Notes under the pieces: model-generated
Told to the model about the DNA's origin: nothing
Seen by the model: only the letters and a program-made list of their open reading frames with translations
Database searches by the model: none
In this document: positions 1-47,723 of the stretch, in pieces
Layout: the number at the start of each line of letters is the position of its first letter
Numbering within the stretch: the stretch's first letter is position 1
DNA from: Desulfonatronovibrio sp.
GTDB taxonomy: Bacteria; Desulfobacterota; Desulfovibrionia; Desulfovibrionales; Desulfonatronovibrionaceae
DNA length: 47,723 nucleotides
NCBI GenBank assembly: GCA_003566455.1
Contig: PXDF01000208.1
Coordinates: 1 to 47,723, forward strand
Reading direction: 5' to 3'
Made by a program: the position numbers and the translations under genes

Positions 1-942
1 GGATATCAGGTAGGCAACTTTCCCGCGGTCTGGTCCGAGTGGAACGGCAAATACCGGGATTGTGTCCGTGATTTCTGGGCCGGACGTGACCAGACTCTGG
101 GCGAATTCGCCTTCCGCATCACAGGCAGTCCGGATCTCTATGCCAATGACAGCCGCCAGCCATTTGCCAGCATCAATTTTATTACAGCCCATGACGGATT
201 TACCCTCAGGGATCTGGTATCTTACGATGAGAAGCATAACCAGGCCAATGGGGAAGAAAACAAAGACGGACACGACAATGAGGGTTCGTGGAACTGCGGG
301 GTTGAAGGCCCGACTGATGACCCGGAAATTCTGACCTTACGCGGCCGGCAGCAGCGCAATTTCCTGGCCACTTTGATCCTTTCCCAGGGGGTGCCCATGC
401 TGCTGGGAGGAGATGAGATGGGCCGTACCCAGCATGGCAACAACAACGCCTATTGCCAGGATAACGAAATATCATGGTATGACTGGGATAATATTGACCA
501 GGACCTGCTTTCATTTACCAGACGTCTCATTGATTATTTTCACAGACATCCTGTTTTCAGGCGGAGGCGATGGTACCTGGGCCGCGAGATTCATGGCCAG
601 GAAATCACTGATATTGCCTGGTTCACTCATACAGGGGAACAAATGTCAGAACAGGACTGGGGACAGGATTTCGCCAAATCACTGGGAGTATACCTGAACG
701 GTGGAGCCATCCCCAACCCCAATCCCAAAGGAGAACCAGTAACGGATAACAGTTTTTATCTGATTTTCAATGCCCATCATGAAGAACTGATATTTACCCT
801 GCCCACTGATGCCTGGGGTGTCTCCTGGAGCAAGGAACTGGATACCAGTCAGGGCTGGGTAAAAGATGAAGAAATACTGGGACCGGGTGCCAGCCTGACC
901 GTTGCTGCCCGTTCGTTAATGGTGCTGCGCCATGTTGCCTGA
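1..942 (+). CDS. glgX: Glycogen debranching enzyme GlgX, C-terminal part (5' end outside window)
   Basis: The reading frame is open from base 1, so the N-terminus and most of the catalytic barrel lie upstream; 313 residues are visible. They include features typical of GlgX/isoamylase-type GH13 debranching enzymes: a TAHDGF segment, the SWNCGVEG motif and the MLLGGDEMGRTQ motif, followed by the C-terminal beta domain. GlgX hydrolyses alpha-1,6 branches of glycogen or limit dextrin in the cytoplasm and releases linear maltooligosaccharides, which are the substrate of TreY encoded next. Its last codons overlap treY by 11 bases, which suggests translational coupling. The identification is firm; the start and any upstream partner cannot be seen. 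Confidence 0.93.
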   Translation, partial: GYQVGNFPAVWSEWNGKYRDCVRDFWAGRDQTLGEFAFRITGSPDLYANDSRQPFASINFITAHDGFTLRDLVSYDEKHNQANGEENKDGHDNEGSWNCGVEGPTDDPEILTLRGRQQRNFLATLILSQGVPMLLGGDEMGRTQHGNNNAYCQDNEISWYDWDNIDQDLLSFTRRLIDYFHRHPVFRRRRWYLGREIHGQEITDIAWFTHTGEQMSEQDWGQDFAKSLGVYLNGGAIPNPNPKGEPVTDNSFYLIFNAHHEELIFTLPTDAWGVSWSKELDTSQGWVKDEEILGPGASLTVAARSLMVLRHVA

Positions 943-3607
943 ACCCGTTGCCACATACAGACTGCAATTGCGTCCAGATTTCGGATTTGCCCATGCGGCC
1001 GAACAGGTGTCGTACCTGGCTGAACTGGGCATAAGCCACGTATATACCTCCCCATATTTACAGGCAGCCTCAGGCAGTACCCATGGCTATGACGTTGTGG
1101 ATCCCACCAGGGTCAACGCTGAGCTGGGCGGAGAAGAGGAACACCAGCGCTTCTGCCGGGCCTTAAAAATCAGCGGCCTTGGCCATGTGATGGACCTGGT
1201 GCCCAACCACATGGCTATCCAGGGTCGCCAGAATCCCTGGTGGTGGGATGTTCTGGAAAATGGACCATCCAGTCCTTTTGCCCTCTTTTTCGATGTGGAC
1301 TGGGAGTCCTCTGAAGACCGCTGGCCCAACAAGATCCTGCTGCCCATTCTGGGAGACCATTACGGCAGGGTCCTTGAGGCCGGAGAGCTGAAGCTGTGTC
1401 TACGCGAAAATCTTTTTACCATTGACTATCACGATCATACGTTTCCTGTGGATCCCTCCAGTCTCGGAGGCTTGCTGTCATCTGCCGCCCATGATGCCGG
1501 TTCAGACCTGCTGGGATTTATCGCGGACTGCTGCGGCCGGCTCCCCAGACCAACAGTTACCAGTCGCCAGAGCGTCAAGCGTCGTCACCGGGACAAGGCC
1601 ATAATTCAAAAAATGCTGTCTGATATTTTACGCAAGCGCAATATCCAGAAAGCCATCAATGCTGAAGTTGAGCGAATCAACCAGGACCCTGAAGCCCTGG
1701 ACGCGCTGATTGACAGACAGAACTACCGTCTGGCCCTGTGGCGAACAGCAGACCGGGACCTTGGTTATCGCCGCTTTTTCGATATCAATGATCTTGCCGG
1801 ACTGAGAACTGAGGATGAAGAGGTTTTTTCCGCTACCCATGCTCTGCCTTTGACCTGGGTCAGGCAAAGAAAGGCACAGGCGCTCAGGATTGATCATCCT
1901 GATGGTTTGCGTGACCCGGCCGGGTATTTTCAGCGTCTGCGCGAACATTGTCCCAATGCCTGGATACTGGCGGAAAAAATACTGGAGTCAGGTGAGGAAC
2001 TGGCTGATGACTGGCCCATACAGGGAACTACTGGGTACGATTTTCTTAATCTGGCAGGCAGCCTGTTCATTGACCCTGATGGAGAAAAATCCCTGACCAG
2101 TCTATATGATGAATTAACAGGCGAATATACTGATTACCCGGCATTGGTAAAAGAATGCAAGCACCAGGTCATACATGAATCCCTGGGCAGCGATCTCAAG
2201 CGGCTCACTGCTCTTTTTGTTCATGTGTGTGAACATCACCGCCGTCACCGCGACTATACCCGGGAAGATCTGGAAAACGCCCTGTCCCGGGTGGCCACTG
2301 CCTTTCCGGTTTACCGAACCTACGTCAGAGCCAACCCTAAAGCACAGAAAACTGGTACTCATCAGCCTGAAATCAGCGCATCTGACAGAAAATACATAAA
2401 ACACGCAATAATGACCGCCAAAAATGAGCACCCCGAGCTGGACCCTGAGCTCCTTGACTTTCTTGAAAAGATCCTTGTTCTGGAAATCTCGGGAAATCTG
2501 GAACAGGAACTGGCCATGCGTTTCCAGCAGTTCACCGGACCGGTCATGGCCAAAGGATTGGAGGATACAGCTTTTTACAGGTACAACCGCTTCATCTGTC
2601 TGAACGAAGTTGGAGGTGATCCGGCAAGATTCGGAGTATCTCCTGATGACTTCCACCACCAGGGAAAACTGGCTCAGGCCGGAAGGCCGTTGAGCATGCT
2701 GGCAGGAGCCACCCACGACACCAAGCGCGGAGAAGACGTGCGGGCCAGACTGGCCCTTCTTTCAGAAATACCGACAGTCTGGGGCCGTACTGTGAAGCGG
2801 TGGTTCAGTCAGAACAGAAAATATAACCTGAACGGCTTCCCAGAACCAAACATGGAATATTTCATTTATCAGACTCTGGTGGGGACCTGGCCCATCACAA
2901 AGGAACGCTTGCGCACCTATCTGGAAAAAGCCATGCGCGAAGCCAAACTTCATACCTCCTGGACCAGGCAGGACAACGAATATGAACAAAGTGTTCTGAA
3001 TTTTGCAGACTCTTTGCTGAGCAATGAAAAATTTCTCGACCAGATGGAAGAGTTTCTCAGGCCTCTTATTCCCGCGGGCCGAATCAACAGCCTGTCCCAG
3101 ACCCTGCTCAGAATGACCTTTCCTGGTGTGCCGGATATCTATCAGGGTTGTGAATTATGGGATATGAGCCTGGTTGATCCTGACAACCGCCGTCCAGTTG
3201 ACTTTGACCTGCGCCGGAAAATGCTCACTGAAATGACCAGTCTTGGACCTGAGGAAATACTGGCCCGGATGGATCATGGCCTGCCCAAGTTATGGCTCAT
3301 CCGCCAGACCCTGCGTCTTCGCCGAAACCGCCCCGGTCCTTTCAGCCCTCAAAGTTCATACCGCCCCCTGCACGCTTCAGGAAGCAAGGCCCGGCATGTC
3401 GTGGCCTATGCGCGTGGAGACCAGGTTATAACTGTTATTCCCCGTCTGCTAATGGGGTTGAAGGACAACTGGCAGAAGACCGGAATGGAGATTCCCCGGG
3501 GGTCCTGGAATAATATACTCACAGAAGACCGGTTTTCCGGAGGTTTTGTCCGCATGACCAGATTGCTGGGCCGATTTCCAGTGGCCCTGCTGGCTAAGGA
3601 GGTTTAA
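932..3607 (+). CDS. treY: Maltooligosyl trehalose synthase TreY
   Basis: A GH13 enzyme that isomerises the reducing-end alpha-1,4 linkage of maltooligosaccharides to alpha,alpha-1,1, giving maltooligosyltrehalose. At 891 aa it is within the family range. The N-terminus carries ATYRLQL, followed by HGYDVVDPTRVNAELGG near residue 51 and the MDLVPNHM motif near 87. The barrel catalytic residues are visible as D321 in RIDHPDGLRDP and E348 in WILAEKILESGE. The start at 932 is chosen because TreY proteins begin just before the ATYRLQL segment; it lies inside the end of glgX. The final codons, reading GCTAAGGAGGTTTAA, double as the ribosome binding site of treZ. Regulation is presumably from a promoter upstream of the window. 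Confidence 0.95.
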   Translation: MLPEPVATYRLQLRPDFGFAHAAEQVSYLAELGISHVYTSPYLQAASGSTHGYDVVDPTRVNAELGGEEEHQRFCRALKISGLGHVMDLVPNHMAIQGRQNPWWWDVLENGPSSPFALFFDVDWESSEDRWPNKILLPILGDHYGRVLEAGELKLCLRENLFTIDYHDHTFPVDPSSLGGLLSSAAHDAGSDLLGFIADCCGRLPRPTVTSRQSVKRRHRDKAIIQKMLSDILRKRNIQKAINAEVERINQDPEALDALIDRQNYRLALWRTADRDLGYRRFFDINDLAGLRTEDEEVFSATHALPLTWVRQRKAQALRIDHPDGLRDPAGYFQRLREHCPNAWILAEKILESGEELADDWPIQGTTGYDFLNLAGSLFIDPDGEKSLTSLYDELTGEYTDYPALVKECKHQVIHESLGSDLKRLTALFVHVCEHHRRHRDYTREDLENALSRVATAFPVYRTYVRANPKAQKTGTHQPEISASDRKYIKHAIMTAKNEHPELDPELLDFLEKILVLEISGNLEQELAMRFQQFTGPVMAKGLEDTAFYRYNRFICLNEVGGDPARFGVSPDDFHHQGKLAQAGRPLSMLAGATHDTKRGEDVRARLALLSEIPTVWGRTVKRWFSQNRKYNLNGFPEPNMEYFIYQTLVGTWPITKERLRTYLEKAMREAKLHTSWTRQDNEYEQSVLNFADSLLSNEKFLDQMEEFLRPLIPAGRINSLSQTLLRMTFPGVPDIYQGCELWDMSLVDPDNRRPVDFDLRRKMLTEMTSLGPEEILARMDHGLPKLWLIRQTLRLRRNRPGPFSPQSSYRPLHASGSKARHVVAYARGDQVITVIPRLLMGLKDNWQKTGMEIPRGSWNNILTEDRFSGGFVRMTRLLGRFPVALLAKEV

Positions 3608-3610
3608 ACC

Positions 3611-5404
3611 ATGTCTAATGACCCAATGGGAACAAATCAGAATTCAGATTCAGTTCATTATGCTTCAGAAAGCAGATCTTCATTTGAGGTCTGGGCGCCA
3701 AAAGCGGACAGGGTCGAGCTGCTTACAGGTAAACGCAAACTGTCAATGCTGCCTCTTAAATCCGGATGGTGGAAGGCCAGGGAAGCGCCAGTTCATGGAC
3801 AGGACTACTGGTTCCTGCTGGATGGCAAAGGTCCCTATCCTGACCCTCGCTCTTTCTGGCAACCCGAAGGCATTAATGGCCCCTCGCGCTGGGTGGACCA
3901 CGGCCGCTTTGCCTGGAGCGATGAGAAATGGCAGCCTGTACCTTTATCCTCATCGCTGATCTACGAACTCCACGTAAGCACTTTCACTCAGGAAGGCACC
4001 TTCAGAGCAGTGACCCGCAGGCTGGATCATCTTCTTGATCTTGGAGTGACTCATATTGAGCTGATGCCTGTGGCCGAATTTTCCGGAGAGCGGGGCTGGG
4101 GCTATGACGGTGTGGATCTTTACGCACCGCACCATGGCTACGGCCAGCCCGAAGAACTCAAGGAACTGGTGAATACCTGTCACAGCAGGGGAATTGCCGT
4201 GATCCTGGATGTTGTTTATAATCATCTGGGACCGGCTGGAAATTACCTGGCCCGGTTCGGGCCTTATTTTACTGACCGCTACCATACACCATGGGGTGAC
4301 GCGGTCAATTTTGACGGCCCTGACAGTGACCAGGTGCGCCGCTTTTTCATAGATAATGCCCTGATGTGGATGCGTGACTATCACTTTGACGGCCTGCGTA
4401 TAGACGCGGTCCACGCCATACTGGACACCTCTGCCATACATTTTCTGGAACAACTGGCAGTGGAGGTCAGACAGCTGGAGGCCTGTCTTGGCCGGCATCT
4501 GGTGATCATTGCAGAAAGCGATCTGAACGACCCCCGTGTCATCAGACCGGTTCAGACTGGAGGTTACGGTCTTGACGCCCAGTGGAACGAAGATTTTCAT
4601 CATGCTCTGCACGCGGCCCTGACCGGGGAAAAACAAGGTTATTACGTTGATTTTGGAGGTCTTGCTCCTCTGGCCAAAGTACTTAAACAGGGACTGGTTT
4701 ATGACGGCCGCTATTCAGTCTTTCGCCGCCGGGCTCACGGACGTCCCGCCTGGGATATTACCGGCCATCAACTGATCGGCTGCCTTCAGAATCATGACCA
4801 GGTAGGCAACCGGGCCTTTGGGGAAAGAACAGGCCATCTTCTTTCCACAGATCAGCTCAAGCTTGGCGCTGCATTATTGCTGACCTCCCCTTTTGTGCCC
4901 ATGCTTTTCCAGGGAGAGGAATGGGGAGCCTCATCGCCTTTTTTATATTTCACTGCCCACCAGGACCAGGAGCTGGCGGAAGCTGTCAGCAGGGGAAGGC
5001 AAAAGGAATTCGAAGCCTTTGACTGGCCCGGAAAAGATATTCCTGACCCTCAGGCTCTGCAGACTTTTGAACGTTCCAAGCTCCAGTGGGAAGAACTGCT
5101 TTATCAGCCACACTCGGAAATTCTGGCCTGGCATAAGGAACTTATCAGTATCCGCCGGAATTACCCCGCGTTAACCAGCGGCCGCATGGACTTGGTCAAA
5201 GTCAGCTTTGACCAGGAAAAACAATGGCTCATAATTGAGCGTGAACCAGTAAGTGTTGTCTTTAATTTTAATTCTCAGTCCCAGACTGTTAAGCTGCCTG
5301 AAAACCTCGATCCAAAGCGCGTGTTGCTGGCATCCCATAAAGGACTGGAACTTGAGCGCGAAATTATCAGCATGCCGGCATACTCTGTGGCAATACTGGA
5401 TTAG
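3611..5404 (+). CDS. treZ: Malto-oligosyltrehalose trehalohydrolase TreZ
   Basis: Releases free trehalose from the maltooligosyltrehalose made by TreY. The protein (597 aa) has an N-terminal CBM48-type domain (FEVWAPKADRVELL, about residues 25-38), then a GH13 barrel with YELHVSTFTQEGTF near 118, VILDVVYNHLGP near 198, the nucleophile D265 in GLRIDAVHAI, the acid/base E302 in VIIAESDLNDPRV and the third carboxylate D396 in LQNHDQVGNRA. These motifs distinguish TreZ from ordinary branching enzymes. It starts three bases after treY, and the AGGAGG ribosome binding site is inside the end of treY, so the two proteins are almost certainly co-expressed. No defect is seen in the reading frame. Confidence 0.95.
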   Translation: MSNDPMGTNQNSDSVHYASESRSSFEVWAPKADRVELLTGKRKLSMLPLKSGWWKAREAPVHGQDYWFLLDGKGPYPDPRSFWQPEGINGPSRWVDHGRFAWSDEKWQPVPLSSSLIYELHVSTFTQEGTFRAVTRRLDHLLDLGVTHIELMPVAEFSGERGWGYDGVDLYAPHHGYGQPEELKELVNTCHSRGIAVILDVVYNHLGPAGNYLARFGPYFTDRYHTPWGDAVNFDGPDSDQVRRFFIDNALMWMRDYHFDGLRIDAVHAILDTSAIHFLEQLAVEVRQLEACLGRHLVIIAESDLNDPRVIRPVQTGGYGLDAQWNEDFHHALHAALTGEKQGYYVDFGGLAPLAKVLKQGLVYDGRYSVFRRRAHGRPAWDITGHQLIGCLQNHDQVGNRAFGERTGHLLSTDQLKLGAALLLTSPFVPMLFQGEEWGASSPFLYFTAHQDQELAEAVSRGRQKEFEAFDWPGKDIPDPQALQTFERSKLQWEELLYQPHSEILAWHKELISIRRNYPALTSGRMDLVKVSFDQEKQWLIIEREPVSVVFNFNSQSQTVKLPENLDPKRVLLASHKGLELEREIISMPAYSVAILD

Positions 5405-5506
5405 GAAAGGAAATCATGCTCCAGACTTCTGCATTACCCAGGATGGACGATTCTGGTTATAGGCCCCATTATTAAATAAGCAAATCTGTAAATTCTGAGG
5501 TGAATC

Positions 5507-6187
5507 ATGTCCACAGACAAAGAATCAAACACTCATCCCTTTTCCATTAAAGACTGCGCCCTCATTGCCATAGCTACGGGCCGCAGGGCTTATACCCTGA
5601 CCGAGCTTCGGAACCATATCCGGGACGTAAGGTTAGACAGTATCTATCACCACTTCTGGGGAGGTCTTCTGGGAGTCGGCTTTGAAGAACTGGAATTCAA
5701 CAATGATTTCGCCAACTGGTGCCGCAAACACCTGGGTGAACCGGCTCTGGCTGAACAGCTTTCAGTAATCGATCCAGTGGAATTTACTGACCTGGAAGGA
5801 CTTCGCAGGGAACTGCTGGATATCATTGACGAACGCCTTGACAGCAATGAGATTTCTTATTTTCTGCGCTCCTCCCGCGCTTTTGAGTTCACCCGTTCTC
5901 TTCTGGTGATCTTTGATACCGGCAGAAGGATAACCCTTCCTCAAGAACTGCCCAGTATCCTTCCTGACCTTTCCACGGGAAGCATCTTTTACCATTTTAT
6001 TGACGCGCGCCGCAGACTGAAAGACGGTTCTGACGATTTCAGGTTCTGGCTCAGCAGCTGGGGTGAAGACTATAATGATTTGCGCAGGCGCCTGGCCGGA
6101 ATCGACCCTTTTTTCTCCAGCTTAAGTCAGGTCAGGGAGGAATTGACCAGGGTCTGCAGTGAATTTTTGACCAGGGAGGCGATATAA
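5507..6187 (+). CDS. DUF5752-like protein with two tandem homologous halves
   Basis: A 226-aa soluble protein without a known catalytic motif. I believe it belongs to the family named DUF5752, which accompanies trehalose genes in related bacteria, but I cannot search to confirm. The sequence shows an internal duplication: residues about 18-112 and 132-222 share TGRR (24 and 138), SIYHHF versus SIFYHF (45 and 159), DFANW versus DFRFW (67 and 177) and IDP (88 and 199). A GAGGTG ribosome binding site precedes the ATG. It sits between treZ and treT and overlaps treT by one base (TAATG), so a role tied to TreT, for example as a partner or regulator, is likely but unproven. Confidence 0.8.
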   Translation: MSTDKESNTHPFSIKDCALIAIATGRRAYTLTELRNHIRDVRLDSIYHHFWGGLLGVGFEELEFNNDFANWCRKHLGEPALAEQLSVIDPVEFTDLEGLRRELLDIIDERLDSNEISYFLRSSRAFEFTRSLLVIFDTGRRITLPQELPSILPDLSTGSIFYHFIDARRRLKDGSDDFRFWLSSWGEDYNDLRRRLAGIDPFFSSLSQVREELTRVCSEFLTREAI

Positions 6188-7428
6188 TGAACGGACTTCT
6201 TGAAGCATACGCCGGGGTTGCCGGTCGTCAGGTCATCTCACAGCTGCACCAGCTGGCAGACCATCTTAAGGGCATGAAAGTGGTTCATGTCAATTCCACC
6301 CGCGTGGGAGGCGGAGTAGCAGAGATTCTGGAAAAACTGGTTCCTCTGAGTAATGAACTGGGCCTTGACACAAGCTGGGAAGTGATCAGCGGTGATGATG
6401 ATTTCTATCAGTGCACCAAAGCCATGCATAACGCGCTGCAGGGGCATTCAGAACCCATTGATCAACGCCTTCTTGACGCGTATGAGCAGACCAACCGGGA
6501 CAACGCTGATAAAATGCGCTCTCAACTGGAGGAAGCGGATTTTGTGTTCATTCATGATCCCCAGCCCGCTCCGCTCTTCAGCCTGTGTCCGGGACGACGC
6601 GGACTCTGGGTCTGGCGCTGTCATATTGATGCCAGCCGTCCCTTCCGCCCGGTGTGGCGATACCTGCGCCACTACGTTAGCGATTATAACGCCAGTATCT
6701 TTTCTCTGCCGGATTTTGCCCAGGACCTGCCCCATCCGCAGTACATCATTCCTCCCAGCATTGATCCGCTGAGCGATAAAAACATTGAACTGCCCCAGGA
6801 AGAAATTGACGAGGTCAATGAAAAATTCGGAATTGCTCCTCATCGGCCTTTTCTTCTACAGGTTTCAAGGTTTGATCGCTTCAAGGACCCGGTTGGGGTA
6901 ATCAAGGCCTATCGCCTGTCCCGGAAATTCAATCCCGACCTGCAGCTTGTCCTGGCCGGAGGCACAGCCACTGATGATCCCGAAGGCGAAAAAGTCTTGG
7001 ATGAAGTGAAAACCGCTGCCGGGGACGACCCTGACATCAAGATTCTACTTCTGCCGCCAGACTCCCACAGGACCATTAACGCCCTGCAGAGGGCCGCCCA
7101 TATTATTATTCAAAAATCAATCAAAGAAGGATTCGGGCTCACGGCCACTGAAGGACTATGGAAGGGTAAGCCGGTAATCGGGGGTGACACGGGCGGCATC
7201 AGGCTGCAGGTGATCAACTATCATACCGGGTTTCTGGTAAATAGCCCTGAGGGCGCTGCCCTGCGCGTCCGCTATCTATTGCACAGACGCGACAGACTGG
7301 AAGAAATGGGCGCCAAGTCGAGAAAATTTGTTCTTGAGAACTTCCTGCTTACCCGTCATCTGCGCGAGTACCTTACCCTTATGGTTGGTCTGCTGCACAA
7401 GGCTGATTACCGCATTGAACTGGGCTGA
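6187..7428 (+). CDS. treT: Trehalose synthase TreT (NDP-glucose-dependent GT4 glycosyltransferase)
   Basis: A 413-aa GT4-type retaining glycosyltransferase. The N-terminal segment with HVNSTRVGGGVAEIL (near residue 35) closely follows the trehalose glycosyltransferring synthase TreT of archaea and Thermotogae. The C-terminal Rossmann domain carries FLLQVSRFDRFKDP and the nucleotide-sugar motif EGFGLTATEG. TreT transfers glucose from ADP- or UDP-glucose to free glucose to form trehalose, reversibly in some organisms. Its ATG overlaps the stop of the preceding DUF5752-like gene. Together with TreYZ it gives a second, glycogen-independent route. Donor specificity cannot be read from the sequence; a sucrose-synthase-like role is less likely because of the close match at the N-terminus. 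Confidence 0.88.
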   Translation: MNGLLEAYAGVAGRQVISQLHQLADHLKGMKVVHVNSTRVGGGVAEILEKLVPLSNELGLDTSWEVISGDDDFYQCTKAMHNALQGHSEPIDQRLLDAYEQTNRDNADKMRSQLEEADFVFIHDPQPAPLFSLCPGRRGLWVWRCHIDASRPFRPVWRYLRHYVSDYNASIFSLPDFAQDLPHPQYIIPPSIDPLSDKNIELPQEEIDEVNEKFGIAPHRPFLLQVSRFDRFKDPVGVIKAYRLSRKFNPDLQLVLAGGTATDDPEGEKVLDEVKTAAGDDPDIKILLLPPDSHRTINALQRAAHIIIQKSIKEGFGLTATEGLWKGKPVIGGDTGGIRLQVINYHTGFLVNSPEGAALRVRYLLHRRDRLEEMGAKSRKFVLENFLLTRHLREYLTLMVGLLHKADYRIELG

Positions 7429-7438
7429 GGACAACGTT

Positions 7439-8995
7439 ATGACCATGCAGCATATCACCCTGTCAAGATCTGCTTATGACGCGGTCATTTTTGATATGGA
7501 CGGAGTTGTAACCAAAACCGCGCGGGTTCATTTCAAAGCCTGGAAAAAGCTGTTTGATGAATATCTGAAAAATAAATGCAGAGAAAACCAGAGTCTCTTT
7601 GATGAACAGGACTATCGCAGGTATGTGGATGGGAAACCAAGATACAGGGGCATAGAGAGCTTTTTAGAGTCCAGAGGAATCAGTATTTCCTGGGGAAAGA
7701 AAGATGACGGACCGGACCAGGATACCATATATGGACTTGGGAACAGGAAAAATCGTTATTTCAATGAGTTGATCGATAAAGATGGTGTGGATGTATACAA
7801 ACCAGCCCTCAATCTTCTGAAAGAACTCAGGTCCGCAGGATTTAAAACAGCGATTGTATCATCCAGTAAAAACTGTGCTGCTGTTCTCGAAGCAGCCGGG
7901 ATTTCCTCTCTTTTCGACGAAAAGATTGATGGTAAAGACGCAGATGAACTGAATCTTCAGGGCAAGCCGTCACCGGACATATTTTTAAAGACCGGGGAAA
8001 AACTGGAGGTGCAGCCGAAACGGGCGGTAATACTGGAAGACGCGATATCCGGAGTTCAGGCAGGAAAAAACGGCGGTTTCGGTCTGGTCATCGGCGTGGA
8101 CAGGACCGGGCTGGGGGAGGATCTGAAAAAAAACGGAGCCCATGTTGTGGTCACCGATTTATCCTTAATAAAGGTGGACAATCGTTCTTCATCAACTGCG
8201 GATTTCCTGCCTTCGGCGCTGAAAGATTTCGAAAAATTCGCCCTCCGGGTAAAAAACAAAAAAATCGCAGTCTTTATTGATTATGACGGAACTCTTACAC
8301 CCATAGTTGATGATCCTGACAAGGCGGTCCTGCCGGAAGACATGAAAAAAGTGCTGGAAAAACTGGCCGACCAGCTTCCTGTGGCCGTCATCAGCGGACG
8401 AGACCGCGCTGATGTTCAGAATTTGGTTGGAATTGAAAATATCTATTACGCTGGAAGCCATGGATTTGACATCGCTGGTCCCGATAAAAAGGAAACAAAT
8501 CCGGACAATATAAAGGATTATCTGCCCGAGCTTGATCAGGCTGACAAGGAACTCAAAGAAAAGATTGAAGGTATTGAAGGCGCCTGGGTGGAAAGAAAAA
8601 AATTTGCCATTGCCCTGCACTACAGAAAAGTGAAAGAAAAAAACTTTGATCAGGTAAAACAGGCAGTTGAAGAAATTGCCCGGAACCATCCCAAACTAAG
8701 ACAATCAGGCGGGAAAAAAATCTTTGAACTTCGGCCCGATATAGACTGGCACAAAGGAAAGGCTTTGATGTGGCTTCTTGAAAAGCTTGATCTGGATAAA
8801 CCTGATGTTCTGCCGATATATCTGGGTGATGACGTCACAGATGAAGATGCCTTTGACGCCCTGCAAAATAGAGGAATAGGAGTGGTGGTGATGGATTCCG
8901 CGCGCAGTTCAAAGGCGAATTACCGGCTGAGAAACCCGGAAGAAGTCAGGCTTTTTCTGAACAAAATTATCTCAATCCAGAAAGGAAACGTGTGA
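7439..8995 (+). CDS. Fusion of beta-phosphoglucomutase-like HAD domain and trehalose-6-phosphate phosphatase
   Basis: A 518-aa two-domain HAD protein. The N-terminal half (residues about 12-255) matches beta-phosphoglucomutase: D19xD21 in IFDMDGVV, the SSSKN motif, GKPSPDIF and [12 protein letters not shown]. The C-terminal half (about 272-518) matches OtsB trehalose-phosphatase: D281YD283GTLTP, the ISGRDR motif, [10 protein letters not shown] and [12 protein letters not shown]. The start at 7439 has a GAGGACA ribosome binding site; a longer reading into treT at 7328 is possible but has no support. The next gene is a GH65 phosphorylase that would produce beta-glucose-1-phosphate, the substrate of the first domain. 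No trehalose-6-phosphate synthase is in the window, so the substrate of the second domain is uncertain. Confidence 0.9.
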
Positions 8996-11430
8996 TGTCG
9001 GTCTGGTCATTGATTTACAAGGATTTCAACCCTGAACAGGAAAAACACAGGGAAGCACTATGCACTCTTGGAAACGGCTACTTCGCCACCAGGGGAGCGG
9101 CCTTTCATTCATCCGCCAGCGACATCCACTACCCCGGGACTTACCTGGCTGGAGGCTACAACCGCCTGAAAACCGAAATTCAAGAGAAAATTATTGAAAA
9201 TGAAGACCTGGTCAACTTCCCCAACTGGCTCTGTCTGAATTTCAGATATTCCGGAGTAAACTGGTTTGATCTAAGACAGGTGGAAATCCTGGATTACCGC
9301 CAGGAACTGGACATGAAAAAAGGTCTTTTGCTGCGCAAAGTTCGTTTTCAGGACAGCCAGGGCAAGCGCACGGTCCTGAGTGAGCGGCGCATGGTGCACA
9401 TGGCCGAGTACCATCTCGCGGCCCTGGAGGTGACCATAACAGCTGAAAACTGGTCAGGTGAAATAGAATTCAGTTCCGCTCTGGATGGAACCGTGGTTAA
9501 TGACGGGGTAAAGCGTTACAGAGGTCTGAGCAACAAACATCTTGAACATGTAAAAACCATGGAAACAGACCCTGAAACCATCTATCTGAAGGTTAAGACC
9601 AACCAGTCCAGACTCGCTGTGGCTCAGGCAGCCAGGACCAGTGTCTGGAAAAACGGAGATAAACTTGAAATTGAAAGACAACTTGTACAGGAACCAGGCT
9701 ACATTGCCCAGCAATTCAAGGTTAAAGCCGGAAAAGGAGCGGATATCCGTTTGGAAAAGCTGGTCACCCTTTTCACCTCCAGGGACAATGCTTCAGCAGA
9801 GTGCGGTCTGGAGGCGAAAAACAAGATTCTGGAAACAGGCGGCTTTGATGAACTGCTTGATTCCCATATAAAGGCCTGGAAACACCTGTGGCGGCGTTTC
9901 AGTATTAAATACGAGGAAAAGGAACCACCAGGGGAAGACCGCACAGGCATGATACTTAATCTGCATACCTTTCACCTCCTTCAAACCTCCTGCATCAGCA
10001 CGCTGGAACTGGACGTTGGCGTTCCAGCCAGAGGATGGCATGGTGAAGCTTACCGGGGTCATATCTTCTGGGATGAAGTGTTTATATTTCCTTCCTTAAA
10101 TCTCAGAATTCCTGAAATTACCCGCACTTTATTAATGTACCGCTACCGCCGTCTGAACAAGGCTCGGGCCGCGGCAAAAGAAGCAGGCTTTCACGGAGCC
10201 ATGTATCCCTGGCAAAGCGGAAGCAATGGCCGGGAGGAAACCCAGAAAATCCATCTTAATCCCAGGTCCGGCAGATGGATTCCTGATAATTCCAGGAATC
10301 AGCGTCATGTAAACGCGGCCATAGTATATAATATCTGCAAGTATTATCAGGCTACTCAGGACATGGAATTCCTCTCTTTTTACGGTGCTGAGATGGTTCT
10401 GGAGATCGCCCGCTTCTGGGCCAGCATTGCGACATATAATTCTGAGCTCGACCGCTATGAAATTCTGGGCGTTATGGGGCCGGATGAATATCATGAAGCC
10501 TACCCTGATGCCAGTGAGCCTGGACTCAACAACAACGCCTACACCAATGTCATGGCGGTCTGGGTTCTCACCGAAGCCCTGGAAATGCTTGAGATCTTGC
10601 CTGAGGACCGGAAAAGTGAAATCCTTGAAATATTATCTCTTGAAGAAGAGGAGGTGAACCATTGGAAGGACATAAGCCGCAAAACCCGTCTTTGTTTTCA
10701 CGATGACGGGATCATCAGCCAGTTTGAAGGGTATGACAAGCTGGAAGAATTTGACTGGGAAGGATACCGAAAAAAATTCGGCGATATTCAAAGACTGGAC
10801 CGGATACTTGAAGCTGAAGACGACAGTACAAACCGCTACAAGGCTTCCAAACAGGCTGACGTGCTCATGCTCTTTTATCTGTTTTCAGCGGATGAATTAA
10901 GAAGCATCTTTGAACAGCTGGGTTATGACTTTGAATATGAAACCATCCCCAAGAATATCGATTATTATATCAAGCGCACCTCTCATGGTTCCACGCTCAG
11001 CTGGATAGTTCATTCCTGGGTACTGGTCAGAAGCGACCGGGCCCGTTCATGGAAGCTTTTTGAGGATGCTCTGGAAAGCGATATCTCCGATATCCAGGGA
11101 GGTACAACGCAGGAAGGCATTCACCTGGGCGCCATGGCCGGCTGCATCAATATAATCCAGGTTGGTTATACCGGGCTTGAAACCAGAGGTGATGTGCTGT
11201 GGTTCAGTCCTTGTCTTCCTGAAGAGCTGGACAGGCTTTCCATGCAGATACATTACCGGGGACACAACCTCAAAACTGAGGTACTTCCTGATAAATTAAG
11301 GATCACCACCTGCAGAGCAATAGAAAAACCCATCAAGATCGGCTATAAGGAAAAAACCTATGAACTTGAACAGGGCAAAACACTGGAAATAATCCTGAGC
11401 AGTCCTCAAGCCTCATGCAATGAGCAGTAA
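8995..11430 (+). CDS. Glycoside hydrolase family 65 phosphorylase (trehalose phosphorylase-like)
   Basis: An 811-aa GH65 protein with the N-terminal beta-sandwich (HREALCTLGNGYFATRGA near residue 20), the (alpha/alpha)6 barrel with RGHIFWDEVFIFP, the general acid E498 in VMGPDEYHEAYPD, the phosphate-binding HGSTLSW segment and a C-terminal jelly roll. GH65 members split trehalose, maltose, kojibiose or trehalose-6-phosphate with inorganic phosphate, giving beta-glucose-1-phosphate. Context (trehalose cluster, beta-phosphoglucomutase domain just upstream) favours trehalose. The ATG at 8995 overlaps the previous stop by one base and has an AAAGGAAA ribosome binding site; a GTG one codon earlier is also possible. 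It is the last gene of the cluster, ending before a strong hairpin. Confidence 0.87.
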   Translation: MSVWSLIYKDFNPEQEKHREALCTLGNGYFATRGAAFHSSASDIHYPGTYLAGGYNRLKTEIQEKIIENEDLVNFPNWLCLNFRYSGVNWFDLRQVEILDYRQELDMKKGLLLRKVRFQDSQGKRTVLSERRMVHMAEYHLAALEVTITAENWSGEIEFSSALDGTVVNDGVKRYRGLSNKHLEHVKTMETDPETIYLKVKTNQSRLAVAQAARTSVWKNGDKLEIERQLVQEPGYIAQQFKVKAGKGADIRLEKLVTLFTSRDNASAECGLEAKNKILETGGFDELLDSHIKAWKHLWRRFSIKYEEKEPPGEDRTGMILNLHTFHLLQTSCISTLELDVGVPARGWHGEAYRGHIFWDEVFIFPSLNLRIPEITRTLLMYRYRRLNKARAAAKEAGFHGAMYPWQSGSNGREETQKIHLNPRSGRWIPDNSRNQRHVNAAIVYNICKYYQATQDMEFLSFYGAEMVLEIARFWASIATYNSELDRYEILGVMGPDEYHEAYPDASEPGLNNNAYTNVMAVWVLTEALEMLEILPEDRKSEILEILSLEEEEVNHWKDISRKTRLCFHDDGIISQFEGYDKLEEFDWEGYRKKFGDIQRLDRILEAEDDSTNRYKASKQADVLMLFYLFSADELRSIFEQLGYDFEYETIPKNIDYYIKRTSHGSTLSWIVHSWVLVRSDRARSWKLFEDALESDISDIQGGTTQEGIHLGAMAGCINIIQVGYTGLETRGDVLWFSPCLPEELDRLSMQIHYRGHNLKTEVLPDKLRITTCRAIEKPIKIGYKEKTYELEQGKTLEIILSSPQASCNEQ

Positions 11431-11478
11431 TGAACAGCTGAACCAGGTTTATCCTGATCAAACCCTTTATTTGACGTA

Positions 11479-11516
11479 CTCCAGAAAACGGCTGCTTGAG
11501 CAGCCGTTTTCTGGAG
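11479..11516. terminator. Bidirectional hairpin terminator between convergent operons
   Basis: A perfect 17-bp stem (CTCCAGAAAACGGCTGC and its complement) with a TTGA loop lies between the end of the GH65 gene and the end of the osmoprotectant-binding protein gene on the other strand. The stem itself contains the A and T runs, so it can work in both directions. There is no extra T tract outside the stem. Confidence 0.8.
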
Positions 11517-11535
11517 AAGACATTCTTGTGGATAT

Positions 11536-12450
11536 TTAAAGCAGTCCAACCTCCTGCAGCCATCCTCTGGCTACAGTAGTGACATCTTTGTGGTCAACAT
11601 CCACTTCAGCATTCAGCCTTTGCATGGAATCAGTATCCAGTTTTTCGGCCAGAGGCTTCAGAATCTCCCTGATTTCAGGATGTTTATTCAGAACTTCTTC
11701 CCTGATAACCGCTGCCGGATTATATACAGGGAAAAAATTCTTGTCGTCTTCCAGGTTGACCAGGTCAAACGCGGCTATGCGTCCGTCCGTGGCAAAACCC
11801 ATGGCTGAAGTTACCTGATCATTTCTCAAGGCCAGATAAGTCAAACCCATATCCATCCTTTTTACCGCCCGCACGGGCATGCGAAAACCGTACAGATCCA
11901 TGAGAGCCCTGAAACCGTCCGGCCTTTCCCAGAATTCAGCTTCAAGGGCAAAGGTGATTTCATCAGGATTTTCTTCCACAAACTGACCGTAGTCTGAAAT
12001 GCTTTTCACCCCAAGCCTCTCAGAATCAGCCCTGCGCATCATAAGGGTATACGTGTTGTTAAACTTAACTGGATCCAGCCAGGTCAGACCTTTTTCAGCG
12101 TCCTTTTTTTTGACCCAGTCATAGACTTTTTGCGGGTCAGTCATTATTGCCGTGTCATCCTCCTGGTAAAAAACAGTGTACGCTGTTCCGGTATATTCAT
12201 AATACATATCAATCTGACCTGTTTCCAGGGATTGACGGGCAATGGCCGTCCCTACTCCTGTTCGCAGGTTGACTGTAAATCCTTCCTTTTCCAGGAGCAA
12301 TTTAGCCAGTTCAGGCAGAAGGTACTGCTCTGTGAAATTTTTTCCGCCGATAGTGATCCTTTTCTCCTGGGCCAGAGAATTACCGGCTAACAGAAAAGAA
12401 ATGGTCAGAACAATAATCGCGCCTAATGCCAGATAGAATTTTTTAACCAT
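11536..12450 (-). CDS. Osmoprotectant (glycine betaine/choline) ABC transporter substrate-binding protein
   Basis: A 304-aa OpuC/OsmF-type periplasmic binding protein. It begins with a signal peptide (KKFYLALGAIIVLTISFLLAG followed by NSLAQ), and the mature part opens with KRITIGGKNFTEQYLLPELA, characteristic of this family. Family members bind glycine betaine, choline or related quaternary amines and deliver them to the membrane permeases. The ATG at 12450 is chosen because of its AAAGGAG ribosome binding site and the signal peptide directly after it. An ATG at 12516 overlapping the permease stop (ATGA) would add 22 residues that look non-native. It is the last gene of the four-gene transporter operon. 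Confidence 0.9.
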   Translation of the reverse strand: MVKKFYLALGAIIVLTISFLLAGNSLAQEKRITIGGKNFTEQYLLPELAKLLLEKEGFTVNLRTGVGTAIARQSLETGQIDMYYEYTGTAYTVFYQEDDTAIMTDPQKVYDWVKKKDAEKGLTWLDPVKFNNTYTLMMRRADSERLGVKSISDYGQFVEENPDEITFALEAEFWERPDGFRALMDLYGFRMPVRAVKRMDMGLTYLALRNDQVTSAMGFATDGRIAAFDLVNLEDDKNFFPVYNPAAVIREEVLNKHPEIREILKPLAEKLDTDSMQRLNAEVDVDHKDVTTVARGWLQEVGLL

Positions 12451-12512
12451 GACAAACTCCTTTATGGTTAATAGGTTATGGTTGATAATTATCCAGGCCT
12501 GAATTACTGATT

Positions 12513-13244
12513 TCATGTAGCTAGTCTGATCCCCTTGGGAATAATGATTATACCCAGAAGCTCAACCAGATAGTCTCCTATCAGGGCCAGCATAACCACC
12601 GGCAACGCCCCGGCCAGCAGCTTGTCCGTCTGCATAAGGCTGATGCCGGTGAAAATAAGGTCCCCCAGCCCACCGGCTCCTATAAGATATCCAAGAGCGG
12701 CTGTCCCTATATTAATGACAAGGGCCACCCTGATGCCGATAAGGATCACGTTCAGAGCGTTGGGCAATTCCACCTCCAGCAGGATTCTCCGCGGGCTCAT
12801 GCCGATTCCCTTTGCCGCGTCAATTATGGACGGGGAAACTGAAAGGATTCCGGCCAGAGTGTTTCGCGCAATGGGCAGTGTGGAATATATGAACAAAGCG
12901 AATATGGCCGGTTTGGAGCCTATGCCCAGAAAACTCATGACCAGGGCCAGCACAGCCAGTGACGGTATTGTCTGACCCAGACCCACTACGTACATAACCA
13001 GCCCAGCGTATTTCCTGAATCTTTTTCTGGAAACAACAATACCTGCGGTGAGACCGGTTACAATGGCCAGGGCCATGCTCACCGATACCAGGTATAGGTG
13101 CTGCCTGACCAGATAGAGCACGTATTCAAACTCCCATGGGTCAGAATAATACTCTATGAGGCCTACCCTTTCCGCACTGATGCCCATTAAAAAAATCAGA
13201 GCTAAAAGAAAGAATCGGTATCCTTTGGTAACGGTTGTATTCAT
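12513..13244 (-). CDS. Osmoprotectant ABC transporter permease
   Basis: A 243-aa integral membrane protein of the OpuCB/OpuCD (OsmW/OsmY) type, with about six hydrophobic segments. The permease EAA-loop region is visible as IIDAAKGIGMSPRRILLEVELPNALNVIL, here named only for its key residues (AAKG, G, MSP, E, P). It pairs with the second permease gene just upstream to form the membrane channel. A GAGGATAAAAA ribosome binding site precedes the ATG, and the gene starts 10 bases after its neighbour. Exact substrate cannot be told from the permease. Confidence 0.88.
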   Translation of the reverse strand: MNTTVTKGYRFFLLALIFLMGISAERVGLIEYYSDPWEFEYVLYLVRQHLYLVSVSMALAIVTGLTAGIVVSRKRFRKYAGLVMYVVGLGQTIPSLAVLALVMSFLGIGSKPAIFALFIYSTLPIARNTLAGILSVSPSIIDAAKGIGMSPRRILLEVELPNALNVILIGIRVALVINIGTAALGYLIGAGGLGDLIFTGISLMQTDKLLAGALPVVMLALIGDYLVELLGIIIIPKGIRLAT

Positions 13245-13254
13245 TTTTTATCCT

Positions 13255-13905
13255 CTAGAGCTTAAGTCCTCTGGGAGTTACCAGCTTTTCCAGAAGACTC
13301 ATGGTCAGATCCACGATTATGGCCAGAAGCGACACCGCCAGAGCGCCGGTTAGAATCATGGCTTCATGAGAGCGCGCGATCCCCTGCTGAATAAATACCC
13401 CAAGCCCGCCTGCCCCGATATAAGCTGCAATGGCCGCAATTCCAATATTCATGACTGCCGCGGTTTTAAGACCTGCCAGGATAACCGGTATAGCCAGGGG
13501 TATTTCCACCTCCCGCAGCAGCTGCCATTTGGTCATGCCCATACCGCGTCCAGCGTCAACAATAGCTGGATCCACGTTTTTGATGGCAATATAGGTGTTG
13601 CGTATAATTGGCAGCAGGGAGTACAGAACCAGAGCGATTATTGCCGGGACTTTGCCCAGACCATGACCAACAATGGCCAGGATGGGCAGCATCAGCCCGA
13701 ACAGTGCTATGGACGGAATGGTCATGATAACATTGGCTCCGCCGATGACCTTGTTAGCCAGCTCCTTATTCTTGGTAATGATAATGCCTATGGGCACACC
13801 AGTGCACATGGCAATTATGAGTGACATACCGACCAGCCATATATGCTCCCAGGTCAGGAAAAGAGTCATGGAGAGATTTTCCTGGATAAAAACAAAAAGA
13901 TTCAT
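13255..13905 (-). CDS. Osmoprotectant ABC transporter permease (second copy)
   Basis: A 216-aa permease homologous to the product of the following gene, with matching EAA-loop residues (IVDAGRGMGMTKWQLLREVE, residues about 120-140) and the AYIGAGGLGVFI segment near 165-176. Two non-identical permeases are usual in OpuC/OsmVWXY-type transporters. I place the start at the ATG at 13905, which has GGGAG seven bases upstream; a GTG two codons earlier would sit almost on top of that site. It follows the ATPase gene by 17 bases in the same operon. Confidence 0.87.
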   Translation of the reverse strand: MNLFVFIQENLSMTLFLTWEHIWLVGMSLIIAMCTGVPIGIIITKNKELANKVIGGANVIMTIPSIALFGLMLPILAIVGHGLGKVPAIIALVLYSLLPIIRNTYIAIKNVDPAIVDAGRGMGMTKWQLLREVEIPLAIPVILAGLKTAAVMNIGIAAIAAYIGAGGLGVFIQQGIARSHEAMILTGALAVSLLAIIVDLTMSLLEKLVTPRGLKL

Positions 13906-13922
13906 TTCCACACTCCCCTGGA

Positions 13923-15050
13923 TTAGCCATCCTGATCTTCATAATAAAGTTCAAGAATTGATTTCTGGATATTTTTATAGCTGATGCTACCGGCGAAATC
14001 TCCATTGTCGTCCATGACCGGAAAATCAATCATGTCATGCATTAGCATGGCGGACAAAGCGTCACGTAAAGGCTCCCTCGTACCCAGTTCTTCTGGAAAC
14101 CTTTCAACCAGATCTTCAACTTTTCCCTGTTCATACTTGAGAAGTTTTGGAGAGACATAGCCTACAGGTTTATTATCCTTAAGGACAAAGGCGAATTTCA
14201 TGCCTCTGTCCTCCATCATCTTAAGAACCTGAGGAGCGTCTGTGCCTGCCTGGACAAGATTTTTGGGTGAAAGATTCATAGCATCCCTGATTCTTAAAAG
14301 GCCCAGGACCTTAAGGGCCCTGTCAGCGCCCACAAAGTCAGACACGAACTTGTTGGCTGGACGCATGAGAATTGATTCAGGAGAATCATACTGGACAAGC
14401 TTTCCATCCTTGAAAATTGCAATCTTATCAGCCATTTTTATAGCCTCGTGAATGTCGTGAGATACAAAGGCAATGGTTTTTTTCAGTTTGGCCTGCAGCT
14501 TCAGAAATTCATCCTGGATCTGGTCCCTGTTGATGGGATCAATGGCCCCAAAAGGCTCATCCATGAGCAGGATATCCGGGTTGGCCGCCAGTCCTCTGGC
14601 CACACCAATTCTTTGCTGCTGACCTCCTGAAAGCTCAACTGGATAACGGTCCCGATATATTTCAGGGTCCAGCTTGACCATATTCAGAAGTTCATCGACG
14701 CGGGCCCTGATTTTTTCTTTATTCCAGCCAAGCATCCTGGGCACTATGGCAATGTTGCCGGCAATGGTTTTATTTGGAAACAGTCCGATCTGCTGGATGA
14801 CGTATCCCATGGTCAATCTGAGTTTCTGGGGATTCATATCCATAATGTCCTGACCATTAACTTTGATGGACCCTCTGGTTATACTCTCCAGACGATTGGT
14901 CATGCGCAGCATGGTGGTTTTACCGCAGCCTGAAGGACCCAGAAAAACAGCTGTTTCACCTTTGTCAATGGTAAAGGTGACATTGTCTGTGGCTGTAACC
15001 GCCTTTTTGCCTATCCCGAAAACCTTTGTCACAGAATCATATTCAATCAT
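13923..15050 (-). CDS. Osmoprotectant ABC transporter ATP-binding protein with CBS domains
   Basis: A 375-aa ATPase, first gene of the transporter operon. Walker A GPSGCGKTT is at about residues 38-46, the Q-loop at IQQIGLFP, the signature LSGGQQQR at 140-147 and Walker B LLMDEP at 161-166. Residues about 250-365 form two CBS repeats, including the segment FPVMDDNGDFAGSIS. In OpuA-type transporters CBS domains sense ionic strength and gate uptake, so this transporter is probably osmotically controlled in the same way; that is family knowledge, not seen directly. A GGGAG ribosome binding site precedes the ATG. The system imports compatible solutes such as glycine betaine across the inner membrane. 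Confidence 0.92.
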   Translation of the reverse strand: MIEYDSVTKVFGIGKKAVTATDNVTFTIDKGETAVFLGPSGCGKTTMLRMTNRLESITRGSIKVNGQDIMDMNPQKLRLTMGYVIQQIGLFPNKTIAGNIAIVPRMLGWNKEKIRARVDELLNMVKLDPEIYRDRYPVELSGGQQQRIGVARGLAANPDILLMDEPFGAIDPINRDQIQDEFLKLQAKLKKTIAFVSHDIHEAIKMADKIAIFKDGKLVQYDSPESILMRPANKFVSDFVGADRALKVLGLLRIRDAMNLSPKNLVQAGTDAPQVLKMMEDRGMKFAFVLKDNKPVGYVSPKLLKYEQGKVEDLVERFPEELGTREPLRDALSAMLMHDMIDFPVMDDNGDFAGSISYKNIQKSILELYYEDQDG

Positions 15051-15541
15051 ATTTCTGCTCCCACGCGTTGTATTCTTTGTGATGATTTAATCTGAAACCA
15101 ATCATGGACAAGATTTTTACTGTCAGGGCTGGTTAATAATTTGGAAAGATATACAGACAAGAAATGAAAGGCAGTTGAAACATAAGACCAGACATGAGAT
15201 ATCAGTTCAGGCAAAAAGGCAGAAACGCAACTAAAAAGCCAGGATTAACAGGCGGCTGAAACTAACAGAATAATATTCAACTTCTTATCTATTTTTAAAC
15301 CTAATGAAATATTTTATTAATGTCAAACAAGCGGATGAAAAAAAAAATACTGCATAATAAAAGCAGTATTATTGATATTAACAGGCCATGTATTTCATTT
15401 TCAGAGCAAAGAAAAAATTTTTTAAAAAAAAATTAGACCATGTCTTTTTTATGGATGGTCACTGCAAAGCGCTAAATTATTCATGCATTTTGTTATAATT
15501 TTGATTGAACCATCAGGAACGTTAATATCCTTTATTTGTTT
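15051..15541. other. AT-rich intergenic region upstream of the osmoprotectant transporter operon
   Basis: This 491-base stretch contains no convincing gene. It carries the 3' end signals of chaB on its right side and must hold the promoter of the transporter operon on its left. The clearest promoter-like sequence on the - strand is TTGACA at 15326-15321 with a weak TAGGTT element 17 bases further on. That lies about 250 bases before the ATPase start, so it is only a candidate. Long A and T runs are frequent, giving a base composition well below that of the genes. Confidence 0.5.
15424..15460 (-). terminator. Probable intrinsic terminator after chaB
   Basis: Read on the - strand, a 6-bp stem GACCAT/ATGGTC (15460-15436) with a 13-base loop is followed by TAATTTTTTTTT. 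The stem is short but the T tract is long. It lies about 80 bases after the chaB stop codon. Confidence 0.5.
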
Positions 15542-15775
15542 TCAGCTGCCCTTGCGCACCCAGGTGCCTTTGTCATTTTTTTCATACACTTTTTTAACCG
15601 CCGACCAGGCTATTCGATGGGCAGTCTCTTCCCGATCTGCATCACCCCTGCGTTTTTCAGGAGAGGCATATTGATCCCAAGCCGAATTGAAGGCCTTGCG
15701 GTAAATAGTCTGAGCGGGGCCAGGCAGGCTGTCTCTAACCTGTTCCGGCAAGTCTCTGTTTGTCCTGTAAGGCAT
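15542..15775 (-). CDS. chaB: ChaB family protein
   Basis: A 77-aa protein recognisable as ChaB from its N-terminal MPYRTNRDLPEQVRDSLP, the central AFNSAWDQY and the AHRIAW segment. ChaB was named as a putative regulator of the cation antiporter ChaA in E. coli, but its biochemical role is not settled; no chaA is in this window. An AGGAGGAAG ribosome binding site precedes the ATG. It begins 36 bases after the giant activase-like gene on the same strand and is probably co-transcribed with it. Charged, soluble, no membrane segment. Confidence 0.9.
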   Translation of the reverse strand: MPYRTNRDLPEQVRDSLPGPAQTIYRKAFNSAWDQYASPEKRRGDADREETAHRIAWSAVKKVYEKNDKGTWVRKGS

Positions 15776-15811
15776 GAATACTTCCTCCTGACTGATTTTA
15801 GCATTTCATCC

Positions 15812-18800
15812 TTAATACCCTGAAATTTGAACCTCTGAGGTAGAAACTTGGGTCTTTTGCACCCTGGATGCTTTGTTTGAATCAAACACCAGATAAGGTA
15901 TAATTTTCCGGTCCTTGTCTCCACCTGTACCATCATATGTGATGGAAACTATGGGCACTTGTATGCGGTCTTCTATGGTTTGCAACATGGCCTCGGTAAT
16001 TATGGAAGGACAGCAGAATGACGGACTGGTCTGCACAAAAAGTGAGACCTCGGGATAATATTTCTTAATATAATATATTTTGAGGATATTATCCATGGAT
16101 TCACCAGTGTTTTCCGGGATGACATTGAATTGGGACAGGATCCTGGCAGGAGGCACATCATATATCTGCTCCGGTTGTTTCAGGATCTTCTGGAAAATCC
16201 GGTGGTACTTTTTCTCCCGGTAACCCATGGTAGCCAGGAATGTCCGAGTGAAGAGCACATTAAGATACCTGCCCTCGGTGAACCATTTTTTGAAATAAGC
16301 CGGAGCGATCATTTTCAGATAATCAGTATACGGTGTTGTGATGACCTCTCCCTGATACCTTTCAATAAAAGAAATTAGGTCCATGTTGAAAATCGGATTA
16401 TCCCTGGCGTAAAGATCACCGAATATGGCCACCTGTCTTCGCTTGCCTGGAATGGTTTCAACTCTCGAAAACATGTCAACCACTTTCTGAACCGCGGATT
16501 CCTTGTCCTGTCCCGTTAGAAAAGCTTTTTCCAGAATCTCGAGACATGACTGAATCACCTGATCAGTTTCGCCGGCATTCTTTTCATATGGCCTTACGCG
16601 GCAGCCCATTTTTCGAAGCATCCCGCCGAACATAAAGGCGAAATAAGCATTCATGGAGGCTCTTACAGATATATCCGCAAAAGAAGTTTTTCCGGTGTAC
16701 ACCCCGGACTTTTCCATGCCGGACCCAAAAGAGGCGATCATCTGCTTTAACTTGTAGGGATAAAGGCGGATATTGCAGGCAATCTCCGCGTGACCCACCC
16801 AGAGTACCGCCTGTTCAGGCTTTATACCTTTTGAACGCACATGCTCCACGAACTCCTGGGCAATAACATTTATGGGAATGCATTGTCCGCTGTTCAGGCG
16901 CATGCTGCGCTTTATTGCCCCCTGGCTCTGCTGCATCAGCTCTGCGGCAATACCTTCCCGTCTGAGGTTGGCAACCAGCAGACGACAGGTAATGGGGTCC
17001 CAATTGGGAAAAATCACTGTTTTCCCGGCCATGGTGGAAGCCTTGACCGGGTTGATTCCCTTTAATTGGCGGCAAGGACTTTTTTCAATTGCCGCGTGAT
17101 TTCGAAAAGACCTGACTGCTGCCTCGATGCGCGTTTCATAGCCCACGCTGGAGCCGTGGGCGTCAGTTTCCAGAATCAGGTAAGGCTTGTCAGCGCCACT
17201 CATCATCTTCTGGAAAACATCACGAATAAAGGAATCGGGCGAGCAGCTGAATGAAGTCATCAGTACCGGGTAAACCCCGGAATTTCTGGATACGATCTCT
17301 GCAGCTTTCATTATATCAGCGGCGTAATTCCAATGCAGCTCAGACAGGAATGGATCTATAGGCGAGACTTTCTCGTTGTCAAAATTTATCATGTCCTGGA
17401 AAAAAGTCTTTACACCAAGGGTTGAAAATATCTTCGGAATCTTCTTGTTCATGGAGGGATCAAGCACTGTATAGGGTCTTCCAAGAAGCATCACACATAT
17501 ATCATCTGCCTGTGAAAACTGGTCATTATAAGTATTTTGCCACTGTTTCATGGCTTTCCGGCGCTTATTGACGGCTTCTTCATAAGCCCTGTAAATGTCC
17601 AGAAAACTCAAGCTGTTATCCATCCTGTTTATGGCCCTGTAAATTTCCAGGCGCTGGTACAGGCTGGAGTAGAGATATTTGATGACCGGTGATATCAGTT
17701 TTGCCTTGATTTCATCGTCAAGACCAGCCATCAGGGCCGGGATATACTGGGAATAATAGCAGAACTGACGTCTGGCATGGGAACCTGTATTGGAATTTTC
17801 CAGGTAATGGGGAAGAAATATGAAATCAACCCTGTCCGCAAGATCCGCCACATGCCCGTACATGGATGTGATGGGTGCGCAGAATTCAGCACCGGCCAGC
17901 TCTTTACCCTTTAAAAGAGCATTGTTGTTAATTTTTCCGGTTAATGTCCGGATGCCCAGCTGGCTGAAAAAATCCACCCACATGGAAATATCCTCATATA
18001 GATATAAAGCTCCTGGTATTCCCACTATCAGCCTTTTATTATGACGCACCCGGACTTTTCGGGGAAAAACCTTGCCATGAAAACGGACCAGATCAAATCC
18101 TGATGTGTTATTGTCAACAAATTTATGCGTCTCATAATCCCGACCGCACATAAAACCGTAGGCAACCGGACCTTCATTGATTTCAGCGACAGTAATCTTG
18201 CAGTGGTTGGGACATAATCGGCATATCTCTGAACGAACCGGTATCTCCCTTCTGTACAGATCAAGACCTCGAAAAAAACTGCTCTCCCTTTCTTCATCAG
18301 CCAGGTGCATGGCCACTCCAAGGGCACCGGTAAGATGGCAGTAGATAGAAACATGGATGGGCTGTTTAAGCCGCTGTTCAAAAGCGGCAACAAGGGCTCT
18401 GTTTTTGGCTGTAGCCCCCTGGAAGCATATAACCTTGCCGATGCTGCTTTCCACAGCCACCTTGTTCAGGTAGTTCTCCCGGACTGAATGCAGAGCGGCT
18501 GCGAGCACCTCGTTTATTGTATATCCAAGACTGAGATAATAATTGATATCCCTCTCCATGAATACAGTACACCTGTCGCTGGATATGGGCGAGGATACAC
18601 CCCTGGTCCTTTTGGAGTATTCCGAGAGTTCAACACCCATTTTTTCCGCCTGTTCTTCAATAAAACTGCCTGTTCCAGCCGCGCATACCGTATTCATGAT
18701 GGAAAAGGTCACGCTTCCCTTGCTCAGAGTGGTAAACTTGGAATCCTGGCCTCCGATTTCGATAATAGTGTCCACTTCCGGATTGAGCTCAACAGCAGCC

Positions 18801-20077
18801 CGGGCATGAGCAGTGATTTCATCCATGATCAGGTCGGCTCCGGCAAGGGCACCCACAAACTTCCGGCCTGAACCGGTGGTGCCCGCTCCTTTTATCTCCA
18901 GATTGAAGGAACTCCTGAGCGCCAGATCATCCATGGCTTCCAGAAGACTGCACATGGCCTGCACAGGTCTGCCGGCCGTTCTTGTATAAAAACCGGCCAG
19001 AACCTGTTTTTCAGGCGTTATCCATACGGCTTTGGTACTGATGGAGCCTATGTCCAGGCCAAGATAGACCTGGTAACTTTTCCCAGGTTCAAAAAGAGCA
19101 TATATATCGATTTCAACTTTGTTTGAAAATTTGCCGGAGTTTGACTCATATTCATAAGCCAGGCTTGAATCAAAATCAGGATAGTCAGACTGAACAATTT
19201 CCAAAGGAGGATGAACGTATTGCTTTTTGGTATCGACCTTGCCGGCAATACTAACTTTGCCGTCCAACCGTGTTGAGGGCGGGCCTGATTGGTCAATCAT
19301 CCTTATTGCGGCTCCCGCTGCTCCGTAAAGATGGGCCATGTCGTCCACCACAGGCTTTGAACCAATCATGGGACTTATATGTCTGATGACCGCACTGTTT
19401 TTAGCTACTCCTCCGCAAAAAATTACAGGAAGATTGGGTTTTTGACCTTTCAGTAAAGTATTTACAATGTTAGCGGCAAGGCCATGGCACAGACCATCAC
19501 ATATTTCCGGCAGATTGTACCCTTCCTGCTGGGCATGTGTCAGGTCTGTTTTGGCGAAAACAGAGCATCTTGAAGCTATTTTGGGCAGCTGACCAGTGTT
19601 GGAAGCCGCGATTCTGGCCAGTTGATCAATGTCCGAAAGCTTGAGCCGAGTGGCCTGCTGATCAAGAAAACTCCCGGTTCCGGCAGCACAGGATGTATTT
19701 GTTTTTAATCCGCAATAATCGCCATTTTGATCAAAAAAAAGCATTGAGAACTTTTCACCGCCAACATGAAAGACAGCGCCAACCTTGTCATTGAAATGTT
19801 TGGCCGCGGAAATTACCGCCACCCTTTCATCACAGCGAAAGTCCGCCCTGATGAATGAAGCTGTCTGATCAGTGGCCGCAACAGCGCCTATCCGGCAAAA
19901 ATCTATTTTTTTCAAAATTTTTTCCACGGTCTTAACAACATCACCGTGGTGGAATTCATAAAATCGATCCATCACCTTTTTCTGAGCGCTCAAAACCACC
20001 ATACCCACTGTAACTGAACCAATATCTATGCCAAGGGTATGATAAAAATGGGAATGGTTTTCATTATTTGTTTTCAT
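15812..20077 (-). CDS. Giant acyl-CoA dehydratase activase-related protein (two BadF/HgdC ATPase domains plus HgdB-like region)
   Basis: A 1421-aa cytoplasmic protein. Two ASKHA-fold activase domains are in tandem. The first has GIDIGS at about 16, C130 in CAAGTGSF and C171 in RCSVFA. The second has GLDIGS at about 340, IGGQDSK at 441, C465 in CAAGTGSF and C503 in RCTVF. In HgdC-type activases these two cysteines bind a [4Fe-4S] cluster shared by a dimer, so one chain could hold the whole cluster. A cysteine set follows (C619, C622, C626, C644), then a DUF2229-like and 2-hydroxyacyl-CoA dehydratase-like part ending with FCCPSIITEAML. Activases drive ATP-dependent electron injection in radical dehydratases and benzoyl-CoA-type reductases. 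The substrate here is unknown. Such multi-domain versions occur in many anaerobes. Confidence 0.85.
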   Translation of the reverse strand: MKTNNENHSHFYHTLGIDIGSVTVGMVVLSAQKKVMDRFYEFHHGDVVKTVEKILKKIDFCRIGAVAATDQTASFIRADFRCDERVAVISAAKHFNDKVGAVFHVGGEKFSMLFFDQNGDYCGLKTNTSCAAGTGSFLDQQATRLKLSDIDQLARIAASNTGQLPKIASRCSVFAKTDLTHAQQEGYNLPEICDGLCHGLAANIVNTLLKGQKPNLPVIFCGGVAKNSAVIRHISPMIGSKPVVDDMAHLYGAAGAAIRMIDQSGPPSTRLDGKVSIAGKVDTKKQYVHPPLEIVQSDYPDFDSSLAYEYESNSGKFSNKVEIDIYALFEPGKSYQVYLGLDIGSISTKAVWITPEKQVLAGFYTRTAGRPVQAMCSLLEAMDDLALRSSFNLEIKGAGTTGSGRKFVGALAGADLIMDEITAHARAAVELNPEVDTIIEIGGQDSKFTTLSKGSVTFSIMNTVCAAGTGSFIEEQAEKMGVELSEYSKRTRGVSSPISSDRCTVFMERDINYYLSLGYTINEVLAAALHSVRENYLNKVAVESSIGKVICFQGATAKNRALVAAFEQRLKQPIHVSIYCHLTGALGVAMHLADEERESSFFRGLDLYRREIPVRSEICRLCPNHCKITVAEINEGPVAYGFMCGRDYETHKFVDNNTSGFDLVRFHGKVFPRKVRVRHNKRLIVGIPGALYLYEDISMWVDFFSQLGIRTLTGKINNNALLKGKELAGAEFCAPITSMYGHVADLADRVDFIFLPHYLENSNTGSHARRQFCYYSQYIPALMAGLDDEIKAKLISPVIKYLYSSLYQRLEIYRAINRMDNSLSFLDIYRAYEEAVNKRRKAMKQWQNTYNDQFSQADDICVMLLGRPYTVLDPSMNKKIPKIFSTLGVKTFFQDMINFDNEKVSPIDPFLSELHWNYAADIMKAAEIVSRNSGVYPVLMTSFSCSPDSFIRDVFQKMMSGADKPYLILETDAHGSSVGYETRIEAAVRSFRNHAAIEKSPCRQLKGINPVKASTMAGKTVIFPNWDPITCRLLVANLRREGIAAELMQQSQGAIKRSMRLNSGQCIPINVIAQEFVEHVRSKGIKPEQAVLWVGHAEIACNIRLYPYKLKQMIASFGSGMEKSGVYTGKTSFADISVRASMNAYFAFMFGGMLRKMGCRVRPYEKNAGETDQVIQSCLEILEKAFLTGQDKESAVQKVVDMFSRVETIPGKRRQVAIFGDLYARDNPIFNMDLISFIERYQGEVITTPYTDYLKMIAPAYFKKWFTEGRYLNVLFTRTFLATMGYREKKYHRIFQKILKQPEQIYDVPPARILSQFNVIPENTGESMDNILKIYYIKKYYPEVSLFVQTSPSFCCPSIITEAMLQTIEDRIQVPIVSITYDGTGGDKDRKIIPYLVFDSNKASRVQKTQVSTSEVQISGY

Positions 20078-20439
20078 TTTCCTGATTCCCGCAAAGAGAT
20101 GAAAGCATTGTTGCCAAGGTCTTTTTTTTTACTTATTATATGAAGAGTTTTATACAATAACAAATTATTTACAATATAGTCACTATAATACAACTGGGTC
20201 AACCCTGTATTTTTTCAACTCCAGGCTGATGCACGAATAATTATGCCTGGTCTGATTCTAAATACTTATGCATATAATTCTGGCCGCTGTTTTACAGGGT
20301 ACCTCTTGTTAACAGCATACGAGCCTAGGCTTGAATTGATTTATTGCTTCTGTTTGAAAAGTCTGTTTCCTGCTTCTTGCTGGGGCTCGCGTCTGAAAAC
20401 AGAATCTCAGCTTTTGAATTACAATTATGGAGAAAGAAA
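20078..20439. other. Divergent intergenic region between the activase-like gene and pncB
   Basis: This 362-base AT-rich region must contain promoters in both directions. On the - strand a good promoter candidate is listed separately. On the + strand nothing stands out clearly; TTGCCA at about 20112 followed by TTATAT is possible but lies 300 bases from pncB. No small gene or RNA structure is evident. Confidence 0.5.
20173..20202 (-). promoter_or_regulatory. Candidate sigma-70 promoter of the activase-chaB operon
   Basis: On the - strand TTGACC (20202-20197) and TATATT (20178-20173) are separated by 18 bases, matching five of six consensus bases in each hexamer. The predicted transcript start would give a leader of about 90 bases before the ATG at 20077. 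Confidence 0.5.
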
Positions 20440-21825
20440 ATGAAAAATGCCCAAACAAGTGCAAATGCAAAATTCCCTGTCCAGGGAGCAGGACATGATG
20501 AAATCGCGCTTTTTACAGATCTTTATGAACTGACCATGCTTCAGGCTTATTACCATCAGCAGATGACTCAAGACGCAGTCTTCAGCCTGTTTGTACGCCG
20601 CCTGCCAAACAGACGAAACTTTCTCCTGGCCTGCGGTCTGGACACAGTTCTGAGTTTTCTGGAAAATCTAAACTTCAGCGATGACAACATTGAATATTTG
20701 CGTTCCCTGGGTCAATTCTCGGACAGTTTTCTCCAATGGCTGTCCGGCTTACGGTTTACCGGAGAAGTGAGGGCAGTTCCCGAGGGTACTCCTGTATTCG
20801 CCAATGAGCCCATCCTGGAGGTTATTGCGCCACTGCCCCAGGCCCAGCTCATCGAAACTTTTGTCATGAACCAGATTCACCTGCAGACAGTGCTTGCCTC
20901 AAAAGCACAGCGGGTTGTTTCAGCAGCCAAAGGACGCCCTGTGGTTGACTTCGGTCCCCGGCGCATGCACGGAATTGACGCGGCAATCAAGGCTGCCCGG
21001 TCTTTTTATATCGGCGGCGTGGCAGCGACCTCAAACGTCTTGGCCGGCAAACGATACAAAGTGCCGGTTACAGGAACTATGGCCCACAGCTATATTCAGG
21101 CGCATGAAGACGAATACCAGGCCTTCAGCGACTTTGCCCGGATATATCCCGAAACCGTGCTCCTGGTGGACACCTATGACACCATGGCCGGGATACGCAA
21201 GGTAATCGACCTGGCAGATTCCCTTGGGGAAAGGTTCCAGATCAAGGCGGTTCGTCTTGACTCCGGAGATCTACTGGCTCTTTCCAGACAGGCCCGGCAG
21301 GCCCTGGACGCGGCAGGTCTGAACAGGGTTGAAATATTTGCCAGCGGCGGACTTGACGAAGATTCCATCCAGGAACTTGTCGATTCCAACGCCCCCATTG
21401 ACGGCTTTGGCGTGGGCACTTCCATGGGTGTTTCAGGCGACTCTCCATCCCTTGATATAGCCTATAAACTGTGTGAGTACGCCGGCAAAGGCCGGTTAAA
21501 GCTGTCCAGCGGAAAGCCTATTCTTCCCGGACGCAAACAGATATTCAGGATTGCGCAGGATGGAAAGTACGTCCAAGATATTATAGCTCGCTATAATGAA
21601 GATAGACCAGGCCGCCCACTTTTGATAACGGTGATGCGCCAGGGTAAAAGATTGCCCGGTGGTGCAGCTGATCTCGAAACCATTCGTCGTCATGCTCAAA
21701 GCCAGATTGCCCGTCTGCCGGTCCAAATCACGCGAATAGATAACGCGGATCCGCCTTATAAGGTTGAAGTGAGCAAGTCATTGTCTGATTTTCAGCTAAA
21801 GGTTGAACAGGAATTCTCACCCTGA
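20440..21825 (+). CDS. pncB: Nicotinate phosphoribosyltransferase
   Basis: A 461-aa enzyme of NAD salvage that joins nicotinate and PRPP (with ATP) to form nicotinate mononucleotide. The N-terminal ALFTDLYELTMLQAYY, the central DFGPRRMHG, the VPVTGTMAHSY segment with the catalytic histidine region, and KAVRLDSGDL followed by IFASGGLDE are all family signatures. The start at 20440 is chosen for its GGAGAAAG ribosome binding site and because homologs begin shortly before the TDLYELTM motif; an upstream extension of 32 residues is unlikely. It is followed 40 bases later by the nicotinamidase gene, so the pair converts nicotinamide to NaMN. Confidence 0.94.
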   Translation: MKNAQTSANAKFPVQGAGHDEIALFTDLYELTMLQAYYHQQMTQDAVFSLFVRRLPNRRNFLLACGLDTVLSFLENLNFSDDNIEYLRSLGQFSDSFLQWLSGLRFTGEVRAVPEGTPVFANEPILEVIAPLPQAQLIETFVMNQIHLQTVLASKAQRVVSAAKGRPVVDFGPRRMHGIDAAIKAARSFYIGGVAATSNVLAGKRYKVPVTGTMAHSYIQAHEDEYQAFSDFARIYPETVLLVDTYDTMAGIRKVIDLADSLGERFQIKAVRLDSGDLLALSRQARQALDAAGLNRVEIFASGGLDEDSIQELVDSNAPIDGFGVGTSMGVSGDSPSLDIAYKLCEYAGKGRLKLSSGKPILPGRKQIFRIAQDGKYVQDIIARYNEDRPGRPLLITVMRQGKRLPGGAADLETIRRHAQSQIARLPVQITRIDNADPPYKVEVSKSLSDFQLKVEQEFSP

Positions 21826-21864
21826 AATCTGACATGATTATCAGATATTCAAAAGGAGGAGCAC

Positions 21865-22434
21865 ATGACTAATAAATTACAATCAAGTGACGCTCTGCTC
21901 ATAGTTGATGTCCAGAAGGACTTCTGCCAGGGCGGGGCTCTGGAAATCAACAATGGTGATGCGGTTGTTCCTGTTCTCAACCTCTGGATTGAGAGATCCC
22001 TTGAGAAAGGGCTTCCAATATACGCTTCTCGAGACTGGCACCCCAAAGGACATGTAAGCTTCAAGGAGCAGGGTGGCTCATGGCCACCTCATTGTCTGCA
22101 GGATAGTGACGGGGCTCTTTTCCATCAAGACCTCCTGCTGCCTGATTCAGTTATAAAGGTAACCAAGGGAGTACGTTTTGACCAGGATCAGAACTCAGCC
22201 TTCGATGAAACAGGTCTTGCCGTCCACCTTCGCAATGTTGGAATTAAACGCTTGTGGATCGGAGGACTTGCCGAGGATGTGTGCGTGCTGGCCACTGCCC
22301 TGGACGCCCGCAGGCATGGTTTTGAAGTTGTCCTTATCAAAGAAGCCACCCGTCCGGTTACAGACCAGGGCCGCCTCAAGGCCCGTAAACAGATGCGCCA
22401 GGCAGGAGTAGAAGTCCATGAAAAAAATGGATAG
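21865..22434 (+). CDS. pncA: Nicotinamidase (isochorismatase family)
   Basis: A 189-aa cysteine hydrolase that deaminates nicotinamide to nicotinate, the substrate of the upstream pncB product. The catalytic triad can be seen as D in LIVDVQKDF, K in KVTKGV and C in LAEDVCVLAT. The metal-binding segment is SRDWHPKGHVSF, typical of nicotinamidases rather than other isochorismatase-like proteins. An AAAGGAGGAGC ribosome binding site precedes the ATG. Length is normal. The neighbour on the right is convergent, and I see only a weak inverted repeat (22437-22451) between them. Confidence 0.92.
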   Translation: MTNKLQSSDALLIVDVQKDFCQGGALEINNGDAVVPVLNLWIERSLEKGLPIYASRDWHPKGHVSFKEQGGSWPPHCLQDSDGALFHQDLLLPDSVIKVTKGVRFDQDQNSAFDETGLAVHLRNVGIKRLWIGGLAEDVCVLATALDARRHGFEVVLIKEATRPVTDQGRLKARKQMRQAGVEVHEKNG

Positions 22435-22493
22435 CAAGAGAAATTTTCTCTGTAATACATTTTTAGAGCTTTGCTGGGAATACCTATTATCAA

Positions 22494-23180
22494 TCACCCT
22501 GATAAGCCCAGAAGGTTCTGGACCTCTTCATCGTTTAGATCATACCAGTGTCTGTAGGCTTCGGCCACAGCAAAATAAGGAGTTGTCCGGACATTGGCGC
22601 AGTAAATTTCATCCACTTCCATAGATATGAGTCCAACAGAACGCTGAGGAGCTGTGGGAACGGCCACAATCAACTTTTCGGGTCCGACCTTTTTTACCAT
22701 GTCCACAGCGGCCAGCATGGTGAATCCTGAGGCCAGTCCGTCATCCACCAGAATGATAATCTTTCCTGAAAGATCTGGAAATGAGCGACCCCGTCGAAAC
22801 ATGGAGTTTCTCTCCTCCAGCTCACTGCTGACCCGTTTTTTCTCACTTTCAACCTGGTCCTGACTCAAATCCAGCCCAGACAGAAGTCTCTCATTAAGAA
22901 AGGTTGTTCCATCCAGGGCCATGGCTCCGAATCCGGCTTCAGGATTGCCTGGGATTTTTAATTTTCTGACTATGATCACGTCAAACGGCAAACCTAATGC
23001 CGTGCTCAGTTCCAGTCCCACTGGAACTCCTCCGGCGGGAACAGCCAGAACCATCCCGTTATCAATAAGCGCGTATTCAGACTGCAGCATGCTTCCAAGA
23101 AACCTGCCGGCTTCAGAACGATCCGAGAAAACCTGCCTCTGCTCACGCAATTCATGTAGTTCGTGAATTTTATCTTTCAT
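22494..23180 (-). CDS. Phosphoribosyltransferase-domain protein
   Basis: A 228-aa protein of the type I phosphoribosyltransferase fold. The PRPP-binding loop is visible as IIILVDDGLASGFTM (about residues 138-152), and the N-terminal part has VPAGGVPVGLELS. Such stand-alone proteins (COG1926-like) have no established substrate; they are often found next to stress or erythromycin-esterase-like genes. It lies 30 bases after rpoH on the same strand and is probably co-transcribed with cfa and rpoH. The ribosome binding site is weak. I do not assign a reaction. Confidence 0.8.
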   Translation of the reverse strand: MKDKIHELHELREQRQVFSDRSEAGRFLGSMLQSEYALIDNGMVLAVPAGGVPVGLELSTALGLPFDVIIVRKLKIPGNPEAGFGAMALDGTTFLNERLLSGLDLSQDQVESEKKRVSSELEERNSMFRRGRSFPDLSGKIIILVDDGLASGFTMLAAVDMVKKVGPEKLIVAVPTAPQRSVGLISMEVDEIYCANVRTTPYFAVAEAYRHWYDLNDEEVQNLLGLSG

Positions 23181-23210
23181 TTCATCCAGGTCAGTTGTAA
23201 AGAGTCTTCT

Positions 23211-24167
23211 TCAATATCCAGCTATATCATTCTGAATATGATCTTTTATCTTGCCCAGCAGCTTCGACTCAATCTGACGTACCCTTTCCCGGGTTATATC
23301 GTATTTTTCTCCTATTTTTCCCAGGGTCATGGGTTTGTCAGCCATGAGCCTCAGATTGATAATATCTTTTTCTCTGTTGCTCATTAACGGCATCAGCTCA
23401 TTTAATTTTTTCCTCAGAATCTCAGCGGTTTCCTTTTTTAGAAAAATATCTTCAGTTTCATCGCCGACAGCCGGCAAAATATCTCCAGGAGTAATTTCAG
23501 AATCTCCGCTCAAGGGCGCATCCAGAGAAAGATCCTGCTGTCCCAGTCTTTGTCCCATTTCTATGACATCAGACTCTGATACATCCAGATTCCGGGAAAT
23601 GGTGCCTGGATCCGGTCTGAGCCCCATGGCCTCAAGCCTTTGCTTTTCCTTGCCAAGATTATAAAACAGATTGCGCTGGGCGTGAGAGGTCCCTATTTTG
23701 ACCATGCGCCAGTTGCACATGATAAACTTGAGAATATAGGCTTTTATCCAGAAGGACGCGTAGTAGGAAAACTTGATACCCCTATCAGGATCGAACTTTT
23801 TCACTGCCTTCATAAGCCCCACGTTGCCCTCCTGAATAAGATCCAGATTGCTGTCCATCCATTTCCGCTTGAATTTCATGGCAATTTTAACTACCAGGCG
23901 TAAATTTGAAGAGACCAGAACAAAAGCTGCTTCTTGATCTCCCTGGCCTTGAAATCTTCTGGCCAGGTCAGATTGTTCCTGCGCGCTGACAACTGGAAAC
24001 CCGCTCAGTTGCCTCATGTAGACGCTCAATGCGTCTGGATGATCAGGAACTCTGGCTGACAAGCAACCATCGTCCGGATCAAAAATTTTATCAAGCCGGC
24101 CTGTCCCTTTTTGGGGGAGTTGTTTATTTTTTTCCCAGCCAGAAGAGTCTTTCTTTTTCTTGATCAT
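23211..24167 (-). CDS. rpoH: RNA polymerase sigma-32 type factor RpoH
   Basis: A 318-aa sigma-70 family protein. Region 2 contains NLRLVVKIAMKF, LDLIQEGNVGLMKAVKKFD and GIKFSYYASFWIKAYIL. The RpoH-box-like QRNLFYNL follows (about residue 150), supporting heat-shock sigma-32 over the primary sigma factor. Region 4 carries the helix-turn-helix MTLGKIGEKYDITRERVRQI. RpoH directs transcription of chaperone and protease genes; an hsp20 gene with a matching promoter is 2.6 kb away. The ATG at 24167 overlaps the cfa stop codon (ATGA), which decides the start over an upstream reading inside cfa. The N-terminal 30 residues are lysine-rich and variable. Confidence 0.87.
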   Translation of the reverse strand: MIKKKKDSSGWEKNKQLPQKGTGRLDKIFDPDDGCLSARVPDHPDALSVYMRQLSGFPVVSAQEQSDLARRFQGQGDQEAAFVLVSSNLRLVVKIAMKFKRKWMDSNLDLIQEGNVGLMKAVKKFDPDRGIKFSYYASFWIKAYILKFIMCNWRMVKIGTSHAQRNLFYNLGKEKQRLEAMGLRPDPGTISRNLDVSESDVIEMGQRLGQQDLSLDAPLSGDSEITPGDILPAVGDETEDIFLKKETAEILRKKLNELMPLMSNREKDIINLRLMADKPMTLGKIGEKYDITRERVRQIESKLLGKIKDHIQNDIAGY

Positions 24168-25273
24168 AAAGTTTTCCTGTTTGGTAAATATCTGGTCATT
24201 ACAACCTGCCATAACTGGTTGCTTCCGGCCCGAAACGACCCGGCGCAGGAAAGGAGATAAAATTCCCACATGCGCTTGAAGCGCAGGTCATATTTCTTGT
24301 TTTTTCTGGACAGCTCAGGCCAGGCCTTTTGAAAATTATCATGCCAGGCCATAAGAGTTTTATCATAATGTTTACCCAGATTCTCCAGGTGCTGAATATT
24401 AAGCAGTCCTTCAGCTGATTTTGATATCTGAGATATACTGGGCAGCATGCCGTTGGGAAAAATGTATTTGGTGATCCATGGGTCACAGCTTTTTTTTGAT
24501 TTATTTGAGCCAATGGTCTGCAACATAAAAATCCCGTCTTCTTTAAGGCAGGAGTCCACCACTTTCATAAATTTTCGGTAATTTTTATTGCCCACGTGTT
24601 CAAACATTCCTACAGAAACAATCTTGTCATAATTCCCTGTTATTGACCTGTAATCCTGGTCCAGAAAATTAACAGGCAGATCCTTGCAAAACTCCCTGGA
24701 ATGCTTGAGCTGTTCCTTTGAAATATTTACTCCTGTGACCTGACACCCGCGATTTTGAGCCAAGTAACGAGCCAGACCACCCCACCCGCTGCCTATGTCC
24801 AGCAGCTTGTCTGATGACTTAAGATCGAGTTTGTCGGCTATGAGATCCAGTTTATTCTCCTGGGCCTGTTTAAGGTCGTCGGTTCCATCAAAATACGCGC
24901 AGCTGTATTGAAGATAAGGGTCAAGAAAGGAGAAGAAAAGATCATTGCCCAGGTCATAATGACGTTCAGCAATTATGCGGCTGCGTACTTTAGACTGAAG
25001 ATTGAAGAGAACTCCGGACAGAAATTTCAGTTGATACTTGAGGCTGCCTTTTACCCTGTCCACCAGACCACTCTTAAATACCCGGCATATCATGTCATCG
25101 ATGCGCTGACAGTCCCACAATCCATCCATATATGACTCGCCGAAGCCAAGGCTTTTGTCGATCCACACCCTCTTATACCACTGGTCATCATATACCTGAA
25201 TATCCCAGGGTTTTTTGCCGTTGACCGTAATGCCGGCCTGACTCAAAAGGTCCCGTATAGTTGCTGCTATCAT
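24164..25273 (-). CDS. cfa: Cyclopropane-fatty-acyl-phospholipid synthase
   Basis: A 369-aa SAM-dependent methyltransferase acting on unsaturated acyl chains of membrane phospholipids. Visible motifs are the N-terminal WDIQVYDDQWYKRVW, AERHYDLGNDLFFSFLDP, QYSCAYF, the SAM-binding LLDIGSGWGGLARYLA, and FEHVGNKNYRKFM. Cyclopropanation stabilises membranes against acid, heat and salt. A very strong GAGGAGGAGG ribosome binding site precedes the ATG. Its stop overlaps the start of rpoH by four bases, so the heat-shock sigma factor is translationally coupled to this membrane enzyme, an uncommon arrangement. A small inverted repeat lies just upstream of the ribosome binding site. Confidence 0.93.
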   Translation of the reverse strand: MIAATIRDLLSQAGITVNGKKPWDIQVYDDQWYKRVWIDKSLGFGESYMDGLWDCQRIDDMICRVFKSGLVDRVKGSLKYQLKFLSGVLFNLQSKVRSRIIAERHYDLGNDLFFSFLDPYLQYSCAYFDGTDDLKQAQENKLDLIADKLDLKSSDKLLDIGSGWGGLARYLAQNRGCQVTGVNISKEQLKHSREFCKDLPVNFLDQDYRSITGNYDKIVSVGMFEHVGNKNYRKFMKVVDSCLKEDGIFMLQTIGSNKSKKSCDPWITKYIFPNGMLPSISQISKSAEGLLNIQHLENLGKHYDKTLMAWHDNFQKAWPELSRKNKKYDLRFKRMWEFYLLSCAGSFRAGSNQLWQVVMTRYLPNRKTL

Positions 25274-25291
25274 AACTTACCTCCTCCTCAT

Positions 25292-25308
25292 TATTATGTT
25301 TCATAATA
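25292..25308. repeat. Short inverted repeat upstream of cfa
   Basis: TATTATG-TTT-CATAATA, a 7-bp perfect stem with a three-base loop, ends just before the cfa ribosome binding site on the - strand. It could be a small operator or an mRNA hairpin; chance occurrence in AT-rich DNA is also possible. Confidence 0.35.
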
Positions 25309-25430
25309 GTGGTTAGGGTATGATATTTTGATGATTGAGCATTACGGAGTTAAGGGCAGTTTATTTGTTTTTGCGCGTGAAACATTACAACTTTAACACA
25401 AACTCATAAGTTAATATTTTCAAAGCATTG

Positions 25431-25832
25431 CTACTGGCCTGATACCTCCTGATATGGCTCATTTCTTCCATCCGCCTCTGAAATGAAGTCCTGTCCGGAA
25501 TCTTCAGTAAAAGAATTTTGAGTTTTTGTGATCTGTTCCAGGAGCATATGAACCAGATCTGAAATTCCGCGGCCTTCTCTGGTCAGAATAAAGTCATGGA
25601 TATCTTCAATTTTAGCAAAGGATATTGCTCCGTAAAGAGTTTTAACATTTGATGACCGGTAATCATTGAGGATTATGGACAGTATATAGGCCTTGACTAT
25701 GGTTTGATAAAGATCAAGCTGAAGCCGGACCAGGCTGTGCTCCGCGCGGTTTTTTTCATCTACCGAAGCCAGAAGCTTTCCTGTAAAAACCAGGTCTTCG
25801 TGACGGGTTCTTTTGATTCTGAATGATTGCAT
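25431..25832 (-). CDS. Hypothetical protein, 133 aa
   Basis: I do not recognise this protein. It is soluble, mostly helical in appearance, with a basic N-terminus (MQSFRIKRTRHEDL), a central hydrophobic helix-like stretch (QTIVKAYILSIILNDY) and an acidic, polar C-terminal tail. There is no cysteine, membrane span or known catalytic motif. The ATG at 25832 has GGAG eight bases upstream, which supports translation; the reading can be extended four codons to a TTG that overlaps that site. Codon use looks like that of the neighbours. It sits between cfa and the CBM48 protein on the same strand with gaps of about 90-160 bases. Confidence 0.65.
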   Translation of the reverse strand: MQSFRIKRTRHEDLVFTGKLLASVDEKNRAEHSLVRLQLDLYQTIVKAYILSIILNDYRSSNVKTLYGAISFAKIEDIHDFILTREGRGISDLVHMLLEQITKTQNSFTEDSGQDFISEADGRNEPYQEVSGQ

Positions 25833-25919
25833 TATTTTCTCCAAAAAAAGTTTAATGGCCTCGATGAGTTCCAGCTTTTCTCATGCCGTCAAAATTTTTT
25901 CATTGCCCTGTCATGGCAG

Positions 25920-26228
25920 TCACAAGGTAAGAAGGGAATTTTCGCAGTCGCCAAAGGAACAATAGGCATACCCATCAGCCTGCATCTCGCTGATCCAGGT
26001 ATTATCATCCATGAGATAACGAAACTGATAGGTCCTTCCAGCTGGAAGGCTCATGGATAATGAAAAGGAACCGTTTTTCAGTCTTTTCATAGGCCAGGCT
26101 GTGGAATCCCAGCCATTGAACTCACCTACAACTGCAGCCTGGCTCGCCTTCTTGCCCAGCTCGCTGGGTATTCTAAAGGTAACCTTGCACTGGGAACCAT
26201 TCTTCAGGTAAGTTTTTTTAAGCGCCAT
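25920..26228 (-). CDS. Stand-alone CBM48 / isoamylase early-set domain protein
   Basis: A 102-aa protein consisting of one glycogen-binding-like domain of the kind found at the N-terminus of GH13 enzymes and in AMPK beta subunits. Diagnostic residues are FRIPSELGKKASQAAVVGEF followed by NGWD, then MKRLKNGSFSLSMSLPAG and YQFRYLMDDNTW. It has no catalytic part, so it probably binds glycogen or another alpha-glucan, or acts as an adaptor. A TTGGAGG ribosome binding site precedes the ATG. It follows hsp20 by 88 bases on the same strand. Its link to the glycogen/trehalose cluster 15 kb away is plausible only by theme. Confidence 0.85.
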   Translation of the reverse strand: MALKKTYLKNGSQCKVTFRIPSELGKKASQAAVVGEFNGWDSTAWPMKRLKNGSFSLSMSLPAGRTYQFRYLMDDNTWISEMQADGYAYCSFGDCENSLLTL

Positions 26229-26316
26229 ATAATCATTACCTCCAATTTAAATTTATCCTGGGACACGCTCGAAAGTTTTTTAGCTCGTCTTGCGCAGGCC
26301 CCCATTAACTGCTTGT

Positions 26317-26757
26317 TTATTCGACCTTTATCTCAATGGCTTTTGGCTTTTTCTCCTGGGTCTTGGGAATTCTGAGATTCAGCATGCCATCCTTGTAAGA
26401 AGCCTTGACATTGGTTTCATCGATATTTTCAGGCAGAGTGAAGCTTCGGACAAAACTGCCGTAATGTCTCTCTACCCGGTGAAATTTCTTTCCTTTATCT
26501 TCTTTTTCCTTTTTCCTTTCACCCTGAATTGTGACAACTCCCTGGTCCACCGTAACTTTGACATCCTCCTTCTTAACGTCGGGAATTTCCGCCTGAATGA
26601 TGAACTCCATGTCATTCTCAGAGATGTCAACACGCGGTGACCATTCTCCGGTGGTCATTAATTCCTGACCGCGCTTCAAAGGCCAGCTAAAGGCTCTGGC
26701 ATAGCGGTCAAATATGTCCTCGATTTCACGAAGCGGTTCCCATTTAGCTAGAGTCAT
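26317..26757 (-). CDS. Hsp20 / alpha-crystallin family small heat shock protein
   Basis: A 146-aa small heat-shock chaperone that holds unfolding proteins for refolding by ATP-dependent chaperones. The N-terminus MTLAKWEPLREIEDIFDRY, the alpha-crystallin domain with PRVDISENDMEFIIQAEIP and the C-terminal domain motif YKDGMLNLRIPK identify the family. It ends with KAIEIKVE. The start at 26757 is chosen for its AGGGGTAA ribosome binding site and for the normal family N-terminus; a longer reading from 26889 would run across the promoter described separately. Expression is probably controlled by the RpoH encoded nearby. Confidence 0.94.
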   Translation of the reverse strand: MTLAKWEPLREIEDIFDRYARAFSWPLKRGQELMTTGEWSPRVDISENDMEFIIQAEIPDVKKEDVKVTVDQGVVTIQGERKKEKEDKGKKFHRVERHYGSFVRSFTLPENIDETNVKASYKDGMLNLRIPKTQEKKPKAIEIKVE

Positions 26758-26817
26758 AATATTACCCCTGATGTGCTGCCGGACTCGGTTAACCCAATGG
26801 CAGTCCAGCGTTCTAAC

Positions 26818-26846
26818 CATTGGGGATTCTGGTCTTTGTTGTTCAA
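26818..26846 (-). promoter_or_regulatory. Sigma-32-like heat-shock promoter of hsp20
   Basis: On the - strand TTGAAC (26846-26841) and CCCCAATG (26825-26818) are 15 bases apart. This resembles the sigma-32 consensus CTTGAA-N13-15-CCCCAT. The resulting leader would be about 50 bases. The position before a heat-shock gene and the presence of rpoH in the window strengthen the call. Confidence 0.6.
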
Positions 26847-27071
26847 ACCCAGGACCCTGGCATTCTTCATCAAAAATATGGTCAAGCATTATTGTATCAT
26901 TTTATTCACCGCAAAACATAACGGCTTTATCAATAATAATGCCAGGCAATCACAATTGATAAGCTATTGTAATTATTCGTATTGATTTTAAGTAAAGACT
27001 AATCTTAATGACGATTTCTTGCGATACAAGAATTAATCTCTTAAGAAGCAAGAATGATATGTAGTGGAGTT

Positions 27072-27094
27072 AAAAAACCTGAATCAGCAAGGTT
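27072..27094 (-). terminator. Probable intrinsic terminator of the two-component operon
   Basis: On the - strand AACCT, a nine-base loop and AGGTT are followed by a T run (27077-27072). The hairpin starts at the stop codon of the response regulator gene. The stem is only five pairs, so strength is uncertain. Confidence 0.45.
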
Positions 27095-28515
27095 CAGTTT
27101 ACCCTGCTGGGCCGGGTGATGTTGTACTTTTTAAGGAGGCTGTAGAGCCTGGCTTTACTCAGTCCTGAATGGCGGCAGGCCTTTTGGATATCATTGGAGC
27201 AGACCTTCATCAGGTTCAGCAGGTAGCTCTTTTCAGATTCTTCCCGGGTCAGAGCGCAATAGGTCTTCCAGTCCTGTTCAAGAAGTTCAGGACCAGGTTT
27301 TTGGTCCTGCCTGATCTGACCAGGATCCATTGTCTGACCATCATCAGATTGTCTGGACTTGAGAAGTCTGGCGTGAAAATCTCTGGGAAGATGAGAAGGG
27401 TACAGCACCCTTTCCGTGGGAGCCGAGGCAACAAGAGCCTTGAGGGTATTGACCAGTTCCCGGACATTACCGGGCCATCTGTAACTGGCAAACAGTTCCA
27501 GCAGATCCGGCGAAGCGGTCATGTTGGGAAGTCCTGACTGACTGGTGATATTTTTAAGGTGATGGCGGACAAGCTGACCAAGATCGTCAAGTCTCTTTCG
27601 AAGGGGTGGGATGTGAATAGTTACAGTTTTTAGCCTGTACAGAAGATCCTTGCGGAATTTTCCCTTGCCCGCCATTGCATCCAGATTACGGTTGCTGGCC
27701 GAGACAAGTCGGAAATTACTGCACGATTCATGGTTCTGGCCCAAAGGACGGTAGGTATGACTCTCCAGAACGCGCAAAAAGCTATTCTGCAGGGAAAGGG
27801 GCAGTTCGCTGACCTCATCCAGAAACAAGGTTCCTCCGTGGGCCCTGAGAATAAGCCCGGGCTTGTCTGAAGTGGCCCCGGTAAAAGCTCCCCTGCGATA
27901 TCCGAAGAGTTCGCTGCCGGCTATGGATTCGGTCATGGAGGCGCAGTCCACCACCACCAGCTCCTTTTCCCTGCGCGGGCTGTTGGCGTGCAGAGCACTG
28001 GCAAAGAGCTCTTTGCCAGTACCTGTTTCTCCCAGGAAAAGAACTTCAGCCTGACTCTTGGCAGCGCTTGCCATTTCTTCCAGACACCGTTTAAGGGCAG
28101 GACTGCTGCCGATGATTCCCTCGCGATAAACCGGCTCAAGAGCCAGCCTCTTGTCCCTGTACTCCAGAGCCCTCATGCAGGAATGTTTCATCTCCAGCTG
28201 AGTGCTGCTCTTCTTTACAAAATCCCAGGCTCCCTTGCGGATGGCGATCTCGGCGTTCTCCTCCTCCAGCTTGCCGGTAATGACAATAATTTCAGGTGAA
28301 TTGGACAGATTTTTCAGGTAAGAAAGCATATCCATTCCAAAACCATCAGGCAGTTGCAGATCAAGAAAAATCAGGTCCATGTCCCTGGACTGGGCAAACT
28401 TTCGTCCTTCAGCAAGGGTTGGTGCGTAAAAGGTCCTGTGTCCTTCGCTTTCAAGAACATCAGCCAGTCCGATGCTGAAAAGCTCGTCATCGTCGACAAT
28501 CAGAATGTTGGCCAT
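27094..28515 (-). CDS. NtrC-family sigma-54-dependent response regulator
   Basis: A 473-aa transcription activator with three parts. The receiver domain (1-120) has the acidic pocket VDDDE and phospho-acceptor D52 in IFLDLQLPDG. The AAA+ domain (about 136-365) has Walker A GETGTGKE (162-169), the sigma-54 contact motif GAFTGA (209-214), Walker B FLDE (231-234) and the arginine-finger region FRKDLLYRL. The C-terminal Fis-type helix-turn-helix includes NDIQKACRHSGLSKARLYSL. It would activate RpoN promoters after phosphorylation by the histidine kinase encoded just upstream. The ATG at 28515 is preferred over a TTG two codons earlier. Targets are unknown. Confidence 0.92.
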   Translation of the reverse strand: MANILIVDDDELFSIGLADVLESEGHRTFYAPTLAEGRKFAQSRDMDLIFLDLQLPDGFGMDMLSYLKNLSNSPEIIVITGKLEEENAEIAIRKGAWDFVKKSSTQLEMKHSCMRALEYRDKRLALEPVYREGIIGSSPALKRCLEEMASAAKSQAEVLFLGETGTGKELFASALHANSPRREKELVVVDCASMTESIAGSELFGYRRGAFTGATSDKPGLILRAHGGTLFLDEVSELPLSLQNSFLRVLESHTYRPLGQNHESCSNFRLVSASNRNLDAMAGKGKFRKDLLYRLKTVTIHIPPLRKRLDDLGQLVRHHLKNITSQSGLPNMTASPDLLELFASYRWPGNVRELVNTLKALVASAPTERVLYPSHLPRDFHARLLKSRQSDDGQTMDPGQIRQDQKPGPELLEQDWKTYCALTREESEKSYLLNLMKVCSNDIQKACRHSGLSKARLYSLLKKYNITRPSRVN

Positions 28516-28661
28516 AGACAATCACCAATTGCGGAATTTTGAGGTTTAAAGCCAGCTCCTCCAGCAGCCCCCGGTCTTGTACGTTCCGTCATCCGCCCTC
28601 GCTTCAACGACATCAGACATCAGATTGTCGGCTTCCGGGCACCGATATCCGATCTTTGAAG

Positions 28662-29885
28662 TCAGACTTGTGCCTGCTGTCCTCTTTTTTCAGCCAGAGG
28701 CAGGGTAAAGTGAAATACTGATCCTTTATCGCGGCTGCTCTCAGCCCAGATGTTGCCGCCGTGCTTAGTCACGTATTCCTTGCATAAAAGAAGACCCAGG
28801 CCGGTACCCTTTTCACCGTCAGTGCCTTTTTTGGAAGAAATCTGGCTCAGGGCGAACAGAGAAGACATGGTCTTCTGGTCCATACCCATGCCCTGGTCTT
28901 CAACTGATACCAGAACCATGGATTCTTTCCGGGTCGCGGATACAGTGACTGTCCCGTTGTTCATGGAAAATTTGATCGCGTTGGATAAAAGATTGCGCAG
29001 AATCATGTTGAGCATTGACTTGTCAGCCAGGACATGCAGGTGTTTGGGAACAGAATATCTGAATAAAATATTTTTTGGCATGGCGTATGGCTGCATCAAA
29101 TTAATATTTTCCTTGACCATGTCCTCCAGACAGCAGAAAATCGGCATAAAATGGGCAGTGCCCCGTTGTATGACGGACCACTCAAGGAGGTTTTCCAGAA
29201 GATTATACAGATTTTCCGCAGACTTTTTCATGTCTCCTGCCAGTCTTTGAATCTCCTCCAGGCTCAATTTTTCAATCCTTTCTGTCAGCATTTTGATAAA
29301 AACCAGAAAGCCAACAAGTGGAGATCTGAGATCATGGGCAATGATGGAGAAAAACTTGTCTCTTTCAGCCAGGGCCTTCTGAAGCTGCTGGTTGATCTGC
29401 CTGACCTTGTCTTCAGCCTTCTTGCGCTCGTTTATATTGTTGATCACGATCCGGCAAACAATTGATCCATCTGCAATCTCAACGACTGAGGCTTCCAGAA
29501 ACGCCCAGAATACTGTGCCGTCAGCCTTAACCATCCGCAGTTCACATGCCTGTATTGAACCCAGGGAGCGGGATTTAAAAAGTTGTTTCCGGTAAAAAAA
29601 GTAGGTTTCAAGATCCTGTTTGTGGATGAAGCTCAGTAAAGGCTGTTTGAAAAGACTTTTTCTGGACATGCCCAGCATTTGGGCCGCGGTGAGGTTGGTC
29701 TCAAGAATCTTTCCCCTGACGCTTACAGTGATGTAGCCCACCGGAGCCCGTTCATACAGATCATAATAGTGATCCTTTGAGGTGATCAGCTGAGCTTTGT
29801 TTTTCTCTCTCCCAGACCCACCCCTGGCCATATTCCCGGCCATGGCGTGCGCGGTTGATTTTCCGGCATTCTTCTTCTGCGTCAT
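28662..29885 (-). CDS. Cytoplasmic PAS-domain sensor histidine kinase
   Basis: A 407-aa kinase without membrane segments, so it senses an internal signal. A PAS domain spans about residues 38-150 (YERAPVGYITVSVRGKILETN). A coiled linker leads to the HisKA domain with phospho-acceptor H184 in FFSIIAHDLRSPL. The HATPase domain shows the N-box NLLSNAIKFS, the G1 box VEDQGMGM and the G2 box GTGLGLLLCKEYV. Its partner is the sigma-54 activator encoded 146 bases downstream. The start has a strong GAGGACC ribosome binding site. The PAS domain shows no cysteine pair that would indicate an iron-sulfur or redox centre, so the ligand is unknown. Confidence 0.92.
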   Translation of the reverse strand: MTQKKNAGKSTAHAMAGNMARGGSGREKNKAQLITSKDHYYDLYERAPVGYITVSVRGKILETNLTAAQMLGMSRKSLFKQPLLSFIHKQDLETYFFYRKQLFKSRSLGSIQACELRMVKADGTVFWAFLEASVVEIADGSIVCRIVINNINERKKAEDKVRQINQQLQKALAERDKFFSIIAHDLRSPLVGFLVFIKMLTERIEKLSLEEIQRLAGDMKKSAENLYNLLENLLEWSVIQRGTAHFMPIFCCLEDMVKENINLMQPYAMPKNILFRYSVPKHLHVLADKSMLNMILRNLLSNAIKFSMNNGTVTVSATRKESMVLVSVEDQGMGMDQKTMSSLFALSQISSKKGTDGEKGTGLGLLLCKEYVTKHGGNIWAESSRDKGSVFHFTLPLAEKRGQQAQV

Positions 29886-30050
29886 TGGGTCCTCAGATCC
29901 TTACCGCCCAAAGGGAATACTGACCTGATTCTTAAGTTAAATCTTTTTCTTGAAGTTCCATGATAAGTTGCATGAAATTTAAGGAATAGCAACTTAAATT
30001 ATGTTATGAATATGTCTCCACACAAAAATAAGGGTTTATCCTGTTCAAAA

Positions 30051-30067
30051 ATGCTTGACTAATGCCA
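30051..30067 (-). promoter_or_regulatory. Weak sigma-54-like site upstream of the kinase-regulator operon
   Basis: On the - strand TGGCAT-TAGTC-AAGCA has the GG-N10-GC spacing of RpoN promoters and five of six bases of the -24 element, but the -12 element is poor (AAGC instead of TTGC). It lies about 170 bases before the kinase gene. Autoregulation by the sigma-54 activator would be logical but is speculative. The same bases form a small hairpin ATGCC/GGCAT. Confidence 0.25.
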
Positions 30068-30111
30068 CACAGGCATCGGCTACCTCGGCTCAAAAATCGT
30101 TAGCCCCGATA

Positions 30112-30495
30112 TCAGCCCTTGTGCTCATGAGCGGCTATGGTCGGACCTGATCTGGCAGGGGCTTTGGATTCTTTTTCCGGTTCAGGATTTTCTGAAACAG
30201 CCTGACCTGAATCCTTTTCAGTCAGTTCCCGGCTGGAAATTTTCATATCCACTGGTTTTACCTTTAACTCCTTATCCAGACGCCAGCCCAGTTCCAATTC
30301 GAGTTTTTCCTTGTCTTCTTTGGACTTGACTTTGATTTCCATTTCTATTGCCGATCCAGGCCTGACCGAAACAGCCTGTCCCTGTCCTTCTAAGGTCAAT
30401 ACCCCCTGTTTCATGGCGGCAATGATTTCATCAAGGCAGGAAATAAGCTCTTCTTTATCCATAACTCCTTTGAATCTGACTTCATTCTTGCTCAT
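30112..30495 (-). CDS. Amphi-Trp domain protein (GAK locus)
   Basis: A 127-aa small protein. Residues 1-80 fit the amphi-Trp domain: an opening strand (NEVRFKGVMDKEELISCLDE), an amphipathic helix with a conserved aliphatic pattern, a GVLTLEGQ strand, and a closing strand with a tryptophan (LELGWRLD). The remaining 45 residues form a charged, glutamate- and proline-rich tail ending in HEHKG that is probably disordered. Amphi-Trp proteins are family members of the GAK system; their biochemical role is not known. An AAGGAGAAAAA ribosome binding site precedes the ATG. It is the last gene of the locus, 61 bases after the CofD-like gene. Confidence 0.82.
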   Translation of the reverse strand: MSKNEVRFKGVMDKEELISCLDEIIAAMKQGVLTLEGQGQAVSVRPGSAIEMEIKVKSKEDKEKLELELGWRLDKELKVKPVDMKISSRELTEKDSGQAVSENPEPEKESKAPARSGPTIAAHEHKG

Positions 30496-30556
30496 GATTT
30501 TTTCTCCTTTTCCTTAAATTTTTCCCAGTAATGGAACAGTATTATCAGGTTTATAA

Positions 30557-31750
30557 TTACACCATGGACAACACAGTCTCAACAAACAGCTTATCATCAA
30601 GATATTGCCCGGGATGTTTCCGGATGAGTTGAGTTTCCAGGATTTCCACACCAAGATTCCTGATCTTTTCAACGTCAACTCCACCCTGATAAAGGGAGTG
30701 ATCTCTGTCAATAATTACAAGATCAAGGAGCCTGCCTTGGGGTTCAGATTCTATGCAGCTTTTCTTAAGATAATTAATCAGAATTTCAACCCGCTGATCC
30801 AGAGTTGTGCCGGTTTGTTCCGGATCATGCCCGGTATTGGGAATGTGCACTTTGGGACAGAGATTGGCTGCTATGGCTGACCCAACTCCTTTGGGGAGAA
30901 TATTTGCGATAATGCTGGAGTAAAAACTGCCCATGGGATAACATATCAGCTCAGCCTCCTGGATGAGCCTTTTGATCTTATCCTTGATGGGGGGGTAAAA
31001 AGGCGCTGGTTTGTTCAGGCTTTTACTCAGATAGACTTCCGCCACCGGACTCTCAATGGATACGGTTTCCTTGCCTGTAAGCATGTGTTGACCCCTGACC
31101 AGGGTATCGTCCTCCAGCCTGGCGATAAGATGCAGAAAAGTGTTCATTATGGGCCGGACTGTTCCCCTGGCCTCTGCCAGCCTGGTAAAAATATAAATTA
31201 CCGGATCAATATGCCTGTCATTGGCAAAATAGCCTGAAGCCAGAATAAGATTGCCGATGCTGGCCCCTTTGAGATCAAAGTCACGGGGCATTTTTTTGAT
31301 AAAAAATGAAAGATGGCTGCGGATAATCTGGCGCATGGGGTCATGAATATTTCTGATAAGGGAGTGGTTGCCCCTGGCCAGCGATTTCAGATGGTTATGC
31401 AGCTTTTTATTGTCCTCATTTGCGGGCAGCCGGTAAGCAAAAAGCTTGAATATCTCAGGATTACCCTTGACTGTCTGGTCTGCCAGAGCCATGAGCCTGC
31501 TGCGCATATCTCCCACCGCCGGCATGTTGAATGCGTCGCGAAGCTTGGCTGAACTGCCTCCTGAATCAAAGGGAGTAACCAGGTGGATGGAATTATGGGT
31601 ATACTCAACAAGGACCTTGCTCATGGAATTGAGAGCTGTGCCCCCGCTGAAAAAAAGTACCCTGGGGCCCAGTTCCGGAGCTTTAAGATATCTGGCCAGC
31701 TTGAGCTGATCAGGTATGGACACGCTTCTGAATAATCTTATTTTATGCAT
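30557..31750 (-). CDS. GAK-system CofD-like protein
   Basis: A 397-aa protein of the CofD/YvcK fold. The nucleotide/phosphate-binding N-terminus reads VLFFSGGTALNSMSK (31-45), followed by THNSIHLVTPFDSGGSSAKL (51-70) and PAVGDMRSRLMALA (77-90), all conserved in this superfamily. A second motif (FYSSIIANILPKGVG) is near residue 277. CofD transfers a phospholactate-type group in coenzyme F420 synthesis, and YvcK binds UDP-sugars and acts in cell-wall control. No other F420 genes are here, so neither function can be assumed. I recognise this branch as the CofD-related protein of the GAK system. It begins 24 bases after the ATP-grasp gene. Confidence 0.85.
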   Translation of the reverse strand: MHKIRLFRSVSIPDQLKLARYLKAPELGPRVLFFSGGTALNSMSKVLVEYTHNSIHLVTPFDSGGSSAKLRDAFNMPAVGDMRSRLMALADQTVKGNPEIFKLFAYRLPANEDNKKLHNHLKSLARGNHSLIRNIHDPMRQIIRSHLSFFIKKMPRDFDLKGASIGNLILASGYFANDRHIDPVIYIFTRLAEARGTVRPIMNTFLHLIARLEDDTLVRGQHMLTGKETVSIESPVAEVYLSKSLNKPAPFYPPIKDKIKRLIQEAELICYPMGSFYSSIIANILPKGVGSAIAANLCPKVHIPNTGHDPEQTGTTLDQRVEILINYLKKSCIESEPQGRLLDLVIIDRDHSLYQGGVDVEKIRNLGVEILETQLIRKHPGQYLDDKLFVETVLSMV

Positions 31751-31774
31751 GGTGTGTCACGCGCAAAATATTGA

Positions 31775-32659
31775 TCACCCCATCACCTTTTTGATGACAT
31801 AATCAGCAAAAAGTCCGGCCGCGTCGATTTTACAGGCCATATACAGTCCCCTGAACCCTCCAAAAGCTGACACTTCAAAAACCATGGGACCGTCTTCAGT
31901 TTCAACCACATCCACGCACGTAAAATCCAGATCAAAAAGGTCCTGGGCCTTGGAAGCCAGCTTGATAATCCCAGGTCCTGGCTCATGGGGCTCGTATCTG
32001 CCTCCACTGGAAGTACAGGTATTCCAGGACACACCCTGACGTCTGGCATAAGTTCCTATGTATTCACCTCCCAGAAAAACGACTCCCAGATCTCTTCCCG
32101 GTATATTGACCATTTTCTGGATATACATGGTAGTATTTCCAACGTCCTGGAATTTCTGAATTTTTTTCCGGCAGTGTTCATCGTCTTCTACCAAGACCAT
32201 TCCTCTTGCCTTGCTGGAATACAGAGGCTTTAGCACTGCCCGCTTGAACCGCCTGACCGCCTTGACAGCCTGATCAATATCTTCGGTAATCAATGTGGGC
32301 GGCATGGCAATGTCACCTTTTTGCAGAGTAACGGTACAGCTGAGTCTGTTTATGGCAGCCATTATTCTTTCGGGACGAGAGTAGACCGGTATGCCGATTT
32401 TGCAGAAAAACCTTAGTATCTCCAGCCTGTTGAACATGTCAGGGGAATAATCAGGACCCATTTTTTTGATGACCAGGGCGTCCAATGATGCCAGATCGAT
32501 ATCCTCCAGCAAAAGAGACCTGTTTTCAAAATCCATTGTCAAAGCGGACATTTCAGCCACGCACCTGAAACCTGTCTTTTCCTCCAGTGCGTCGGCGAGC
32601 TTTTCAGTGGACCAGCTCCCGGGATTCCCTATCACGGCAATTTTTAAATCCTTCATCAT
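31775..32659 (-). CDS. GAK-system ATP-grasp enzyme
   Basis: A protein of about 294 aa with the ATP-grasp fold, similar in layout to RimK-type ligases, which join a carboxylate to an amine with ATP. Visible are the N-terminal Rossmann-like part (KIAVIGNPGSW), the lysine segment RAVLKPLYSSKARGMVLV, the pair YIQKMVNIPGRDLGVVFLGG and the metal-binding end MVFEVSAFGGFRGL, where the usual asparagine of FEVN is replaced by S or A. I match it to the GAK-system ATP-grasp family. The start is uncertain: ATG codons at 32674, 32659 and 32656 are all possible and none has a strong ribosome binding site. Its substrate is unknown. Confidence 0.85.
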   Translation of the reverse strand: MMKDLKIAVIGNPGSWSTEKLADALEEKTGFRCVAEMSALTMDFENRSLLLEDIDLASLDALVIKKMGPDYSPDMFNRLEILRFFCKIGIPVYSRPERIMAAINRLSCTVTLQKGDIAMPPTLITEDIDQAVKAVRRFKRAVLKPLYSSKARGMVLVEDDEHCRKKIQKFQDVGNTTMYIQKMVNIPGRDLGVVFLGGEYIGTYARRQGVSWNTCTSSGGRYEPHEPGPGIIKLASKAQDLFDLDFTCVDVVETEDGPMVFEVSAFGGFRGLYMACKIDAAGLFADYVIKKVMG

Positions 32660-32689
32660 GGCGCCTGATTGCATATCTTGTAAGTTCAA

Positions 32690-32706
32690 CCACGCGAAGC
32701 GCGTGG
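32690..32706. repeat. GC-rich inverted repeat upstream of the ATP-grasp gene
   Basis: CCACGCG-AAG-CGCGTGG forms a 7-bp stem with a three-base loop about 35 bases upstream of the ATP-grasp start. It may be a transcript-processing or attenuation hairpin inside the GAK locus. It has no T tract on either side. Confidence 0.5.
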
Positions 32707-32757
32707 CAGGTGTTCAATGTTCAATCAATAGAATCAAGACAAAACCCGTCAGCTGCT

Positions 32758-32775
32758 ACTAGACACGTGTCTAGT
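32758..32775. promoter_or_regulatory. Perfect 18-bp palindrome in the GAK locus
   Basis: ACTAGACACGTGTCTAGT is a perfect palindrome with no spacer, lying in the 190-base gap between the PhoU-kinase fusion gene and the ATP-grasp gene. The form suits a dimeric repressor operator (for example of TetR type), and no terminator T run follows. The binding protein is not identified. Confidence 0.5.
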
Positions 32776-32848
32776 GGAATTATCAAGCAGGTATTTTAAG
32801 TAAGGTTTTGGCCTGTCCGTTTTTAATAAAAAATCTTTAATATTAATA

Positions 32849-34495
32849 TTAATATTTAGTATATCTGAAAACATCAGTGGGGAAGTCAAATTCCTCCCAG
32901 GGCTTATCCCGATGAGAGATGAGCTTTTCAGCCAGATATAGCGCCCGCTGATACATGCTGCCGGAAAATTCCCTGTCCAGTTCAAATCTTGTGGAGGTAA
33001 AAAAGGACCTGATGAGCCCCAGGGCAAGTCGGGTCTTGAAGAGCCGGTCTACATTTTCCAGGGCAAATTCCGCGGCAGAATTGAAAAAAAGCTGGTTCAG
33101 CTTGTTGACATTGCTTCTGAACACAGGATCAAAGTTTGGCTGGCGGAAATTGGATACCAGGAACACGGAAACATCCTGGACATAATCATTATAGCACGAT
33201 CGATGCAGATCAATAAAGTATACCTGCTGGTCCTTCTGATTGTATATGATGTTGTTGGAATTGAAATCACCGTGAGTAAACACCGAAAAAGGCGCGTTAA
33301 TGCTGTTTTCAATTTCAGTCAAAAGCTCAATGACCGTATTCAGGGACGGTGTAAGCAGGGAGCCGATTCTGGCTTCGGAAAAATCAAATTCAGGATGAAT
33401 CATGAGTACATCATCCACCCTGGCCACAAGCTGAGAAATGAACCTGGCATTGACCGGCTCATGGCGCATTGTTTTTTCCCAGACCAGGCTGAGGGTTTCT
33501 TTTAATAAAAAAAAGGCATTCTGCAGAACTTCCTCATCCTGCAGAGTAAGGGTCTCCTGAAATGAACAGCCCTGAAGAAATTCCAGAAGCATGGAGGCGT
33601 TGCCCCTGGACTGATGATAGCTGATAACTCTTGGGACCAGACTGGGAAAAATCTCCCTCCATATTTCAATATTAGCCTTTTCTCTGGCAATTTTTTCCAG
33701 CCTGCCTTCCTTGAACAGAACTCCCTTTTCCCCGCTCATGGCGGGATCGATTATTTTTCCGATGCGGCAGCCCGACCGGGATTCCCAGATGGATTCAAAA
33801 TCTACATCAGCAATGGGGATTTCGGTATTTATGGAATCAAGGCTTTCCTTGAGAGCCTGGTACTGATGAATTTTCAGTTTTTCACCAAATACGGAAAAAA
33901 TTATGGCCTCACCAATATTTAACAGAGAATCCCCCATCCTTTCCAGATACCTGAAAATAAAAATGCATGTAACCAGGTCCTGCTTGTTTCTTTCATGGTT
34001 GAGTTCTTCAATAATGGTGTCGAAACAGTTTTTGTACAGTTTGTCTATTATGAATTCCGTCTTGCAGATCTTCAGGGCCAGATTGAGATCCCTTTTAAAA
34101 AGGGCGGGATTGATAATTTCAAGTGAAGCCAGCATCTGCTGGAAAAAAGGTTTAAAATTGTATTCAGTGATTACCTTCGGATCCTTAAGGTATCCCAGCT
34201 GACCTACGATATTCACCGCGAAATCACTGATGCGTTCCAGGTTGTTGCTTATGATGTTTACGGCCCGGATAAAATCCACCCTCTGCTTGTTGAGGTTTTC
34301 AAGACCATGGATGCGAGAAAAGCAGATGTTCTCGATAACAGCCTTGTAATTATCAATATGGTCATCCCTTGACTTGACCTTGTCAGCCAGTTCTGATTGC
34401 GGGTTATGGATGATTTTCAGCGTGTTTTCCAGCTGCCTGGTCACTTCCAGGACCATAAACTGCATTTTTTCTTCCAGTTCTTTGAAATATTGCAT
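32849..34495 (-). CDS. PhoU-domain / aminoglycoside-phosphotransferase-like kinase fusion (GAK locus)
   Basis: A 548-aa fusion. The N-terminal part (about 1-215) is PhoU-like, with two ExxxD metal motifs in the three-helix repeats: NNLERISDFAVNI (E87, D91) and RYLERMGDSLLNI (E185, D189). The C-terminal part (about 240-535) has the fold of APH/choline kinases: an ATP lysine K262 in VLFKEGR, the catalytic loop THGDFNSNNIIY (D410, N415) and FIDLHR with D429. So the active-site residues of a small-molecule or protein kinase are intact. PhoU proteins control phosphate uptake and signalling; here the PhoU module probably regulates or targets the kinase. The ATG overlaps the stop of the amphi-Trp gene (TAATG). 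Confidence 0.87.
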   Translation of the reverse strand: MQYFKELEEKMQFMVLEVTRQLENTLKIIHNPQSELADKVKSRDDHIDNYKAVIENICFSRIHGLENLNKQRVDFIRAVNIISNNLERISDFAVNIVGQLGYLKDPKVITEYNFKPFFQQMLASLEIINPALFKRDLNLALKICKTEFIIDKLYKNCFDTIIEELNHERNKQDLVTCIFIFRYLERMGDSLLNIGEAIIFSVFGEKLKIHQYQALKESLDSINTEIPIADVDFESIWESRSGCRIGKIIDPAMSGEKGVLFKEGRLEKIAREKANIEIWREIFPSLVPRVISYHQSRGNASMLLEFLQGCSFQETLTLQDEEVLQNAFFLLKETLSLVWEKTMRHEPVNARFISQLVARVDDVLMIHPEFDFSEARIGSLLTPSLNTVIELLTEIENSINAPFSVFTHGDFNSNNIIYNQKDQQVYFIDLHRSCYNDYVQDVSVFLVSNFRQPNFDPVFRSNVNKLNQLFFNSAAEFALENVDRLFKTRLALGLIRSFFTSTRFELDREFSGSMYQRALYLAEKLISHRDKPWEEFDFPTDVFRYTKY

Positions 34496-34782
34496 TATGT
34501 ATTCTGATCAGGCCTGGGATTTTCCTCTGAAGAGTTGACCTTGAACCTGGAGTATTCCCTTTCTTCCCATCTGAAAACAAGACTCAGCTCTACCTCTCCA
34601 TCTTCCAGCCCGGCATTGATCCTGAACTTGATCAGGCCGTGGGGCTCCAGGGTGAGATTGTTGTTTTTATATGAAAAGTTGATGGTTCCCTGTTCAAACC
34701 CGTCTTTGAGCACTTCAAGATATCTGCAGATTGTTTCGCGGTCCTGGAGTGATTCAAGCACAAATTTTTTTTCTCTGGTCAT
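34495..34782 (-). CDS. Amphi-Trp domain protein (second copy, GAK locus)
   Basis: A 95-aa protein that is little more than one amphi-Trp domain: EKKFVLESLQDRETICRYLE, a GFEQGTINFSY strand, a LTLEPHGLIKFRINAG strand, and LSLVFRWEE with the tryptophan. The tail is short and polar. The ATG at 34782 has an AAGGATATT ribosome binding site; a longer reading begins at a TTG without support. It overlaps the following PhoU-kinase fusion gene by one base, which suggests a matched amount of the two proteins and perhaps a direct contact. Confidence 0.83.
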   Translation of the reverse strand: MTREKKFVLESLQDRETICRYLEVLKDGFEQGTINFSYKNNNLTLEPHGLIKFRINAGLEDGEVELSLVFRWEEREYSRFKVNSSEENPRPDQNT

Positions 34783-34916
34783 GAAATATCCTTGGCTGAG
34801 GATTAACAAGGCTTTGAAAATCTACCAATTGCTGAGTTATCCGCTGCTTAATTAACCTGTCATTGGCTGTCCTGGCGCACAATGACATGCTCATAACCGC
34901 TCATTTCAGGTCAATG

Positions 34917-36080
34917 TTATTGATTAAGACGGTCTCTATACTCTTTAATCATTTTTTCCCGGCTGAAGTCGCCCACAATCAGGGATTTCCTGATGGCCAG
35001 ATCCTCCCAGGCCGGCTGAACCCCGATATCCCGGTAATACTTGGCAGCTTCGATCTGGGTCGGATCCTTGATTTTCTCAGACATGTGAGCGTCATCTCCC
35101 ATGAATAAAAGAAGCTTTTTTTTATCAGGGCTTCTGGATTTATTCTGCCGGTTTATTACATTGACCAGAAACTCCGTATACTCCTGGGACTGGGGATTCC
35201 AGACCTCGTATCCGTCCACTTCATAGTCACACAGCAGTATGGGCCAGAACTGTTCCGGATGGGGAACGATTATGCCGCAGCGGTAAAATCTTGCCTCCTC
35301 AATCATCTCAGAAGTCCGGTAAAAGTAAGTCAGGTTGAAATTGCTCTTTACGATATTCTTTACGGCTTTAACAAGGACCTGGACTCTGTTTATGAACTGA
35401 TCCGGGTAAAGAGCCCTCTGAGCGTCAATAACATCTCGCAGCAGCTTGTTTTTGACTATCTCCATGTTCACTTTTGACTGATTCTTTTCCAGCTGATGGC
35501 GCAGCTTCCAGGCCTGAATCCGGGCAAAATTGATTACGGCTTCTCCCACTCCGGTACCTTCAGCGGCAAGCTGAAGATAATCATCCCATTTGGGATCAAT
35601 AAGGGTATCCAGAAGTTCATAAAGCTGACTGGAGCGATATTTAAAAGTGTGATCCAGCATTGACTTCAACACATGGGCATCTTTCAAATTTTTTGATTTA
35701 AAGTGCAGCAGGATCTGAACCTTGCGTTTGAACCCTCGGGAATAGCAGTCAACTTCTACCCCTGAATATTTCCCGTCATAGCTCATTATCCTGTTGTGCT
35801 GGGTTGGTATGATGAGTTCTTCCTGTTTGTCCGGAAAGGTGTTCTCAATTCTCTGCCTGATGATCTCCATGGGGATATGCTCAGGATGCCAGTGCACAGC
35901 CATCACGCATTTCTGCCCTGGAAAAACCTCATTGGGAGTTATTATTCTTTGCACCTGTTCAGGGGTGATCTCCAGGCTGGTGATTTTTTCAAAGGCCCGG
36001 ACATCGAATTCAGTGATTTCCCTGCTCACCTTTTCCGGGTCATTTTTTTTCAATTTGTCTTCAGGCTTAACCAGTTTCAT
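34917..36080 (-). CDS. PHP-like predicted metallohydrolase in the GAK locus
   Basis: A 387-aa cytoplasmic protein. I do not match it to a named family with certainty, but the order of putative metal ligands fits the PHP superfamily: H63 and H65 in AVHWHPEHIP, E109 in GVEVDCYSRG, H274 in IIVPHPEQFWP, E292 in DGYEVWNPQ, and D330 and H332 in FMGDDAHM. The region between residues about 130 and 260 is a long helical insert (YLQLAAEGTGVGEAVINFAR; QLEKNQSKVNMEIVKNKLL). PHP proteins are usually phosphoesterases. It lies between the XXXCH and amphi-Trp genes, with gaps of 71 and 134 bases. Assignment of hydrolase activity is inference. Confidence 0.65.
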   Translation of the reverse strand: MKLVKPEDKLKKNDPEKVSREITEFDVRAFEKITSLEITPEQVQRIITPNEVFPGQKCVMAVHWHPEHIPMEIIRQRIENTFPDKQEELIIPTQHNRIMSYDGKYSGVEVDCYSRGFKRKVQILLHFKSKNLKDAHVLKSMLDHTFKYRSSQLYELLDTLIDPKWDDYLQLAAEGTGVGEAVINFARIQAWKLRHQLEKNQSKVNMEIVKNKLLRDVIDAQRALYPDQFINRVQVLVKAVKNIVKSNFNLTYFYRTSEMIEEARFYRCGIIVPHPEQFWPILLCDYEVDGYEVWNPQSQEYTEFLVNVINRQNKSRSPDKKKLLLFMGDDAHMSEKIKDPTQIEAAKYYRDIGVQPAWEDLAIRKSLIVGDFSREKMIKEYRDRLNQ

Positions 36081-36151
36081 TTTTTCTTGCTTTTATTGTT
36101 TATATTCCTGACAACCCCTTCCCTGAAGGGTTAAGAGCTGAAATATCATGC

Positions 36152-36712
36152 TTATTTAAACCGATCATGACAATCTTTCATGAGACTGGCCAGACCACTG
36201 AAAGCCTGTCTCAGCTTATCCAGATCTTTCTGATTGTGAGCATGAGTCACCTCCTGAACATATTCCAGAAAGCGGGGATAATTTTCATCCCCATACCCTG
36301 GAAAACCGGTTATCAGGACGCAGTCTCTCAAGAAAAGATCCATATTTTCTACAGGCGGCAATTGATTGCTGGTCAGATTTTTATGAATACCCTTGAATGC
36401 TCGCTTCATCCGTTTTTTGATCGTTTTATAAGAAGAATTATCATCATTGACAGGTTCAGATTCTGATGCCTCATCTTCATTAAACTCCATTTCAAGGTCC
36501 ATGGAAGGCTCTTTCTTGAGTTTTGTCCTGACCATGAGCTGACTTTCCTGATTCTTAAAGGTAATTTTTATTTTTTTTATTTCCGACCAGTCAAAGCTTT
36601 CACCCCCAAGCTCCAGACTGCCGGTTTCAATGCCTGTGGCCAGTCCTCTCAAAAAATCAGCAGTCTGGTCATTGGTCATGGTCTGATCAAACTTTTTTTC
36701 AATTCTTTTCAT
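36152..36712 (-). CDS. XXXCH-domain protein with amphi-Trp-like N-terminus (GAK locus)
   Basis: A 186-aa acidic protein. The C-terminal half (about 125-186) fits the XXXCH domain, named for a terminal motif like the haem-binding CxxCH but lacking the first cysteine; here it reads LMKDCHDRFK. The N-terminal half (1-70) resembles the amphi-Trp domain: KKFDQTMTNDQTADFLRGLA, GIETGSLELGG and a hydrophobic strand IKKIKITFK. The middle is a glutamate-rich linker. No signal peptide is present, so it stays in the cytoplasm. It is the first gene of the locus, preceded by a promoter candidate. Role unknown. Confidence 0.8.
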   Translation of the reverse strand: MKRIEKKFDQTMTNDQTADFLRGLATGIETGSLELGGESFDWSEIKKIKITFKNQESQLMVRTKLKKEPSMDLEMEFNEDEASESEPVNDDNSSYKTIKKRMKRAFKGIHKNLTSNQLPPVENMDLFLRDCVLITGFPGYGDENYPRFLEYVQEVTHAHNQKDLDKLRQAFSGLASLMKDCHDRFK

Positions 36713-36764
36713 GAAAACCTTGTGATAGCAGATTGTAACGGATTTAGAATCATTTTCCTCAATA

Positions 36765-36783
36765 CAAAATAATTATCATTAAT
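36765..36783 (-). promoter_or_regulatory. Fur-box-like sequence over the GAK promoter
   Basis: The - strand sequence ATTAATGATAATTATTTTG matches about 14 of 19 positions of the classical Fur consensus, including an unbroken AATGATAAT core. It covers the -10 element and the transcript start of the promoter listed next, where a repressor would act. AT-richness makes a chance match possible. Confidence 0.28.
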
Positions 36784-36803
36784 GGGCTGGAAAGTGAAGT
36801 CAA
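36775..36803 (-). promoter_or_regulatory. Candidate sigma-70 promoter of the GAK locus
   Basis: On the - strand TTGACT (36803-36798) and AATGAT (36780-36775) are 17 bases apart, about 60 bases before the XXXCH gene. This is the only clear promoter-like sequence in the 154-base gap after the MFS gene. Confidence 0.5.
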
Positions 36804-36866
36804 AGACATATGGTCTTGCAATCGCTCCAACTTGCCGGCTGTATTTATGCTCATCATAAAATAATT

Positions 36867-38060
36867 CTATGCCCCGCTCCTCTGCAGGGAACCTCCTTCA
36901 TTATCAATGAGAAAAGGTACCGCGGCCACGCTCAGGAACATAATCACACCCAGCACAACAAAACCCATGGCAAACATGTCCTTGTCTCCGAAATATCCGA
37001 GCATGGTTGGAATCAAGCCTCCGCCGGCCAGAACAGCAGTGGGAACAATAAGTGAAATTGCTATCGGTCTTGCTTCCGGCGAAAAGGACCTGGACAGGGC
37101 AGCGAATCCAGCCGGGAAATAGCAGCAGGCCATGGTTGGCTGGATGATTACCGCAGCCACAAGCCAATTGCCCGAAAGTACGCCCAGGGCCAGGGTGCTC
37201 AGCCCGGTCAGGCTCATGAATATGAGCAAAGCCCGTTTTACTCCCAGCCTGTCAACCAGCAATCCGGCCCAGAAAACCAGAAATATTCCTGACACCCTGG
37301 AAAAGGACAACAGATAGTTCACCGTTCCCGGATCAAAATCATGGGTGGTAATCAGATAGAGCGGAGTCTGGGCGAAAATTCCCTGGGTGGAGCCCACGGC
37401 CAGAATGAAAAACAGGACCAGAACCCAGAAAGCTGGATTGGAAATAACCATGAAATAACCTGATGGATTTGGACGTTGACTCCTTTCCTGTCCACACCGG
37501 CAGAACTTTATGAATAAAATAAAGGCTGTCACGGCGTAAAGCCCCACAAAAACCAGCATCCAGCGCCACCCAAGACCGGTTCGGATAAAAATCTCGGCCA
37601 GAAGAGGCGCCATCACAAAACTTAAGTTAGGGGCTATCTCATGGATGGCAATGGCTTTGCCCCAATGACCGGGATGGACCATTGAAGTCATAAGAGAAAA
37701 GCCGGATGGAAAGTAAAGCCCGCCAAAAAGCCCTGCTCCCAGCAGAGTTAAGCGAAGCCAGAGAATATTGGGGCTGAGTGCGGCCAGAAATAGGCAAAAC
37801 CCTATCCCCAGGGCGGAAATAATGACCACTCTGGCATGGGAAATCCGCGAAGACACAAAGGTCGAACCAAGAAGAGCTATGCTGTAGCCAAGGGACAAAA
37901 GCAGAAACAGCTGTCCGGCCTGAGCCTTGGTCAATTCAAAGTCCTCAAGGATGAAGATCAGAAAGGGAGACAGAATTATCCTGGTGAGAAAATTAAGAAA
38001 AAAGATGCCGGTCAGGGCAAGAAGAGGAGGAATGGCCTTGTTGAAATCAAGAACAGCCAT
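36867..38060 (-). CDS. Major facilitator superfamily transporter
   Basis: A 397-aa polytopic inner-membrane protein with about twelve hydrophobic segments, starting with IPPLLALTGIFFLNFLTRII. Typical MFS loop residues appear in the cytoplasmic loops (LLVDRLGVKRALL between segments 8 and 9). The overall type resembles nitrate/cyanate or sugar MFS carriers, but the substrate cannot be read from sequence. The ATG at 38060 shares a base with the proB stop (TGATG), so it is translationally coupled to proB; a GTG one codon earlier is also possible. It may be the last gene of the rplU-rpmA-obgE-proB transcript. Confidence 0.88.
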   Translation of the reverse strand: MAVLDFNKAIPPLLALTGIFFLNFLTRIILSPFLIFILEDFELTKAQAGQLFLLLSLGYSIALLGSTFVSSRISHARVVIISALGIGFCLFLAALSPNILWLRLTLLGAGLFGGLYFPSGFSLMTSMVHPGHWGKAIAIHEIAPNLSFVMAPLLAEIFIRTGLGWRWMLVFVGLYAVTAFILFIKFCRCGQERSQRPNPSGYFMVISNPAFWVLVLFFILAVGSTQGIFAQTPLYLITTHDFDPGTVNYLLSFSRVSGIFLVFWAGLLVDRLGVKRALLIFMSLTGLSTLALGVLSGNWLVAAVIIQPTMACCYFPAGFAALSRSFSPEARPIAISLIVPTAVLAGGGLIPTMLGYFGDKDMFAMGFVVLGVIMFLSVAAVPFLIDNEGGSLQRSGA

Positions 38061-39211
38061 CACAGTCCAATTGCGTCCAGAAGCAGATTATCCCTGTGAA
38101 TGGCTTCAGGATAAAGACACTCCCCAAGGAGGTCTTCTATTTCTGACGACTTCTTGCCCATGATCATCATCAGTTCCGAAGCAGTGTAGTTTGTGAGCCC
38201 CACAGCCGGATTTCTTGAACTGTCCCTTTCAACAATCCTGACCAGAGCTCCCTTGCCGAACTCCCCTTTAACACCCACAATTCCAGCCGGAAGCAGACTT
38301 TTGCCCTTTTCAAAAACCGCTTTTGCCGCTCCTTTGTCAATCTCGATTTCACCACTGGGCTCAAGATTGTAAGCAAACCAGAACTTGCGGCTGGAAATAA
38401 CTTTTTGGCAGGGCATAATCCAGGTTCCAAGATCCTGGCCTTCAAAGGCCTTTTCCAGAGAAAACCTGTCCTTGCCGGACAAAATCAGGGTGGGCACACC
38501 CAGCTGGGCCGCCTTTCTCGCAGCCAGAAGCTTGCTGTACATCCCACCGCTGCCCTGCATGGTCTTTCCTCTGCACATGGTCTCGATGGGAGCGCTGTTG
38601 ATATCATCTATGCACGCAATTCGTTCAGTCCTGGGATTTTCCGACGGGTTATCCCTGAATACTCCGTCAGCTGAAGTAAGATTGATAAACAGGTCAGCTT
38701 CAACAAGATTGAGAATCAGTGCGGCCAGGGAGTCATTGTCCCCGAACTTAAGCTCCTGCACCGCAACGGTATCATTTTCATTGATAATGGGAATGGCGCG
38801 CCAGCTGAGGAGCTGGAGCATGGTATTGCGGGCGTTTATGAAACGCTCTCTGCTGTTGAGGTCATCTCTGGTCAGAAGGATCTGGGCGGAAACCTTTTTA
38901 TACCGTCCAAATACCTCGTCATAGGCGTGCATGAGCCTGCTCTGGCCAATGGCTGAGGCTGCCTGCTTGAACACCAGGTCGCTTTTGGCCTTGCACGACG
39001 GCAAAACCGTACATCCGGCTGCAACAGCACCGGAGGAAACAAGGATGATATCCACCCCCCGGTCATGGATCAGGGAAATCTGGTCCACAAGACGGTTAAT
39101 CACCCGAAGATCAAGGCCGGCTTCAGCGGTCAGCACGGCACTGCCCACCTTGATCACGACCCTGCCGGCGTTTTTTAGAACCTTGAGTTTCTGTTCCTTA
39201 AAACTTCCCAT
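38060..39211 (-). CDS. proB: Glutamate 5-kinase
   Basis: A 383-aa enzyme that phosphorylates glutamate in the first step of proline synthesis. The amino-acid kinase domain shows VVIKVGSAVLT (about 17-27), ILVSSGAVAAG, the IINENDTVAVQELKFGDND segment and GSGGMYSKLLAARKA. The C-terminal PUA domain runs from about residue 285 to the end. ProA (the next enzyme) is not in the window. Location downstream of obgE is common in bacteria. Because proline is a compatible solute as well as an amino acid, it fits the osmoadaptation theme, though a housekeeping role is sufficient. Confidence 0.95.
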   Translation of the reverse strand: MGSFKEQKLKVLKNAGRVVIKVGSAVLTAEAGLDLRVINRLVDQISLIHDRGVDIILVSSGAVAAGCTVLPSCKAKSDLVFKQAASAIGQSRLMHAYDEVFGRYKKVSAQILLTRDDLNSRERFINARNTMLQLLSWRAIPIINENDTVAVQELKFGDNDSLAALILNLVEADLFINLTSADGVFRDNPSENPRTERIACIDDINSAPIETMCRGKTMQGSGGMYSKLLAARKAAQLGVPTLILSGKDRFSLEKAFEGQDLGTWIMPCQKVISSRKFWFAYNLEPSGEIEIDKGAAKAVFEKGKSLLPAGIVGVKGEFGKGALVRIVERDSSRNPAVGLTNYTASELMMIMGKKSSEIEDLLGECLYPEAIHRDNLLLDAIGL

Positions 39212-39257
39212 ATCAATGTTCCCATCATGACATCCTGGCTGTTAAAACAAAGCGTGG

Positions 39258-40274
39258 TTATTCCCGTAATAAAAATTGATAATACTTGTTCCATATTGAT
39301 TGCACAAGCCCTTGTACTCCGGTGCCGTTGAGGGCTGAAATATAATGGGTTTCTGAAGTACCTTCAGGCAGATTCTTTTTTATCCTGTCCAGCTGCTCCT
39401 TGTCAGCAAGATCAATTTTATTGATGACCAGGATCTGTTCTTTCTTTCCCAGCTCAGGAGAATACCTGAGCAGTTCTCTATTCAGAAGTTCAAAGCCATC
39501 CATGGGCTGATCAGGATCAATTTCCTCCACGCTTAATATGTGCACCAGAAATCTGGTCCTTTCCACATGTTTTAAGAATCTGTGACCCAGTCCTTGACCT
39601 TCATGAGCGCCTTCAATAAGTCCGGGAATATCAGCTATGACCATGCGCGCCCCCTGGTCATCTTCCAGCACTCCAAGATTAGGGGTAAGGGTGGTGAAGG
39701 GATATGACCCGATTTTCGGCTTGGCCGCTGAGATCCGGGAAATAAGGGTGGATTTCCCGGCATTGGGCAGGCCAAGGAGTCCGGCATCGGCAATAACCTT
39801 CAGTTCCAGGCGGAGCTTTAATTCATGGCCTTCCTGGCCTGGCTGGGCGAATCTGGGGGCCCGCATTGTGGATGACTTGAAGTGAGAATTGCCCTTACCG
39901 CCCATCCCGCCTCTGGCCAAAAGGATCTGCTGCCCGTCGTTGACCAGGTCCGCCAGAAGCCTTTCATCATTTTCCAACAATTCATGGATCATGGTCCCCG
40001 GAGGCACCCTGACCACAAGATCGTCACCGCCCCGGCCAAAACGCTGCTTACCCATTCCGGGCCGGCCGTTCCCGGCCTCATAAACCCTTTTGTGCCTGAA
40101 ATCATAAAGGGTCAGGAGCTTGTCATCCGCCTGAAAATATACATCTCCGCCCTTGCCGCCGTCACCCCCGTCAGGTCCTCCCCTGGGAATATACTTTTCC
40201 CTTCTGAAGGAGACGCATCCGTCTCCTCCTTTGCCTGAGCGAACAATAATCACTGCCTCATCAACAAATCGCAT
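39258..40274 (-). CDS. obgE: GTPase Obg (ObgE/CgtA)
   Basis: A 338-aa essential GTPase involved in 50S ribosome assembly and stress control. The N-terminal glycine-rich Obg fold is clear (VDEAVIIVRSGKGGDGCVSF, then GGPDGGDGGKGGDVYF). The G domain has the P-loop GLPNAGKSTLI near residue 167, the switch segment ADIPGLIEGAHEGQGLG, and NKIDLAD. The short length shows no C-terminal OCT domain. It is followed by proB and preceded by rpmA and rplU, the order found in many bacteria. The ribosome binding site is weak (GGAAAA). Confidence 0.96.
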   Translation of the reverse strand: MRFVDEAVIIVRSGKGGDGCVSFRREKYIPRGGPDGGDGGKGGDVYFQADDKLLTLYDFRHKRVYEAGNGRPGMGKQRFGRGGDDLVVRVPPGTMIHELLENDERLLADLVNDGQQILLARGGMGGKGNSHFKSSTMRAPRFAQPGQEGHELKLRLELKVIADAGLLGLPNAGKSTLISRISAAKPKIGSYPFTTLTPNLGVLEDDQGARMVIADIPGLIEGAHEGQGLGHRFLKHVERTRFLVHILSVEEIDPDQPMDGFELLNRELLRYSPELGKKEQILVINKIDLADKEQLDRIKKNLPEGTSETHYISALNGTGVQGLVQSIWNKYYQFLLRE

Positions 40275-40306
40275 AATTTTTCCAAAACTTAACCAAAAAT
40301 AATATT

Positions 40307-40337
40307 AAAAAAAAAGCCGCCCGAAAATCAGGCGGCT
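40307..40337 (-). terminator. Intrinsic terminator after rpmA
   Basis: On the - strand AGCCGCC, a nine-base loop and GGCGGCT are followed by a run of nine T. It lies between rpmA and obgE, so the two ribosomal protein genes can be expressed at higher level than obgE-proB, with read-through supplying the latter. Confidence 0.85.
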
Positions 40338-40362
40338 AAAAAATAATATGAATAAAAAAAGC

Positions 40363-40632
40363 TTACACAACTGCCGGGACAATACTGACCCTGGTTTTTA
40401 CCTTTTTCTGTCTAGTGTATTTTTCATACTTAACCTGACCATCGATCAAGGCAAACAGAGTATAATCCCTGCCCATGCCAACGTTTTCACCAGGGTGAAT
40501 TTTGGTGCCCAGCTGCCTGATGAGAATGTTCCCGGCTTTGACAGCCTGGCCCCCGTATTTTTTAACCCCTCTTCTCTGCCCCTGGCTGTCTCTTCCGTTC
40601 CTGGAACTTCCGCCAGCTTTTTTATGTGCCAT
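40363..40632 (-). CDS. rpmA: 50S ribosomal protein L27
   Basis: An 89-aa protein with the conserved N-terminus [20 protein letters not shown] and the segment [21 protein letters not shown]27 reaches the peptidyl-transferase centre with its N-terminal tail. There is no N-terminal cleavage extension of the kind seen in Firmicutes. A GGGAGG ribosome binding site precedes the ATG, 18 bases after rplU. Confidence 0.97.
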
Positions 40633-40650
40633 TTTTATAACCTCCCGGGA

Positions 40651-40962
40651 CTAAGCCTCAATGGTTTTTACCCGCAGCCTGGTAAAGTCCTGGCGATGTC
40701 CCTGTTTCTTGCTGTATCCCTTACGTCGTTTCTTTTTGAAAACAATAATCTTTTTGTCCCGTTCATGGCTCAAAACATCACAGACTACCTTGACCCCTTG
40801 AACATAGGGCTGGCCGAATTTGACTTCTGACTGACTTCCCGCCGCCAGGATCCTGTCCATGACAATCTCTGACCCGGCTTCATCAGCCAGCTTGGCCACC
40901 TTTATCTGCTGTCCCTCGCGAACGCGGAACTGCTTTCCACCACTTTCTATTATCGCGAACAT
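40651..40962 (-). CDS. rplU: 50S ribosomal protein L21
   Basis: A 103-aa ribosomal protein starting MFAIIESGGKQFRVREGQ, with the C-terminal RNA-binding segment KRRKGYSKKQGHRQ. The start at 40962 is chosen because all L21 proteins begin with this motif and because GGGAGG lies just upstream; an in-frame extension to 41001 is not real. It is the first gene of the rplU-rpmA-obgE-proB group. Confidence 0.97.
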   Translation of the reverse strand: MFAIIESGGKQFRVREGQQIKVAKLADEAGSEIVMDRILAAGSQSEVKFGQPYVQGVKVVCDVLSHERDKKIIVFKKKRRKGYSKKQGHRQDFTRLRVKTIEA

Positions 40963-40990
40963 TTTTACCTCCCAAATGGAAAAGAAAACT

Positions 40991-41018
40991 TTTACACGCA
41001 AAGCCGGGCTGCAGTCAA
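40991..41018 (-). promoter_or_regulatory. Candidate sigma-70 promoter of rplU-rpmA
   Basis: On the - strand TTGACT (41018-41013) and TGTAAA (40996-40991) are 16 bases apart, in the gap between comF and rplU. The predicted leader is only about 20 bases. Confidence 0.5.
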
Positions 41019-41054
41019 GAGATATCTTGTTAAAAAATCAAAAATTGATACTTT

Positions 41055-41807
41055 TCAGACCGCTCTGGCCAGAAAAACAACCGTGACCTCTGAGACGCCA
41101 GCCCTGAGCAGTGCTCTGGAACATCCGTCCAGTGTCGACCCTGTGGTCATAATATCGTCAACCAGCATGACCTTTTTGTCTTTGAGCTGGTCACCTTTGA
41201 CCGCAAAAACATTTTTCAGACTTCTGAGTCTCTGCCTTCTCTCCAATTTGCTCTGAGGAGGAGTATGCTTTGTCTTGACAAGGACGTCCCCCAGAACCTC
41301 AAGACCAAAGTCGCGCCCCAGAATCCTGGACAGCTCCAGGCTCTGGTTGAACCCCCTTTGTCTGAGTCTTTTGGGGTGAAGTGGCACTGGAATTATGAAA
41401 TCAAGGTCTTTATTAGCATTATTTCTGGCCGCCTCAATGAGCAGGCCGCCTAGAACCTTGCCCAGGCCAAGATCATTGCTGAATTTGTACCTGAGGATAA
41501 TATCCTTGAGCAGACCCTGGTAAACCGAAAAAAAAGACATTTCATGCCAGGAAAATGAACGGTTTCTACAGTCAAAGCACAGATGGGTGGAACTGTTTTC
41601 CAGGGCGTAAATTCTGGCGCATATCCCGCAATAGCCGCCTTTTCTGGATGTGAGCTGCGTTGAACAGTCCTGGCAAACTATGGTTCCCGGACCGGATTCT
41701 TCAATGACCGTCCCGCAGATGGCGCATCTTTTCCCGGCCAGCACGGCCAGCCTGGCTGAAACATTCTGAACTGCCCTGAAAAAATTTTGGAATCCGGACA
41801 TAATCAT
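41055..41807 (-). CDS. ComF family protein (double zinc ribbon plus phosphoribosyltransferase domain)
   Basis: A 250-aa protein. The N-terminal zinc-binding part has CAICGTVIEE with CQDC and later CGICARIY with CFDC, giving two four-cysteine sites. The C-terminal phosphoribosyltransferase domain has the PRPP loop VMLVDDIMTTGSTLDGC. ComF proteins take part in DNA uptake and recombination in naturally competent bacteria, where a helicase link has been shown; in most bacteria the role is not established. Starts at 41807 or 41801 are both possible. The gene lies just upstream of rplU on the same strand, which has its own promoter candidate. Confidence 0.9.
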   Translation of the reverse strand: MIMSGFQNFFRAVQNVSARLAVLAGKRCAICGTVIEESGPGTIVCQDCSTQLTSRKGGYCGICARIYALENSSTHLCFDCRNRSFSWHEMSFFSVYQGLLKDIILRYKFSNDLGLGKVLGGLLIEAARNNANKDLDFIIPVPLHPKRLRQRGFNQSLELSRILGRDFGLEVLGDVLVKTKHTPPQSKLERRQRLRSLKNVFAVKGDQLKDKKVMLVDDIMTTGSTLDGCSRALLRAGVSEVTVVFLARAV

Positions 41808-42174
41808 CCATCAGGACGCAAAAAAATCATCCAGCAAAGAAGCAATAAAAAAGCAGACATTCATTTACTGCGCGAACTCGCCGCCTTGGAACATACCAGG
41901 TTTCTTGTGTTGCAAACTCCTAATTCATGGGCTCTGATCAAATCCTTGCTGAACCGGAAAATATGCAATTTTCCAAATGACGAGCTGAAGCCGGTCAAAA
42001 AAGCAACGCTGCAAAACCCGGTATGTTTCAAGGCTCACAACCCTTGTCCCAAAAGAATGAATAGATGGTCACAGACTCGACAAATAAACAAAAGCTGGGA
42101 TCCCTATCTAAATGTTTTGGTGAACAGAAAATCATTAACCTAAATTAGTTTACTCCGTGTCAGTGAAAAGCCTA
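41808..42174. other. Gap between comF and the flavoprotein gene with no assigned gene
   Basis: This 367-base gap carries a + strand reading of 118 codons that starts inside comF (41787-42143). It has no ribosome binding site and a composition rich in K, N, S and P, and I do not recognise it. I see no remnant of a known protein and no terminator with a T tract. It may hold the comF promoter on the - strand. Confidence 0.45.
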
Positions 42175-42765
42175 TTACCGCTCTTGAATACTTCCCAGCT
42201 CATGCCTGACAAATTCAGATATTCTGGACCGGGCTGGCAGATCCTTTTCCAGATCGCCCTTTTCATCGATTCCCAGCAGGCAAAGATCAGCAATGTCCAG
42301 GCTGAATGGATCAAGAAAATATTTCAGGGTCAGCAGGCTGCCCTTGAACAGGGCGTCTCCCTTTTTTCTCCCGGCCACAAGAAGGCACAGGGTTTTGCCG
42401 GATTGCTCTTTTGGCCCTGTCTTCATCCATCTTTCATAAAAACTCTGTCCCCGGTCGATAAGTGCCTTGAAGTGAGCGGGCAGATGATAAAAATAGATGG
42501 GAGAGGATAAACAGACTATTCTGGCCTGGTCAATCATGTTCAGAAGAAACTGACATTGATCTTTTTCCCGCAGAACGCATGTGAATCCAGGAGATGAAGC
42601 GCATTTATGACAGCCCAGACAGGGCAGAATGTGATAATCTCGCAGATACAGCACTTCCGGATTAAATCCCATATGCGAGGCCGCCCCGGCCCCCTCTGAA
42701 GCGGCCATATCGCTGTTTCCGCCTTTTCTGGGGCTGCAGGCGATAATGAGTATTTCAGGGTTCAT
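42175..42765 (-). CDS. Flavodoxin-like FMN-dependent oxidoreductase (NAD(P)H reductase family)
   Basis: A 196-aa flavodoxin-fold protein. The FMN phosphate loop is visible as ACSPRKGGNSDMAA (9-22), and the second flavin-contact segment is SSPIYFYHLPAHFKALIDRG near residue 94. A cysteine cluster (CLGCHKCASSPGFTC) is in between and is typical of iron-sulfur flavoprotein-like members. It could bind a [4Fe-4S] cluster as in Isf of methanogens, or be a simple quinone/NADPH reductase. No partner gene points to a particular substrate. The ribosome binding site is not obvious. Confidence 0.82.
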   Translation of the reverse strand: MNPEILIIACSPRKGGNSDMAASEGAGAASHMGFNPEVLYLRDYHILPCLGCHKCASSPGFTCVLREKDQCQFLLNMIDQARIVCLSSPIYFYHLPAHFKALIDRGQSFYERWMKTGPKEQSGKTLCLLVAGRKKGDALFKGSLLTLKYFLDPFSLDIADLCLLGIDEKGDLEKDLPARSRISEFVRHELGSIQER

Positions 42766-42828
42766 GCGGGTTGTTCTCTGTGTTCAAATGGGTCTGGATA
42801 TGATCTTCTAATTAAAAACTCAGAAACC

Positions 42829-43446
42829 TTATTGAAAAAATGGATTATACTGCTTTTCATCCTGCACAGTGGTCTCAGGCCCATGCCCGGAATAAATTGT
42901 GGTTTTGCCGGGCAGGGTGAATATCTTTTCCCTGGCTGATTTTATAAGAACTTCAGCGCTTCCCCCCGGGAAATCGGTTCTGCCCACTGAACGGAAAAAT
43001 ATCAGATCGCCAACAAAAACGGATTCCATCTCCGGAAAATAAAAGGACAGGCTGCCCGGGGTATGGCCCGGCGTGGACAGAACATGGCATGGACTGCCCA
43101 GAAACTCTGTCTCGCCCTCTTCCAGAGCTGTAAAATCAAACGCTGGTGTCCTGGGAAATCCCATGAACCCCCCTACTCCCACTTCTGTCTTGAGCAGAAA
43201 TCTGTCTTCCTGGGGAGCGTATATCGGTGCGCCTGTACTGGCCACCAGGTCGGAATTGCCCTGGATGTGGTCAAAATGGAGGTGAGTATTGAGAATGCTG
43301 GTCAGCATTAATTTCTTCGCGTTTAAAAAATCCAGTACTTCGCCGGGATCACCCCCAGGGTCAATAACTGACGCTTCTTTATCATTATAAAGCACATAAC
43401 AGTTTGTTTCCAGAACACCCAGGCTGAACTGCCGTAAATTTAGCAT
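42829..43446 (-). CDS. MBL-fold metallohydrolase (glyoxalase II-like)
   Basis: A 205-aa metallo-beta-lactamase-fold enzyme. The metal-binding motif THLHFDH gives H55, H57, D59 and H60; STPGHTPGS and YSGHGPET provide the later histidines and VGDLIF the bridging aspartate. Such short GloB-like proteins hydrolyse thioesters such as S-lactoylglutathione analogues, or other small molecules. The organism's thiol is unknown, so the substrate is open. It follows the nitroreductase region and precedes the flavoprotein gene on the same strand, with a 63-base gap. Confidence 0.9.
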   Translation of the reverse strand: MLNLRQFSLGVLETNCYVLYNDKEASVIDPGGDPGEVLDFLNAKKLMLTSILNTHLHFDHIQGNSDLVASTGAPIYAPQEDRFLLKTEVGVGGFMGFPRTPAFDFTALEEGETEFLGSPCHVLSTPGHTPGSLSFYFPEMESVFVGDLIFFRSVGRTDFPGGSAEVLIKSAREKIFTLPGKTTIYSGHGPETTVQDEKQYNPFFQ

Positions 43447-43795
43447 AACAATAAAACCCCTTCTTTCATGTGGTTAATATCACTGTACATTTAAAAATGA
43501 CGCATTTTAAAAATTATTCTCGGGCAAAAAAAGCTTGCACCCCCAGCATAATGTTTTTTTCGCTGCAAGGCGATGAGCACTTTTTATCCGGCCAGAGTCG
43601 GCCGGATAAAATTGATAAATGTCACTCTTATTTCCCTGCCCGGTTAAATAACGCAACGCGTTTCAGCTCTGCTGGATTATCAGGGTGAAACTTCATGTCG
43701 AGCGAAGCGGGCGGCTAATAAATCATATTCTTTGCCATCTGACTCTCTTAGCAGGCATATAATCATATCACATTTCCACGAAAACTGCCCTTTGC
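43447..43795. other. Gap between nitroreductase and MBL-fold genes
   Basis: This 349-base AT-rich gap holds the hairpin described separately and presumably the promoter for the MBL-fold gene. Short readings in it have no ribosome binding site or recognisable product. A second small stem (GCTGCAAGG region near 43562) is weak. Confidence 0.5.
43582..43611. terminator. Hairpin, probable terminator of the nitroreductase gene
   Basis: TTTTATCCGGCC, a six-base loop and GGCCGGATAAAA form a perfect 12-bp stem with AT-rich ends. It is 185 bases after the nitroreductase stop codon on the - strand. The T run is within the stem, as in the terminator at 11479. Confidence 0.6.
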
Positions 43796-44308
43796 TCACG
43801 CTTCAAATGGCTCGACCATCAGCTCGGACAGCTCCTTTCTGGATGATGATCCCCCGTCGGCCGGATGCCCCAGGGCGATGACAGCCATCAGCTCAAGGCT
43901 GCCGCCGTCTGTTCCCAGAACTTTGTGCACCTGATCCTCCTGGTTGATTATTTCCCCAAGCCAGACCGCGCCCAGATTTAAACCGTGAACGGCCAGAAGC
44001 ATATTTTCAATGCAGGCCCCTGCTCCCTGACAGTCTTTTTCATGATGGTATTTGGCCTTCTTATGCAGAAAAACCGCGATCAAAACATTGGCCGCCCGGA
44101 CAATATGGCCATATTTGGTGCATTGTTCAAGGACCTCTTTTCTGGAATCATGTGAGGTTATGACCAGGAACCTCCAGGGCTGGTTATTAAGTCCGCTTGG
44201 GGCCCATCTGCCGGCCTCAAGGATCTTCAGGATATCCCGGCGGGAAACCTCATCCCTGGTAAATTTTCTGATGCTTCGCCTGTTGAGTATGGCTTCCATG
44301 ACATCCAT
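43796..44308 (-). CDS. Nitroreductase family protein
   Basis: A 170-aa FMN-dependent oxidoreductase. The family N-terminus MEAILNRRSIRKFTRDEV, the segment AGRWAPSGLNNQPWRFLVI and the C-terminal LGAVWLGEI and ALGHPADG are all visible. Anaerobes use such proteins for flavin reduction, quinone or nitro-compound reduction; the physiological role is unknown here. The ATG at 44308 has GGAG eight bases upstream; a GTG three codons earlier and an ATG three codons later are less likely. Divergent from the GGDEF-TPR gene with a 195-base gap. Confidence 0.9.
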   Translation of the reverse strand: MDVMEAILNRRSIRKFTRDEVSRRDILKILEAGRWAPSGLNNQPWRFLVITSHDSRKEVLEQCTKYGHIVRAANVLIAVFLHKKAKYHHEKDCQGAGACIENMLLAVHGLNLGAVWLGEIINQEDQVHKVLGTDGGSLELMAVIALGHPADGGSSSRKELSELMVEPFEA

Positions 44309-44503
44309 AATAAACACTCCATGTTTCTGTTCTTTGACCTGTATCTTCTTGTCTGAAATCGAAAAAACTTAAAAAAACTGGACAGCACAATGAGCTTTAT
44401 ATAGTTTTCATCCGGAAACAAAGGCTCGCCCAATAAAAATCATACAGGTTCACGGGCTGGTTTTCAACCGCAAACCCGTCCTTAAACAGGAATAGTTCAT
44501 TTT

Positions 44504-46894
44504 ATGGGACCAAATCTTGATAGAAGCGATCTCATCCGATACGAATTTATCTTAAAAGACTCACTGTCCTCATTGATAAATTTCACCTCATACAGTCTTT
44601 ACTTCCCCAGGGAAATCCCTCAGGGCATGATCCAGGGTCAGAATATTGTTCCCATAATTGAAAAAGACAGGGTCCTTTTGCCCCTGGAAACCGATGGTCG
44701 CTTTCTCGGTGTATTTCTGGCCAGGGGCACCAGGCAGCAGGATCTGAAATCCCTGCGCAACCATTTTAAAACACTCATTAACCTCAGCCTGGACAAGCTT
44801 GTCCTGCATAAAAAATGCATGCTGGATGAGCTTACCGGGCTGTGCAATGAAGAACATTTCAGCAGGCTGGTGCAGAAAGAGGTGGAGGCTGTCCTGTCCA
44901 GCATCACTCCCGGCCCTGAAGCAACCATGGACAATGGGCCATCACAGCACAGCGCCTCCTTTTGCGTCATGATTCTCAACCTGGACCGGTTCAAGGAGAT
45001 TAACAACACTTTCGGCTTTGCCTTTGGAGATAAGATTTTACAGGACCTGTCCGCAAGCTTGACCGGACTCATTCCGGAACAGGCTGTGGCGGCAAGGCTT
45101 TACGCGGACAATTTCGCCCTTTTCTGGCCTCAGACCTCCCAGAGGAAATGTCTTGAGCTGGCCCAGACCATGCGCAGGAAAATCTGTGAACTGGTCTTTG
45201 AATTTCAAGTTTCAGGAGAAAAAATCTCCCTGACCGCCAGTGCTGGTACCTCTTTTTTCCCCCAGGACATTAAAGGCCCTCAGTTCAGAAAAACTGCATA
45301 CGAATTATCAAGGATAATCCTGGAAAAGGCCAAACAGGCCATGGAAATCGCCAAGGAAAGCGGCCGGAACAAGGTTTATTCCTTTGGTCAGCTCCTGTCC
45401 CAGGGAGGAGTGGTGGTGGAATGCCTGCCCTTCAACCGCCTGGTGATCAACCTGGGCAAAAACGTTGACGCGGGCGAAGGTCAGAAGTTCATGGTCTGGT
45501 CAAAAAAATACAATGGACATTCCGAGGTGATCAAAGAGCCGGAAAAAACATCCATGGGCCATTACCCCCCTATTCACAAGGGAGAGATCGCTATCCTGGA
45601 AGTCCAGGACAGGATATCCATTGCCGAGGTTCTGTATCTCAATGACCCAACGTGGAAAATCGAGTCTGGGGACAAACTGAGCCTGCTTTCGGAAAAAGAC
45701 AGCCTCCTGGAAAAGGAGGGCCTGAAAAACGGTGATGTCCAGCAGAAGGATATTCTAACCGGTCTGTACTCATACCGTGATTTCATATCCCTGTGGAATC
45801 AAAAGCGGACAGGGTCAGATTCATTCTGCATGGCCATGATCAAAATCCAGGGGCTGTTCAAGGACAGATCTGACCAGGGAATACAGGGAGAAAACCTGAT
45901 CCAGGAAATTGTCAGGTCCCTGAAAAACAAGTTGGAACAGGATCCTCTGGGAGGCAGGTACAGCTCAACCTGTCTCATATTTTTTCTGCTGGACAGTAAC
46001 CCTCTCCAATTGTCCAGATCCTTTGCCGAGCTGTGTTCTGAAATCCATGAGCAGCATGAAATCATTATTCATACCGGCATTTCCTTTTATCCCTTTCTCA
46101 ACTTTTCCCGTATCGATATTCTGGAAAACTGCCGCAAAGCCCTGGAACACGCCGGCCTTGCCGGGTTTCCCTTTGTTGCCTGTTTTGACAGCCTCACCCT
46201 GACCATAAGCGCGGACCGGCTTTTCACCCAGGGCGACAATTTTTCCGCCCTGGAGGAATACAAACTGGCCCTAGCCGCGGATGAGAACAACACCCTGGCC
46301 CGCAATTCCCTGGCCATATGCTACGCCAGGCTGGGCCGGCTGGAGCTGGCCAGAAAACATTTTCAGGAGATCACCAGCCTTGATGAAAACAACCTCATGG
46401 CCTGTTACAACCTGGCCTGCGTCTGCCTCAAACAGGGAGAGATCCAGGACGCGGAAAAGGGTTTTCAAAAATGCCTGGAAATAGATCCGGATCACGCCTT
46501 CAGCCTGTTCAGACTTGGACAGATGGCTGAAAAAAACAGCCTTCTGGACAAAGCGGCCCGGTTTTACAACCAGGCCAGGCAGACCAGAGACGGACAGGAC
46601 CTGGCCCCGAGACATCTGGCCAGGCTGGCCTGGAAAAAGGGCCAAAAGGAAGAGGCCAGGGAATTTCTGCATCAGGCCCTGATCAGCAATCCCAGAGACG
46701 CCTTTTCCCTGAACCTTATGGCCAGGGTTTATCTGGACAGCGGGGATGATCCACAGATAGCCGAATCACTGGCCAGGCAAAGCGTTGCTCTGAGACCTGA
46801 TGTTTCAGGGTTCTGGCTTGATCTGGCTGAAACACTCCAGGCCCAGGGCAGGGATGAGCAGGCAGCCATGGCCAGGTCCAGGGCCTTTGCCTGA
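44504..46894 (+). CDS. Double degenerate GGDEF domain protein with TPR repeats
   Basis: A 796-aa soluble protein. Residues about 1-100 look GAF-like. A GGDEF-type domain follows (DELTGLCN at 108, LDRFKEINNTFGFAFGD at 160), but the active-site loop that should read GGDEF is RLYADNF (198-204), so diguanylate cyclase activity is unlikely. A second domain begins with DILTGLYSYRDF near 410 and is even more diverged. From about 570 to 790 the protein consists of TPR repeats (for example DRLFTQGDNFSALEEYKLAL). It probably acts as a regulatory scaffold, perhaps binding c-di-GMP or GTP without synthesis. The thioesterase gene starts 11 bases downstream. Confidence 0.85.
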   Translation: MGPNLDRSDLIRYEFILKDSLSSLINFTSYSLYFPREIPQGMIQGQNIVPIIEKDRVLLPLETDGRFLGVFLARGTRQQDLKSLRNHFKTLINLSLDKLVLHKKCMLDELTGLCNEEHFSRLVQKEVEAVLSSITPGPEATMDNGPSQHSASFCVMILNLDRFKEINNTFGFAFGDKILQDLSASLTGLIPEQAVAARLYADNFALFWPQTSQRKCLELAQTMRRKICELVFEFQVSGEKISLTASAGTSFFPQDIKGPQFRKTAYELSRIILEKAKQAMEIAKESGRNKVYSFGQLLSQGGVVVECLPFNRLVINLGKNVDAGEGQKFMVWSKKYNGHSEVIKEPEKTSMGHYPPIHKGEIAILEVQDRISIAEVLYLNDPTWKIESGDKLSLLSEKDSLLEKEGLKNGDVQQKDILTGLYSYRDFISLWNQKRTGSDSFCMAMIKIQGLFKDRSDQGIQGENLIQEIVRSLKNKLEQDPLGGRYSSTCLIFFLLDSNPLQLSRSFAELCSEIHEQHEIIIHTGISFYPFLNFSRIDILENCRKALEHAGLAGFPFVACFDSLTLTISADRLFTQGDNFSALEEYKLALAADENNTLARNSLAICYARLGRLELARKHFQEITSLDENNLMACYNLACVCLKQGEIQDAEKGFQKCLEIDPDHAFSLFRLGQMAEKNSLLDKAARFYNQARQTRDGQDLAPRHLARLAWKKGQKEEAREFLHQALISNPRDAFSLNLMARVYLDSGDDPQIAESLARQSVALRPDVSGFWLDLAETLQAQGRDEQAAMARSRAFA

Positions 46895-46905
46895 TTTTAG
46901 CCATC

Positions 46906-47319
46906 ATGAATGAAAACCAGACATACGAGATAATCATCAGGGTTTTGCCTTCAGATATTGATGAACTGGGGCATGTGAACAATATTGTATATCTGAAATG
47001 GGTGCAGGAAGCGGCTATTGCCCACTGGCAGGCCCTGGCCCCGGCAAAGGATCAGGAAAAAACCCTGTGGGTGGTCCTGCGTCATGAAATCGACTACAAA
47101 TCCCCTGCCCTGGAGGGAGAGGATATCATCGCCAGAACCTGGATAGGCCAGGCCAGAAGACTAAGTTTCGAAAGAAACACGGAAATCCTGCGCAAGCAGG
47201 ACCGCAAGCTTCTGGCCAGGGCCAGGACCATCTGGTGCCCGGTCAATCCTGAGACCGGCAAACCCCAGAGAGTCGGGCAAGAGGTTAGAGAACTTTTTTC
47301 ATCCCCCACCTCCGAATAG
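46906..47319 (+). CDS. Acyl-CoA thioesterase, hotdog fold (4-hydroxybenzoyl-CoA thioesterase family)
   Basis: A 137-aa hotdog-fold thioesterase. The active-site motif SDIDELGHVNNIVYLKW (residues 16-32) contains the catalytic aspartate and the GHVNN signature. Family members hydrolyse acyl-CoA or acyl-ACP thioesters; the specificity is not visible. It begins 11 bases after the GGDEF-TPR gene and is probably co-transcribed with it. A hairpin follows the stop codon. Confidence 0.9.
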   Translation: MNENQTYEIIIRVLPSDIDELGHVNNIVYLKWVQEAAIAHWQALAPAKDQEKTLWVVLRHEIDYKSPALEGEDIIARTWIGQARRLSFERNTEILRKQDRKLLARARTIWCPVNPETGKPQRVGQEVRELFSSPTSE

Positions 47320-47355
47320 TTCATGTAACACTTCAATAAATTAAATCGGCTCCTT

Positions 47356-47391
47356 TAACAGTCTGGTGTAAAAATCCTTGTCAGACTGTTA
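47356..47391 (+). terminator. Probable terminator after the thioesterase gene
   Basis: TAACAGTCTG and CAGACTGTTA form a 10-bp stem around a 16-base loop, 37 bases after the stop codon. The following sequence is ACGATTTTCATT, with only a short T run. Confidence 0.5.
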
Positions 47392-47517
47392 CGATTTTCA
47401 TTAGCCTTCCGCCCCTAATTCACTTGTCCATCCACATAAATTATGGCAGGTAATATCCAGGTATTCATAATTGCCCGGTATTTTATCCTTCCTTAACATG
47501 ATTGAATCCGGAGAATC

Positions 47518-47723
47518 ATGCATACAGACCTGTCCTTTATCACCAATGAACCAGACCAGAGCCTGAAGGACCGCTTTCAGGTTTTGATCAGATACGCTGA
47601 TTATTTCGACTGCCTGGCGGGTTATTTCTACTCCAGCGGGTTTCACGCCATTTACCCCGCCCTGGAAAACACCCGCAAAATCCGTATTCTCATCGGCATC
47701 GGAACTGGAAAAAAGACTTATGA
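47518..47723 (+). CDS. N-terminus of a PLD-domain helicase-like protein (cut by window end)
   Basis: The first 68 codons of a gene that continues beyond the window. The ATG at 47518 has GGAG six bases upstream. The visible part (SFITNEPDQSLKDRFQVLI, then YFDCLAGYFYSSGFHAIYPA and KIRILIGIGT) resembles the N-terminal phospholipase-D-like domain found on large SNF2/DEAD-type helicases that occur in restriction or defence islands. I base this on pattern memory only; the helicase part is not visible. If correct, the window ends at the border of an accessory region. Confidence 0.55.
   Translation, partial: MHTDLSFITNEPDQSLKDRFQVLIRYADYFDCLAGYFYSSGFHAIYPALENTRKIRILIGIGTGKKTY

Follow-up and report, generated by a model that had tools for sequence, protein, structure and literature searches.

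A GAK operon without HprK_rel_B in a soda-lake sulfate-reducing bacterium and the linkage of GAK genes to phosphate genes

We found that the seven-gene operon on contig PXDF01000208.1 of the soda-lake sulfate-reducing bacterium Desulfonatronovibrio sp. is a GAK operon that lost HprK_rel_B, and that GAK genes are linked, physically and repeatedly, to pst, phoU and phn genes. GAK is a named system without known function, and the phosphate link yields a testable idea about it; this idea also bears on phosphorus saving by bacteria in phosphate-poor anoxic settings. The link is a stronger clue than the peptide-modification model of an earlier note on this DNA, from which it was absent. We think it highly probable that the GAK system is linked to phosphate. 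That it serves phosphate (Pst-PhoU-Pho) physiology as an accessory module, with the operon described here being the module minus HprK_rel_B, seems to us an evenly balanced proposition, and a specific reaction scheme of Pst/PhoU-coupled phosphotransfer and ligation is offered tentatively.

In the ORF reading of the window (the whole stretch of 47,723 nucleotides that was analysed) seven minus-strand ORFs fill positions 36712-30112, and the coordinates, strand and order of all seven genes are as noted earlier. In NCBIfam the GAK system consists of TIGR04354 (amphi-Trp), TIGR04355 (HprK_rel_B), TIGR04356 (grasp_GAK), TIGR04357 (CofD_rel_GAK) and TIGR04358 (XXXCH). Four of these five families are present in the window operon, all over cut-off and in the usual order, which confirms that it is of the GAK type: the 186-aa XXXCH protein (36152..36712; 86.1 bits versus a cut-off of 40), amphi-Trp protein A of 104 aa (34495..34809; 60.1 versus 31), the ATP-grasp ligase (31775..32689; 443.9 versus 300), the CofD-like protein (30557..31750; 546.1 versus 340) and amphi-Trp protein B of 127 aa (30112..30495; 59.0 versus 31). 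The two other genes encode a 387-aa PHP-fold protein (34917..36080) and a 548-aa PhoU-APH fusion (32849..34495), whose start codon is overlapped by the gene for amphi-Trp protein A. Promoter and terminator scans within the window gave results at chance level. The ligase perhaps starts at an internal ATG near 32653.

The earlier note regarded this composition as new. We found that it is not, because the PHP and PhoU-APH genes are regular GAK members, and about 40 loci, spread over several phyla, have the same gene order with both included. Of 150 genomes of the order (Desulfovibrionales), 78 have PHP, and precisely the same 78 have PhoU-APH; 77 of them also carry a grasp_GAK gene that passes the cut-off, and in the remaining one this gene is truncated. 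The PHP gene is single copy in nearly all GAK genomes of the order, and the core of every surveyed GAK locus includes the fused PhoU domain. Where a locus is split, its parts share the genome, so the genes are not scattered among genomes without co-occurring. Thus the PHP enzyme and the fusion of PhoU with a kinase are two regular members of GAK that match no NCBIfam GAK model and are unlisted by the family models.

Unlike the GAK system as defined by NCBIfam, the window operon and its genome are without HprK_rel_B. The earlier note had already reported the kinase absent, and no match reached the cut-off either in the locus or in the genome, which is 96.5% complete (best 20.3 bits versus 200). 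The absence is real and is common in the host's family, Desulfonatronovibrionaceae. Of the 78 GAK genomes in the order, 67 have HprK_rel_B, and none of the other genomes among the 150 has it; since the kinase is missing from 11 of the 78, it is not strictly defining for GAK and is shown to be dispensable there. About 30 mapped loci have the order GRASP-HprK_B-CofD, and the position that HprK_rel_B occupies in most relatives corresponds here to a 24-bp gap between the ATP-grasp and CofD genes (31751..31774, minus strand). An HprK_B missing here beside an active-looking kinase could be taken, as in the earlier note, to mean that the PhoU-fused kinase replaced it in this lineage. However, every one of the 67 HprK_B-bearing genomes in the order also has PhoU-APH, as do the approximately 30 syntenic loci. 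Because the two are present together, PhoU-APH is no substitute for HprK_B, and we rejected replacement as extremely improbable; a functional takeover after the loss is possible.

The link to phosphate came from targeted pst/phn searches and from gene maps. In three loci HprK_B stands apart from the operon. In L118 it directly precedes pstSCAB, in L116 it lies where pstSCA ends and is convergent with PhoU-APH/GRASP, and in L117 it neighbours phnCDE and a PhoH-type gene. Elsewhere GAK genes follow the phosphate genes directly, as pstB-phoU-HprK_B-CofD (L161; gene coordinates show it in six genomes, all of the same genus), pstB-phoU-XXXCH-CofD (L130 and L134) and pst-phoU-XXXCH-PHP onward (L164 and L165). 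Similar arrangements were seen outside the order, namely pstSCAB-phoU-XXXCH-PHP (L038), pstSCA-GAK (L020) and pstB-phoU-GAK (L012). We found pstB within 10 kb of HprK_B in 9 of 64 genomes, where about 0.5 was expected and the recA control gave 0; these represent about 4-6 independent events, since several of the nine go back to a single arrangement shared by descent in one genus. PhoU-APH alone is weakly enriched near pstB (3/70, p 0.02). GAK thus resembles the Pst-PhoU system in that its core has a PhoU domain and its genes stand directly after pstB-phoU in several genera. Unlike that system, GAK here has its PhoU joined to an APH kinase, and the window operon is away from pst: no pst genes were found near it, and pstB is on contig C64. 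The majority of GAK loci do not adjoin pst, and a Pfam tally of about 200 proteins flanking GAK loci showed no dominant family. In the count of CofD genes near pstB, five cases were also near recA through shared synteny.

Upstream of GAK operons, Pho-box-like direct repeats of at least 9/10 were found in 18 of 59 cases compared to 33 of 273 other operons (p 8e-4), using a spacer of 5. The published description gives 4; both were tried, and with the 4-base spacer there was no enrichment. The pst positive control gave 10/18. The best site of the window operon (8/10) is within background. Among the PhoB targets of D. vulgaris are PhoU genes (PMC3333781), and the phoU homolog of Desulfovibrio alaskensis, Dde_2835, has a late-starvation phenotype (PMC5193443); in neither case is identity as a GAK fusion implied. 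No GAK gene was found named in the available part of the latter, a phosphate-limitation fitness paper.

That paper (PMC5193443) also describes replacement of more than 90% of phospholipids in D. alaskensis under phosphate limitation, which would fit a role of GAK in phosphate-saving remodelling of the envelope or glycolipids, together with a PHP-glycosyltransferase fusion. Such a PHP-GT4 fusion is encoded near about nine GAK loci and leads a second GAK locus in L116, and its GT half best matches the glucosaminyl-phosphatidylglycerol synthase model. However, that match is below cut-off, the fusion is outside the strict GAK core, and no PHP-GT gene was noted beside the window operon. We therefore consider this role of GAK very unlikely. 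In a profile comparison of the operon's PHP protein with the PHP-GT family two motifs were in register, and the match was not significant.

The earlier note also described an enzyme toolkit of ligase, kinase, phosphoesterase and CofD-like protein, and this description holds. The 387-aa protein was rightly labelled PHP-like, because its AlphaFold model (pLDDT 93.9) matches PHP phosphoesterases, with Z of 15.9 to 3o0f, 15.4 to RNase AM (9etk) and 14.7 to 2yb1 (Z about 15 across about 240 residues, 12-15% identity). The predicted fold is like that of RNase AM, BAD_1165 and the 2yb1 amidohydrolase; unlike these, the protein has a large helical insert at about 130-250 and no match to any Pfam or NCBIfam family, and a sequence search against solved structures returned nothing relevant. 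Residues H63xH65, H95, E109, H126, H274 and D330xH332 are invariant in 40 sequences of the family and fit a candidate PHP metal site. In the PhoU-APH fusion, the PhoU domain scored 87.4 bits and the APH kinase domain 39.4 (Pfam gathering scores 23.5 and 23.2), with 4q25 and 4feu as the respective closest solved structures. Two PhoU repeats, each with an ExxxD-type motif (E87/D91 and E185/D189), precede the kinase, whose catalytic residues H408-G-D410, N415 and D429 are invariant in 40 relatives. We infer that the PhoU half may sense phosphate status in a role like that of PhoU toward PstB and may gate the APH kinase, that HprK_B, if present, would be a second kinase, and that the PHP enzyme would remove a phosphoryl or phosphodiester group and so reset the cycle.

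The ligase belongs to the RimK/LysX branch of the ATP-grasp superfamily, and its nearest solved structures are LysX and RimK. Its next-best NCBIfam match after GAK is MptN, at 158.9 bits versus a cut-off of 350, and it is under every cut-off for LysX, RimK and MptN. It has an invariant Glu-x-Ser (E272/S274), whereas aligned LysX/RimK-type sequences have Glu-x-Asn. The enzyme would join an amino acid to a carboxylate; the likeliest targets would be the XXXCH and amphi-Trp proteins or a small molecule that they carry. The CofD-like protein shares the fold family of YvcK/UPF0052, and the solved relatives found for it are all of this type; it contains the broad Pfam CofD domain (126.8 bits). It is under the subfamily cut-off of the YvcK model TIGR01826 (112.3 bits versus 196), and the equivalog for CofD (2-phospho-L-lactate transferase) is absent from its NCBIfam matches up to an E of 1. 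From these comparisons it appears nearer YvcK than CofD, and it may bind or transfer a nucleotide-linked group.

These two proteins bear on another reading, in which GAK would make a cofactor or other small molecule along the lines of F420 or tetrahydromethanopterin. CofD and an ATP-grasp ligase are paired in F420 biosynthesis, and MptN, the ligase's best match outside GAK, is a tetrahydromethanopterin:glutamate ligase. Here the CofD-like protein would form a phosphodiester, the ATP-grasp enzyme add glutamate, APH phosphorylate an intermediate and PHP trim it, with the product bound by amphi-Trp/XXXCH proteins. The YvcK-type affinities of the CofD-like protein and its solved relatives, and the missing CofD equivalog, argue against this pathway, as does the observation that the conserved genes of the operon include no nucleotidyltransferase of the CofC type. 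We regard it as unlikely.

The XXXCH protein consists of an N-terminal amphi-Trp-like domain and a C-terminal four-helix bundle of the cytochrome c' type. Cytochrome c' is matched in profile comparison (E 7e-4), and the AlphaFold model (pLDDT 88.3, pTM 0.59) matches it with Z of about 10.4, a score that other four-helix bundles equal. The proteins share the C-terminal helix and the CHxxYK end, which closes XXXCH across the whole family, with Lys as the final residue in 24 of 26 proteins. Unlike cytochrome c', XXXCH is fused to the amphi-Trp-like domain and has no CxxCH heme attachment motif, as the first heme-binding Cys is missing (LMKDCH in the window). No export signal was noted at its N-terminus on inspection by eye. 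This nearly fixed end, and the closeness of the ligase to LysX/RimK, enzymes that modify carrier proteins or the C-terminal ends of proteins, would suit a protein-modification cycle with no role for phosphate, in which the ligase tags XXXCH/amphi-Trp, kinases phosphorylate and PHP resets. However, the conservation may be structural because CHxxYK also ends cytochrome c', and the pst/phn/PhoU linkage is left unexplained; such a cycle is quite improbable. Within the phosphate-linked reading, we also considered a phosphate-gated tagging relay in which PhoU-APH would read phosphate, the RimK/LysX-type ligase extend the XXXCH/amphi-Trp C-terminus and PHP reverse the associated phosphorylation. This is a long shot; if true, it would be a previously undescribed signalling branch off Pst-PhoU.

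No mention of the GAK models or of amphi-Trp was found in the open literature. The earlier description of the small proteins as acidic is weakly borne out: their pI here is 5.1-5.9, and the upstream amphi-Trp proteins of relatives are close to neutral. The placement of an amphi-Trp gene after CofD recurs among relatives, and the C-terminal tail of amphi-Trp protein B is variable.

The window carries seven ORFs on the minus strand, from 36712 down to 30112, encoding in order XXXCH, a 387-aa protein, amphi-Trp A, a PhoU-kinase fusion (PhoU-APH), an ATP-grasp ligase, a CofD-like protein and amphi-Trp B, with gene positions and starts taken from ORF calling. With intergenic gaps of 24-160 bp and an overlap between amphi-Trp A and PhoU-APH, the genes likely form a single operon. 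Promoter and terminator scans of the window gave chance-level matches only. NCBIfam named four GAK families above cut-off among the window proteins, and the PhoU and APH domains of the fusion exceeded Pfam gathering scores.

No Pfam or NCBIfam model matched the 387-aa protein, by itself or via 40 relatives, and a sequence search of solved structures found nothing relevant. However, its AlphaFold model (pLDDT 93.9, pTM 0.90) matched the PHP enzymes 3o0f (Z 15.9), RNase AM 9etk (15.4) and 2yb1 (14.7) with Z well above that to unrelated folds, and the invariant His/Glu/Asp residues of the family appear to fit a PHP metal site. This bears out the earlier note, which had called the protein PHP-like.

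The earlier note had also taken the composition to be new, with PhoU-APH possibly standing in for HprK_B. We found the order (XXXCH)-PHP-amphi-Trp-PhoU/APH-ATP-grasp-(HprK_B)-CofD-(amphi-Trp) in about 40 of 80 CofD_GAK loci, in a sample broken by MAG contig ends and partly biased towards the window's CofD, since some relatives were retrieved with it. The hosts were Desulfobacterota-type genomes and records titled Nitrospirae, Zixibacteriota, Lambdaproteobacteria and others. PHP and PhoU-APH are also present in planctomycete and Coatesbacteria genomes, and in two gammaproteobacteria PHP is missing although PhoU-APH, ligase and HprK_B are present. Among 150 genomes of the Desulfovibrionales, PHP and PhoU-APH occur in the identical 78; 77 of these genomes also have the GAK ligase above cut-off, and the remaining one has a truncated copy. 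HprK_B occurs in 67 of the 78 and in none of the others, and CofD_GAK is more widespread (above cut-off in 127/150). Thus the window has the usual composition without HprK_B, a kinase that PhoU-APH does not replace.

The absence of HprK_B was confirmed, as none was found in the window's genome. Most members of the window's family have lost it from the main operon (exceptions, genome G054 and locus L120). The P-loop of HprK_B is kept in relatives, and three relatives have the gene in another place. In L118 it is upstream of pstSCAB, separated by a single small gene; in L116 it lies at the pstSCA end opposite pstB-phoU, where it converges with a second pair of PhoU-APH and ligase genes; and in L117 it adjoins phnCDE and a PhoH-type gene.

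Linkage to phosphate genes was also seen when pstB was searched over the same 150 genomes. HprK_B lay within 10 kb of pstB in 9/64 genomes and CofD in 14/109, against Poisson expectations of about 0.5 and 0.8 (uniform gene placement, 3.5 Mb per genome). With recA as control HprK_B gave 0 and CofD 5; the five share a single arrangement that also brings pst close to recA, and the proper unit of counting is therefore the arrangement, not the genome. The arrangements distinguished were pstB-phoU-HprK_B-CofD, pstB-phoU-short XXXCH-CofD, pstB-phoU-XXXCH-PHP onward (in two genera of the order and also in L012 and L038), pstSCA-GAK (L020), HprK_B-pstSCAB and HprK_B at the end of pstSCA. The linkage represents few independent events. 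In L130 and L134 (genera g20 and g24) the pstB-phoU-short XXXCH-CofD cluster adjoins recA; CofD of this type of cluster is a second copy, or the only copy (G122), without the full GAK set.

We scanned for Pho-box-like repeats of the D. vulgaris PhoB half-site (c/t)GTnAC, published with a 4-base spacer (PMC3333781), with spacers 4 and 5. Spacer 4 gave no signal. With spacer 5 (period 11), sites of at least 9/10 occurred in 18/59 GAK operons versus 33/273 controls (p 8e-4, to be roughly doubled since two spacers were tried) and in 10/18 pst operons. The best site in the window's operon, 8/10, is background.

In PhoU-APH the two PhoU motifs and the catalytic residues of the kinase are retained; the PhoU half may sense phosphate status and gate the kinase. 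The GAK ligase, whose nearest solved structures are LysX and RimK, would modify XXXCH, an amphi-Trp protein or a small molecule. An invariant Glu-x-Ser in its family (S274; window 31775-32689) replaces the metal-site Glu-x-Asn of LysX/RimK relatives, which could mean altered chemistry. PHP might reset a phosphoester, and the CofD-like protein, nearest to YvcK among solved structures, might handle a nucleotide-linked group. In XXXCH an amphi-Trp-like N-terminal half precedes a C-terminal four-helix bundle, whose sequence and fold both suggest cytochrome c', though such bundles match one another easily. Both share a CHxxYK end, but XXXCH lacks the first heme Cys.

As alternatives to this proposed phosphate-coupled module, a small-molecule pathway or a lipid role is possible, the latter being worth testing because a PHP-GT4 glycosyltransferase fusion lies near several GAK loci and phosphate-limited D. 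alaskensis shows a glycolipid response (PMC5193443). The fusion (about 800 aa; L116 3825-6287) is also near GAK in L020, L021, L022, L030, L031, L032, L037, L049, L055 and L161, and stands at the head of a second GAK locus in G032. The best matches of its GT half are glycolipid-type synthases, below cut-off.

A low-molecular-weight phosphatase/ArsC-like gene adjoins the GAK operon in six loci (L005, L006, L007, L021, L032, L043), upstream of XXXCH in the first three. Elsewhere in the window's genome (L001, G000:C213:1-2013) an HprK-like ATPase gene is immediately upstream of a radical SAM-like gene with an in-frame CxxxCxxC; the pair is unrelated to GAK and may be a peptide-modification cluster. 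The window also holds a plus-strand block with alpha-amylase-type and GH65 glycoside phosphorylase/hydrolase genes (932-11430), a possible storage-sugar cluster, and a 1421-aa BadF/BcrA-type ATPase with DUF2229, of the CoA enzyme activase family (15812-20077).
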